Source: Warburgia ugandensis (lineage: Eukaryota > Streptophyta > Magnoliopsida > Canellales > Canellaceae). Taken from it: a DNA stretch of 64,000 bases. The translations under genes were made by a program, and so were the position numbers. The notes beneath the pieces are model-generated. The model saw nothing but the letters and a program-made list of their open reading frames with translations, did not search any database and was not told the origin of the DNA. Where the stretch lies: the NCBI GenBank assembly GCA_035236585.1, contig CP141127.1, positions 43,972,001 to 44,036,000 on the forward strand. The letters run 5' to 3'. Positions 1-64,000 of the stretch are shown piece by piece. Numbering within the stretch: position 1 is the first letter of the stretch; each line of letters opens with the position of its first letter.

Positions 1-3000
1 TGATCTTGGTTCTCTTCCTTGAATCATATTTGATCAAGGGTATGGATTCTTTTCCTAGATTTGTCTACAACATACATACATGGATACATAATAAAATACA
101 ACATTGGGATTCTTATTGTTCTTAATCATTCAAGATCCTATGAATCTGATTTGATCATCCTTATCTTACTTACAATTTTTATTAGGGTTAGATAATTTAC
201 TAACATTTTATGCTATTATTATTATTATTATTCAACCAGTTAATGTTTTACTAGTTGAAGATGGCTTATTCAATCCTAAGTCTGACAACTCTTATTTCCA
301 ATTGACTAAGGCTTACTAGCTGAATGGTTGAACACAAAGTAGTTACTTCTGTCCTCATGTAAGGAGGCGTTTAGACCTCATAAACGTCAATGAAAAGTAG
401 GGGATGAGTGAGGCTCTATTAGAGAACCCACTTAACCACTATGTTCAGCATTCACTAGAGTTATCTTAGCTCAACCATGCATAAGGTTCTTATGAGCATT
501 TTAACCCTAAGTACTCTTTCTAATTAATTTTAATTAAATTCATGAACATTTAAAATGTCATTCATGGGGTTTATTATTCTCCTAGTTTGGGCTAAGGATT
601 TGATAATCCTTATATTGTCCTACTAACTATAGCCCTTACTAATATTAAGTCAAAGTCATTCACTCATCTTAATTGTCTATGAATCTCTATATTCCATTAG
701 TATACATTTTTGTGATTTATGGTAATCATATCTTAACAACTACTTAATAATATAATCTACTAATAAAATTTAACAACAATTAAATCATAAACTTTAAAGC
801 ATAAATCCAATACAAGTTTAATTAGCATTTATACTAACATGCTTCTTATGAATGTAACTTAACCTAATGGAATAAAATTATACTTAAACTAGCATGATTC
901 TAAGTTATGAAATACATGAAATTTTACTGCTAATCTAATGGATTCATGCTAAAACCTCAAATTTAAACTAACATGGCCTTAGGATAATTAAATCTACGAC
1001 CCTAATAACAAACTAATAATATTTGGAGCATAGCATGCTAAAATTTAAGAATTATACTATCATGCTTCCTACTTTATAACCTAAATCACATTTACAATTC
1101 TATTATCAAATAAAAGACACTTAAACTAATTAGATTATCATTATTAAAAACTTTTACTTATGATCTAACCATTAGATCTTAGATCTTTTCCTTGAGATCA
1201 AGGGTTTTAATTACCTTTATGACTTCTACTCCATTAAAGTCCAAAGATCATATCCATTTGTTTTTCTCACATTTAACCCATGATCTCACTAGATTCCATC
1301 ATAATTCCATTCATTCAATCCATCCCAAAGGTCTGATCATGCTTGATCTCATTGATCAAGTGGGTCCCTTTGTATTTTTAGGTTATTTCTATCATAAAGG
1401 GTAGATTCCTCAATTTATGTTAGATCTATCAAAATAAATCATGAATATTAATTTATTTCAACATTATTTCATCATTTTATTAGATCTCCAAGATCTGATC
1501 ATCTTAGATCTTAAAGATCATGAAGATTAGAATCTTAACTCCTCAAAACAGAAAGTTTCATGAAGAGTTTTATTAATTTTTTGATTTCAGAAGAAAATAG
1601 ACATTGCAAGCTTTTTGTAACTTCTTTTTTATCTTAATTTGGAGTTTATATGAATCCACAATTGAAGATTGAAGTTTACAGTCGTTCTGAGGGTCCATAT
1701 TTGATCTAGGCCAAGTGAAATGGATGGCCTAAATTGTTCGAGTAAGTAGGTCTGGTCGGGCGAAACAGTTGCCATGCTCCCATCACCAAGATGCACGTGG
1801 CAATGCATTCGTGGGACTGGCACTATCACACAGTCATTTTGTCAGGAGGGCATCACACATGGAGCACGCATGCGGAGACGCTCTTACAAGGCTACTTTCC
1901 GTGCAGCCTTCCGCTGCGGCGCCCTGGAAGCCGATCTTATTAGGAGGATCAAATAGTCCTTTTGGATCGTCCAATCAATTCCTCTCTCTCAATGGCTCAA
2001 AACTTGAAAAAATTTCTTGAAAATTCTACCCTAGGGGTTTTGATTTTCCATTTGAGCCCTCCATCATCTAGAATTGAAGGTTTCTTATCCTTACTTGATT
2101 GTTATTTTTTTTAACCTAAAACTAATTTTGGAAAAATAAAAATTATATAACCTAACAAGAAATAAGTGTGGAAAGTGTTTCCACCTACTTGATTGGAGAT
2201 AAACATAGGTTTTGCAGCCCAATTTAAAAGAAATATCCACTTGATGATAAGATCGCCCAATAGCCACTTATTTTGTGATTTCTCATTGATTGCACCGTTG
2301 GATCTTGAAATTTCTTTTAGGGTTTTGTAGATAATGTAGTCTAGGATAATATGAATGGTAAGATGTATGAGATTTGATGTGGAATAGAGTGCCTAATTGA
2401 ATTTAGGTCTCTTGTTCCAATTTGGATAGAGGAGAGAGAAAGTTAAAGAAGAGAGATTTTTGGGTGTTTTGGAAATTTGAGAATGAATCTAGATCTGGTT
2501 TTGTAAGGGAAGCAATATAATTTTGCAGTAAATGTTATGAACATTTTTGGAGGATTTTTGGGGTTGTATTTATAGATGTTTTTGAATTTTTCATAATTAC
2601 TTGTAATAATTATGTTTTAATTCCTTTGAATATTAAATTAACATCGGATCCTCCACTACCACCTCCTTCTCCACTATCAAAATGATAGTGGTTTGACCAC
2701 TCTTAACATGTTTTCTTGCCATTGGATTCATTTGTGGGCCCCACAGAGGTGTGAAAGGACCATTTTGACCTTCTGTGGAGAAAAATTCATTTTATTCTCT
2801 TGAACTTAGAATTGAGTATACTTAGTAGCTTTGGAATAATATTTTTGAGTACATTCTTAGATCTCGGTTATGGGTAAAATTACCATTTTACCCTTTTATT
2901 CATAAAAATGGAGAAAATTAGGCTTTTTCATTTAAACTCAGAATTGAATGTACTTAATGTCATTTCAATCAATTTTTTTGAGTACATTCATAATATATAA

Positions 3001-3128
3001 GTTTTAAATCATGTTTTATTCTCTATAAGAAGAGAATTTCCAATAACCTAATATTCCAGCCAGGAATTTTTTTAAATTCAAACTAAATTGATTTTCTCAA
3101 TCAATTTAGAAAAAGTGGGGTTATTACA
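1..3128 (-). mobile_element. Element-A-family LTR (Tekay-type Ty3/gypsy), reverse orientation, cut by window edge
   Basis: Read on the minus strand, this begins at 3128 with TGTAATAACCCC, the same start as the LTRs at 22373, 45461 and 59005, and stays alignable with them to the left edge. The reversed TATA box (TATAAATAC) is at about 2566-2574, about 560 bp inside the LTR start as in the other copies. It contains a GC-richer block (about 1770-1940) also found in the LTR at 22373 but not in the solo LTR at 59005. The rest of the LTR, including its 3' end, is outside the window, so it cannot be told whether this is a solo LTR or part of a full element. No coding sequence. Confidence 0.85.
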
Positions 3129-4660
3129 GGTTGGGATGGAAGGGAGAAAGGAGGAAAAATGGGGGTTGGAGTTCAATTTGGGAATGAGTGGCTACTTGGA
3201 TGGGGGATTTAGAAGGAAATTGGATGAGGGATATTTATGAGGATGAGAAGGAAAGGAGGAAAGTGATGGGGAAGGATAGGAGGGAAGAATGTAGGGGGAT
3301 AATGGGGAATGGAAGAAGATAGGATAGGATCTCCTTGACTTAGGAAAGGTTGAGTGGTCTATTTTGGATGGATGGTTGGATGAACGTCATTCTTCATTTG
3401 ATGGTGGAGATGGGAGGATGAAGATCTTAACATAGCCAAGGATGTTTCCTCCATCTTGATGTCAAAATCAATTGGCCTTGCTTTAAGGAAAAAAGATGTC
3501 TCCTTTTTATGATTAATTGATCATGTGCATATTCTTGTATGTCATATGAGTAATGGCTAGGGTTGCTCTTTGGCTCCTCTTTAGTTCTTCACCTTTGGAT
3601 CATAATTCACTTGGGATTGAATGGATGTGATTTCTTTGAAGTTTCCTCTTCCAAAAGAGTATGTTTTTAGCTCTTTTATTCTCAACCATTGGATCAATAT
3701 GCCCTAGAGTGGATGGCTTTGAAGATTCCTTATTCACTCCAAGTCTCCTCCTTTATTCTCTCCTAGCCCACCACTTATTTCTCTAGACAATGATCTTCAA
3801 GGAGTGGAGGATACTTTTGTCATGGGAGAATAGGTTTTCTACCCTAAAATTAAGGTGAGCAGGGCACAAAAAATATCTTCAGCAATGGGGCTTGGTTCTG
3901 ATCTTCCATGCAGTCTTGTTTCTCATTGGCCCATCCTTGTTTGAGTGAGATCTTATTTGTTACTTTCATTATTTATAAACAAGGATAGATCTTGGTCTTT
4001 GAATGCTTGAAAGGCAAGGATGATTGTTGACGTTAGATTTTTGGTAAATTATCTCTTCCTTCTTCTCCTTTATTTTCTCCTCCTTTCTTCCTTATTTCTC
4101 TTATTTGAAAATGTGGAATTAAGGGGAGGTACACTTTCTTGTGTGGAAAGTCATCCAATTACTTTGGTAGTCCCCTCTTTTGGTTGAGTAGGAGAGAGAA
4201 TGAATGGAACGTGTCTTCATGCGGACCCTAGTCTTCTAACTTATTTTGTTTTAAAAAAATCTCTCATTGTATTTGTATCCATTCTATGTGAAAAAGATTT
4301 CCAAGTTGGTGGAATACTTGCATGAAATTATGGAAAGTTCTATTGTTTTTACATTTGATACGAACTCCCTATTTAGTGCAGGTAAGGTCAGTCACTCACT
4401 TAGGGTTTCTGATTGCTCTGACCTTGATAATAGCACCCTTGTAACATTCTATTTTCTTAAACTTCAAATTTTACAAATGTAGGCTCATGACATTGCTTGG
4501 ATAGTGGTATTACTCTTTTTTAAAGCTTTTGAAAATAGTTTTTTATTTCCATTGTACCTTAATCTTGCAAAATGTGAAATTAACTCTAGTTAATGATATT
4601 TATGGAAAGTTTACAATTAGAAATTGCTAAAATATAAGGATATTACATGTCATATTTCTA
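3129..4660 (+). repeat. Old diverged LTR-like sequence, copy 1
   Basis: No coding sequence. The first 220 bases are strongly purine-rich on the plus strand (many GGAAGG and GGGATAGG runs). Blocks near 4139-4660 resemble 7680-8220 in the same order: a GGTTGAG..GAGAGAGAA block, a TTCATGYGGMCCC block, then a GCATTGC/GACATTGC block and a TGTARTATTTCTR-like block. I read the two as diverged copies of one retrotransposon-derived sequence, probably LTR. Ends are not defined by terminal motifs, so the limits are approximate. Confidence 0.35.
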
Positions 4661-5744
4661 AATATATCAAAATCCAATGATAATCTAAACTTAAACATGA
4701 GTTGAATAGCCAAATATAACCTAAGAAAACACAAGCCATATTCTATGCAAAAGGTGATTGAAAATAGTGAAAGTTTCATCTGCATAAACTTGTATTTAAA
4801 TCTCTAATAAAATCATGCAAAAATCCCTGCTTAAAGCTTATAAAAGACTAATGTTTTCCTTAAAACATCATGCATCACAATGAAAATCCTAGCTTAGGGA
4901 GTTCCAAGCCCCCTACTACTTTTCTCGCAGCTCCTTAATCTCCCACAATTTTGTTTTCCCATGTTTTAGATTCGCTTGATCAGGTCTCCTTCAAGCTTCA
5001 AGGAATCTCCACCTTTCTCACTTTCATTATCCCTCCTATCTCTCATGCATTTCTTCTCTTCTCATGTGGAATACCAACCAAAGGACTACCTTGGCTAGGT
5101 CTCCCATCCTTTTTATAGACTTTTTGTAGTTTATAATTTAAATGCATGCCCTACTAGCAAAGGCAATAGGCTACTCAAATTAGAAATTAGTTTCCTTAAG
5201 GGAGATGACACCTAAAAACATGGCACCTTTTGCCTTGCTTGGCCACCAAGCTTCCATGCTGGTAGCTTCTAAAAATAAGGTGTCACCCTATTTCTAATGG
5301 TGAGTGGAATGTTTCATAGTTTCCATTGATGCATATTACCCTATACATGCTAACTTAGCTGCTAGGTAGTCCAACTTAATGAAATCCTAGCCATTTATCA
5401 TTCATGGTGTTCAGAGTCTCATTCTCTCTCTCTCTCTCTCTCTCTTGGTTACACATGATTCTTGGATAGCATATGCTAGCCATTCCATACTCTAAATTTT
5501 GTTAGCATTTGGCCTAATTCACTCCATCTAGCTAGAGTTGAGATCATTCTAATATTAATATCATCTAAACATCCATTTCCTTCTAGGCTTTCTTCCAAAG
5601 TGAAAATAAAAATCTTATTAACCATTTTGAAAACTAAACCAAGGACTCTTACTCATGTGACATTATCAACTAAGCAACTCAATTTCACTTGTGAAAATTT
5701 GCAAAAATAATATACTTATTGGAATGAATAGTCGAGGTATTACA
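4661..5744 (-). mobile_element. Probable reversed LTR (element G), right end defined
   Basis: On the minus strand 5744 starts TGTAATACC, the usual start of the Ty3/gypsy LTRs in this window. A TATA box (TATAAAAAGG on the minus strand, 5108-5117) lies about 630 bp downstream, a normal U3 length. The left limit is approximate because I could not find a clear CA end or a convincing target duplication. It contains a TC/GA microsatellite at 5423-5444. No coding sequence. Confidence 0.4.
5423..5444. repeat. (TC)n microsatellite
   Basis: Eleven uninterrupted TC units inside the probable reversed LTR. Confidence 0.9.
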
Positions 5745-6640
5745 AATATATTGATGTTTGATGATGTATCTTAATAATTACAGAAAAAGTTTCACTATAT
5801 TAATGTATAGAATAGGAAAATACATGTTGATCACAATAGCAATAAAAGGAATTAATTAAATAACCTAGCCAACAAGGAAAGAAGGGAGAACTTTAAATTA
5901 AGCAACTAATTCAAAGTATGGACCTAGCTAAGGCGTAAAGCAAGGAAAGAAAGTAAACTAACTGTGAAAAGGAAAGTAACTTTTTCACTAATGACTATGA
6001 GTTACAAGGATTACAATAAAGAAAGAAAAATGGAAAATAAAGCAAAAAGAGAAGCTTCCTTGAAGTGGCCACTATAGGAGTCCTTTTTTGTATCACTCAC
6101 TAAGGTTCTTTACGTGTCCTCTTCTTCTTTCCCAAGCTTGAAATCTACTTTATAGTCTTCTTATTGTGTCACTCAACAAGAGCTTATACACTTACATTCA
6201 ACCCAAAGTATACTAATCTATAACCAAGCTTTTCTCATCTCCTTAACCCAATGTGCCGCAAACCGATGTTGTTTCTCAATCATGCCTTAGGAATTAACAG
6301 AGTCATTGACTACCATTAGAAAGCGCTCTTCCTTTTACTTTATTCCCAAATCCCAAAGAAAGATAAAATATGAAAGAAAGTTAGAATGTAGAAGGGCTTA
6401 AGCATGGAAGGGAAAGATGAGAGGAAGAGGGGTTGCATGTAAAATGGAAAGAAGAGTGAAAGGAGGGTAATGGGTGAAAGTTGTGTGCACATAAGAGAAG
6501 GGTGGAAGGCTTGTAAAGGATAGAGGAAGATGGATGGAATTGATATATGCAACGGCTAGAAGAAGGATGGAAGCAAGGGAAAAGCATGTAAAGAAAGGAG
6601 TCGTGAGGTGTGTGTGATCGAAGGTTATGCTAGATTGGTT
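5745..6640. other. Unassigned AT-rich stretch
   Basis: No coding sequence or terminal motif recognised. From about 6340 the plus strand becomes strongly purine-rich and stays so to about 7370. The open frames on the minus strand here (including one of 148 codons, 6398-6844) are low-complexity Phe/Leu/Ser/Pro strings from the polypyrimidine strand and are not credible genes. Confidence 0.5.
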
Positions 6641-9435
6641 GATCATGGAAGAATGCAAGGTATGCAAAGAGAAAAAGAATAAGAAGAATGAGAGAGGAAG
6701 AAGATGGATGAAAGAAAGAAAGGGCAGTGGGGATGGTTTAGCTTCCTTATCTCTTCTCTGATGGATAAACATTGATCTTATGGAAGCTTTGGCATAAGTG
6801 ATCTCTCTCCCTCGGTTTCTACTAGATTTGGCTTCCAAGTACAAGGGAAAGGTAAGAGATAAAAAAATTTCATATTTTTCCCATTTTATATATAGATTTT
6901 GAGGAAAGGAAGCCCTACAAATGGATGGTTAAGATTTAAAGACGAAGGGTAGAAAGAATGGTGGAGATCTTATGGTAGAAAGGTAAACCAAAGACATGGG
7001 GCAGGAGGCATGAATTCCATTATGGGAATGTGGAAGAGGATCGCGAAAAGAAATAAGATGGGAAGGAAGAAATATCAAGAGAAAATGCTAAGGGAAAAAG
7101 ATTTCTTTAAGAATGGAAAGATGAATGCTTAGAAGGGAAGGAAGAGAGAGAGAGAGATTAGGAAATTGAGTTCACTTTGGTCAAACTCAAGAAGAGGTAG
7201 GTGGGGTGGCATCCTTTTCAATTTGGGAAAGTGGGATTAATTTGGAAGGTACTGAGTTCGAAAGGAATGAAACAAGTCAATGGAAAGGTAAGGGATAAGT
7301 GGGAATGGAAAGAGATGGAAAGGAAATGGGAGAAATGGAAAGTAGGTGGAGGAAATCAAGGGCATTCAAAATTATAAAGTCCTATAAAGAGTGAGGCATG
7401 TTTTACAATTCGAGTGTGTGTATGTTTCTAGAAACCCTAAGATGAGATGAATGTTGGATCAACATGGGTGGTTGAGATCTTCTTTCCCTTAGGGTTTTGA
7501 ATTAGATTTCAAAATAAGAAAGATGGCAATGTTTCCTTCTTTACTTCAATCCTAGCCTTTTATCATACATACACTTGAATGAATGGATAGGATTCCATTT
7601 AGATCTTCCTTAAAACTTCATTTTTCCTTCACCATTGGATTGGATTTGCTTTAGTATGAATGACCTTGATTCTTGTAGATCTTCATATGCTTATGTGGAA
7701 AAGTTGTACTTCAATACCTTTTATGGATAAGACATCCAAGCATTGGTTGGTCTTCTTCTTTTGGTTGAGGAGAGAGAAAATAAGAAAAACTTCTTCATGT
7801 GGCCCCGTTATTCTTTTCTTTCTAAGAAGCTTTCCTTGTATAGAATTCCATTGTATGTGAATTGAACATATTCCTTAAGCACCGTATGGTAGTGGAATGT
7901 ACACAGCTATGCAGGAATTGAAATTTGCCACATTTTCACCCTCATTTGAGGAGTTATATATAGAGTTTCTATCCACTCTGACTTTGATAGTGATATCAAA
8001 TGATCATTTTAAGCCTCCAAAAGTTCATTTTTGGCATTGCGACCCATAATGTATCTTGAATAGTGAAATTGCTCTTTTAGGGATAAAATTAGCAATTTTA
8101 TGCATTTTTCTTTTGTACCTTGGACCTGCACAATAATATAATTGATTCTAATTAGTGATAATTAAGTTATTTATGGGGTTAAAATCTTCTAAACATAGGG
8201 ATGTGTATGTAATATTTCTGTACCTGTCATTTGATCTAGCTTGAAATTAAGTTATGACGTGAGTTATGATGAGCATGCTTTGTTTTGCTTTAAAAAGAGC
8301 TATTATATGATCCGTTGTTTTGGAAGTGCATGGATGAGTTTTGCTTAAAAGTTTTATAAAACATATGAGGGTACAGTAATACATAGAATTTCATATTTAA
8401 GACAAGCTAATGAGCCTAGTGGGATCTATGCTAGGAGGTTAGTGCTGGTTGGCCACTTGTTCTCCAACTACAAGAGGTGGGAGGTATCTAACACCCAAAA
8501 CATGACAATTCCTTGTTTGGTGGTAGGTTCCACAATAGGTGACTCACTGTCCCCTTTCAAGACATTCATAGGCCCCTATGAGGATGTGGTGGGAAGTCTT
8601 TATCAATGTACCAAAGGGCACGTGATTTAGCCAAGCTGTTTGTGTGCATAGTTTGAATCACAGGAGATTTTTGTTTTTGAAGTTCCTAGGGTATGAGATG
8701 ATGGTTCAATAGATGAACCGAGCTTATACTTGATAGATGATTACTCATGACCATATTAATAAATGCATTAATAAGAGTTGGGAAACTTTATAGTTATGAG
8801 AGTTTGCTAGAGTATTAGTTTGATGCCACTATTTGAATGAAATGCATCATGATTTTACTTGAATTCAACTTTTTATATTTATTCTCTATAGACACACACA
8901 CACACATATATATATATAGATTTATGTGTATGTAAGAATGTGTTTTGATACATTTCATAGTTTTTGTTTGCTATTATACCATAGTTGCTGAGTTTTTAGT
9001 TTAATCTTATCTAATGAGTATATATACATATATTGTATCAACCAAAAATCCTAAGATAGATATGGAAAGACTACGATTGAGGATTAAGAAGCCCTAGGAA
9101 TAAAAATCTTAGTGAAAAAGTAAAGCACTAGGCTATTTTGGAAATTTGCATTTCTTATTTAAGTTTATTGATTAATGTTATATTAAAGGACCATGTACAA
9201 GGGTTTATATGGTAAAACTTTTCATTTATGATTATGTTGTGGTTGATAGACTCTAGGAGTGATTTTAAATAGAATCAAATGTAATATGACTCCAGCATGA
9301 CTATAGTTTTAAAATGGGTATCACTAAAGTAAAATTGAAAATGATTTTATTTTTAAAAACAATTAATCATGATTATTTTACAAAAGAATTTTGAAAATAG
9401 GTTAAAACTATCTTTTGAAAACCCTATGCATCACA
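6641..9435 (+). mobile_element. LTR-derived sequence ending in the 5' LTR end of element D
   Basis: The right end is well supported: it finishes GCATCACA at 9435, followed by a primer binding site at 9438, the same layout as elements A and LARD. A block near 8405-8480 (GGGATCTATGCTAGGAGG, then GGTTGGCCAC) matches the ATGCTAGG..GGTTTGGCCWCCCGC block of the A-family LTRs at about 24733 and 49130, so this is a Tekay-type LTR. Its start is not visible; the part before about 8230 resembles 3129-4660 and may be a separate older copy. No credible coding sequence. Confidence 0.55.
8891..8920. repeat. (CA)n(TA)n microsatellite
   Basis: A compound run of CA units passing directly into TA units, within the element D LTR. 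Confidence 0.9.
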
Positions 9436-9437
9436 TT

Positions 9438-9450
9438 TGGTATAAGAGCC
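9438..9450 (+). other. Primer binding site of element D
   Basis: TGGTATAAGAGCC, one base from TGGTATCAGAGC, the complement of the 3' end of plant initiator Met-tRNA. It lies two bases after the CACA end of the LTR, the normal position for Ty3/gypsy minus-strand priming. Confidence 0.8.
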
Positions 9451-9453
9451 TAG

Positions 9454-9458
9454 GTTTA
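9454..9458 (+). repeat. Target site duplication of solo LTR C, left
   Basis: GTTTA directly before the TG start at 9459, repeated exactly at 12824-12828. Confidence 0.85.
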
Positions 9459-12400
9459 TGTAACAACCCCAAATTTTGTAAATACTATTCTGGGCATTAT
9501 TATGTGAAATTGGAATTTTGGAATATAATTGGAATTTTTGACCTAGAGAAAATAAATTTTTATAGAAATGGAATTTGGAGTGGAATCATGAATATTTGGA
9601 ATGTACTCGGAAAATCAAGTCCAATGATATAAAGAACACTAAAATCAGAGTTCGGATGAATTTCACCCCAAAATTTTACTATTCCATGATCAAGTTATGA
9701 GTTTTCAAGAAGTATACCTTTTAATAGGATAATGATTTGGAATTAAAACTAAAAACATTAGATAGTACTCAAAAAATGGAATCCAATGAGCAAAAGAAGG
9801 TTGAAAACAGAGTATGGATGAAGAAGTTATGGGACTTCGAAGTGAGCGGCAATACAGTAATTAAAAGATTAAAAAAATGACATAATGAAGGTGGCCAATT
9901 TGATATTGGTACCCCCCCTCACATAGTTGGTTCTTTCCAAAACCTGACACCGACAACCCCTAAACCCCAACTCTCCCTTATTTTCGGCAATCATCGGACG
10001 GGCATCTAGGCACAACCAACCCTTGGGCAGCCCAGCGTGCTAAGCCCTCATTAGGTTTTTCATTCCCGACAAAGCCTCGATAGTTTTCCCTCTGCTTCTC
10101 CTCTTCCCTGAGAAGATCCCTATTGGATTTGTGCTTTTTCGACAATAGAGGGATACCTAGATTGGGTTTCCCTAATCCCTTTCCTTCTAATTTTTTGGCG
10201 ACCAATAAGAAAACCTTGATTGGGTTTCTTGGTCAAGCTTGGTTTCCCTTCTCCAATTTTTTTGGTGACCAACTAGAAACCTGGATCCGGTTTCTTTATC
10301 AGGCCTGCATGCTAGATCCAGTTGAAAAACTGTATTTCCCCTCTCTTTTTTGGTGGATTTGTACCAGATGGTGATTGGAAGTCACCAAATCTCTAGCAAA
10401 CCCAATTTTCAGTATGTCTAACCCCTTTTGCCTGATCTGTTTCCCTATTTTAGTTGGGCAGTGACCCAACAGGTGGCTTGCAGCCACCATTGTGACCACC
10501 GTTACCCTATATGCTCCACAAATATCAACATGGGCAGGCATGAGAAGGCCAGCGTGCTCAGGCTGCAACGGCCACTCGGGCTTTCCCCTTTTCCTTGTAT
10601 TCCTTAAGTACCAGCACGGCCAAGCTTTCAGGTCCGCTGATCTGCTCTGTTGCCCCTGATCAGATCGGGTGGTGGCCAGGAATTAGAAGCCACCCTACCA
10701 CCACCATCCCTGCCATTGTCCCTTGCATTTTCCTGTCACTAGCATGACCTAGTTTAACCCTTGATCTTCAAACCTGGATTCTGAGCAATCCAAGAGGAGT
10801 TTTGGAAATCCAAGAGTACTATCATGATCATTGTGATGTGAGGAACAAAACCCATGTTCCTAAATTCAATCTAAGAAGATCCAATCATTGAAATTAATAG
10901 GCCTTTGTTTAGAGGTCAGGTCATCTGATTAGGGATGATCTGGCTTCGTTTTTCCTATCCAAATAGTCTACCATGACCCTTAGGACAGGCAAATCACAAA
11001 TCCTATAAGATATTATGATTAGAAGCTTGTTAGAGATGATCTCGCTAACTAGAGCCATGAATGATATCAATCGAGGAATTTAGGTATGGAATAGGATCAA
11101 ATTCTATGGTCCATACCGTAAAAGTTGTTTAAAAGGGATTATTCCCTTAGGATTACTAATTGGTTACTTGATTTGGAGGATTCAGGTGAAGAACAAGGAC
11201 TAGATCAATATGGATCTGTGAGACTTTGCAAGCACAATCTATCATATAGTGGGAAATGGATGAACTCGCCACATGAGGTAGGTGGAGAATTAAGAAAGCA
11301 TGTCTTAATAGTAAGATGCATGTTTTAAACATGATCTTATTCTTACGATAGAATTATGTCATTTACATTGTACAAATGATGATGAAAAATGTTTGTTTGT
11401 GAATAATGAAAAATTGTGATTTGAAATGCTACATGAATGACATGCTTATAATTGAAGACTACTAAATGGTATTAAAGGATACATACAATCTGTTCTTAAA
11501 ATTATCATGGCTATTATTGTGATATGGATGATATGAATACCAAGCCCAAATGGAGGCTAAAAGTAGGGTGGGGTATTCACGGGAAGGCCTCCATTGTGAC
11601 AGCCATGGTCCTCACCCATGCGAGCATGAATTTTGTTATTTCCACCTCGGTATCAATGGATTATTATGTAGTTATCTGGGTGCGTTATATAGATTTAGAC
11701 TGCGGCATAGTAGTCCTTGTATTTGATGCACTGTGGTGCATATATGATAGCATGATGACATGTGTATATGATGGCATGATGAGATGCTTTATATGATGAT
11801 GGCATGATGAAATGCCTTATGAGATGCCTTGTATGATGTTACTAGCAGTGGTTGGAGTTTTATAAACCCCGTATAGTAAGGGGTATATGTATGAGACTTA
11901 GTATAGTTTGGGAATGTAGGTTATAAAACCTAGGGACTGTGTTCATAACTTTGTATGACTTTTAATGATTTTAATATATATGATTTAGTCCGATATGTAT
12001 ATGCTAGAGGGCATAGTTTCATAAATGTTTTCGTATGGGAAAGTGAATGGATAGATATATCATGCAGAGTATGGTTCATAGAATTGGAGTATGTTATCAT
12101 GTGGAAAATGACAATGATAAATATTTAAAATATCAGTGAATTATATATATTAAATATATCATGTAAAGTGTAATCTCTAAAATGTGATTATTATATTCAT
12201 ATGAAGAAGAAGAATTATAAATAACTATTTTATCAATGACTGGTAGATAATTGAATTATTAATGAAATTATTGAATTATGAATTATATTTTAAACTTCAT
12301 CCCATATAAGCATCATAATGAAATTGAATATTTTAATTGATGTAAAATACTTAATTCATATGTAATTAACATGTTTTCTTAACTCTTCCCTACCAAGCAT

Positions 12401-12823
12401 AGTTTGCTGAGATATTGTAAATATTTTATGTTTACAATATCTCAGATACAGATAGACAAGAGAAGACATAAACAAGAAAGAGGAGTTGAATAGCCATAAC
12501 TCTAAACCCAGGTATATATTTTGTTATAGTTTTTATATTGTGTAGTTAGTTATTTGGATTATGCTACTTGGACATTTAGTATAATGATTATAGGGGCTGT
12601 GTATGTGAACTACTGGATTGGTCCTGTTGTTTCATAAAATGCATGTCTATCTTCTATAAAAGTATATTATGTATAGTATGGGAGTTGAGGTGACATTCGG
12701 GTTTTTGGAAAAATGAATTTCAAAGAAAACATTTTTTGCTATTTTTGAAATTCTAAAAATATTGGTGCACCACCTTTCCAAAATAAATGCAAAAATTCTT
12801 TGGGAAAAACCCGAGATGTCATA
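9459..12823 (+). mobile_element. Solo LTR C (Tekay-type Ty3/gypsy)
   Basis: About 3.37 kb. Starts TGTAACAACCCC and ends AAACCCGAGATGTCATA. It is flanked on both sides by GTTTA, and no primer site or pol lies between its ends, so it is best read as a solo LTR left by LTR-LTR recombination. It carries the blocks common to the LTRs here: the TGTACTCGGAAAATC region near the start, a GC-richer middle (about 9960-10740), CACATGAGGTAGGTGG at about 11269, and a 14-bp perfect hairpin at 12408-12444. Small open frames such as 10123-10374 and 11524-11796 are accidental. It is inserted 8 bp after the primer site of element D. Confidence 0.85.
12408..12444 (+). promoter_or_regulatory. Conserved LTR stem-loop (element C copy)
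   Basis: TGAGATATTGTAAA at 12408-12421 pairs perfectly with TTTACAATATCTCA at 12431-12444 around a 9-nt loop. It follows the block CCTACCAAGCATAG, present before the same hairpin in the A-family LTRs. The place, in the 3' part of the LTR, suggests an RNA 3'-end or packaging role; this is inference. Confidence 0.7.
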
Positions 12824-12828
12824 GTTTA
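12824..12828 (+). repeat. Target site duplication of solo LTR C, right
   Basis: GTTTA, an exact repeat of 9454-9458. Confidence 0.85.
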
Positions 12829-13640
12829 TGTCATCATAACTAATTATTTTGTCGTGAATTATCAATAGTCAACAAAATAAGAAATGTTTAGCTCTTATGA
12901 CAATAGAATGACCTTTTGGGTCTAGTATAGGTGGAAGAGAACTCATATTAGATTCACCTATTTTTGAAATGGCTTTTGTTTTTTAGAAGGACTACAAGTA
13001 GATGTAGTAGGAGAAAAGGAAAAGAATGTTATAAATGAAGGAGGATTTTGGAAGGAGAAGTGCAAGAAGGAATTTAGATGCTAACCATGCTCTCATTGTA
13101 GTAGGTATCACTCAGGCAACCCATGCCATGCTACTGACTTTAGGTGTTTCCATTGTAGTGAGGTGGGACATCTCACTAGAAACTACCCAAAGAAGAAACC
13201 TAAAGGATTGGTGCGAAAAGACCTATGAGTCAAGGATGAGTATTTGTAATTTCCTCAGAGCAAGCATGGACATCAAATGATATGGTGTAAGGTACAATTT
13301 TTGTGTATGATAAACGTACCAAATTTTTCTTTGATACAAGTTCCATACATTCCTTTATATCTTATGAATTTGCATCATGTGTGAATAATTCAATACAAAA
13401 TTTGATGACTCCATTGGATGAGTAAATATCTGCACAAAAATACCTTTAACCAATCATAATTGATTAAAGATGAATGGATGCTGATTTAATCCTTATAAAG
13501 GTGGCAGACTTGATGTCATCCTAATCATGAATTGGTTGCCTTAACATTGGCCAACATTCAACTATTGTACGAAGAAGGTCACCTTTGATATTCTATGAGA
13601 GGTGATGATTTTTTCAATGAAGACAAGTCTTCACAAGTGC
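12829..13640 (+). pseudogene. Element D: gag end (zinc knuckles) and protease region, fossil
   Basis: Most of gag is not recognisable. At 13088-13200 two adjacent zinc-knuckle segments can be read (CSHCSRYHSGNPCH, then CFHCSEVGHLTRN), the nucleic-acid-binding end of gag. About 13280-13570 resembles the retropepsin region of Tekay-type polyproteins (FDTSSIHSFIS, then a stretch matching the linker before RT). The family makes one gag-pol polyprotein that builds the particle and processes itself. Here the sequence is heavily decayed with several breaks. Identity rests on order and motifs and fits the RT, RNase H and integrase that follow. Confidence 0.7.
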
Positions 13641-13656
13641 ATATGTCATTTCTGCT

Positions 13657-14580
13657 ATGAAGGTGGCTAGACACATTGCTAAGGGATATCATGTCTCTTT
13701 GGCTAAAGTTGAGGTTGTAAAGGTTGAAAAATCCAAGCTGGTGGTAGTAATAGTGGTTTGGAAATTTCTAGACATATTTCCCAAGGATTCACTGGGATTA
13801 CCTCCCAGAAAGGAGATAGACTTTACCATCAAGCCGATACTTGAAACATGTCCTATCTCCAAAGCACCATACAAAATGGTCCTAGAAGAATTGAAAGAGT
13901 TAAAGAATCAGTTGCAAAAACACCTAAATATCGATTTCATTATGTTAATCATTTCACCTTCAGATGACTATTCTTTTAATCTAAAAGAAGGATAGGTCAA
14001 CTAGAACTTTGCATTGACTAGATGATAAATGGAGTGAAAAATAAAGAATATGGATCCTCTACCCTTGATAATTGGCCTATTCAATCAGCTTCAAGCAGTA
14101 AGAGTCTTTCCTATGATCTATTTGAGTTCTAGGTATCGTTAGTTGAGGATCAAGGAAGAAGAAATCCCTAAGGCAGCAATTAGAACTAGATATGGACATT
14201 ATGAATTTGGGGTAATGTTGGTTGGGTTGAAAAATGCTCTATTCGAATTTATGGATCTCATGAATAGGGTGTTCAATTCATTCCTTGACAAATTCATCAA
14301 TGAATGAGTGGACGATATCCTAGTTTATTCAAAAAGTCTAGAGGAACACCAAGTTCACTTGAGTGTGGTGTTGAATGCATTTAGGACACTGAGTTGTATG
14401 CCAAATTCAATAAATGTGACTTTTACTTGGATGAACTTAATTTTCTAGCCAATGCCATCTCAAAAGATGTGTTGAAGTAGATCCAACTACGTTTGAGGTA
14501 GTGGAAAAGTGGAAGATACCTAAGATAGTTACTAAGATACGGAGTTTCCTAAGTCTCGTGGAGTACTCTCTTAGATTTAT
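13657..14580 (+). pseudogene. Element D: reverse transcriptase region, fossil
   Basis: The longest readable piece (13657-13995) holds LPPRKEIDFTIKP and EELKELKNQLQKHL, the segment leading into RT in plant chromoviruses. Further on, [15 protein letters not shown]-like sequence (about 14248-14300) and VDDILVYS at about 14308-14331 mark the RT catalytic region. In the living family this enzyme copies genomic RNA into DNA in the particle. The region carries multiple breaks and is older-looking than the matching part of element A. A Ty3/gypsy assignment is safe; the Tekay lineage is inferred from similarity to element A. Confidence 0.8.
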
Positions 14581-14599
14581 TGATTGTTTCTCATGTATT

Positions 14600-15090
14600 G
14601 CCTTACCATTGACCAAGTTGACTAGGAAAAATGGAAGATTTTTCTAAGATGATACATGCAAGGTAATCTTTTAGGAATTAAAGAGGAAGCTAACCACTAC
14701 ACCAATCCTTACCTTACCATTAAGCAATGAAGGTTTCATGGTGTATAGTGATGCCTGAAAAAAAGGATTAGGATGTGTGTCATGCATAATGTGAAGGTGA
14801 TTGCTTATGCTTCTTGACAGTTGAAAAAGCATGAGATTAATTACCTTACCCATGATCTAGAACTAGTAGTTGTGTTGTAAGCCTTAAAGATCTAAAGGCA
14901 TTACCTATATGATGAGAAATTTGAGCCATTTATAGATCACAAGAGCCAAAAGCATATTTTCTCATAGTAAGATTTGAACATGAGGCAAAGGAAAGGATGG
15001 AGTAATTGAAAGATTATGATTTCTCCATTCTGTATCATCCTAGATAGGCCAATGTGGCGACTGATGCATTATGCTAGACGATGCAAGGAA
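14600..15090 (+). pseudogene. Element D: RNase H region, fossil
   Basis: Follows RT directly. VYSDA at about 14740 and [14 protein letters not shown]-type sequence at about 14820-14865 match the RNase H of element A at 43607-43981, which removes the RNA strand during reverse transcription in the family. Broken in several places; only the order and short motifs support the call. Confidence 0.65.
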
Positions 15091-15099
15091 TGTATGCAA

Positions 15100-15917
15100 T
15101 TATGCTGTGTAGAAGATGGAAATTACTATTAGAAGTATTTGAGTGTAGATTGAAAATGCAACAGTTAAGAAACCATTTGTAGCAAACTTGCATGTAAGAT
15201 TTGCTATCATAGAGAAAGTTCTCAAGATGCAAAAGGATGATGAGTAGACATAAGTATTGGTCAGAAAACCATGTTTAACTTGGGAGATGGATGATATTGT
15301 TAGAATTGCATCAAATATTGGTGGTTTCAATGAGTGTTGAGTCGAGGTAAGAAATTCTTAGAGAAGAACATCAAAATGTACAAAGATATAAAGAGACATT
15401 TTTGGTAGGATGGTGCAAAGAAGGATGTGGGAGAATTTGTGGAGCTATGTTTGACATGTTGATAGGTTGAGTTTGAGTGTGAGAGGCCAATGAGACTTTT
15501 AAATCCCCTTAAGCTTCTTGAGTGGAAGTGGGAATATATCACCATGGACTTTATTGTAGGATTACCCAAGACATTATATGGGTAGTAGTTGATTAGCTAA
15601 CAAAACTGGAACATTTTCTCCCAATCCAATAGAATCAGATTATTGGTATTGTGGCATGACTATATATCTAAGAAATTGTGAGTTTGCATGTGATACTGTT
15701 AACATTATCTTTGATAGGGATAGCCAATTTATAAAATAATTCTCAAGATGTGTAAAAGAATGTTTGGTTAATTGGGACAAGAATCTTTGCATGTGATACT
15801 GTCATCATGTCTTCTAGAGTGAAGGCTACTGAGTGGAAGGTTAATTGGGACAAGAACCTATCATTAGTTGAATTTGCATACAATAATAGTTTTCACTCAA
15901 GTATTGGAATGGCTCAG
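15100..15917 (+). pseudogene. Element D: integrase region, fossil, ends at 15917
   Basis: EWKWEYITMDFIVGLPKT at about 15519-15572 is the start of the integrase catalytic core. NNSFHSSIGMA at about 15882-15914 is a later core motif, with little of the middle readable. The sequence stops at 15917, where LTR-like sequence begins with TGATAC. The remaining integrase, any chromodomain and the 3' LTR of D are not seen to the right, so D is partial. Heavily decayed. Confidence 0.7.
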
Positions 15918-18039
15918 TGATACAAGTAGATATATTACATATAATATCAATGTATTTAGCAGATTTAATGCTGAATTTACTTTAAATATCACTAATTAGG
16001 GTTTATTTTGCATTTTTGTAGGATTAGAATGCTAGGGGATGTTCAGAATGCTAGGGGAGTCCTTATTATATTCAACACTATCAGAAATCCCATGCACAAC
16101 CCTCATCATTAACTAGACTAAAGAGAGTGCCTTTATAAAAAGTGACAATTACAAACTTCCCACACATACATGCAAGCATTCCACCACCCTCAAAGCTTAT
16201 AAGAGAAGCTAGATTCACATACAATAAATGCACATATATATTATCTTTTTCTAAAACAAAACAAGTTGGAAACTAGGCCCTCCTTCTCTTCCTTATTCAA
16301 GTAAGGGCTCACCATGCATTACACATTTCTTCTAACATAGAAATGGACATGTTATATCCACTTCAAGCATATGTTTCACAAGAAAATAAAAGAGGAGAAT
16401 AAGTGGAGAGGAGAGACAATTTATTGGAAATCTATGGTCGGCATTCATCCAGACTTTTGAAGTACTCAATGGGCAGGGTCAACCCTTGCTCATGGATATC
16501 CTAAAGCACCCAATGAGAACCTAGATTAATGAGAATTAAGACTACAAAGAAGACCAAAACTGAATGCTATTGGTGGAGATTTTTTTAGTGCACTAACCAT
16601 TTTTTTTAGCAGAAAAACATGTTCTCCTAAGCTAGAAAATGTGTTTTGCCTTTGAATGCTATTGGTTGGAGAAAATAATGGTAGACTATGGTAGAATCAA
16701 GGAAGGTAGTAAAACCTCAAGGAAATCCATTCTAATGATATGCTTAATCCAATGGATGAAAGGAAGGAGAGAAGCTTGCTTAGTTAACCAATCAACACCA
16801 AACCATGGAAGATCACATGGAATACCATTTTAATCTAAAATCAATATGTTTTACATGGTGGGAATGAGAAGAAAAGAGAAATATGGAGATAGGACATGAA
16901 GATAAGAGACAAGGAGGAGAAAGGAGAGAGTGGAGTTTCCTCAAGGAAACTTCCCACCTCTTTAAGCTCCCATGTGAACTACAAAGAGAAGGGAAATCAA
17001 TGCACTCTACCATTACTTCATTTAGCATTCAAAACACCAATCAATTTCCCTTTGGTGATCAGCATACAAAGCAAGAGAAAAGAGAGGGAAGTGAAGAAGG
17101 ATTTCTTTCATCATTCAAGGCATACTACAAGAACATCCTAAGGTGGAGCAGAGAGTATCTAAGGTAGTAGAACCACTCATCATACCATCCATCTTCTCCA
17201 TAGCCAATCAATCCCTAGCATTTACAATCCCTTTCCCACATTTCACTACCCCACAATGCACAAATGTGTATCTATCTCTCCAATTTTTCTGTGCATCCTT
17301 TGTCTCCCTCTCATCCTTCTTAATACACGTATAAAATTATCCCTCCATTCCTTAATCCCACTTAAAACTCCATTTCATATTTCTCATCCATCAATTGATC
17401 TTCCTTTCCCTCTTATCTCCATAACATCCCATGAATCCCATTGTTTTCCATGCATCCCCATTCCCTTACCTTCTCTCCTATCCTTCATCTTCTATCATAT
17501 GCCCCATACATAGCTCATACACCTCAACACTTCATAGATCACTCTCATCCCACTCTTAATCCAATGCCCAACACTCTCTCCATCTCTTTACACTTCAAGC
17601 AATTCCTCATCTCTCCTATATTCATCTCATATCTCTTATCCATGGATGATTGTTTAAGTTGAGTGATTATTCTCCTAAGCTAGTGGCTAGTTTGGTGGTG
17701 TCCTTTACCCTTGGTTGAGTGAGACAACGATAAGGTAAGACATCAGTCAGTGGATGAAAGTGTGGAGGCACAGCAGGTTGGAGTGACTTCAGTAATGGAT
17801 TTCATTGAATAACACAACAAGAAGACTAAGTTATATGTTCCTATGCATAGGAGTTTGATTTATTTATGGTTTTATTTTTTTTCATTCATATGTCTACGAT
17901 ATATGTAAATATCCATTTACAATAAATAAACAAATCACAATTACAAAAAAATGGGGTAATTTTTTCTTTTGTTTCCATACCAATCTAACATTTCTTAACA
18001 CTTCTAACTAATAATCATCAATGAAACAATCCAACTAAG
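15918..18039 (+). mobile_element. Probable LTR of an unidentified element (F)
   Basis: Begins TGATACAAG exactly where element D's integrase stops. About 215 bp in, a TATA box (TATAAAAAG, 16134-16142) is followed by a C-rich stretch. The opening, with a TTTATTTTGCATTTTTGTAGGATT block, resembles in layout the B-element LTR start. I could not find a clear CA end, primer site or target duplication; the right limit is set by the start of LTR E. Open frames at 16883-17662 are low-complexity and not credible. It could instead be a mix of fragments. Confidence 0.35.
16134..16142 (+). promoter_or_regulatory. TATA box of probable LTR F
   Basis: TATAAAAAG about 215 bp from the proposed LTR start. Confidence 0.4.
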
Positions 18040-18636
18040 TGTTCTGGTAAGCCCAACTTCTAAATTCCATTTCATGTAATTTTTAAAATTTATTTTGAAT
18101 GAAATCCAAATTGGGAATCTAAGTTTTGAGATATTTAGTTGACCCTCAAAGGCTCAATTATCTAGAATGTACATAAAGAGACAATTCCTATGACACTAAT
18201 TTTGCATGAAGCAAAGATCGCGGTGGAAAATCACCAATTTTCTACTAATTTAAGGGGTGTCCGAATTGATAATTGTATCTCCCGCCTTGTTCAATGTGAC
18301 TAGGTAGATGGACATGCCACGCATGGAACAAGCTTGACATGTCTTGGGTCAACCTGTCACTTGCTAGCCTAGATGTCCCACTATGAGTGCTGACCCATAA
18401 ATAAAGAAAAATGAGGGATGCCAGAGGAAGGGAGAAGACCTGGTGACTCAGAGCCTCTGCTCCATTTGGATCACCACCAGCGAGCTCCCCATCACTCTGA
18501 TCCCCACCAACATGCGACCATATTGACAAAATGCCAATTGTTTGAAAGCCTCCATCCCCATCACTCCATCACTCTCTCCCTTGTAGTATATCTCCTAATA
18601 GGCAACCCAAAAAATCACCCTCTTCTCAATGGAGAC
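18040..18636 (+). mobile_element. LTR E, first piece (C-like Tekay-type LTR)
   Basis: Starts TGTTCTGGTAAGCCC. About 18158-18250 matches the early part of LTR C in order (TAGAATGTAC.., ATTCCTATGACACTAA, GTGGAAAATCACC against C at about 9597-9690). It is interrupted at 18636 by element B and resumes at 58202. Together with 58202-59004 and 63437-64000 it is the outermost layer of the nest. Non-coding. The start is inferred from the TG motif and similarity; no target duplication can be checked. Confidence 0.5.
18632..18636 (+). repeat. Target site duplication of element B array, left
   Basis: GAGAC before the TG start at 18637; AAGAC follows the array end at 58201 (4 of 5 bases match). Confidence 0.6.
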
Positions 18637-18915
18637 TGTTAAGTGTTCAATTTTAGTCCAAATATCCCTAATTTAGGGTTCAATTAGATCATCTAACCAT
18701 TCAAATTTGCAAAATTTTGCTTGATTTTGAATTTAGCTTTAATTGATCATCCAAACCTTAATTTGTCAAAGTCAATGGTCAGATGATCATTAGAGCTAAT
18801 TAGATGATTAATGTATGGTTCAGATGACCCTAATTTGGTCTTTCATTTTGTAGATTAACCAAAAGAGGCTTGGATGGCTAAGATCAAAAGTTAATGGTGC
18901 AAATTATCTTAAAGG
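18637..18915 (+). mobile_element. Element B array: remnant of first LTR
   Basis: Starts TGTTAAGTGTTCAATTTTAG, the same start as the LTRs at 21483 and 56487. Similarity to those begins exactly here, which fixes the element edge. Only about 280 bp of an LTR that is about 2.3 kb elsewhere remains; it passes directly into gag-like sequence, so the first unit is much reduced. Confidence 0.8.
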
Positions 18916-19600
18916 GCATTGGATGGGCCATGGAAATGGAAAAATGTCCCTTTAAGAAAGTCGAACAGGTGTGTGATATTTGTGAAAGTAATACACCCAA
19001 CTCAGGAATATCCCATTGCTCCTGCATTTCAGGATGCACTTCAAGTATTGACACATTCTTATGAGCAACATTTTCCCCCATTTTTAGAGACATATAATTC
19101 CAACTAGAGTAATAATTCTACTATCAGAAATGAGTACAATGCTAATGTTTCACAGAAGGCCCAACACCAACCCTATCACTAAAAACAAGGACCACTTGCT
19201 CTTGGACCTTACCTTCCTCCACATAACAGGAAAGTGGAGGATAATTTCCATCAAGTCATGCAATACCAAGAGAAGAAAATTTCTCAAATTAAAGCCCAAT
19301 TAAGAGAGAACACAAATTCCATGACTGAATTAAAAAACATGATGTCTCAAATGCTACAGACCATGGACCAAGGGCAATGTTCTGTTACACCAAATGAAAA
19401 CCCTGATAACATGGATGTGGTAGGTGAGACTACTTCATCAGTTATAAACATGGAACGAACAAAAGTAGCTACCATTATTCATAGTGGTAACATAATTAAG
19501 AAATCTGGTAACATAATCAAGAAAATGTCTCATCCACTGAGCAATATGAAATCCTTGCTCCATTTCCAAAAAATCAACATCGAGCTTTGAAAATTGTCTT
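18916..19600 (+). pseudogene. Element B array, unit 1: gag 3' part, fossil
   Basis: Nearly parallel to 53856-54560 in unit 2. It includes the zinc-knuckle region (CVIFVKV-like reading frame at about 18970-19015, with the same DNA as the clear knuckle of unit 2) and the gag C-terminal segment with LKNMMSQMLQTMDQGQC (about 19330-19380). Gag is the particle protein in this family. Broken, fossil, no function expected. Confidence 0.75.
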
Positions 19601-19975
19601 TAATTATAAGAAGCAGCCTGAAGATAAATTTATCTTGCCCTGTGATAAATGAAAATTTTTAAATTACAAGATAAGTTTATTGATCATTCCTTTTCAGAGG
19701 CCTATCCAGCTCATTTCCTATGGGACCAGACAAGTTTTGAACTCAGTAATATTTTTCCTCTGAAAATTTTCCTCTGTAAAATTATGTAGCTTAGTTTTTA
19801 CTTTCTTCTTTTTCTTTTTCAGAATTTTTTTCCACATCTCCCAATTTATTGCATTTCTCAATGCATTATCATCATCATAATTTTTAAACATTGAGGACAA
19901 TGTTTCTATCAAGTTGGGGGATGTAGAATTCTAGCAAATTCTAATTTTTTTAGGTTTTTAGGTGCTTTTGTTATT

Positions 19976-20027
<52 letters not shown>

Positions 20028-21482
20028 GATAATTTTTAGGTCAATTCCCACACTATGATGAGAATTGGATTTTCTGAAGTAAAATCTTGATAACTTTAGC
20101 CCATTAATGGAACTAAACATGATTAATTCATCATTTAACTCATTTTCTAAAGTATTCAATGAAACCAAAGTCTCATATCACATCTGTACGCGTAGTTGCA
20201 TATAGATAGCCTTGAATGATAAGTGGATATAACTTAAAGATTCTGAATAAATGTAGTGGAGACTTATAACCTGAGTGAGTTTTAGAGTCATTCATCTTTT
20301 TGAGAGCTTATAAATGTTCCTAAGTTTCTTTAGCATGCCTCAAGAAAATTGATCCCACCAACTCTTAAATTTAGCTAATTATCTAAGTAATTAGAGTATT
20401 ACCTTTAAAGTTCTGAAAGATCATTGAATTCAATAGATTATTGGATACCCAAAAAATGATTTAGGCCATCCTTGTTGTTAACCTAGAGACATAAAGCCTG
20501 CCTATAAAGTATTTTTACCACTAGTTAGCCAACTTGAGCCTTTTATATAAGCCTTTTTCTTTTCTCACCCAAATTATCCTTTACCTATATTAACCCCAAT
20601 ATAAATTATCCATTACCCATTCGCTTTGAAAAATAAGTTAGAGATGAATGAAGAAATACCTTTTAGTTGCAATGAAAGTGGAAAAGTGAATATTAAGAAA
20701 AGAAATGTTCTACAAAGAGAGTCCAAAGTTTGAAAAGAAAGTGAAAAAAAAGGTTTGAAGAATGCAAAGAAAAAAAAAAAATTCACTTCAAGAAAGGAAA
20801 GAAGAGTGTCAACTTTAGTGGAAGACCTCTACTTATTTGTGAAGAAACTTTGAATATCCCTATACCCTTTCTTTGGTACCCTATCCTAAGCCTATGTTTC
20901 ATCCCAATCAAAGACCTATTGATTCTAGGAAAAATATAGTCTTGATAAAAAAAAATGAATGGATAGCGTCTAAAGAGTAATATTTCTAAATATTCAAAGG
21001 TAATGACATCCATTCTAAATGGATCAAAACTAAATTCCTTAGTAACTCCCATTCTTCATGAGTATATGTGAGATAAATTTGCTTTTATTAACTTTGCTCA
21101 CATATTTAAAAGAGAGATATGATTTGAACCCTTTATTTAAGAGATTTTATTTTTGAGCATATGTTAATAGAGAGGATTGAGGTCAAAACATATTTCAGAT
21201 GGAGTTCAAAAGTTAGAAGTCTACTTAGAGATAAAGATTATTCCATATGTAGACTATACACTCATATACTCACTCTGAGATCTGAACTTAGGTGGAATAT
21301 CTTTAGGATATGGGCAGGGTTTTAAATTCTTCAGTTATTTTTATTAGTTTGCTAGAGTTGATGGATTCATTGAAGATAATTCCCTAAGGACAAAGAGGTG
21401 TTGACTTGAACAATAATTGTTGAAATCTACTTTTCCTGCATGTTTTGCTCGGGACTAGCAAAATGCTTGTTGGGGCTGTGTG
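19601..21482 (+). mobile_element. Element B array, unit 1: non-coding region between gag and LTR
   Basis: Corresponds to 54561-56486 of unit 2. It contains a polypurine-like tract (AAGTTGGGGGATG, about 19911-19923), the long AG microsatellite at 19980-20022, and, directly before the next LTR, GCTCGGGACTAGC then TTGTTGGGGCTGTG (about 21448-21480). That is the typical position of the polypurine tract that primes plus-strand DNA in Tat/Athila-type elements. No RT, RNase H or integrase is seen. Confidence 0.75.
19980..20022. repeat. (AG)n microsatellite
   Basis: About 21 uninterrupted AG units. The matching place in unit 2 (about 55003-55016) has only about seven units in a broken context. Confidence 0.95.
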
Positions 21483-22372
21483 TGTTAAGTGTTCAATTTT
21501 AGTCCAAAATACCCTTAATTTAGCGTTCAATTAGATCATCTAACTATTCAAATTTGCAAAATTTAGCTTCAATTGACCATCCAAACCTTAATTTGTCAAA
21601 TCAGTGGTCAAATGATCATTAGAGCTTATTAAATGATTAATGTATGGTTCAAATGACTCTAATTTGGTCTTTTATTTTGCAGACTAACCAAAAGAGGCAT
21701 GGATGGCTAAGATCAAAAGTTAATGGTGCAGATTATCCTAAAGAGTAATGGATAGGCCAGATGACTCATAAAGATGGTTAGTATAGTTTCCTAGAAGATA
21801 ATTGAGCTCAATTGGGAATCATTGACAAAAGAAAAATAGCATGGAGAAGGCAACTTTCACTTGTGGAGGAGTTTCCAAAGCAAAGTGGGAAAGCCAAATT
21901 AGAAGTAGAGAAGGTAATAAGAGAAAAGAGGCATGCAACCATAGCTCTCTCTCCACTCTCTTTCCATCACTCCCTCTTTCTTATTCTTCTCTCTTTCCTT
22001 TCCCACTCTCTCTCGTATTCTCCTTTTCCTCTTGCCTTTCTCTCCACCATCTTCCATCGCCAAACCATACCCCCTCTTCCCTCTCTCCCCACTTCCTCTT
22101 CTCTGTACTCACATCTCACTATCCCCTCTTCTCCCACTGACATTCTTCTCCTTCCCTTGCATCTTCTTCTCCCCCAACTCTATCGTCTTTCTCTTCTCTT
22201 TCCCACTTTCCCATTCTCTCTTTCTCACCTCTGCTTTACCCCTTTCATCTCTTCTTCACTCTCACTGCCCTCTTCTCTCTCTCCTTCTCTACTCTCTTTT
22301 CCATGTCTCTCTCTGCTCCCTCTTGTTCCCTCATCCTAGCTACACAAACCCATATATCCCCCTCTTCTCCCA
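21483..22372 (+). mobile_element. Element B array: middle LTR, left piece
   Basis: Starts TGTTAAGTGTTCAATTTTAG. From about 21940 it is a strongly pyrimidine-rich plus strand (TCTCTCC, CTTCTTCT runs) that continues beyond the element A insertion at 50205. Matches 56487-57355 of the last LTR. Open frames here, up to 175 codons at 21812-22339, are Ser/Pro/Leu low-complexity strings, not genes. Confidence 0.85.
22368..22372 (+). repeat. Target site duplication of element A, left
   Basis: TCCCA before TG at 22373, repeated exactly at 50200-50204. Confidence 0.95.
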
Positions 22373-22938
22373 TGTAATAATCCTAATTTTTGTAAATTGA
22401 TTGAGAAAATCAATAAAGTTTGAGTTTTTAGAATATTTGGGCTAAAATATTAGTTTATTGGAAATTCTCTTTTTATAGAGATTAAAAAATGATTTAAAAC
22501 TTAAAAATTATGAATTTACTAAAAAAATTAATTGAAATAACACTAAGTACGTTCAATATTGAGATAAAATGAAAAATCCCTAATTTTCTTCATTTTTGTG
22601 AATAAAAGGGTCAAATGCTAATTTTACCCATAACTGAGAACTAGGACATCAATATTTAGAATGTATTCAGAAATATAATTCCAACACCACTAAGGACACT
22701 CAATTTTGAGTATGGGAGAATAAAATGGATTTTTCTCCATAAAAGGGCAAAATGGTCCTTTCACACCCCTCTGGGTCCCGCAAATGAATCCAATGGCCAG
22801 AAAACATGTAATGAGTGATCAAACCACTACCAGCTGCAAGTGAAGAAGGATGTGGTAGTGGAGGATCCAATGTTACTTTAATATTTAAAAGAATTAAAAC
22901 ATAATTATTACAAGTTATTATGAAAAATGCAAAACACC

Positions 22939-22947
22939 TATAAATAC
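22939..22947 (+). promoter_or_regulatory. TATA box of element A 5' LTR
   Basis: TATAAATAC about 567 bp after the LTR start, same position and sequence as in the LTRs at 45461 and 59005. A homopolymer C run follows within 3 bp. Confidence 0.7.
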
Positions 22948-25340
22948 AACCCCCCCCCCCCCCCACAAAACAAATCCTCTAAAAATGTTCATAAAATTTC
23001 CCACAAAATACCCTAAAAAATTAGATCTAGATTCATTTCCAAATTTCCAAAACTCACGCTTCTTTCATTTTCTCTCTCCTCTCTCTAGATTGGAACAAGA
23101 GACCTAAATTCAATTAGGCACTTTGTTGCAAATCAAATCTCACATACCACACCATTCATATTATCCTAGACTACCTTATCTATAAAATCCCTAAATCCAT
23201 TTCAAGATCCAACGGTGCAATCAACACGAAATCACAAAACAAGCGGGTATCGGGCTATCTTATTATCAAAGGGATATTTATTTAGAATTGGGCTGCAAAT
23301 CTATGTTTTTCTCCAATCAGGTGGGTGGAAACACTTCTTATACTTATTTCATGTTAGTTTATGTAAATTATATTTTTCTGAAATTAGTTTTATGTTAAAA
23401 ATTATAAAAATCAAGTAAGGATAAGAAACCTTAATTTTTGGATGATGGAAGGCCCAGATGGAAAATCTGAGCCATCCAATCAATCCAGAAGGGTCAAGAA
23501 CCCCGAGGGTAGAAATTGCAAGAACTTTTATCAAGTTTTGAGCCTATAATTGAAGAGGAATTGATTGGACGGTGCAAAACAGACTGTTCGATATTCCTAA
23601 GAAGATCGAGATCTTGGAACGCCGAAAGAAAACAAACCTTGTGGGAGCGTCTCCATGTGTGATACCGCCCAAACAGAATGGTTGCGCACCAGTGCTGGTC
23701 CCTGGGAGAGCATTATCGCATGCATCCCAGTGATGGGAGCACGGCGACGGTTCCGCCCGACTGATCCCAGCAGTCCGTTTCACTGTGAATTTCAATCATT
23801 AATTATGGAGCCATCTGAGCTATAAATTGAGATTAGAAAGAAGCTATGAAAACCTTGTAACATCTATTTTCCTCTGAAATCATAACATTTAGAAAATTCT
23901 TCATGAAACTTTTTATATTTGGGAAATACGCTTCCAATTTCTAAGATCATCAAGATCTGAGATGTTCAGATCTTGTGGATCTATTTTAATGATGATATAA
24001 TACTAAAATCGAGTAATATCCATGATTTATTTTGACAGATCTAACATAAAATGAGGAATCTACCATTTATGGTAGAAAAACCTTAAAAATGCAAAGGGAC
24101 CAACTTAATCAATAAGATCAAGTACGATTAGACCCTTGGGATGGATTGAATGAATGATAATATGATGGAATCCAATGAGATTATGTATTGAATATGACAA
24201 AAACAAAGGGTTATGATCTTTGGACCTTAATGGAGTAAAGGCCCTAAAATTAATTAAAACCCTTGATTAAAAGGAAAAGATCTAAGATCTAATGGTTGGA
24301 TCATAAGTAAAAGTTTCTAATAGTCGTAATCTAATTAGTTTAGTTGTCTTTTATTTGATAATAGAATTGTAAATGTAATTTATGTTGTAAATTAGGAAGG
24401 TCTGAAGAGGTGGATCACTACTTGAAGGTAGGAGGATTTTAGGAATGCATCTACATGGGATGTACATGTTGAATATATGATCTTATGTCTAGAAATGTTG
24501 ACAAGTGTAATGTTAACACTTGTATTAAATCCCCTAAAACCCTTATGATCCAACCAAACACATATGTAGTGGGGTTAAGTTAGACTTGAGGAAAAGTCTC
24601 TAAGTGAATATGGAACTAGAAGATATTCTAGCCCTAAGTAAATAGACAAATTGTCTGATACGTATGAAACCTATTTTACATGCAAGCATGGAGACTTGTC
24701 ATTTTGTTTTAAATAGGCATAAGCCTAAGGATGCTATGCTAGGAGAGTTCAGGGTTTGGCCACCCGCTTCTAGAAATTTGATGATTTGATGACACCTTGC
24801 CCTATGAGAGGCTAAATGCTGGGTGGGGCAATTATGGAAAGGCCACCACTAAGAAAGTCCTATCTCCCCATATGGGCAGTGACACAATATTTTCCACCGT
24901 GGTATTAATGGTGAACAGGGTAGTTATCCGAGCACGCTAGTACGGATCAGACTGCAGCATGGTAGTCCTTTAATTATTTTGCACTATGATGCACATGAGA
25001 TAGGTAGAGTGAAATGCCTTATGTTTTGGCATGATGAAATGCCAGGTAATTATATATTACTAGTATTTCCCTAGAAGGGAAATTTCCAGCATAGGACTAG
25101 CTGAAATATTGATTTCTCATAGTGGGAAGAATTGATCAGCTTAGTTGGGAATGTTATTTGACTACTTTCATCAATTTGATGGATTTACCTATATGCAATA
25201 TGTATGTATAACGATGTACATATATGATAAAGTAAAGAGATAGATACATGAGTATGTTTATGAATAGCAAGATTATGAAGCATTAGAGTTATACTGTCAA
25301 ATTATTATGCTTCTTGGATCCCCTACCAAGCATAGCTTAC

Positions 25341-25378
25341 TGAGATATTATAAATGTTTGAATGTTTACAATATCTCA
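25341..25378 (+). promoter_or_regulatory. Conserved LTR stem-loop (element A 5' LTR)
   Basis: TGAGATATTATAAA pairs with TTTACAATATCTCA (13 of 14 positions) around a 10-nt loop, directly after CCCTACCAAGCATAG. Confidence 0.65.
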
Positions 25379-25809
25379 GATGCAAAGAAGGAGAGTTAGG
25401 ATGTCGAGACTGAAGAAGACTTGGGAGAATAATCATCAGGGTATACCCCTTGAAGACATGTATTTTGTTTTGTTTGAGAGTATTGTATTGTAATGAGAGT
25501 TTCATTCTATGGTGAGCTTTGAGTTTTGGATTATGTAATTTGGAGAAGTATTGTAATGGAATTGGGTTATACTGTGAACAACTAGATGGATTCTAGAATT
25601 TAATAAAAGTATATTCCTTCAATGAAATTTTATCTTGTACAAAAATTCTACTTATGTTATGTATGAAGTGATGACTTGGGTTTTTCAAAACAAGTTCTAA
25701 AGAAAATAATTTTTGCTACTTTGTTTTGCTAAAAAAATTTACTACTAAGGGCCCTGCCTTTGAAAAATGTATTACAAAATGTGTTACAAAAACCCAGGTC
25801 ATCACAATT

Positions 25810-25822
25810 GGTATTAGAGCCA
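25810..25822 (+). other. Primer binding site of element A
   Basis: TGGTATTAGAGCC, one base from the complement of initiator Met-tRNA, two bases after the LTR end. Confidence 0.9.
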
Positions 25823-25937
25823 TTCATCTAGTCACAGTACAGTACAAATATGTCCAAAGGAGGGATGATAATCCAATTTTAGATTAAGATAGGAATAGTT
25901 GTATAGAATACTGATAGAAATTTTGGTTTATGAGCAG

Positions 25938-27050
25938 ATGCCACCAAAGAGAGTCACAAGGTAAACAACTCAAAATACTCCAGAAGACAATATAGAGAGA
26001 TTAAACATGAATAATGTGGAAGAGATGGTAACAAGGGTATTGAGGAACCTTCTTCTTCACATTCAATAACCCCAAAGTTCATCACCTCCAATAGAGATAC
26101 CAAGTACTCAGGCTCAAGCTCAGCTTGAAGTGAGACACAATACACCAACACCAACACTAGATACTCCCACACTAGTACGTGGTCAATCTTCCCATGTACT
26201 AAGTGAAGAAGTTGGAAAGTCTCCATTAGCACTAGAAAAAGTTAACAAAATGATGGAGAGATGTCAAAAGATGGCTACAAGGTATAATGGCAAGGGTGAA
26301 GCTAAGAAGGCTAAAGAATGGATATATGAACTAGAAAGGACTTTCAGTGCACCACATACTCCTTTGAAGTTGAAGGTTAAATTTGCCACCTATCTAGTAA
26401 AACAAGAAGCTGCATTTTAGTGGAGATCAGTTAACAATACCTTCTACCTTCTTCTTAAATTCTAAAGATACTACATGGGAGGAATTTAAGGAAGTCTTCA
26501 ATCAGAAATATTTCCCTTCTCATGTACAAGCAAGAAAGCTAATAGAGTTTCTGGAACCTAGACAATGAAACATGTCAATGGTAGAGTATGACAATAAATT
26601 CAAGTAGTTAAGGAGATTTGCGACTCATGTGTGTAATACTGAAACACACACAGCGAATCAATTCATAGAAGGGCTACACCCAGGGCTGAAAGTAAAGGTA
26701 CTTTGTACTAAACCCATGACCTTGGCGGAATGTGTGAAAATGGCTTCTAAGTTTGAAGAAGAATACAAGAAGGGTCAAACCACCAAGTTTGGTGGAGGAG
26801 GAAACTATAATCTAAAGCCTTTCCAAAAGAATAAAATACCTTGGAACAATTTTAAGCCCTAAAGAAATCAGAGGAACAATGCACGAGGGCAAAATAGACG
26901 ACCATATCCAAGATGTAGAAAATTCTTGCAAGGCAATATATGCCTTAAACCTGGACAACAACAACCACAATGGTTTCCGATCAAGTGTAATAATTTTGGG
27001 GAGTATGGACACATCGCCACCTACTATACCAAACCATTGGCGATTAAGTA
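25938..27050 (+). pseudogene. Element A gag, fossil
   Basis: Begins MPPKRVTR at 25938, the usual place shortly after the primer site. At 26130-26420 the gag capsid-like region is readable (AKKAKEWIYELERTF, then LKLKVKFATYLVKQEAAF), matching the Retrotrans_gag domain. At 26629-26862 comes the end of that domain (NQFIEGLHPGLKVKVL, then LAECVKMASKFEEEYKKG). A zinc-knuckle segment (KCNNFGEYGHIA) is near 26985-27020. The living family uses gag to build the virus-like particle. Several breaks; a fossil. Protease sequence follows in the usual order. Confidence 0.88.
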
Positions 27051-27079
27051 GGCAAAACCAAAAATTGCCCCTCGACACC

Positions 27080-27408
27080 AAGGAAGCGTATTTGCCATCA
27101 CCGACGACCATGCTAGACCAACTAATGCAGTGATTGAAGGTAGATTGCTTGTAGCTAACAACTATGCCAAAGTACTGTTTTATTCTAGATCTACGCATTC
27201 CTTTATATCTTGCATGTTTGCATCTAGTATACAACTATCAGTGAAAAACTTGGGATTTAATCTAGATGTAATAAGTCTAGTTGGAAAAATAGTTAAATTA
27301 CAAGAATACTTGCATAATGTACCCGTAGAAGTATTAGGAAAAAGAATGGACATAGACCTCATTTTACAAAACATGGTGGACTTTGACATCATACTAGGTA
27401 TGGACTCG
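27080..27408 (+). pseudogene. Element A protease, left part, fossil
   Basis: The open stretch from 27130 reads as the retropepsin domain of plant Ty3/gypsy: a THSFISCMFA active-site neighbourhood, then VPVEVLGKRMDIDLI and FDIILGMD just before the insertion. The LARD array enters within the GMDW motif region at 27409 and the protease sequence resumes at 42582, so array and protease share this exact edge. The enzyme would cut the polyprotein in the particle. Fossil. Confidence 0.88.
27404..27408 (+). repeat. Target site duplication of LARD array, left
   Basis: ACTCG before TG at 27409; ACTGG follows the array at 42582-42586 (4 of 5 match). The flanks lie next to each other in the protease motif when the array is ignored. 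Confidence 0.75.
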
Positions 27409-27766
27409 TGTAATGCCCGAGCAATTTACGATATTTTTAACAAAAATTGGACATTCTATGGGAAATAAACTATGTTAAATGTCTTACTTTATTTAAAATA
27501 GTAAATGAAGGAATTTGTATGGAAACTTGGTACCATTAGATTCTACTCAAAAAATGGAATCCAACACCTCAAAGAACTCCGAAAACGGAGTTCGTATGAA
27601 GAAGTTACGACCGTTCAAAGATTAGGGGCATTTCTGTAATTTAAACAAAAATGAGAAAGACAGAAAACATAGGGGCCGTTTTGATAACAGCACCCCTCTT
27701 CTTCTTCCTCTAGATTTCTCTAGAAACCCAAGTTTCCAGAGAAATCCGCCACCGCCATAGCAAGGC

Positions 27767-27775
27767 TATAAAAAG
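27767..27775 (+). promoter_or_regulatory. TATA box of LARD LTR 1
   Basis: TATAAAAAG about 358 bp after the LTR start; the same sequence occurs in LTR 2 (34010) and LTR 3 (40259). Confidence 0.75.
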
Positions 27776-28149
27776 CCCTATCTCCCCCCTCTCCAAACCA
27801 GGATTTTTTCAGTCATTTGGGACTGGGGTTGCCGGCAAAAATCGGAAACCCAGTTTCCCTGTGATTTTCGACAACGGCTAGGACCATCAGGCCGGCCATT
27901 CCCCTTCTTTATTTTCCCCATTTCTTCTCTGGCATCACCCAAAAACAGGGTTTTTCCCATCATTGAGTTTTCCGGTGGCATGGAGTTTTAGCCGGAACGG
28001 AGGTCTACCACCGACGATAGGCACTCCCTAGGCTACCCAGGTAAGCCGTTTTTCCCTTTCTCTCAATTTTGCTTCACCCAGGCCAGATCCATGCCGGATC
28101 TGGTCTTTTCCTAGTCGATTTTTCCAATCGGTTTTCCTAGCTAGAAAAC

Positions 28150-28560
28150 GTCCCAAGCTCCAACTGGCTCTGTATGAACAAGGCATCCCAGGGATGCCAT
28201 GCTTCACGTGCGCTTGGGACAGGGTCCCTGGGACGGGTTTCAGGCATATAGCAGTGCACACACTATCCCTGGTATGGCCTTCGGGTGCGCGCGCGACGTG
28301 GGGCACGGGTCCAGGCTCGACCAGGATGCACGGGGTGCCCTCGGAGCTGAGATGCGCCATGCTACACCAAAGGTGATTCTGTGCGATGCCATCCAGGATG
28401 CACGTCATAGCGCATCACTTGAGCATGCATGTGCGCATGCAAAAAGGGGTCCTTGGCACGGCCTTTGGGCGCGCACGCACATGAGGCCGTCGTGGTTCAA
28501 CCAGGATGCACAGGTGTCCTGGGAACTGGGACACGCAAACCTAATGAGACTATAAAGTTA
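28150..28560 (+). repeat. GC-rich patterned segment of LARD LTR 1
   Basis: A GC- and CpG-rich island in AT-rich DNA. CCAGGATGCAC occurs at 28321, 28393 and 28501, spacings of 72 and 108 bases, both multiples of 36. Related copies recur in LTR 2 (34537, 34609, 34715) and LTR 3. Palindromic GCGCGC-type stretches are frequent. Confidence 0.6.
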
Positions 28561-29655
28561 GGATCATGGGACAATTTATAGAGTTAACCATTGAATAGTA
28601 GATGCATATTATAGGATCTAGCCTGACAATGAATTAGGCAAGGACCCATGGACCTTAAAAGGAAGATCTAGCAATCTAATTTCTAAATAGATCGAAATTA
28701 ATAAGGAGTCCTCATTATCCATTCATATCCAGGAGTTTATAAACGAGACCTAGGGTTGGGTTGAGTGATGAAGGACGCGACTCCAGGAGACTTCGAGGTA
28801 GGTGTTCTATCCCTACTAGACTTTTTAAAAGAACCCATGATTGTCTTGAGAATGCATGTTTTAAGTTTAAGTTATTTGACTTGTTTAGCATGACATAATT
28901 TCATAAATAAATTCAACATGCATATGACAAATACATTATGCATAGACATGTTTTGCAAACAATTGCATATATTGTATGATTTGTGAGCATTGAGTTTTTG
29001 ATAGATTGCATGTCCTTGAGGGTTACCAAAAGACGCTGGGTAGGCAATTGTGAGGGACCCAAAGAGGACAGGTTTTGAAAAAGAGGTTTTTGCATGTTCC
29101 TTCATATATGATTTGGGCTAATAAGCTCGCGGTCACTATGTTGAGAGGTCTGGGGTGGCCTCCTAGCCTCTAACACTATTAGGTGGAATGGGTACCACGC
29201 CCAAAATGGGCATGTCCCTGCTTCGATTGCATGTGGTACAGGGGGCTACCACTGGTGTCATGGCACTAGGTCAAAGTGTCATATGCACCGTGGAGGCTAT
29301 GACCCTGTGTCCCTAGCTACCTAGGGACCACACGGCGGCGAGGTCGTGGGCATAGTGGGCCCTCTGGTTTGAGGATTTACTTGCATTGCATATGGCATGA
29401 CATGAGGTTGGTCGACCATACCATATATCCATGAGTTGGATTCAGTTGAGCATCTTATGGATATCATTATGTTTATGATATATATATGATACTTTCGACT
29501 TGGATTATGCGATTCTTTAAGTGGTCAATATTCCAATTCGATAATGGTTTTTAATATCGATATTGAACATGATTGTTCGAACATGCACATGTTTTAAAGA
29601 GCATATGATTTTAAACATAGCATGCATTGTAAAACTAGTAGTGATAGACTCCTAC

Positions 29656-29674
29656 TGAGTATAGTATATACTCA
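29656..29674 (+). promoter_or_regulatory. LTR stem-loop (LARD LTR 1)
   Basis: TGAGTATA pairs with TATACTCA around GTA. It sits in the 3' part of the LTR, about 400 bp from the end, comparable to the longer hairpin of the A and C LTRs. Confidence 0.6.
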
Positions 29675-30071
29675 CCCAATCCTTAACATTTTTCAGGACA
29701 GCTCCATTCAGGAGTAGAAGATGCCTCAGGAAATGTTAGTGCTACGAGCAAGTAAATCAAAAGAGACAATTATGCATGTATGTAAACACTCTACCCTTTG
29801 GACATGTATTTTTGTTTATTTATAGTTGGGCTATGAGCTGTGATTGGATAGACCTGGTAAAAACATTTATGATTTCTGAAGTTTTTCAAAAAACTACTTT
29901 GGTTGTTGTGAAAGCAAATGACACTCGGGGTTCTCAAAATGAGTTTAAAACTAAAGATTTTCCACTGCGTTGCATGGTTTTTATAAAATGGTTTTCAAAT
30001 AGGGATGCATCCTACCTTAGGAATTAGATATTGCATTTAAAAATGCATGGAAAAACTCGGGCCGTCACAGT

Positions 30072-30084
30072 TGGTATCAAAGCC
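30072..30084 (+). other. Primer binding site, LARD unit 1
   Basis: TGGTATCAAAGCC, one base from the complement of initiator Met-tRNA. Confidence 0.88.
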
Positions 30085-33000
30085 CAGGTTCTATCCTTTC
30101 ACAGCCAGTCCAGCATGTCCAAGGGTCATAGACAATAGAGAAAATCAAGAAGTAGTATAAATAGAAGTAGTAGAGATGACTACTTCTATTTGAGGATTAC
30201 AATATTAATGCTCAAAGCAGTTTACCATAAATAAATAGGTGAAACACAGCTTGGTTTAACAAATAATTTGGCAGAGGATAGTGCAACCCTTATCCAAAAT
30301 CTAGTCTAAGACGACTTGAGGATTAAGGATTGTTGTGTAGTGCAAATATGAAAACTCATATATGGATCATATTATGATGAGAATGATGAAGGAAGATGTT
30401 AGTGAACTTATTAGTAGATAGTTCTAACCTATAATAGATCAATCTCACTAAAGGTGAGAAAATCGAAGAACCTAGATGGCAATCTTACCCTTCTAAAGAA
30501 TATCAAAATATGAGTACACTATCATATGATATGAGTATGATAGGGAATGTAAAAGACAGACTTTGAGAAGATTTCGATGATAATCTAAGAGGGATGAGAA
30601 TGCAAGATGATGCGAGGGGATAACTGTGACTCATACTAGATTACAAAGGCATGAATCCTGAAGGGCTTAGCTCAATTTTTGGATACCTTCATTGGAGTCT
30701 CATGAAGAGTGAAGTGATATCGAATAATAACTACCTGAGTATTATGGAGCAAATCAGAAGATGTATACAAGTGACATATTATGTGATTAAGAGAAACATA
30801 ACACGAATATGATAGGGAAATTAATTCGACCGAGTTATCAAAAGATTTTGATGATAATACTAAGGATGATAATAGATTGATCCTAACATGAACTTGTAAC
30901 AAAAGTATAGCATGATCAAAATGTCAATGCCACTATTAAGACATTGTATGAATTTTATTGAGGCTATAGGCAATTGAGGATTTCAATGATCTTAAGACAG
31001 TTTAGAATTTCTTAGAAGCATTCAGTTTATCATATCTGTTAAGTAAAGAAGTAGATGCAGTATCAATTATATGCAACAAAGCACATGAAGACATTGATCT
31101 AGGTAGACAAAAATGAGGATTTTGAAGAAAAGAAAGAAAGAGATAGAGCTGTAACTACCAGTATTCAATGAATATTGAATATTCAAAAGAAAAAGGTCAT
31201 GACTTTATTGAGGAAAGAATAGATCCATAGAAATCTTTCATCTTGAATCATCTGGGAAGATAAACCAATCAACTTCGAAGGAATGATAATAGATGAGTTG
31301 GTGATCTTATTGTAAAAGAGTATAAAAGAGAGAAAGCATATGGGGTTTAAGACTTTGAGTAGAGTATCAAATTTCAGGAGATTATGCCACAAGAAATTTT
31401 GGAAGAGGAATGGTGACCAACTAGAAATTAAATTCTACAAATGGTTTGATATCAATTATTACAATTAGATTATTATCGGATCCATTAGCTTATGGGGAAC
31501 ACTAATGGATATAATCCATAAAAAGGAAAATTTGGTGATATCCCACCTTGCTAATAAAGTATATTGAAAAAGGAATTAAGCCGGGACAGTGACTTGTCCA
31601 TTTAGCAAGTAGGGTACCATCAAGGATCAAATTGAGGTCTTACTATCATAGATTGGAAGACAAAAAATCTTAAGACCATTATTTAGTCATTACCTTTAGA
31701 GTACTGTTGACTAAATAAAGGTATCCCACCCTAATTAATCAAGTATGTTAGTATCTATGAGTTAGTAGTCGAAGTTATATACTCAGAGGGATATTATAAG
31801 TATTTGGACATGAGTGTTACCTAAAAGAAGTTACTTGTTAGACTAAGTCATTTGAGGGTGTGAGGTCAGTTGATTAGGCCACATCAAGGAGTTGATTAGC
31901 CCACATCATGGAGGAGCTACAAGTAAAATAAATACAGTAACAATTGAGAAAGAAGAAAAATAAGGAGCGATCTCCACCAGTGAGATAGATTTTTCCAAAC
32001 CTAAATAGATACCATAACAAACCATAGAAATCACTGTGGGTCTGAAAGATGCTACTGACTTAGATTGAAAAGAAAGGTAGATAAGTACTGATCACTTTAG
32101 AGACCCTTGAGCTTATGACAAAGATATATCTGGAAACAGATCAATAAGTAATCAAATAAAGTCTATCTATATGTCTACAAAAATGTTCCATGCTTACCGG
32201 AGTGTTTTTCAAATTTGATGATTTAGCAGCTTCAGCATAACTTGATGTAGTAGCTATTGAACGAGGACTGCTATTGTAAGCTAAGTATGAGGAGGCACTT
32301 GAAGGATAAAATTTGAGGAATTGAGAAAATCACTACTTATACCTCCTGACAATACAGACTGCATGGTTGACGATAAAGCCTTGGTAAAAGATTGAACAAT
32401 ATATTGACATAGGGAATGGAAGGAGAAAAGGTGAGATGGCTAGCACACTATAAGGTGAAGATTTAATGTTACGTTGCCTTTAGACAAATAGTTAGTTGTT
32501 ATGAGCATATACCAAGTATGAAAAATCAATTGAAGGAATTTCCTAAGGACTCACCCTACTGGATTGATTATAGAACTTTTGGATTGAAAGGTTACAAAGA
32601 AAACTATCAAGCAAAGAAAGGACAAAGAGGATGATGACAAAGGATTCAACCATGACCTAGTAAGGGTACTCGGTTATGAATAAGAGACTTTTTGCTTTAC
32701 ATAAATGGGAACATTATTGAAAATCCTAATAACCAATTGATGTGAATAGTGAGATAAGGCCTCTGGACGAGAACATTTGACCCATGATGATGAATCGACC
32801 ATTAACATTTGACATGAGAAAAGCGTTTAATGAATTCAATAATTATGAAACTGGATATAGAGTTAGGACATTTTACTTTCAGTATATGATAAGGTCCTCG
32901 ATGGAAGATGCTACTAATTGGCTTTCATGATTTTATTTTGAATGTAACTTTGGTCGATGAATCAAGTCACATATGGAAAACGATAGACAGTTGAAATTCG

Positions 33001-33606
33001 AAGTTAATCAAGGGTTTGGCTATAGAGCACATGATACCATGTCAGTTATTGAAGTGTCTTGGGGAAAAATATAAAAGATAAGAAGCAAAGTTAGACACAA
33101 TAGAAAGAAGGTAATTTTTTTTTTACTCTTACTAATGACAAATAACCAACCATTAGAAGGAGATGTGGATGACGAAGAGATTACCAGATGAAAGACAAGA
33201 AGAAAAAGTGATTATCCTATGATATTCAAAATAAAATAGGAGAAATAAGATCATATGATCTCAAAGAAGTATGGAGTAATTTATACATGAATAAAGAAGC
33301 ATGATCCTACGAGGAGACTATCCTATACATGATGAGAAAGGTATAGGCATCTAAGGATTTTGAGATAGATGAATTACAGCTAGAAACTGGTATTGTTAAA
33401 CTGGCATGTATAGGAGTATGCATCAGAGTATGCAGCGAAAGCAGCCCTTATGGGTAAGGCTTAGTAGAAGGAACAATAAAAATGATAAATTGAGGTTGGG
33501 CCTAGATTTGATTCCTAAGGGGAGAATGCATTCACCAAGAAGTTATTTAAGAGACAAAATACCTTGAAGATGATAATTTATGGAATTTTGAGGACGAAAT
33601 TCTTTT

Positions 33607-33618
33607 AAGGGGTAATAA
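33607..33618 (+). other. Polypurine tract, LARD unit 1
   Basis: AAGGGGTAATAA immediately before the TG of LTR 2; the expected plus-strand primer site. Confidence 0.75.
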
Positions 33619-34009
33619 TGTAATGCCCCCGCAATTTACGCTATTTTTAACAAAAATTGAACATTCTATGGGAAATAAACTGTGCTAAATATTTTACTTA
33701 ATTTTAAATATTAAACAAAGGAATTTGTGAGGAAACTTAGTACCACTAGATTGTACTCGAAAAATGCAATCCAACGCCTCAAAGAACGTCAAAAACGGAG
33801 TTCGTATGAAGAAGTTATGGCCGTTCAAAGATTAGGGACATTTCTATAATTTAAACAAAAAACAAAAAAGACAGAAAACGCAGGGGGCCGTTTTGATAAC
33901 GGCACCCCATCTTCTTCTTCCTCTAGATTTCTCCAGAAACCCTAGTTTCTAGAGAAATCTTCCACCGCCAATGACGGCACCACCATTGGCAGCACCGCCA
34001 TAGCAAGGC

Positions 34010-34018
34010 TATAAAAAG
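34010..34018 (+). promoter_or_regulatory. TATA box of LARD LTR 2
   Basis: TATAAAAAG, about 391 bp after the LTR start. Confidence 0.7.
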
Positions 34019-35904
34019 CCCTATCTCTCCCCCCTCCAAAATAGGATTTTTTCAGTCATTTGGGGCTGGGGATTCTGGCAAAAATCAGAAAACCAGTTTC
34101 CCTACGATTTTCAGCAACGACCAAGACCATCAGGCCAGCCATTCCCCTTCTTTCTCTTCCCCATTTCTTCCCTGGCATCACCCAAAAACTGAGGTTTTCC
34201 CTTCATGGAGTTTTCTGGTGGCATGGAGTTTCAGAACCGGAATGGAGGTCTACCACCAGCGATAGGCGCTCCCTAAGCTACCCAGCTAAGCCCTTTCTCC
34301 CTTTCTCTCCATTTTGCTTCCCCCATGCAAGATCCATGCCGGATCTGGTCATTTCCCAGCCATTTTCCTAGCCAAAAAAGTCCCAAGCTCCAACTAGCTC
34401 TATACGAACAAGGCGTCCCAGGGACACCATGCTTCATGTGCGCCTGGGACTGGTTCCAAGCATACGATAGTGCGTACATTGTCCCTAGTACGGCCTTCGG
34501 GTGCACGCGCGATGTGGGGCATGGGTCCTGGGTCAACTAGGATGCACGGGGTGCCCTCGAAGCTAAGATGCACCATGCTACACCAAAGGTGCGTTCGTGC
34601 GATGCCATCCAGGATGCGCGTCATAGCGCGTCGCTTGAGGATGCATGTGGCGTGCAAAAGTGGTCCCTGGCAAGGCCTTTGGGCGTGCACGCACGTGAGG
34701 CGGTCACGGTTCAACCAAGATACACGGGTGTCCTGGGAACTGGGACACGCGAACCTAATGAGACTATAAAGTTAGGATCAGGGGACAATTTATAGAGGTA
34801 ACCATTGAATAGTAGATCCATATTATAGGATCTAGCCTGACAATGAATTAGGCAAGGACCCATGGACCTTAAAAGGCAGATCTAGCAATCTAATTTCCAA
34901 ATATATCAAAATTGATAAGGAGTCCTTGTTATCCATTCATATCCAGGAGTTTATAAACGAGACCCAAGGTCAGGTTGAGTGATGAAGGACGCGACTCCAG
35001 GAGCTTTCGAGGTAGGTGCTCTATCGCTACTAGACTTTTTAAAAGAACCCATGATTGTCTTGAGAATGCATGTTTTAAGTTTAAGTTATATGACTTGTTT
35101 AGCATGACTTAATTTTATATATAAATTCAGCATGCATATGACAAATACATTATGCATAGACATGTTTTGCAATCAATTGCATATATTGTAGGATTTGTGA
35201 GCATTGAGTTTTTGAAAGATTGCATGTCCTTGAGGGTTACCAAAAGACGCTGGAGTGCCCAAAAGATGCTGGGTAGGCAGTTGTGAGGGCCAGGAAGTTA
35301 TGAGGGACCCAAAGAGGACAGGTTTTGAAAAAGAGGTTTTTGCTATTTCATCGTATATGTTTTGGGCTAATAAGCTCATGGGTGCTATGCCGAGAGGTCT
35401 GGGGTGGCCTCCTAGCCTCTACCACTATTAGGTGGAATGGGTACCACGCCCAAAAAGGGCATGTCCCTGCTTCGATTGTATGTGGTACAGGGGGCTACCA
35501 CTGGTGTCACAGCACTGGGTCGAAGTGTCATATGCCCTGTGGAGGCTATGACCCTGTGTCCCTAGCAACCCAGGGACCACACAGAGGCGAGGTCGTGGGC
35601 ATAGTGGGCCCTCTGGTTTGAGGATTTACTTGCATTGCATATGGCATGACATGAGGTTGGTCGACCATATCATATATCCATGAGTTGGATTCAGTTGAGC
35701 ATCTTATGGATATCATTATGTTTATGATATATATATGATACTTTCGACTTGGATTATGCGATTCTTTAAGTCGTCAATATTCCAATTCGATAATGGTTTT
35801 TAATATCGATATTGAACATGATTGTTCGAACATGCACATGTTTTAAAGAGCATATGATTTTAAACATAGCATGCATTGTAAAACTAGTAGTGATAGACTC
35901 CTAC

Positions 35905-35923
35905 TCAGTATAGTATATACTCA
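35905..35923 (+). promoter_or_regulatory. LTR stem-loop (LARD LTR 2)
   Basis: TCAGTATA against TATACTCA around GTA; one unpaired position compared with LTRs 1 and 3. Confidence 0.5.
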
Positions 35924-36319
35924 CCCAATCCTTAACATTTTTCAGGACAGCTCCATTCAGGAGTAGAAGATGCCTCAGGAAATGTTAGTGCTACAAGCAA
36001 GTAAATCAAAAGAGACAATTATGCATGTATGTAAACACTCTACCCTTTGGACATGTATTTTTGTTTATTTATAGTTGGGCTATGAGCTGTGATTGGATAG
36101 ACCTGGTAAAAACATTTATGATTTCTGAAGTTTTTCAAAAAACTACTTTGGTTGTTGTGAAAGCAAATGACACTCGGGGTTCTCAAAATGAGTTTAAAAC
36201 TAAAGATTTTCCACTGCGTTGCATGGTTTTTATAAAATGGGTTTCAAATAGGGATGCATCCTACCTTAGGAATTAGATATTGCATTTGAAAATGCATGGA
36301 AAAACTCGGGCCATCACAG

Positions 36320-39300
36320 TTGGTATCAAAGCCCAGGTTCTATCCTTTCACAGCCAGTCCAGCATGTCCAAGGGTCATAGACAATAGAGAAAATCAAGAA
36401 GTAGTATAAATAGAAGTAGTAGAGATGACTACTTCTATTTGAGGATTACAATATTAATGCTCAAAGCAGTTTACCATAAATAAATAGGTGAAACACAGCT
36501 TGGTTTAACAAATAATTTGGCAGAGGATAGTGCAACCCTTATCCAAAATCTAGTCTAAGACGACTTGAGGATTAAGGATTGTTGTGTAGTGCAAATATGA
36601 AAACTCATATATGGATCATATTATGATGAGAATGATGAAGGAAGATGTTAGTCAACTTATTAGTAGATAGTTCTAACCTATAATAGATCAATCTCACCAA
36701 AGGTGAGAAAATCGAAGAACCTAGATGGCAATCTTACCCTTCTAAAGAATATCAAAATATGAGTACACTATCATATGATATGAGTATGATAGGGAATGTA
36801 AAAGACAGACTTTGAGAAGATTTTGATGATAATCTAAGAGGGATGAGAATGCAAGATGATGCGAGGGGATAACTATGACTCATACTAGATTACAAAGGCA
36901 TGAATCCTGAAGGGCTTAGCTCAATTTTTGGATACCTTCATTGGAGTCTCATGAAGAGTGAAGTGATATCGAATAATAACTACCTGAGTATTATGGAGCA
37001 AATCAGAAGATGTATACAAGTGACATATTATGTGATTAAGAGAAACATAACACGAATATGATAGGGAAATTAATTCGACCGAGTTATCAAAAGATTTTGA
37101 TGATAATACTAAGGATGATAATAGATTGATCCTAACATGAACTTGTAAGAAAAGTATAGCATGATCAAAACGTCAATGCCACTATTAAGACATTGTATGA
37201 ATTTTATTGAGGCTATAGGCAATTGAGGATTTCAATGATCTTAAGACAGTTTGGAATTTCTTAGAAGCATTCAGTTTATCATATCTGTTAAGTAAAGAAG
37301 TAGATGCAGTATCAATTATATGCAACAAAGCACATGAAGACATTGATCTAGGTAGACAAAAATGAGGATTTTGAATAAAAGAAAGAAAGAGATAGAGATG
37401 TAACTACCAGTATTCAATGAATATTGAATATTCAAAAGAAAAAGGTCATGACTTTATTGAGGAAAGAATAGATCCATAGAAATCTTTCATCTTGAATCAT
37501 TTGGGAAGATAAACCAATCAACTTCGAAGGAATGATGATAGATGAGTTGGTGATCTTATTGTAAAAGAGTATAAAAGAGAGAAAGCATATGGGGTTTAAG
37601 ACTTTGAGTAGAGTATCAAATTTCAGGAGATTATGCGACAAGAAATTTTCAAAGAGGAATGGTGACCAACTAGAAATTAAATTCTACAAATGGTTTGATA
37701 TCAATTATTACAATTAGATTATTATCGGATCCATTAGCTTATGGGGAACACCAATGGATATAATCCATAAAAAGGAAAATTTGGTGATATCCCACCTTGC
37801 CAATAAAGTATATTGAAAAAGGAATTAAGCCGGGACAGTGACTTGTCCATTTAGCAAGTAGGGTACGATCAAGGATCAAATTGAGGTCTTACTATCATAG
37901 ATTGGAAGACAAAAAATCTTAAGACCATTATTTAGTCATTACCTTTAGAGTACTGTTGACTAAATAAAGGTATCCCACCCTAATTAATCAAGTATGTTAG
38001 TATCTATGAGTTAGTAGTCGAAGTTATATACTCAGAGGGATATTATAAGTATTTGGACATGAGTGTTACCTAAAAGAAGTTACTTGTTAGACTAAGTCAT
38101 TTGAGGGTGTGAGGTCAGTTGATTAGGCCACATCAAGGAGTTGATTAGGCCACATCATGGAGGAGCTACAAGTACAATAAATACAGTAACAATTGAGAAA
38201 GAAGAAAAATAAGGATCGATCTCCACAAGTGAGATAGATTTTTCCAAACCTAAATAGATACCATAACAAACCATAGAAATCACTATGGGTCTGAAAGATG
38301 CTGCTGACTTAGATTGAAAAGAAAGGTAGATAAGTACCGATCACTTTAGAGACCCTTGAGCTTATGACAAGGATATATCTGGAAACAGATCAATAAGTAA
38401 TCAAATAAAGTCTATCTATATGTCTACGAAAATGTTCCATGCTTACCTGAGTGTTTTTCAAATTTGATGATTTAACAGCTTCAGCATAACTTGATGTAGT
38501 AGCTATTGAACGATGATTGCTATTGTAAGCTAAGTATGAGGAGGCACTTGAAGGATAAAATTTGAGGAATTGAGAAAATCACTACTTATACCTCCTGCCA
38601 ATACAGACTGCATGGTTGACGATAAAGCCTTGGTAAAAGATTGAACAATATATTGACATAGGGAATGGAAGGAGAAAAGGTGAGATGGCTAGCACACTAT
38701 AAGGTGAAGATTTAATGTTACGTTGCCTTTAGACAAATAGTTAGTTGTTATGAGCATATACCAAGTATGAAAAATCAATTGAAGGAATTTCCTAAGGACT
38801 CACCCTACTGGATTGATTATAGAACTTTTGGACTGAAAGGTTACAAAGAAAACTATCAAGCAAAGAAAGGACAAAGAGGATGATGACAAAGGATTCAACC
38901 ATGACCTAGTAAGGGTACTCGGTTATGAATAAGAGACTTTTTGCTTTGCATAAATGGGAACATTATTGAAAATCCTAATAACCAATTGATGTGAATAGTG
39001 AGATAAGGCCTCTAGACGAGAACATTTGACCCATGATGATGAATCGACCATTAACATTTGACATGAGAAAAGCGTTTAATGAATTCAATAATTATGAAAC
39101 TGGATATAGAGTTAGGACATTTTACTTTCAGTATATGATAAGGTCCTCGATGGAAGATGCTACTAATTGGCTTTCATGATTTTATTTTGAATGTAACTTT
39201 GGTCGATGAATCAAGTCACATATGGAAAACGATAGACAGTTGAAATTCAAAGTTAATCAAGGGTTTGGCTATAGAGCACATGATACCATGTCAGTTATTG

Positions 39301-39867
39301 AAGTGTCTTGGGGAAAAATATAAAAGATAAGAAGCAAAGTTAGACACAATAGAAAGAAGGTAATTTTTTTTTTACTCTTACTAATGACAAATAACCAACC
39401 ATTAGAAGGAGATGTGGATGACGAAGAGATTACCAGATGAAAGACAAGAAGAAAAAGTGATTATCCTATGATATTCAAAATAAAATAGGAGAAATAAGAT
39501 CATATGATCTCAAAGAAGTATGGAGTAATTTATACATGAATAAAGAAGCATGATCCTACGAGGAGACTATCCTATACATGATGAGAAAGGTATAGGCATC
39601 TAAGGATTTTGAGATAGATGAATTACAACTAGAAATCGGTATTGTTAAACTGGCACGTATAGGAGTATGCATCAGAGTATGCAGCGAAAGTGGCCCTTAT
39701 GGGTAAGGCTTAGTAGAAGGAACAATAAAAATGATAAATTGAGGTTGGGCCTAGATTTGATTCCTAAGGGGAGAATGCATTCACCAAGAAGTTATTTAAG
39801 AGACAAAATACCTTGAAGATGATAATTTATGGAATTTTGAGGACGAAATTCTTTTAAGGGGTAATAA
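36320..39867 (+). mobile_element. LARD-like array: internal region 2, non-coding
   Basis: 3,548 bp, primer site at 36322-36334, polypurine tract at about 39856-39867. It differs from internal region 1 by only scattered single bases, roughly one in a hundred by eye, and is collinear over its whole length. No coding domain recognised. Confidence 0.9.
36322..36334 (+). other. Primer binding site, LARD unit 2
   Basis: TGGTATCAAAGCC, identical to the site at 30072. Confidence 0.88.
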
Positions 39868-40258
39868 TGTAATGCCCCCGCAATTTACGCTATTTTTAAC
39901 AAAAATTGAACATTCTATGGGAAATAAACTGTGCTAAATATTTTACTTAATTTTAAATATTAAACAAAGGAATTTGTGAGGAAACTTAGTACCACTAGAT
40001 TTTACTTGAAAAATGGAATCCAACGCCTCAAAGAACGTCAAAAACGGAGTTCGTATGAAGAAGTTACGGCCGTTCAAAGATTAGGGACATTTCTATAATT
40101 TAAACAAAAAACAAAAAAGACAGAAAACGCAAGGGGCCGTTTTAATAACGGCACCCCATCTTCTTCTTCCTCTAGATTTCTCCAGAAACCCTAGTTTCTA
40201 GAGAAATCTTCCACCGCCAATGACGGCACCACCATTGGCAGCACCGCCATAGCAAGGC

Positions 40259-40267
40259 TATAAAAAG
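40259..40267 (+). promoter_or_regulatory. TATA box of LARD LTR 3
   Basis: TATAAAAAG, about 391 bp after the LTR start, the same offset as in LTR 2. Confidence 0.7.
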
Positions 40268-42167
40268 CCCTATCTCTCACCCCTCCAAAACAGGATTTTT
40301 TCGGTCATTTGGGGCTGGGGTTTCCGGCAAAAACCAGACACCCAGTTTCCCTACGATTTTCAGCAATGGCCAAGACCATCAGGCCAGCCATTCCCCTTCT
40401 TTCTCTTCCCCATTTCTTCCCTAGCATCACCCAAAAACTGAGTTTTTCCCTTCATCGAGTTTTCTGGTGGCATGGAGTTTCAGAACCGGAATGGAGGTCT
40501 ACCACCAGCGATAGGCGCTCCTAGGCTACCCAGCTAAGCCCTTTCTCCCTTCCTCTCCATTTTGCTTCCCCCATGCAAGATCCATGCCGGATCTGGTCAT
40601 TTCCCAACCAATTTTTCCAGCCATTTTCCTAGACAAAAAACGTCCCAAGCTCCAACTAGCTCTATACGAACAAGGCGTCCCAGGGACTCCATGCTTCATG
40701 TGCGCCTGGGACTGGTTCCAAGCATACGATAGTGCGTACATTGTCCCTAGTACGGCCTTCGGGTGCACGCGCGATGTGGGGCATGGGTCCTGGCTCAACT
40801 AGGATGCACGGGGTGCCCTCAAAGCTAAGATGCACTATGCTACACCAAAGGTGCGTTCGTGCGATGCCATCCAGGATGCGCGTCATAGCGCTTCGCTTGA
40901 GGATGCATGTGCGTGTGCAAAAGCGGTCCCTGGCAAGGCCTTTGGGCGCGCACGCACGTGAGGCGGTCACGGTTCAACCAAGATACACGGGTGTCCTGGG
41001 AACTGGGACACGCGGACCTAATGAGACTATAAAGTTAGGATCAGGGGACAATTTATAGAGTTAACCATTGAATAGTAGATCCATATTATAGGATCTAGCC
41101 TGACAATGAATTAGGCAAGGACCCATGGACCTTAAAAGGCAGATCTAGCAATCTAATTTCCATATAGATCGAAATTGATAAGGAGTCCTTGTTATCCATT
41201 CATATCAAGGAGTTTATAAACGAGACCCAAGGTCAGGTTGAGTGATGAAGGACGCGACTCTAGGAGACTTCGTGGTAGGTGCTCTATCGCTACTAGACTT
41301 TTTAAAAGAACCCATGATTGTCTTGAGAATGCATGTTTTAAGTTTAAGTTATATGACTTGTTTAGCATGACTTAATTATATATATAAATTCAGCATGCAT
41401 ATGACAAATACATTATGCATAGACATGTTTTGCAATCAATTGCATATATTGTAGGATTTGTAAGCATTGAGTTTTTGAAAGATTGCATGTCCTTGAGGGT
41501 TACCAAAAGACGCTGGAGTGCCCAAAAGACGCTGGGTAGGCAGTTGTGAGGGCCAGGAAGTTATGAGGGACCCAAAGAGGACAGGTTTTGAAAAAGAGGT
41601 TTTTGCTGTTTCATCGTATATGATTTGGGCTAATAAGCTCATGGGTGCTATGCCAAGAGGTCTAGGGTGGCCTCCCAGCCTCTACCACTATTAGGTGGAA
41701 TGGGTACCACGCCCAAAAAGGGCATGTCCCTGCTTCGACTGTATGTGGTACAGGGGGCTACCACTGGTGTCACAGCACTGGGTCGAAGTGTCATATGCCC
41801 CGTGGAGGCTATGACCCTGTGTCCCTAGCAACCCAGGGACCACACAGAGGCGAGGTCGTGGGCATAGTGGGCCCTCTGGTTTGAGGATTTACTTGCATTG
41901 CATATGGCATGACATGAGGTTGGTCGACCATATCATATATCCATGAGTTGGATTCAGTTGAGCATCTTATGGATATCATTATGTTTATGATATATATATG
42001 ATACTTTCGACTTGGATTATGGGATTCTTTAAGTCGTCAATATTCCAATTCGATAATGGTTTTTAATATCGATATTGAACATGATTGTTCAAACATGCAC
42101 ATGTTTTAAAGAGCATATGATTTTAAACATAGCATGCATTGTAAAACTAGTAGTGATAGACTCCTAC

Positions 42168-42186
42168 TGAGTATAGTATATACTCA
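42168..42186 (+). promoter_or_regulatory. LTR stem-loop (LARD LTR 3)
   Basis: TGAGTATA pairs fully with TATACTCA around GTA. Confidence 0.6.
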
Positions 42187-42581
42187 CCCAATCCTTAACA
42201 TTTTTCAGGACAGCTCCATTCAGGAGTAGAAGATGCCTCAGGAAATGTTAGTGCTACGAGCAAGTAAATCAAAAGAGACAATTATGCATGTATGTAAACA
42301 CTCTACCCTTTGGACATGTATTTTTGTTTATTTATAGTTGGGCTATGAGCTGTGATTGGATAGACCTGGTAAAAACATTTATGATTTCTGAAGTTTTTCA
42401 AAAAACTACTTTGGTTGTTGTGAAAGCAAATGACACTCGGGGTTCTCAAAATGAGTTTAAAACTAAAGATTTTCCACTGCATTGCATGGTTTTTATAAAA
42501 TGGTTTTCAAATAGGGATGCATCCTGCCTTAGGAATTAGATATTGCATTTAAAAATGCATGGAAACTCCCAGGCCGTCACT

Positions 42582-42586
42582 ACTGG
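42582..42586 (+). repeat. Target site duplication of LARD array, right
   Basis: ACTGG, against ACTCG at 27404-27408. Confidence 0.75.
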
Positions 42587-42820
42587 TTAGTAAAATACTG
42601 GGTAGTTATGGACTATCACAAGAAGAAAATCACATTTAACATACCAGGTGAGGAAGTATTAGTACTAGATGGGAAACACAATGACTTAAACAAATCCATT
42701 ATCTTAGTTATGAAGGCTGTCAAACATATGTCCAAGAGGTGTCAGGCATTTCTGGCAATAGTAGTTTCTTTAGATGTTGGACAGCCCATGATAACAGAAA
42801 TTGAAGTAGTCAAGGAATTC
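42582..42820 (+). pseudogene. Element A protease end and linker to RT, fossil
   Basis: Resumes after the LARD array. A readable segment at 42608-42823 (DYHKKKITFNIPGEEVLVL) is the part that normally follows GMDWL in Tekay-type polyproteins. Fossil. Confidence 0.8.
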
Positions 42821-42824
42821 TAAG

Positions 42825-43560
42825 ATGTTATTCCAGAAGAACTCCTCGGATTACCCCCACATAGAGAAATTGAGTTTACCATTGAAGGAAGGGTCTATGA
42901 GATTGTGCATTGGTTATAGAATGTTGAACAATGTCACAGTGAAAAATAGGTATCCCTTACCTTGCATTGATGATCTCTTTGGTCAACTCCAATCTGCTAA
43001 GGTCTTTTCCAAAATCGACCTTAGATCAGGATACCATCAATTTGTATTAAAGATGAAGACATATGCAAGTCAGCATTCAGAACTCAGTATGGGCATTACG
43101 AGTTTCTAGTAATGTCTTTTGGGCTGACCAATGCACCAACAATGTTTATGGATCTGATGAATAGAATCTTCCAAGAATTTTTGGATAAATTTGTGGTTGT
43201 ATTTATTGATAATATACTGAATTACTCTACCAATATCAAGGAACATCAAGAACACTTACTAATTGTACAAAATACCCTCATAACACATAAATTATTTAGT
43301 AAATTTAGTAAGTGTGAATTTTGGTTAGAGAAGGTCAATTTCTTAGGTCATGTAATTTCCAAGAATGGAGTAGAAGTGGACCCCTACCAAGGTTGAAGCA
43401 GTAATGAATTGGGAGAAACCTAAGATAGTAATAGAAATACGTAGTTTTCTTGGACTGGCATGATACTACCGTAGATTCACTCAAGGATTTTCCCGTATAG
43501 CCCTTCCTTTGACTACATTGACTAGAAAAGGGTACAATTCACTTGGACAGAAGAGTGTGA
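42825..43560 (+). pseudogene. Element A reverse transcriptase, fossil
   Basis: Readable RT motifs in normal order: [16 protein letters not shown] (about 42940), [10 protein letters not shown] (about 43012), [17 protein letters not shown] (from 43112), [11 protein letters not shown] (about 43196) and [15 protein letters not shown] (about 43340-43385). These are the fingers, palm and thumb landmarks of Ty3/gypsy RT, which copies the element RNA. The region has a few breaks and is a fossil, though better kept than element D. Confidence 0.92.
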
Positions 43561-43981
43561 AAATAGTTTCCACGAGGTAAAGAAAAGGTTAACTACAACA
43601 CCAGTATTGACTTTGTCATTAGGAAGTGGGGGATATGAAATATACTGTGATGCTTCAGGCAAAGGATTAGGAGGTGTATTGATGCAAAATGGGAAAGTCA
43701 TTGTTTATGCATTTAGACAATTGAAGAAACATGAAATAAATTACCTAGTACATGACCTAGAATTGGAAGCTATAGTTTTCGTGTTGAAAATTTGGAGACA
43801 CTATTTGTATGGAGAAAAATTCAGTTTATTCACAAATCATAAAATTCTCAAATACATCTTCACCCAGGCTTATTTGACCATGAGACAAAGAAGATGGAAG
43901 AAATATATCAATGACTATGATTTCGCCATCCAATACCATCCTAGAAAAGTGAACGTAGTAGCTAATACATTAAGTAAATAG
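43561..43981 (+). pseudogene. Element A RNase H, fossil
   Basis: The open stretch 43607-43981 gives [16 protein letters not shown], then [30 protein letters not shown] and [15 protein letters not shown]. This is the standard RNase H order of plant Ty3/gypsy, ending in the DALSR-like tail. In the family it degrades the RNA template strand. Confidence 0.92.
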
Positions 43982-44039
43982 CCAAGAGCTGTAGTCACAA
44001 ACATCACCATTAAATCAACTTTTGTAGAAAGAGTCCTTA

Positions 44040-45150
44040 AAGCCTAAGAAGAAGATACAGTAACTCAGGAATTGTGTAAAAAGATAGGATTTTGTAAGGG
44101 TACAGATGGGGGTATACATTTGCAAGAGAGATTGGTGGTTCCTTTAAATATAGACTTGAGAAAAGAATTATTACAAGAAGTCCATCAGTCAAAATTTTCC
44201 ATACACCCTGAGGGTACAAAGATGTATTAGGATTTGAAAAGAAACTTTTGGTGGGAAGGCATGAAAAGAGAAATAGGAGAATTTGTGGCTAAATGTCCAA
44301 ATTGTCAACAAGTAAAGGCTGAACACCAAAGACCAGTTTCAATGTTTGCAGAATGGAAATGGGACAACATTACTATGGATTTCATAGCAGGATTGCCAAG
44401 GACCTAGGTAGGTCATGACATGATTTGGGTGATTTTGGATAAGTTAACAAAGTCAGCACATTTCCTTCCAATTAGGCATAATCAGTCAGTTGACAGTCTA
44501 GCTAAGTTATACATCAATGAAATAGCAAGTCTTCATGGGATTTCACTATCTATCATCTCTGATAGGGATGGAAGATTTACTTCAAGATGTTGGAAGAGTG
44601 CACAACAAGCCTTGGGAATCTCACTTAAATTCAGTACAGCATTTCACCCCCAAACAGATGGTCAATCAGAAAGGACTATTCAGACTTTAGAAGATATGTT
44701 GAGAGCATGTGCATTAGATTGGAAAGGGAATTGGGATGAACATCTTCCATTAATAGAATTCACGTACAACAATAGTTTTCAAGCAAGTATTGGTATGGCA
44801 CCATATGAAGCATTGTATGGACAGCCATGTCAATCACCAACCTGTTGGAGTGAAGTTGGAGAGAGAAAGCTAATAAACTCAGAACTAGTGGCACATTGTA
44901 CAAACAAGGTTAGATTGATACAAAAGAGGTTGCTAACATCACACAGTCGGCAGAAGAGTTACACAGATAAAAGACGTAGAAACCTAGAATTTGATGGGGG
45001 GAGCATGTATTTTTGAAAGTATCACCAATCAAAGGAGTTATGAGGTTTGGAAGAAAAGGAAAACTTAGTCCTAGATTCATCGATCCATTTGAAATCCTAG
45101 AAAGAGTTGGTCCAATAGCTTACAAATTAGCCTTACTACCCCAACTCTCA
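44040..45150 (+). pseudogene. Element A integrase, fossil
   Basis: An HHCC-type zinc-binding part at about 44160-44310 (EVHQSKFSIHPE, then CPNCQQVKAEH). The catalytic core begins at ITMDFIAGLP (about 44370) and continues in the 198-codon open stretch 44420-45016: SDRDGRFTS, HPQTDGQSERTIQTLEDML, FTYNNSFQASIGMAPYEALYG. In the family it inserts the new DNA copy. Part of the chain is well kept; breaks occur outside the core. Confidence 0.93.
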
Positions 45151-45219
45151 GAAATATAATGTCTTTCACATATATATGCTATGGAAATACCTACAAAATG
45201 ACATGCATGCACTTCAAAG

Positions 45220-45420
45220 GGTGCTAGAAGAGCTAAACTAGACCTAACCTTCGAAGAGAAGGTGGCACGGATCTTGGACTATAAGGAACAGAAGCTAAGG
45301 ACTAAAACCATTCCGCTAGTCAAAGTCCTATGACAACATCACTCTGTTGAGGAAGCCACATGGGAAACAGAAGTAGAAATGAGGAAGACACACCCTAGTC
45401 TATTTGATTAAGTTATAGTA
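45220..45420 (+). pseudogene. Element A C-terminal chromodomain, fossil
   Basis: Short readable pieces ARILDYKEQKLRTKTIPLVK (about 45266-45325) and VEEATWETEVEM (about 45346-45381) match the C-terminal chromodomain of Tekay/Del-type chromoviruses, thought to steer integration to certain chromatin. This is the best lineage evidence in the window. Decayed. Confidence 0.75.
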
Positions 45421-45447
45421 TTACAAATTTTGAGGACAAAATTAGTA

Positions 45448-45460
45448 TCAAGGGGAAGAT
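45448..45460 (+). other. Polypurine tract of element A
   Basis: The purine-rich stretch TCAAGGGGAAGAT directly before TG at 45461. Confidence 0.8.
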
Positions 45461-46025
45461 TGTAATAACCCCAATTTTTGTAAATTGATTGAAAAAATCA
45501 ATAAAGTTTGAGTTTTCAGAAATTCCAAGCTAGTATAGGAGGTTATTGGAAATTCTCTTTTTATAAGATTAAAACATGATTGAAAAATTAGAAATTATGA
45601 ATGTACTTGAAAAGCCGATTGAAATTACACTAAGTACGTTCAATTTGGAGTTAAAATAAAAAATCCCTAATTTTCTTTATTTTTATGAATAAAAGGGTAA
45701 AATGGTAATTTTACCCATAAGTGAGAGCTAAGACATCAATATTTAGAATATAATCAGAAATAAAATTCTAGTGCCACTAAGTACGCTCAATTCCAAGTTC
45801 AAGAGAATAAAATGGATATTTCTCCACAAAAGGGCAAAATGGTCCTTTCATACCCTCGTGGGGCCCACAAATGAATCCAATGGTGAAGAAACATATAATG
45901 AGTGGTTAAGCCACTACTAGATGCTAGTGGAGAAGGAGGTGGTAGTGGAGGATCCAATGTTAATTTAATATTTAAAAGAATTAAAACATAATTATTATAA
46001 ATAATTATGAAAAATGCAAAACACT

Positions 46026-46033
46026 TATAAATA
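46026..46033 (+). promoter_or_regulatory. TATA box of element A 3' LTR
   Basis: TATAAATA about 565 bp after the LTR start, matching the 5' LTR. Confidence 0.7.
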
Positions 46034-49000
46034 CCCCCCCCCCGCCACAAAAAACAAATCTTCCAAAAATGTTTATAAAATTTCCCATGAAATTATCTTA
46101 CTTACCTTAAAAAAACCAGATCTAGATTCATTCCCAAAACTCTCTCTTCTTTCACTTTCTCTCTCCTCTCTCTAGATTGGAACAAGAGACCTAAATTAAA
46201 TTAGGCACTCTACTCCCAATCAAATCTAACAAATCCTATCAATCATATTATCTTATACTACCTTATCTACAAAACCCCTAAACCAATTTTAAGATCCAAC
46301 GGTGCAATCAACAGAAAAATCACAAAACAAGCAGGTATTAGGCTATCTTATCATCAAAGGGATATTTATGTAAAATTGGGTTGCAAATCTACGTTTGTCT
46401 CCAATCAGGAAGGTGGAAACACTTCTTATACTTATTTCAGCTTAGCTTATGTATATTTTATTTTTGTGAAATTAGTTTTAGGTTAAAAATTATAAAAATC
46501 AAGTAAGGATAAGAAACCTTAATTTCTCGATGATGAAGGGCTCAGATGGAAAATCTGAGCTGTCCAACTGATCCAAAAGGGTCCAAAAACCCTACATAGA
46601 ATGCGTTACTATGTGCATCCAAGTGATGGGAGCACAGCGACGGTTCCACCTGACTGGATCAGCCCGACTAATCCTAGCCATCCGTTTTGCTAGGCCCAGA
46701 TCAAATTTGGACCCTAGGACTGACAATGAACTTCAGTTATCAATTGTGGACTCATTTGAGCTACAAATTAAGATTGGAAAGAAGCTATGAAAGCTTGTAA
46801 CATCTATTTTCTTCTAAAATCATAACATTTAGAAAATTCTTCTTAAAACTTTCTTTATTTAGGAAATAAGCTTTCAATTTCCAAGATCTTCAAGATCTGA
46901 GATGATCAGATCATGAGAATCCATTTAATGATGATATAATGTTGAAATCAAGTAATATCCATGATTTATTTTGACAGATCTAACATAAAATGAGGAATCT
47001 ACCATTTATGGTAGAAAAACCGTAAAAGTGCAAAGGGACCCACTTGATCAATAAGATTAAATATGATTAGACCCTTGGGATGGATTGAATGAATGATATT
47101 ATGTTGGAATCCATTGAGATCATGGATTGAATATGACAAAACCAAAGGGATATGATCTTAGGACCTTAATGGAGTAAAATTCCTAAAATTAATTAAAACA
47201 CTTGATTAAAAGGAAAAGATCTAAGATCTAATGGTTGGATCATAAGTAAAAGTTTCTAATAATCTTAATCTAATTAGTTTAGTTGTCTTTTATTTGATAA
47301 TAGAATTGTAAATGTAATTTGTGTTGTAAATTAGGAAGCATGATAGTATAATTCTTAAATGTTAGCATGCTATGCTCTATATGTTATTAGGATTATTATA
47401 ATAGGTTGGTAGATTTAATTATATTAGGGCCATGTTAGTTTAAATTTGAGATGATTTCATTAGATTAGTAGTAAAATTTCATGTATTTCATAAATTAGGA
47501 TCATGCTAGTTTAAGTATAGTTTTATTTCATTAGGTTAAGTTACATTTATAGGAAGCATGTTAGTATAAATAGTTGTTAAATTTATATTGGATTTATGCT
47601 TTAAAGTTTATGATTTATTTATTGTCACATTTTATTAGTAGATTAAAATGTTAAGTAGTTGCTAAGATATATTGAGCATAAATCACAAAAAATGTAAACT
47701 AATGGAATATAGAGATTCATGGATAATTAAAATGAGTGAATAACTTTGACTTAATATTGGTAAGGGCTATAGTTAGTAGGACAATATAAGGATTATCAAA
47801 TCCTTGGCCCAAACTAGGAGACTAATAAACCCCATGAATGACATTTTAAATGTTCATGGATTTAATTAAAATCAATTAGAAAGAGTACTTAGGGTTAAAA
47901 TGCTCATAGGAACCTTATGAAAGGTTGCGCTAAGGTCACTCTAGTGAATGCTGAACATGGTGGTTAAGGGGATTCTCTAATAGAGCCTCGTTCTTCCTCT
48001 ACCTTTCATTAACGTTTGTGAGGTCTGAATGCCTCCTTACATGAGGATTGAAGTAATCACTTTGTGTTCAACCATTCAGTTAGTAAGCCTTAGACAATTG
48101 AAAATAAGAGGAGCAGTCTAGACTTATGATAAAATAAGTTATCTTCAACCAGTAAAATATTAATTGGCTGAATAATAATAATAAGAGCATAAAAGGTTAG
48201 TAAGTTATCTAATCCTAATAAAAAATTATAAGTAACGTAAAGATGATCAAACAAGATCCATGGGATCTTGAATGATCAAGATCAATAAAAAGAAATAAAT
48301 ACTTCTTGTTGATATATATATATATTGCTTGTAATTTAAAAGATCTTAGATCAAATTGAATAGAAGATCTAAACCCTTGATCAAATATGATTCAAGGAAA
48401 AGAACCAAGATCATCCTCCTTATGGATGATCAAACAACTAAACTTAGATCAAAGAAGAACTAGATAATAGAATATCTAAGCCCTTGATCTTTATCAACAA
48501 GTATCAATTATTGATCAAAGGATCTATGAAAGATCAAGATTAAAGAAAGGAATACATAAAGACTTAGGATAGAAAAAACTTAGATCTTCAATATTAGAAG
48601 ATCATTCTAACCATAAGATCTATAATAGGATAGACACTATTTGAGAAAGATAGATCATAATAGGAAAAAAGGTCAAGATCCTTTATATCAAAGGACAAGA
48701 TTAGACTAAGAATATAAATAGGATTAGTCAAATTGTATAAATATTAACAGTATGTATGGATTTACAAATTACATACGTCAATCAGGATCATGGAAGGTCT
48801 GAAGAGGTGGATCACTACTTGAAGGTAGGAGGATTTTATGAATGCATCTACATGGGATGTACATGTTGAATACATGATCTTATGTATAGAAATGTTGACA
48901 AGTGTAATGTTAATACTTGTATTAAATCCCTGAAACCCTTATGATCTAACCAAACACATATGAAGTGGGGTTAAGTTAGACTTGAGGAAAAGACCTAAGT

Positions 49001-49733
49001 GAATATGGAATTAGAAGATATTCCATCCTTAAGTAAACAAACAGATTGTCTAATACGTATGAAACCTATTTTACACACAAGCATAGAGGCTTGTGGTTTT
49101 TTTTTAAATAGGCATAAGCTTGGGGATGCTATACTAGGGGAGTTATGAGGGTTTGGCCTCCCGCTGCCTGAAATTTGATGATTTGATGATACCTTGCCCA
49201 TGATAGGCTAAAAGGCGGGTGGGGCAATTATGGGAAGGCTGCCACTGTGGAAGTCCTGTCTCCCCATATGGGCAACAACATAATATTTTCCACCGTGGTA
49301 TGAATAGTGAATAGGGCAGTTATCTGAGCATGCTAGTATGGATCAAACTACAACATGGTAGTCCTTTGATTATTTTGCACTATGATGCATATGAGATAGG
49401 CATGGTGAAATGCCTTATGTTTTGGCATGAAATGATAGGTAATTGTATATTACCAGTATTTCCCAAGAAAGAAAATTCCCAGTATAAGATTAGCTAAAAT
49501 ACTTATTTCTCATAGTGGAAAGAATTGATCAACTTAATTGGGAATGTTATTAGACTACTTTCATAAATTTGATGGATTTACCCATATATAGTATGTATGT
49601 ATAACGATGTACATATATGACAAAGTAAAGAGATTGAAACATGAGTATGCTTATGAATAACTAGATTACGAAGTATTAGAATTATACTGTCAAATTATTA
49701 TACTTCTTGAATCTCCTACCAAGCATTGCTTGC

Positions 49734-49771
49734 TAAGATATTGTAAATGTTTGAATGTTTATAATATCTCA
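49734..49771 (+). promoter_or_regulatory. Conserved LTR stem-loop (element A 3' LTR)
   Basis: TAAGATATTGTAAA against TTTATAATATCTCA; one mismatch and one possible G-U pair. Confidence 0.55.
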
Positions 49772-50199
49772 GATACAGAGAAGGAGAGTTAGGAAGTCAA
49801 GATTGAAGAAGACTTGGGAGAATAATCATCAGGTTATACCCCTTGGAGACATGTATTTTGTTTTGTTTGAGAGTATTCTATTGTAATAATAGTTTCATGG
49901 TATGGTGAGCTTTGGGTTTTGAATTATGTAATTTGGACAAGTATTGTAATGGGATTGGGCTATATTGTGAACTACTAGTTGGATTCTGGAATTTAATAAA
50001 AGTATATTCCTTCAATGGAATTTTATCTAGAACAAAAATTCTACTTATGTTATGTATGAAGTGATGACTTGGGTTTTTCAAAACAAGTTCTAAATAAAAG
50101 AATTTATATTACTCTATTTTGCAAAAAAAATTTACTACTAAGGACCCTACCTTTGAAAAATGTATTACAAAATATGTTACTAAAACCCAGGTCGTCACA

Positions 50200-50204
50200 T
50201 CCCA
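50200..50204 (+). repeat. Target site duplication of element A, right
   Basis: TCCCA, an exact repeat of 22368-22372. Confidence 0.95.
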
Positions 50205-51619
50205 CTTCTCTCCTCTATCTCTCATCCTCTATCTTTCCCCTTCAGTTTTGGAACCTAGAACCGTAGCCTATCCATTCTCTTTTCTTTTCTTCTTTCTCTC
50301 TATCTTCTCCTTCTCTATTTCATCACCAACACAGTCTGTATCACCTTCTCCCCCCATCAATGGTCCCACCCAGTTCTAGTCACACCTCCATAATAAATCA
50401 TCGCACCCTCATCTCTCCTCTCCTCTTCCTCTTCCTCTTCCTCTTTCCCTTTCCCCATCATCCTCCAACTCATCATCGACCTCACCTCTGTCTCCCATGC
50501 ATTTGACAGATGACGTCTAGAAATTAGACAATGCCCAGACAGATAGCATCAATCCTTTGCTCCTTTACTTCTCTCCCTAGAACTGCCTTCTAGAGGAAAC
50601 CCAATTTCTGTTCTCCTTCATTCCACCCGAATTGAGTACAACCCAAACTGCATCAACAATTCTATTCTGTGCGGCTAGATCTCACTACCAACAGCACTAG
50701 ACTTCCTAGCTCCCTCAGTCTCCTCTCCCTTAACTCCGATGTTTTTCTCATAGTCAGCCAGCCCGGTGAAGGAAACCCGATATGGGTTTCCTCTTGCATC
50801 CTCCCCCCTCATCTCTTTTGTCCTCCTCCTTCTTCCCCATCTTCTTCATTGGCGTCCTCCCCATTGGGTTTCTCCTTTGTTTTTTTTGTTTTAATTAGAA
50901 TATGGCTTAATTCCCATTTTGCCCTTATGCCTACTTAAAATCTCATTTCTATCCTTTTGCTTTAATTACATATGTGTCTCACTTTATTTTAGTTCTATTT
51001 TATTTGTATTTTTCTTATCCAAGAACAATCCAATTGAGACCAAATCAATTAAGGCTTAACCCAATCAATGGTTTAACCTTAATCAACCAATATTTGCTCG
51101 TTTCCTATCTGTTTTTCAATTAACTTTCCCATTTCATTCTTAGGACATTCTTGAACTTAATTAACTGTCTGATCTTAATCTGAAATACATAAATTGATTT
51201 AGACCATCCAAATCCCAAAATTACAATTTAGCCCAGATCTTTATGATTTTGAGGAATTTGACAAATCTAGGTAGCAGATCTCTAATCAAGGACATATAAA
51301 AGATGTTTATGAAGGCTGATCAACTCTAAGAATTATAGATTTGAAGATATTGATAGTGATTAAGCTAGGGAAGTAGTTTTTCCTTATTATTTAGTATTTA
51401 ATTTTCTTTATTCTGGAACTAGAAATTCTGTAACTTTTAGAAGTCTATTTGATCTAAATTTTGATTCCAATTCCAGTGATTTTTGTTATTTATTTTTAAT
51501 TTTATCAATTAATTTTTTCTTAAACTCCCATTTTTTAAGTCTAGTCCCCTTGGGATCGACATGTACTTGCATTAGCTATACTACGATAACCCATGCGCTT
51601 GCGGTAAAACACATCAACA
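50205..51619 (+). mobile_element. Element B array: middle LTR, right piece
   Basis: Continues the pyrimidine-rich LTR from 22372: the joined flank reads as in the uninterrupted copy at about 57350-57380. Ends AAAACACATCAACA at 51619, followed by a primer site. The whole middle LTR is about 2.3 kb. Contains AACCCAATTTCTG and CCATTGGGTTTC blocks and an AT-rich tail. Non-coding. Confidence 0.85.
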
Positions 51620-51626
51620 TGCTTTT

Positions 51627-51643
51627 TGTACCATTGCTGGGGA
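51627..51643 (+). other. Primer binding site of element B unit 2
   Basis: TGTACCATTGCTGGGGA, a diverged form of TGGCGCCGTTGCCGGGGA, the Asp-tRNA-type primer site of Tat/Athila elements, 7 bases after the LTR end. Confidence 0.7.
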
Positions 51644-52821
51644 CCTAAAAAGTAGTTTTCATAAAATTTAATTAAAATTAAAAAATAAAGAAAAATAAAA
51701 ATTAGGAATTGCTTTTTTTTTTTATCAATTTAAGCATTTTTAGTGCATTTTTTTAATTTTTTTAAAGTCCTTAATCACCTTGTTTCTTGAATTTGGTACT
51801 TATTTCTAATTTTCTTTTTTAGAAAATAGGAAAGTGGAGGAATTTCACGAGTAAATCTTCACCAAAATAGAAATTACCTTGCTTTCCTAGAATAGGACTT
51901 TCTTTTTTTCTTTTGAGTGAATCTTACAGTGAGGAACTTTGTAAATTGCAATTTCCATTCAAAATTTAAAGGGTTGTATAATACAGGGCAAGTGTGGGGT
52001 AAGGTGGCCCACTTTTGATCTTCATCAGAAACCCCACTGTAAGTTTCCTCACTCATTTATTTCCTAAATATGGGTTCGCATTTAGAATAATTTACATTTT
52101 TTTTGGTAGTGTAATTGTATATAGACAGCATTTTTTATAATTGTTGTATTTTAGGATTTTGCATTAGTTTACTATTTTAATTGCATTCTTAGGGCACGCT
52201 TAATGCTTTAAGGTGATTTATTTGCTGATGAAATTGCCATGTTGTGGAGAAATAAATTAGTAAGGGCACCCAACCCCATAAAGATCAAGATGGATTTCAT
52301 CATCACCACTTGGCCCACTTAGGATAATCACCTCAAACGCACATCCCTACCTTTCATATTAATTTAAAATCAATCAAAAGAGACATATAGGTCCATCACA
52401 TGCTCGTAAGACCCTCTTAATAGGATGTGATCTATTGTCACTCTAGTGACTTTTGAGCACTGTGGTTATAGTGGGTGTCTTAAAATCCAAGTGATTTTCC
52501 CACGCCTTCTGTTGACATATGTTAAGGTCTAAACGTCTCCATACTTAAGAATTATATTAACCACCTTGCCCAAAATCTACTGCTAAGCAATAATCAAATC
52601 TAAAAAAGAGGAGCGGTAGAATAGGCTAATCAAAAAGCGTTGTCCCCACACAAATTCAAGAGATTCAAAATATTTTTGCTTATTAGCCTTAGGATTATTT
52701 GAGTGTGCCCTTTGATTGTGCATCATTCTAGAAGTAGGTTGCATCATTTAGGTTAGCTTTCCCCAAAATAATAAGAAAAAAAAAAAAAAAAGATATAGAG
52801 AGACATGGTCAATTACATTTA
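51644..52821 (+). mobile_element. Element B unit 2: leader between primer site and gag
   Basis: About 1.2 kb of AT-rich untranslated leader without a credible gene. Long leaders are usual in Tat/Athila-type elements. Confidence 0.6.
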
Positions 52822-54560
52822 ATGAATAATCTAAACACTAATCAAAAGGGTAATTTACGCCAGAAAATTAATAGAGAAGATATTTCCCCATTAAAAAATA
52901 ATCTCCTCTTTAATAATTATGAACCACCTTTCATCTTGGATAATGATGATGCTTCCTCATGGATGAGCAATCCTCTCTTTGATGCTGATGATCCTCCACC
53001 TCTATTTAATGATAATATACATCAATGGAGGAGTCATTCTCATCCACAAGGAAATAGGAGAAAGGACCAACATAAAACACACTAGAATAATTGGCCTAAC
53101 CAAAATTCTCGTGGGAAGATGCTAAGAGACTAATTACAGCCTAATTATACCAATACACTTTCATGTATACTTTTACCTCCAAATGTTGGTATGATTGACA
53201 TAAAGGTGGGAGTAATTAAATTACTTCCCAAATTCTATGGGTTGGATAGTGAGAGTGCTTACCTATATTTAAAATAATTCGATAAAGTGTGCATGACTCA
53301 ACATACACAAGACATTGAATTAGACATAGTAAGACTCAAACTATTTTCTTTTTCATTAAAAGAAAAGCTTAAGATGTGGTTTCATTCACTGCTAGCAAGT
53401 TCTATATGAACATGAGAAGAAATGACTATGAAGTTCTTGAATAAATTCTTACCTATAAATAAGACAAATGCTCTCCTCTGAAATATAATGGATTTTACCT
53501 AGATGGATAAAGAAACTTTCTATCAATGTTGGGAAAGATTCAAGGAATTGTTGTTAAATTGTCCACATCATGGATAAGAACTTTGGCATATCATTAGCTT
53601 CTTTTGTGAAGGACTTAAATCTGATATGCACCAATTTGTTGAAATGATGTGCAATGCTAATTTCTTACACAAAAAACTTGAACTGGAGCAAGAGTATTTG
53701 GAATGGCTCGTAGAGAGTGCACAAACTTGGGCTAATTCCATAAAAGTAGTTTACCCAAACAGGCCTAGGTCCACCACCACATCCTCTAGGGGATAAATAT
53801 ATGCTATAACTGAACAAGATGATATGAAAATAGCATCCCTAGATAGAGCAGTTGAGGCCATGGAAATGGAAAAATGTCCCTCTAAGAAAGTCGAACAGGT
53901 GTGTGATATTTGTGAAAGTAATACACACCCCACTCAGGAATGTCCCATTGCTCCTACATTTCAGGATGCACTTCATGAATCGACACATTCTTATGAGCAA
54001 CATTTTTCCCCATTTTTAGAGACATAATTCCAATTAGAGTAATCATCCTACTATTAGAAATGAATACAATGACATGGTTTCATAGAAGGCCAAATGCCAA
54101 CCCTATCACCAATAACAAGGACCACTTGCTCCTGGACTTTATCTTCCTCCACATAAGTGGAAAGTGGATGATAATTTCCATCAAGTCATGCAACAACAAG
54201 AGAAGAAAATTGCTCAAATTAAAGCCTAATTAAAGGAGAACACAGATTCCTTAACTAAATTGAAGAACATGATGTCTCAATGCTGCAAACCATGGACCAA
54301 GGACAATGTTCTATTACACCAAATGAAAACCCTAATAATATGGATGTGGTAGGTGAGATTACTTCTTCAGTTATAGACATGGAACAAAGAAAGGCAGCTA
54401 CCATTATTCATAGTGGTAACATAATCGAGAAATCTAGTCCTAAAAAGGTTGAGATAGTACTAAAACCTGTTACAAAAAGAGATAAAGTTGTCGATCAAGA
54501 AAATGTCTAATCCACTGAGCAATATGAAATCCTTGCTCAATTTCCAAAAAATCTACATCG
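52822..54560 (+). pseudogene. Element B unit 2: gag (Tat/Athila-like), fossil
   Basis: An 87-codon open stretch begins at 52822 (MNNLNTNQKGN). Further motifs: IKLLPKFYGLDSESAYLYL (about 53215-53270), FYQCWERFKELLLNCPHHG (about 53518-53575), LEQEYLEWLVESAQTWAN (about 53685-53735), and a clear zinc knuckle CDICESNTHPTQEC at 53902-53943. This order matches gag of Tat/Athila-type Ty3/gypsy elements. There are several breaks. No protease, RT, RNase H or integrase follows, so the element is gag-only by structure. Confidence 0.85.
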
Positions 54561-56486
54561 AGCTCCAACAATTATATTTAATTATGAAAAGCAGCTTGAA
54601 GATAAATTTATCTTGCCTTGTGATAAAATGAAAATGTTTTAATTGCAAGATAAGTTTATTCACCATTCCTTTTCTGAGACCTATGCAGCTCATTTCATAT
54701 GGGACTAGGCAAGTTTTGAACTCAGTAATATTTTTCCTTTAAAAAATTTCATCTATAAAATTATGTAGCTTAGTTTTTACTTTCTTCTTTTTCATTTTCA
54801 GATTTTTTTTCTACATCTCCCAATTTTTTGCATTTCTCAATGCATTATCATCATCATAATTTTTAAACATTGAGGAAAATGCTTTTGTCAAGTTGGGGGA
54901 CGTAGAATTCTAACAAATTCTAGTTTTTTTTTAGGGTTTTAGGTGATTTTCTTAAAAAAAAATTTTAAAAGAGAGTTTTTTAAAATTTTAGCCTTCTGTC
55001 AAGAGAGAGAGAGAGTTTATGAAAAATTTTAGGTGAATTCCCACACTATGATGAGAATTGGATTTTCTAAAGTAGAATCTAGATAATTTTAGCCTATTAG
55101 TGGAATTAAACATGATTAATTCATCATTTTACTCATTTTCTAAAGTATTCAATGAAAGCAAAGTCTCATATCACATCTGAAAACGTAGCTGCTTATAGAT
55201 AGTCCAGATTGATTAGTGGCTATAACTTAGAGGTTCTGAAGAAATGTACTGGAGACTTATAACCTAAGTGAGTTTTAGAGTCATTCATCATTTTAAGAGG
55301 TTATAAATGTTCCTAAGTTTCTTGAGCTTGCTTCAAGAAAATTAATCTCACTAACTCTTAAATATAGCTAATTACTTGAATAATTAGAGTATTACCTTTA
55401 AAGTTCTGAAAGATCATTGAACGTAATAGATTATAGGATACCTAAAAAATGATTTAGGCCATCCTTGTTGCTAACCTAGTTACATTAAACCTACCTACAA
55501 AGTATTTTTACCACTAGTTAACCAACTTGAGACTTTTATATAAGCCTTTTTCTTTTCTTACCCAAATTACCCTTTACCTATATTAACCCCAGTATAAATT
55601 ATCCATTACCCATTTTCTTTGAAAAGTAAGATAGAGATGAATGAAGAAATATCTTTTAGTTGCAATGAAAGTGGAAAAGTGAATATCAAGAAAATATATG
55701 TTCTTCAAAAACAGTCAAAAGGTTGAAAAGAAAGTGAAAAAAAAAGGTTTGAAGAATGCAGAGAAAAAAAGAAGAAGAAATATTCACTTTAGCAAAGGAA
55801 AGAAGAGTGTCAACTTTAGTAGAAGACCTCTACTTATTTGTGAAGAAACTTTGAATACCCTTATACCCTTTCTTTGGTACCCTTTCCTAAGCCTATGTTT
55901 CATCCCAATCAAATATCTATTGATTCTATGAGAAATATAGTCATGATAAAGAAATGAATGAATAGGGTTTAAAGAGTAGTATTTCTAAATCTTCAAAGGT
56001 AATGGCATCCATTCTAAATAGATCAAAACTACATTCCTTAGTAACTCCTGTTCTTCATGAGTATATGTGAGATAAATTTGCATTTATTGACTCCGCTCAC
56101 ATATCTAAAAGAGAGATATGATTTGAACCCTTTATCCAAGAGATGTTATTTTTGAGCATATGTCAATAGAGAGGATTGAGGTCAAAACATATTTCAAATG
56201 GAGTTCAAAAGTTAGAAGTCTACTTAGAGAGAAAGATTATTCCATAGGTAGCTTGTATACTCATACACTTACTCCAAGATCTGAGCTTAAGCGGAATATC
56301 TTTAGCATATGGGTAGGGTTTTGAATTCTTTAGTTATTTTTAATAGTTTACTAAAGTTGAAGGATTCATTGAAGATAATTCTATAAGGAAAAAGAGGAGT
56401 TTACTTGAAAAATAATTTTTGAAAATTTTGAAATCTGGTTTTCTGAATGTTTTGCTCGAGACTAGGAAAATGGTGGTTAGAAGGTG
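54561..56486 (+). mobile_element. Element B unit 2: non-coding region between gag and 3' LTR
   Basis: About 1.9 kb, collinear with 19601-21482. A purine tract (AAGTTGGGGGACG, about 54890-54902) lies well before the LTR and may be an old polypurine tract. A GCTCGAGACTAGG block near 56452-56465 precedes the LTR start. Frames such as 55698-55931 are lysine-rich strings from A-rich DNA and not credible. Confidence 0.7.
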
Positions 56487-57412
56487 TGTTAAGTGTTCAA
56501 TTTTAGTCCAAATGCCCCTAATTTAGCATTCATTTAGATCATCTAACTATTCAAATTTGCAAAATTTATCTTGATTTTGAATTTAGCTTCAATTGACCAT
56601 CCAAACCTTAATTTGTCAAAATCAATGATTAGATGATCGTTAGAGCTCATTGGATGATTAATGTATGGTTCAGATGACTCTAATTTGGTCCTTTATTTTG
56701 CAGATTAACCAAAAGAGGCATGGATAGCTAAGATCAAAAGTTAATGGTGCAGATTATCCTAAAGAGCATTGGATGGGCCAAATCACTCATAAAGATGGTT
56801 AGGATAGTTTCCTAGAAGATAATTGAGCTTAATTAGGAATCATTGACAAAAGGGAAATAGCAAGGAGAAGGAAACTTTCACTTGTAGAGTTTCCAAAGCA
56901 AAGTGGGGAAACCAAATTAGAAGCAGAGAAGGTTATAAGAGAAAAGAGGTATGCAACCATAGCTCTCTCTCTCCACTCTCTTTCCCTCACTCACTCCCTC
57001 TTTCTTATTCTTCTCTCTTTCCTTTCCCACTCTCTGTCACGCTCTCCTTTTCCTCTTGCCTTTCTCTCCACCATCTTCCATCACTAAATAGTATGCCCTC
57101 TTCCCTCTCTCCCTACTTCCTCTTCTCTCTCCTCATGTTTTTTTATCCCCTCTCCTCTCTCCCACGTTCTTCTCCTTCCCTTTCATCTTCTTATCCCCCA
57201 TCTCTCTCATCTTTCTCTTCTCTTTCCCACTTTCCCATTCTCTCTTTCTCACCTCTACTTCACCCCTTTCTTCTCTCTTCCCACATCTCCCTCTCTTTGC
57301 TCCCTCCTATTCCCTCTTCCTAGCCGCACAAACCCATCAATCCCCCTCTTCTCCCACTTCTCTCCTCTATCTCTCGTCCTCTACTCCACCCATTTGTTCT
57401 CCTCTTTCCCAG

Positions 57413-57450
<38 letters not shown>

Positions 57451-58201
57451 CTTCTCTTTCTCCCTCCTTCTCTTCCTCTACCCAATTCACCACTCATCCC
57501 CATCATCTTCTCCTCTTCTTCTCTATTTCATCACCAACACAGCCTGTATCACCTTCTCCTCCCATCACTGATCACACCTAGTTCCAGTCACACCTCCACA
57601 GTTGAGCACCGCACCCTCAGCTCTCCTCTCCTCTTCCTCTTCCTCTTTCCCTTTCCCCCATCTTCCTCCAGCTCATCATTGACTCACCTTTGTCTCCCAC
57701 TCATCTACAAAATGACGTCCAAAAACCAAACGATGCCTACACAAACTGCATTATTCCTCTGCTCCTTTACTTTTGTCCTTGGAATCGGCTTTTGGAGGAA
57801 ACCCAGTTTCTGTTCTCCTTCGTTCCACCCAAATCAAAAGAAACCCAGACCACATCAACAACTTTGTGAAGGTTGATCAACTCCATGGATATGAAGGTTG
57901 ATCAACTCCATGGATACCATATTTGAAAATATTGATAGTGATTAAGCTAGGGAAGTAGTTTTTTTTATTATTTAGTATTTAATTTTGTTTATTCTAGAAC
58001 TAGAAATTCTATAACTTTTAGAAGTTGATTTGATTTGAATTCTGATTCCAATTCTAATAATTTTTGTTATTTATTTTTAATTTTTATAAATTAAATTTTG
58101 TTCAAACTCCCATTTTTTAAGTCAAGTCCTCGTGGGATGAATCTGTAGTTGCATTAGCTATACTACAATAACCCATGCACTTGTGATAAAACACAACAAC
58201 A
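56487..58201 (+). mobile_element. Element B array: last LTR
   Basis: Starts TGTTAAGTGTTCAATTTTAG, ends AAAACACAACAACA. About 1.7 kb, shorter than the 2.3-kb middle LTR. Pyrimidine-rich at 56960-57700, with a CT microsatellite at 57415-57447. The 160-codon frame at 57394-57876 is a low-complexity product of this tract. AAGAC after the end partly matches GAGAC at 18632-18636. Confidence 0.85.
57415..57447. repeat. (CT)n microsatellite
   Basis: About 16 CT units inside the last element B LTR; absent from the matching place at about 50230 in the middle LTR, so it expanded after the copies separated. Confidence 0.95.
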
Positions 58202-59004
58202 AAGACATTGCACCACACCCAACTTCCTCCTCTCCATCAAAGGCATAATAAACACAAAACCTTTCTTCCCTCCAGTTGAGCCGACCTGTGGTAACCCATC
58301 CCATGTCCTTCTTCTCCCTCTTCTTTTCTTAGTCTAATTCCAAAAGGCAATCGAGCCAGGGCCAACGACCACCACTAGAACCCACCTTCCCTTACCCTTC
58401 CTCCTTTGCCTCCTCTAGTAAGTGTAGCTGGACTTGGGTGCTAGCCCACCTCCTTCCTTCCCTCTTCCTTACTCCATCAGCATAGCCCAACCACCACTTG
58501 AGCAGGCCAACCATGGCAGAACCCCCCTCTCTCCCTTCTTCTTTGCTCCATAGCGACACTTAGCAAGCCTCACGATAGCAGACCCATCTCTCTCTTCCCT
58601 TCCCATCATAGGCCACCAATGCCTGACTTGCAAATGGTGTCACTCTTGATTTCCTCCTCCTCAGTGGCCACTATGCACTAATGAACCCTGTCCTGCATCC
58701 AATCCATGTAGATCTACATAGATCTAACCATTGATCATGATTAGGAACTAGATCACTAGATCTATGACCAATCCAACCATCCATCATGATTCAATCATTG
58801 ATCAATATAGCAATGGAAAATCTATAACTAATCTAACAATTCATCATGATTAGACCATCCATCGATCCCCAAAAGTCAGATCTATGATTGAATCACAAAC
58901 CCTACATAATCCAACTATCAATTAGTCATCATAATCTAGAACCTTAGATCAGTCAGTCAACATCAAATCTATGACCGATACACATGTGAAATAAGGATAA
59001 GCAC
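58202..59004 (+). mobile_element. LTR E, second piece
   Basis: Resumes after the element B array (58202-58206 AAGAC is the right target duplication). GC-richer stretches with repeated CCAACC and GGCCAACCATGG blocks, then repeated AGATCTA and ATCATGATT blocks. Interrupted again at 59005 by the solo LTR. Non-coding. Confidence 0.5.
59000..59004 (+). repeat. Target site duplication of solo A-family LTR, left
   Basis: AGCAC, repeated exactly at 63437-63441. Confidence 0.95.
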
Positions 59005-59621
59005 TGTAATAACCCCAATTTTTGTAAATTGATTGAGAAAAATCAATAAAGTTTGAGTTTTAGATATTTCGGGCTGAAATATTAGGGTTATTTAAAATAT
59101 ACTTTTTATACAAGTATAATAAATCATAAGACATGTAAAATTGAAATTAAACTTAGCAAACCTTTCAAAATGACTGTAAGCACGACACATTTCGAATTCG
59201 GATGAGAAATCCTTAAGTTTTTCATTTTTTGGACAAAAGGGGTAAAATAGTAATTTTACCCAAAAAATCAAAATATTCCAAAAATCAAAATATGAAACAT
59301 CAAAATTTATAATGTACTGAGAAATACGAATCCAACGCCACTAAGTACACTCAAATCCGAGATCATGGGAATAAAACCCAAAGTTTTATGCATAAAGGGC
59401 AAAACGGACTTTTTACACCATGTGGGGCCCACATGGGGCCCACATGGGGACCACCACGTCCCCAACAACCAATTTGATCAGCAGCCCATGTGAAACATGG
59501 GTCAACAAAGATCAGCTAGTCATGGGGAAGAAAAGTTAGGCATGGGAGCATTGAAGACTTTCATGTCATTTTATATTAAAAAAATAACATATTATAATCA
59601 TGTAAAAAGACCCAAAATGCC

Positions 59622-59630
59622 TATAAATAC
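59622..59630 (+). promoter_or_regulatory. TATA box of solo A-family LTR
   Basis: TATAAATAC about 617 bp after the LTR start. It is followed by AACCCC rather than the long C run of element A. Confidence 0.65.
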
Positions 59631-60586
59631 AACCCCAAAAATCTTCCAAAAATCCTCATAAAATCCCCACGAAATTATCTTCAATCTCCTTGAAAAATTA
59701 GATCTAGAATCCCTCTCAAAACCCCAAAATTTCCAAGAGCTAAATCTCTTTCCAATTTGTTTTTCTTTTTAGATTAGAACAAGAGACCTAAATTCAATTA
59801 GGCACTCTGTTCTAGATCTAATTTGATCAATTCCACCGTTCAAAACATCCCAACACATCTATTCTACAAAACCCCCAAAGAAATTTCAAGATCCAACGGT
59901 TCAAACAACGGTATTTGCAAGAAAGGTGGATTTTAGGCTATATCTTCATCAACAAGGTATTTTTTTTAAATTGGGCATATAAATGAGGTTTTCTCTCCAA
60001 TCAAGTAAGTGGAAATCCTTTTCATATATTTTTAGTATTTTTTTATGTAATTTTTATTTTACTGTAATTAATTTTGGTAATAAAAAGGTAAAAATAAAGT
60101 AAACAACAGAACCCTTAATTCATGATGATGGAGTACTCAGATGAAAAATCTGACTCCACCAATCAATCCAGAATGGTCCAAAACCCCTAGGGTAGAAGTT
60201 TCAGAAAGATCGGACCATTTTTGGACCCTCAATTAGAGAGATTAATTCTGGTGGGCCTAGATCAAATCTGGACCCTAGGAACAGCTGAAAACTTCAATTT
60301 AAGATTGTGGAGTCATATGAACTCCAAATTGAGATCCGAAAGAAGCTATGGAAAGCTTGTAATTTCTAGTTTCTAATGAAGTCATAATATTTCTAAAATT
60401 TATTTCTGTATTTTTCTGTATTTTGGAAATAAGCGTCCAATTTCTAAGATCTTCAAGATCTGAGGTCATCAGATCTTGAAAATTTATTTTAGCAATGATA
60501 TAATAATGTAATAAAGTAATATCTATGGTTAATTTGGACAGATCTTGGATAAAATAAGGGATCTACCCTTTATGGTAGAAAAACCC

Positions 60587-60608
60587 AAAAAAAAAAAAAA
60601 AAAAAAAA
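60587..60608. repeat. Poly-A run inside solo LTR
   Basis: 22 consecutive A. The related LTRs have no such run at the matching place (AAAACCTTAAAAATGC at about 24079). Confidence 0.9.
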
Positions 60609-62998
60609 TACAAAGGGACCCACTTGATCAATGAGATCAAGTGTGATCAGATCCTTGGGATGGAAAGAATAAATGTTTATATGATGAAATCCAAGGAAAT
60701 CATGGATGGATTATGATAAAAATAGATCAATGTGATCTTTTGACCTTAATAGAGAAAATTCTCTAAATATAACTAAAGTCCTTAATCAAAGGAAAAGATC
60801 TAAGATCAAATGGTTGGATCATAAGTAAAGGTTTCTAAAAATGTAAATATAATTAGTTTCATTTTATATTATTATGTTATAAAGCATGCTAGTATAACAT
60901 TTAGAGTTTAGTATGATATGTGTTCATTCTTATCATAAGGTGCTAGATTTAATTTAAGTACCTTGCCTCATTTTCATTGAATGTTAAATTAGGTAGTTTT
61001 ATGCTTTAAATTTATACTTCATTTATGGTTGAATGTTAGTAGTAGATTTACTTGTTATGAGATAAAGAGCATAAAACATCAAAAATGTATTCTAATGAGA
61101 AAGTAGAGTTTCATGACACAAATAAGAATAAAGTACTTTGGACTTAATTAGTAAGGGCTATAGTTAGTAGGACAATATAAGGATTATCAAATCCTTGGCC
61201 CAAATTAGGAAAAGAATAATAAACCCCATGAATGACATTATAAATATTCATGGACTTAATTAAAATCCATTAGAAAGAGTACTTAGGGTAAACATGCTTA
61301 TAGGAACCTTATGAAAGGTTGAGCTATGGTCATTCTAGTGAATGATGAACATAGTGGTTAAGGGGGTTATCTAATAGAGCCTCGCTCTTCCCCTACCTTC
61401 TGTTGACGTTTGTGAGGTCTAAACGCCTCCTTACATGAGGATTGAAGTAACCACTTTGTGTTCACCCATTCAACTAGTAAGCCTTAGCCAATTGGAAATA
61501 AGAGGAGCAAATATATTTAGGCTTGAATAAGCTACCTTCAACCATGCACATTAACTGGTTGAATAATAATCATAAGAGCATAAAAGGTTAGTAAATTACC
61601 TAACCCTAATAAAAACAGTAAGAAAGATAAGGACGATCAAACAAGATCCATTAGATCTTGGATGATCAAGAACAATAAGAATAAGAACACTATATTGTAC
61701 TTAGTATGTATGTTTAGTAGTATACTTATTATAGTTCATTAGATTAGATAATCCAAACCCTTGATCAAAGGTGATTCAAGGAAGAAAACCAAGATCATCC
61801 TCCATAGGGATGATCCAAGAACTGAACTTAGATCAAAGAAGAACTAGATGATAGAAGATCTAGGACCTTGATCTTTATCAACATGAGTAGATTGTCAATC
61901 AAAGGATCTATGAAAGATCAAGATCAAGGAGATGAACATACAAAGACTTAGAGATAGAAAAATACTTAGATATGAATGATCTAAAGATCATTCTAAACAT
62001 CAGATCTAGTGATCAATAGGATTGTTCATAATTTATATATTGACAATATGTATGGATGTACAGATTACATACATCGGTCAAGATCATGGAAGATTGGGGA
62101 AAAGAGATCAATCCTTAAAGGTAGGAGGATTTGATTAATGCATTTACATGAGATATTCATGATTGTACTCATGATCTTATGTTGACAAGAGTAATGATAA
62201 TACTTGTAGTAAATCTCTTGAAAACCTTATGATCCAACCAAACACCTATAAGATGGTTAAGGACTAAACTATAAGTGAATAGGGAACTAGAAAATATTTC
62301 AGCCCTAAGTAAACAGACGTATGGTCTGATATATATGGAATCTATTTTACATACAAGCTTGGAGGCTTGTGAGTTTGTTTTAATAGGCATGAGCCTAGGG
62401 GATGCTATTGCTAGAGGAGTTATGAGGGTTTGGCCACCCGCTCCTTGAAATTTGATGATATGATGATACCTTGCCCAATGAGAGGCTAAAAGTCGGGTGG
62501 TGGCAATTATGGGAAGGCCACCACGTGAAAGTCTTGCCCCCATACGGGCAGTGACATAATATTTTCCACCGTGGTATCGGTGGTGAACAGGCGATTATCC
62601 GAGCGCTAGTACGGATCGAGGCTATGACATAGCAACCTTTCTGATTATTTTGCACTATGATGCATATGGAAACAGGCATAGTGAAATGCCTTATGTTATA
62701 GCATAATGAAATGCTAGGTAATTGTATATTACCAATGTTTCCCAAGAAGGGAAATTCCCTGTATGAGATTAGCTGTAATACTAAATTCTCAAAATGAAGA
62801 GAATTGATCAGCTTAATTGGGAATGATATTTGACTATTTTCACAAATTTAATTGGTTTACCCATGAAGGGTATGTATGTATATAGATATACATAACTTAC
62901 AAAGTAAAGAGTATGTTTGAGGATAATGAGATTATGAAGGATTGGAATTACATTGTCAATTATTATGTTTCTTGAATCCCCTACCAAGCATTGCTTGC

Positions 62999-63027
62999 TG
63001 AGATATTGTACTTGTTGCAATATCTCA
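62999..63027 (+). promoter_or_regulatory. Conserved LTR stem-loop (solo A-family LTR)
   Basis: TGAGATATTG pairs perfectly with CAATATCTCA around a 9-nt loop, after CCCTACCAAGCATTG. Confidence 0.65.
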
Positions 63028-63436
63028 GATCCAGGGAAGGAGACTTAGGAGCTGAAGACTATAGAAGACTTGAAGAGAATAATCTTCAAGGTATACCCTT
63101 GAAGACATGTATTTTTATTTGTTGAGAGTTTTATTGTATGGTGAGCTTGAGTTTTGGATTATGTAATTTGGACAAGTATTGTACTAGATTTGGTACATCT
63201 TGTGAACCCTTTGGATGGATCCTGGAGTTTAATAAAAGTATATTCCTTCAATGGAATTTTATTTTGTACACAAATTGTACTTATGTTATGTATGAAGTGG
63301 TGACTTGGGTTTTCAAAACAAGTTCTAAAGAAAAGAATTTCCGCTGTTTTGTTTTGCGAAAAATTTTTACACTCTTAAGGGCCCTGCCTTTCAAAATACT
63401 TTACAAATCATATTTTCAAAAACCCGGGTCGTCACA

Positions 63437-64000
63437 AGCACCACATGAGGTAGGTGGATTAAGATTTTCTATCTTGGAAAGATTAAAAACTAATATATTT
63501 TCATAAGAATGAATTTATGTAAATTATGACTTGAATGTGTATTTCTTTAATGAAAAAATTATCAAAGCATGTGAAAATGTAGTTGTTATTGAGTGATACA
63601 TTTCATTTTCTCAAAATCATGGATTGAATGACTAAACTTAAACTTGAAAATACCAACATTGCCTAATTATGATTCCCCAAATAAAAGAGTGTTAAATATC
63701 CTCATTAGATAGAAACTTATACACATATGCCTATATCTAGTGGCATTGTAACACTTTAAACATGGTTTTCCCTAAATCACTTAAGATACTGTAGTATGCT
63801 CCGTAGAAAGCTTTAAATTCTAATAGTACTTAGAAAGACTAATTTTGGCTTAAACTATTAAGAACATGCACACACACACACACACACTATCATTCAAGCT
63901 AGGAACATTGAATCTTCTCTTTAGAGGGCTATAAGTGTCCAACATTGATTGAACATGCTAGTGAAAAATTGTCCCTTCAAGACTAGCAGGATCAATCATA
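63437..64000 (+). mobile_element. LTR E, third piece, cut by window edge
   Basis: Begins with the right AGCAC duplication. CACATGAGGTAGGTGG at about 63442 matches solo LTR C at about 11269, and the following AT-rich stretch continues in the same style. It shows that LTR E was the target of both the B array and the solo A-family LTR. Contains a CA microsatellite at 63869-63887. Non-coding. Confidence 0.55.
63869..63887. repeat. (CA)n microsatellite
   Basis: About nine CA units within LTR E. Confidence 0.9.

What the first reader, a model, noticed from the sequence alone, without database searches (positions are those of the whole stretch)
27409..42581. Tandem LTR-internal-LTR-internal-LTR array of a non-autonomous element
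Three LTRs of about 2.7 kb and two 3.55-kb internal regions follow each other without spacer, each internal region with its own primer site and polypurine tract, and the array as a whole is flanked by a near-matching 5-bp duplication (ACTCG/ACTGG). Such arrays are known products of unequal recombination between LTRs. Here the units differ by only about one base in a hundred by eye, so the event looks recent.
Basis: partly seen in the sequence, partly recalled or inferred. Interest (0 to 1): 0.7.

Follow-up and report, generated by a model that had tools for sequence, protein, structure and literature searches.

The report
Two-unit tandem retrotransposon with hybrid LTR
An old plant retrotransposon was later duplicated into a two-unit array, apparently by unequal recombination between its own end repeats, and its middle repeat still looks like a hybrid of the two outer ones; such arrays are common in plants, but this one keeps unusual traces of how it formed.

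Summary
The array is real in the assembly: LTR1-int1-LTR2-int2-LTR3, 27409-42581, no spacers. It sits in the protease gene of another retrotransposon; at 6 other loci both flanks abut, so this is one insertion (duplication ACTCG/ACTGG). "One base in a hundred" holds only for the internal regions (41/3549); LTR2/LTR3 differ by 2.3%, LTR1 from either by about 8%. LTR1's first ~2.0 kb is ~10% off; positions 2116-2560 are nearly identical in all three (1-3 of 445). Eleven ordinary copies have LTR pairs 7.0-9.3% apart in the 5' part: the insertion is old, the array younger (about 0.15-0.24 of its age, inferred). Over the first ~2.0 kb LTR2 groups with LTR3 (support 100, alternatives rejected); in the tail with LTR1 (support 97, alternatives not rejected, p 0.08). 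Unequal exchange predicts this; two insertions or a ready-made dimer do not. A ~0.45-kb conversion tract is extra. The kind is known and common; this copy adds datable evidence on mechanism. No reads were available; assembly error is unlikely but open.

The parts
27404..27408 (+). left copy of the target-site duplication, ACTCG
   Evidence: at 6 other loci the flanks join at ACT
27409..30069 (+). LTR1, 2661 bp; positions 1 to ~2013 ~10% from LTR2/LTR3, tail nearly identical to them
30070..33618 (+). internal region 1, non-coding, 3549 bp (primer site at its start, polypurine tract at its end)
   Evidence: longest stop-to-stop frame 83 aa; 9 of the 22 frames listed were scanned, no Pfam match
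33619..36318 (+). LTR2, 2700 bp, the hybrid middle LTR: 5' part groups with LTR3, tail with LTR1
36319..39867 (+). internal region 2, 3549 bp, 41 differences from internal region 1
39868..42581 (+). LTR3, 2714 bp; last ~100 bp keep old divergence; last base T where LTR1/LTR2 have A
29524..29968 (+). positions 2116-2560 of LTR1, a tract nearly identical in all three LTRs (inferred gene conversion)
   Evidence: LTR1-LTR3 1/445, against 21 expected from 11 control pairs
42582..42586 (+). right copy of the target-site duplication, ACTGG
27052..27408 (+). left flank: protease gene of the host retrotransposon (RVP_2)
   Evidence: E 3e-27 for the frame 27052-27468
42587..45460 (+). right flank: rest of the host element's protease gene and following pol region (read by eye, no domain scan)
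   Evidence: contiguous with the left flank at 6 other loci

Best explanation
One non-autonomous LTR element inserted once into the protease gene of an older retrotransposon (shown). Its two LTRs then diverged to about 10% in their 5' part (shown, if both come from that insertion, as the tree says). Much later, misaligned sister chromatids or homologues exchanged between the 3' LTR of one copy and the 5' LTR of the other. This gave LTR1-int1-LTR2-int2-LTR3, with LTR2 a hybrid: 5' part from the old 3' LTR (shown), tail from the old 5' LTR (suggested). A second exchange, gene conversion of about 0.45 kb, made positions ~2116-2560 nearly identical in all three LTRs; its order relative to the duplication is unresolved. 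Partner chromatid and pathway are inferred.
For: Flanks abut at 6 other loci, each with the same 3-base overlap: one site, nothing lost. Tree of LTR positions 1-1992, 38 sequences: (LTR2,LTR3) 100, (LTR1,LTR2,LTR3) 100; the two other groupings of the three are 127.7 log units worse and rejected; 11 of 11 same-element control pairs and the presumed pair L035/L036 also come out as sisters. Of 169 sites in positions 1-2115 where LTR2=LTR3 differ from LTR1, 40 polarise as LTR1-derived, 38 as LTR2/3-derived, 91 undecided, as for two LTRs that began identical. Such sites stop at 2115; from 2116 to 2661 there are 0, against 7 with LTR1=LTR2 (at 3 of them, 2561, 2606 and 2649, the shared base is the rarer one among other copies) and 5 with LTR1=LTR3. 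Tail tree: (LTR1,LTR2) 97. Last ~100 bp: LTR1-LTR3 6/100, as in 10 controls (6.8%), LTR1-LTR2 3/101, LTR2-LTR3 9/100.
Against: The tail topology rests on few sites; the AU test does not reject the alternatives (p 0.08 for 2116-2661, 0.15-0.25 for 2550-2661). LTR1-LTR2/3 divergence in the 5' part (9.7-10.1%) is above all 11 controls (7.0-9.3%). In LTR positions 1-292, 39 other genome copies match LTR1 better (91-93%) than LTR2/LTR3 do (87.5%). Only 35 other LTR sequences of a very large family entered the tree. Outside CG/CHG contexts int1/int2 differ by 0.56% but LTR2/LTR3 (5' part) by 1.4%, more than the 1.5-fold faster 5' part of controls accounts for. One crossover alone does not homogenise positions 2116-2560.
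Confidence: 0.77

Rival explanations
1. The dimer was made before insertion, by template switching during reverse transcription or from a read-through RNA, and inserted whole.
For: One flanking 5-bp duplication and contiguous flanks fit a single integration. The model is in print (PMC1950507, whole text read).
Against: It predicts near-identical outer LTRs of the same age as everything else; here LTR1/LTR3 are 10% apart in the 5' part while LTR2/LTR3 are 2.4% and int1/int2 1.15% apart. If the dimer is as old as LTR1/LTR3, both internal regions and LTR2/LTR3 must have been homogenised later; if as young as int1/int2, LTR1's 5' part must come from another RNA, yet it is sister to LTR2/LTR3 in the tree.
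Confidence: 0.06
2. A DNA copy of this same element (cDNA, or a one-LTR circle) recombined into its parent locus; its LTR would carry the 3' LTR's U3 and the 5' LTR's U5.
For: The order '3'-LTR type, then 5'-LTR type' in LTR2 is also what the element's own cDNA would carry (from general knowledge of reverse transcription). Integrase-independent integration into pre-existing elements is cited for yeast in PMC11899658.
Against: A TATA-like box at LTR position 358/391 puts the U3 end near 390-420, not at ~2013-2115, so an early strand transfer inside R is needed (inference). The 11 control copies all have old LTR pairs, so there is no sampled sign of activity when the array formed. A circle excised from the locus and returned cannot be told from unequal exchange.
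Confidence: 0.1
3. Assembly artefact: two haplotypes of a one-unit allele joined head to tail inside the LTR.
For: A false join of haplotypes would mimic unequal exchange exactly, and 1.15% is a possible heterozygosity for an outcrossing plant (recalled).
Against: The longest identical runs are 389 bp between LTR1 and LTR3 and 245 bp between LTR1 and LTR2, too short for a usual long-read overlap (inference). The window has no N. Weak: at two other loci of this assembly an LTR of another family likewise has a polypurine-tract junction on its left and a primer site on its right.
Confidence: 0.06
4. Two neighbouring insertions of one family fused by recombination, losing what lay between.
For: Classical explanation of shared-LTR complexes (PMC1950507).
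Against: Left and right flanks are contiguous at 6 other loci, with the expected duplication; all three LTRs form one clade.
Confidence: 0.01

Closest known systems
Tandem LTR retrotransposons of rice, Arabidopsis, almond and cotton (Morales-Diaz et al. 2025, PMC11899658; parts 1-2 of 6 and passages read)
   Same: Alternating LTR and internal regions sharing inner LTRs, one short target duplication, mostly gypsy elements in rice; their locus TLI2 is likewise nested in another transposon.
   Different: All 28 arrays that they selected in rice Nipponbare carry coding domains; this element is non-coding. They report that they could not discriminate the mechanisms of formation; here 10% older LTR divergence lets the middle LTR be read as a hybrid.
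Triticeae complex elements and template-switching complexes (Sabot and Schulman 2007, PMC1950507; whole text read)
   Same: Three LTRs, two internal regions, flanking duplication.
   Different: Their template-switching class needs highly similar outer LTRs; here LTR1/LTR3 is the most different of the three pairs.
Cassandra/TRIM tandem arrays (PMC7215508, passages read)
   Same: Elements without gag, pol or env, in tandem, sharing LTRs.
   Different: Those are compact elements (passage; exact size not looked up); this unit is 6.2 kb with 2.7-kb LTRs.
LARD-type large non-coding LTR derivatives (recalled)
   Same: Long LTRs, about 3.5 kb of non-coding internal DNA with primer site and polypurine tract.
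   Different: Family membership and autonomous partner were not established.
LTR gene conversion in plants (PMC7251063, passages read, part of the abstract among them)
   Same: Converted stretches between LTRs of one element; converted lengths there most often 100-1000 bp.
   Different: Here the tract is shared by three LTRs of an array.

Membership tests
Tandem LTR retrotransposon (shared-LTR complex) | alternating LTR/internal, starting and ending with an LTR, no spacer | tested here: met
Tandem LTR retrotransposon (shared-LTR complex) | one insertion: contiguous flanks, one 5-bp duplication, none at inner junctions | tested here: met
   6 loci hold both flanks overlapping by the same 3 bases; 5-mers match at 4 of 5; inner junctions abut directly
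Tandem LTR retrotransposon (shared-LTR complex) | array confirmed by spanning long reads | not testable with these tools
   no reads held
Product of unequal LTR-LTR exchange | middle LTR: 5' part like the 3' outer LTR | tested here: met
   support 100, alternatives rejected by 127.7 log units
Product of unequal LTR-LTR exchange | middle LTR: 3' part like the 5' outer LTR | tested here: inconclusive
   support 97, but AU p 0.08 for the alternatives
Template-switching complex | outer LTRs highly similar, same age as inner ones | tested here: not met
   LTR1/LTR3 211/2642 against LTR2/LTR3 63/2698
Fusion of two adjacent insertions | no matching flanks; sequence between the insertions lost | tested here: not met
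LARD (non-autonomous, large; definition recalled) | long non-coding internal region with primer site and polypurine tract | tested here: met
   (9 of 22 frames scanned)
LARD (non-autonomous, large; definition recalled) | named family or autonomous partner identified | not tested
   no repeat library and no species name were at hand

The most novel reading that the evidence does not exclude
A short conversion first restored about 0.45 kb of near-perfect identity inside LTRs that were otherwise 10% apart, and that patch licensed the later unequal exchange; conversion tracts would then decide which old elements can turn into arrays. Longest identical LTR1-LTR3 run: 389 bp, in the tract; the next is 88 bp, just upstream, and the median run in the first 2 kb is 6 bp. 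The order of the two events is not shown.
Probability: 0.3. Interest if true: 0.5.

Novelty: new member of a known kind. Interest (0 to 1): 0.38.

Why it matters
How tandem LTR retrotransposons form is stated as open in a 2025 survey (PMC11899658): inserted ready-made, or made later by recombination. Arrays whose LTRs are still nearly identical cannot tell (inference). Here the outer LTRs had diverged by about 10% before the duplication, so the order of insertion and duplication, and the hybrid middle LTR, can be read. The test (tree of LTR 5' part against tree of tail, with ordinary copies as clock) can be run on other old arrays.

Tried and rejected
Mosaic LTR1 by ectopic recombination with another copy: considered first, because LTR1's 5' part is ~10% off. 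Dropped when ordinary copies proved to have LTR pairs 7.0-9.3% apart there and LTR1 came out sister to LTR2/LTR3.

Census of arrays of this family: the pattern search counts 719 forward and 700 reverse matches but lists only the first places; most listed places have a second spelling, and the three loci of it that I followed up belong to another family, so it cannot serve as a count. In the 20 copies fetched there was no second internal region, but each stretch reaches only a few hundred bases past the element.

Absolute dating was not attempted: species and mutation rate unknown. That the genome is a plant's is inferred; no call names it. 'Ty3/gypsy' rests on the RVP_2 match and on recalled motifs and gene order. 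If the exchange was between homologues, allelic differences inflate the apparent age.

Dropped rows: of the 20 fetched copies, 11 gave both LTRs, 5 (L019, L021, L023, L025, L026) one LTR, and 4 (L014, L015, L028, L029) none to the alignment, because of incomplete LTRs. L027 was left out and of the last 101 bp (end of its 3' LTR misplaced). In one search L017 counts 222/1201 in positions 391-2013, against 9.2% in its pairwise alignment: its 5' LTR is partial and badly placed in the multiple alignment; that row inflates the control of that one segment, which is not used above. The 8 stretches end before the tail, so the tail tree has 30 sequences. LTR3's last base was left out.
Full report
OBSERVATION. 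The window lies in a 1.12-Gb genome of 14 contigs at C2:43972001-44036000. Self-comparison gives one 9-kb direct repeat, 27409-36317 against 33619-42580, plus a third LTR. Reading the junctions gives LTR1 27409-30069, int1 30070-33618, LTR2 33619-36318, int2 36319-39867, LTR3 39868-42581, each joined directly to the next. Differences: int1/int2 41/3549; LTR2/LTR3 63/2698; LTR1/LTR2 199/2628; LTR1/LTR3 211/2642.

SITE. The left flank encodes a retroviral aspartyl protease (RVP_2, E 3e-27) and the right flank, read by eye, continues the same gene. I searched the genome with each flank apart. Six loci appear in both lists of 39 others (C8:51.300, C9:45.995, C2:40.162, C3:62.503, C11:41.575 and C1:48.963 Mb). 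In all six the two matches overlap by exactly three bases, ACT. The flanks are thus uninterrupted there, and the array fills one site with a 5-bp duplication, ACTCG on the left and ACTGG on the right, one base apart. This excludes fusion of two neighbouring insertions.

ELEMENT. The longest stop-to-stop frame in int1 is 83 aa; 9 of the 22 frames of 45 aa or more were scanned and match no Pfam family. The end of int1 resembles the end of the host element's internal region (TTTTGAGGACRAAATT...AAGGGG), so I take it for a non-coding relative of the same gypsy lineage (inference). The closest internal copies elsewhere are 95% identical over the first 500 bases. Eleven have two LTRs that could be aligned: the 5' part differs by 7.0-9.3%, and in ten of them the last 650 bp by 2.2-6.2% (the 14% of L027 comes from a misplaced end).

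LTR TREES. LTR1 against LTR2/LTR3 is 9.7-10.1% in the 5' part, a little above every control, and 1.1-1.5% in the last 650 bp. In an alignment with 35 other LTR sequences (27 from the 20 copies, 8 picked from genome-wide lists), the nearest relatives of LTR1 over positions 1-1992 are LTR2 (9.7%) and LTR3 (10.2%), next 13.0%. The tree puts (LTR2,LTR3) together with support 100 and joins LTR1 to them with support 100; all 11 control pairs and the presumed pair L035/L036 are sisters in the same tree. LTR1 and LTR2/LTR3 are thus best read as the original 5' and 3' LTR of one insertion. Mixed evidence by segment: in positions 1-292 thirty-nine other copies match LTR1 better (91-93%) than LTR2/LTR3 do (87.5%). 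In positions 392-1192 two other copies score slightly higher than LTR3 (914 and 903 bits against 902). In positions 1193-1992 LTR2 scores above every listed copy (1136 against 1124).

HYBRID LTR2. Sites where LTR2 and LTR3 agree against LTR1 number 169 in positions 1-2115 and none in 2116-2661. In the tail the pattern LTR1=LTR2 occurs 7 times and LTR1=LTR3 5 times. At only three of the seven (2561, 2606, 2649) do LTR1 and LTR2 share the base that is rare among the other copies, which is the kind that supports a group. The tail tree gives (LTR1,LTR2) 97, but the AU test leaves the alternatives at p 0.08. So the 5' half of the prediction of unequal exchange is firmly met and the 3' half is suggested.

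CONVERSION TRACT. In positions 2116-2560 LTR1-LTR3 differ at 1, LTR1-LTR2 at 2 and LTR2-LTR3 at 3 of 445 sites, where 21 would be expected at the age of the 11 controls. In the last ~100 bp LTR1-LTR3 differ at 6 of 100, like 10 controls (6.8%). A tract of about 0.45 kb was therefore homogenised. One crossover cannot do this to both outer LTRs (inference). Control L017 shows a similar stretch (7/440 in the same positions), so such conversions also seem to happen in one-unit copies.

AGES. LTR2/LTR3 5' part 2.4% against LTR1/LTR3 9.7% gives 0.24 of the insertion's age. LTR1/LTR2 tail 0.9%, scaled by the ratio of 5' part to tail in 10 controls (7.84/4.94), gives about 0.15; int1/int2, if it evolves like the tail, about 0.19 (inference). 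Outside CG/CHG contexts int1/int2 is 0.56% and LTR2/LTR3 (5' part) 1.42%, a gap larger than the control ratio, which I cannot fully explain.

MECHANISM. Unequal exchange after insertion explains the single site, the old outer LTRs, the young unit-to-unit distances and the hybrid. A dimer inserted ready-made does not explain outer LTRs whose 5' parts are four times as diverged as those of LTR2/LTR3. Recombination of the element's own cDNA or circle is not excluded. A TATA-like box at LTR position 358/391 suggests that the switch at ~2013-2115 lies far inside R, which makes cDNA less likely. An assembly join of two haplotypes would look the same and needs reads.

LITERATURE. Tandem LTR elements are common in plants: 266 tandems in a rice pangenome, 130 structures in cotton (PMC11899658; parts 1-2 of 6 and passages). 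The same paper says that it could not discriminate between the mechanisms. Template switching is proposed in PMC1950507 (whole text), unequal crossing-over among other routes in PMC7215508 (passages), and LTR gene conversion in PMC7251063 (passages). Five searches of the library (15, 15, 1, 10 and 10 papers listed, the first two of longer lists) showed no title or abstract beginning that reads a hybrid middle LTR against old outer LTRs. Most subscription journals are not held, so this is no claim of priority.

VERDICT. Known kind, good example. The interest lies in its being old enough for the order of insertion and duplication to be read.

Noticed in passing
22373-50199: The array lies in a gypsy-type element with LTRs 22373-25806 and 45461-50199 and a perfect 5-bp duplication TCCCA (22368-22372, 50200-50204); matching LTR pieces are 85-91% identical. 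The 3' LTR is about 1.3 kb longer.
   Followed up: partly
18926-22372 and 50303-51619 against 53856-58201: Direct repeats on both sides of that host element (80-87%) suggest that it in turn sits inside one LTR of a still older element: a four-layer chronology.
   Followed up: no
L047 and L043 (C1:58.893-58.902 Mb); L046 and L044 (C4:27.273-27.282 Mb): Relatives of the host family seem to form arrays too: an LTR with a polypurine-tract junction on its left and a primer site on its right, and a second same-strand primer site 9.1 kb (C1) or 8.5 kb (C4) away; at C1 about 1 kb of pol 3' end precedes the LTR, at C4 only 54 bp match. A third pair at C6:30.948-30.958 Mb was not tested on its left side.
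   Followed up: partly
L017: A one-unit copy whose two LTRs differ by 8.8% in the 5' part but 2.0% in the last 545 bp, as if its tail had been converted as well.
   Followed up: no
1-3128 (minus strand) and 59005-63437: Further LTR copies of the host-type family in the same window.
   Followed up: no
27409-27468: The protease reading frame of the left flank runs on into LTR1 for 19 codons before a stop, and the Pfam match extends into it, to residue 136 of 138; probably chance.
   Followed up: no
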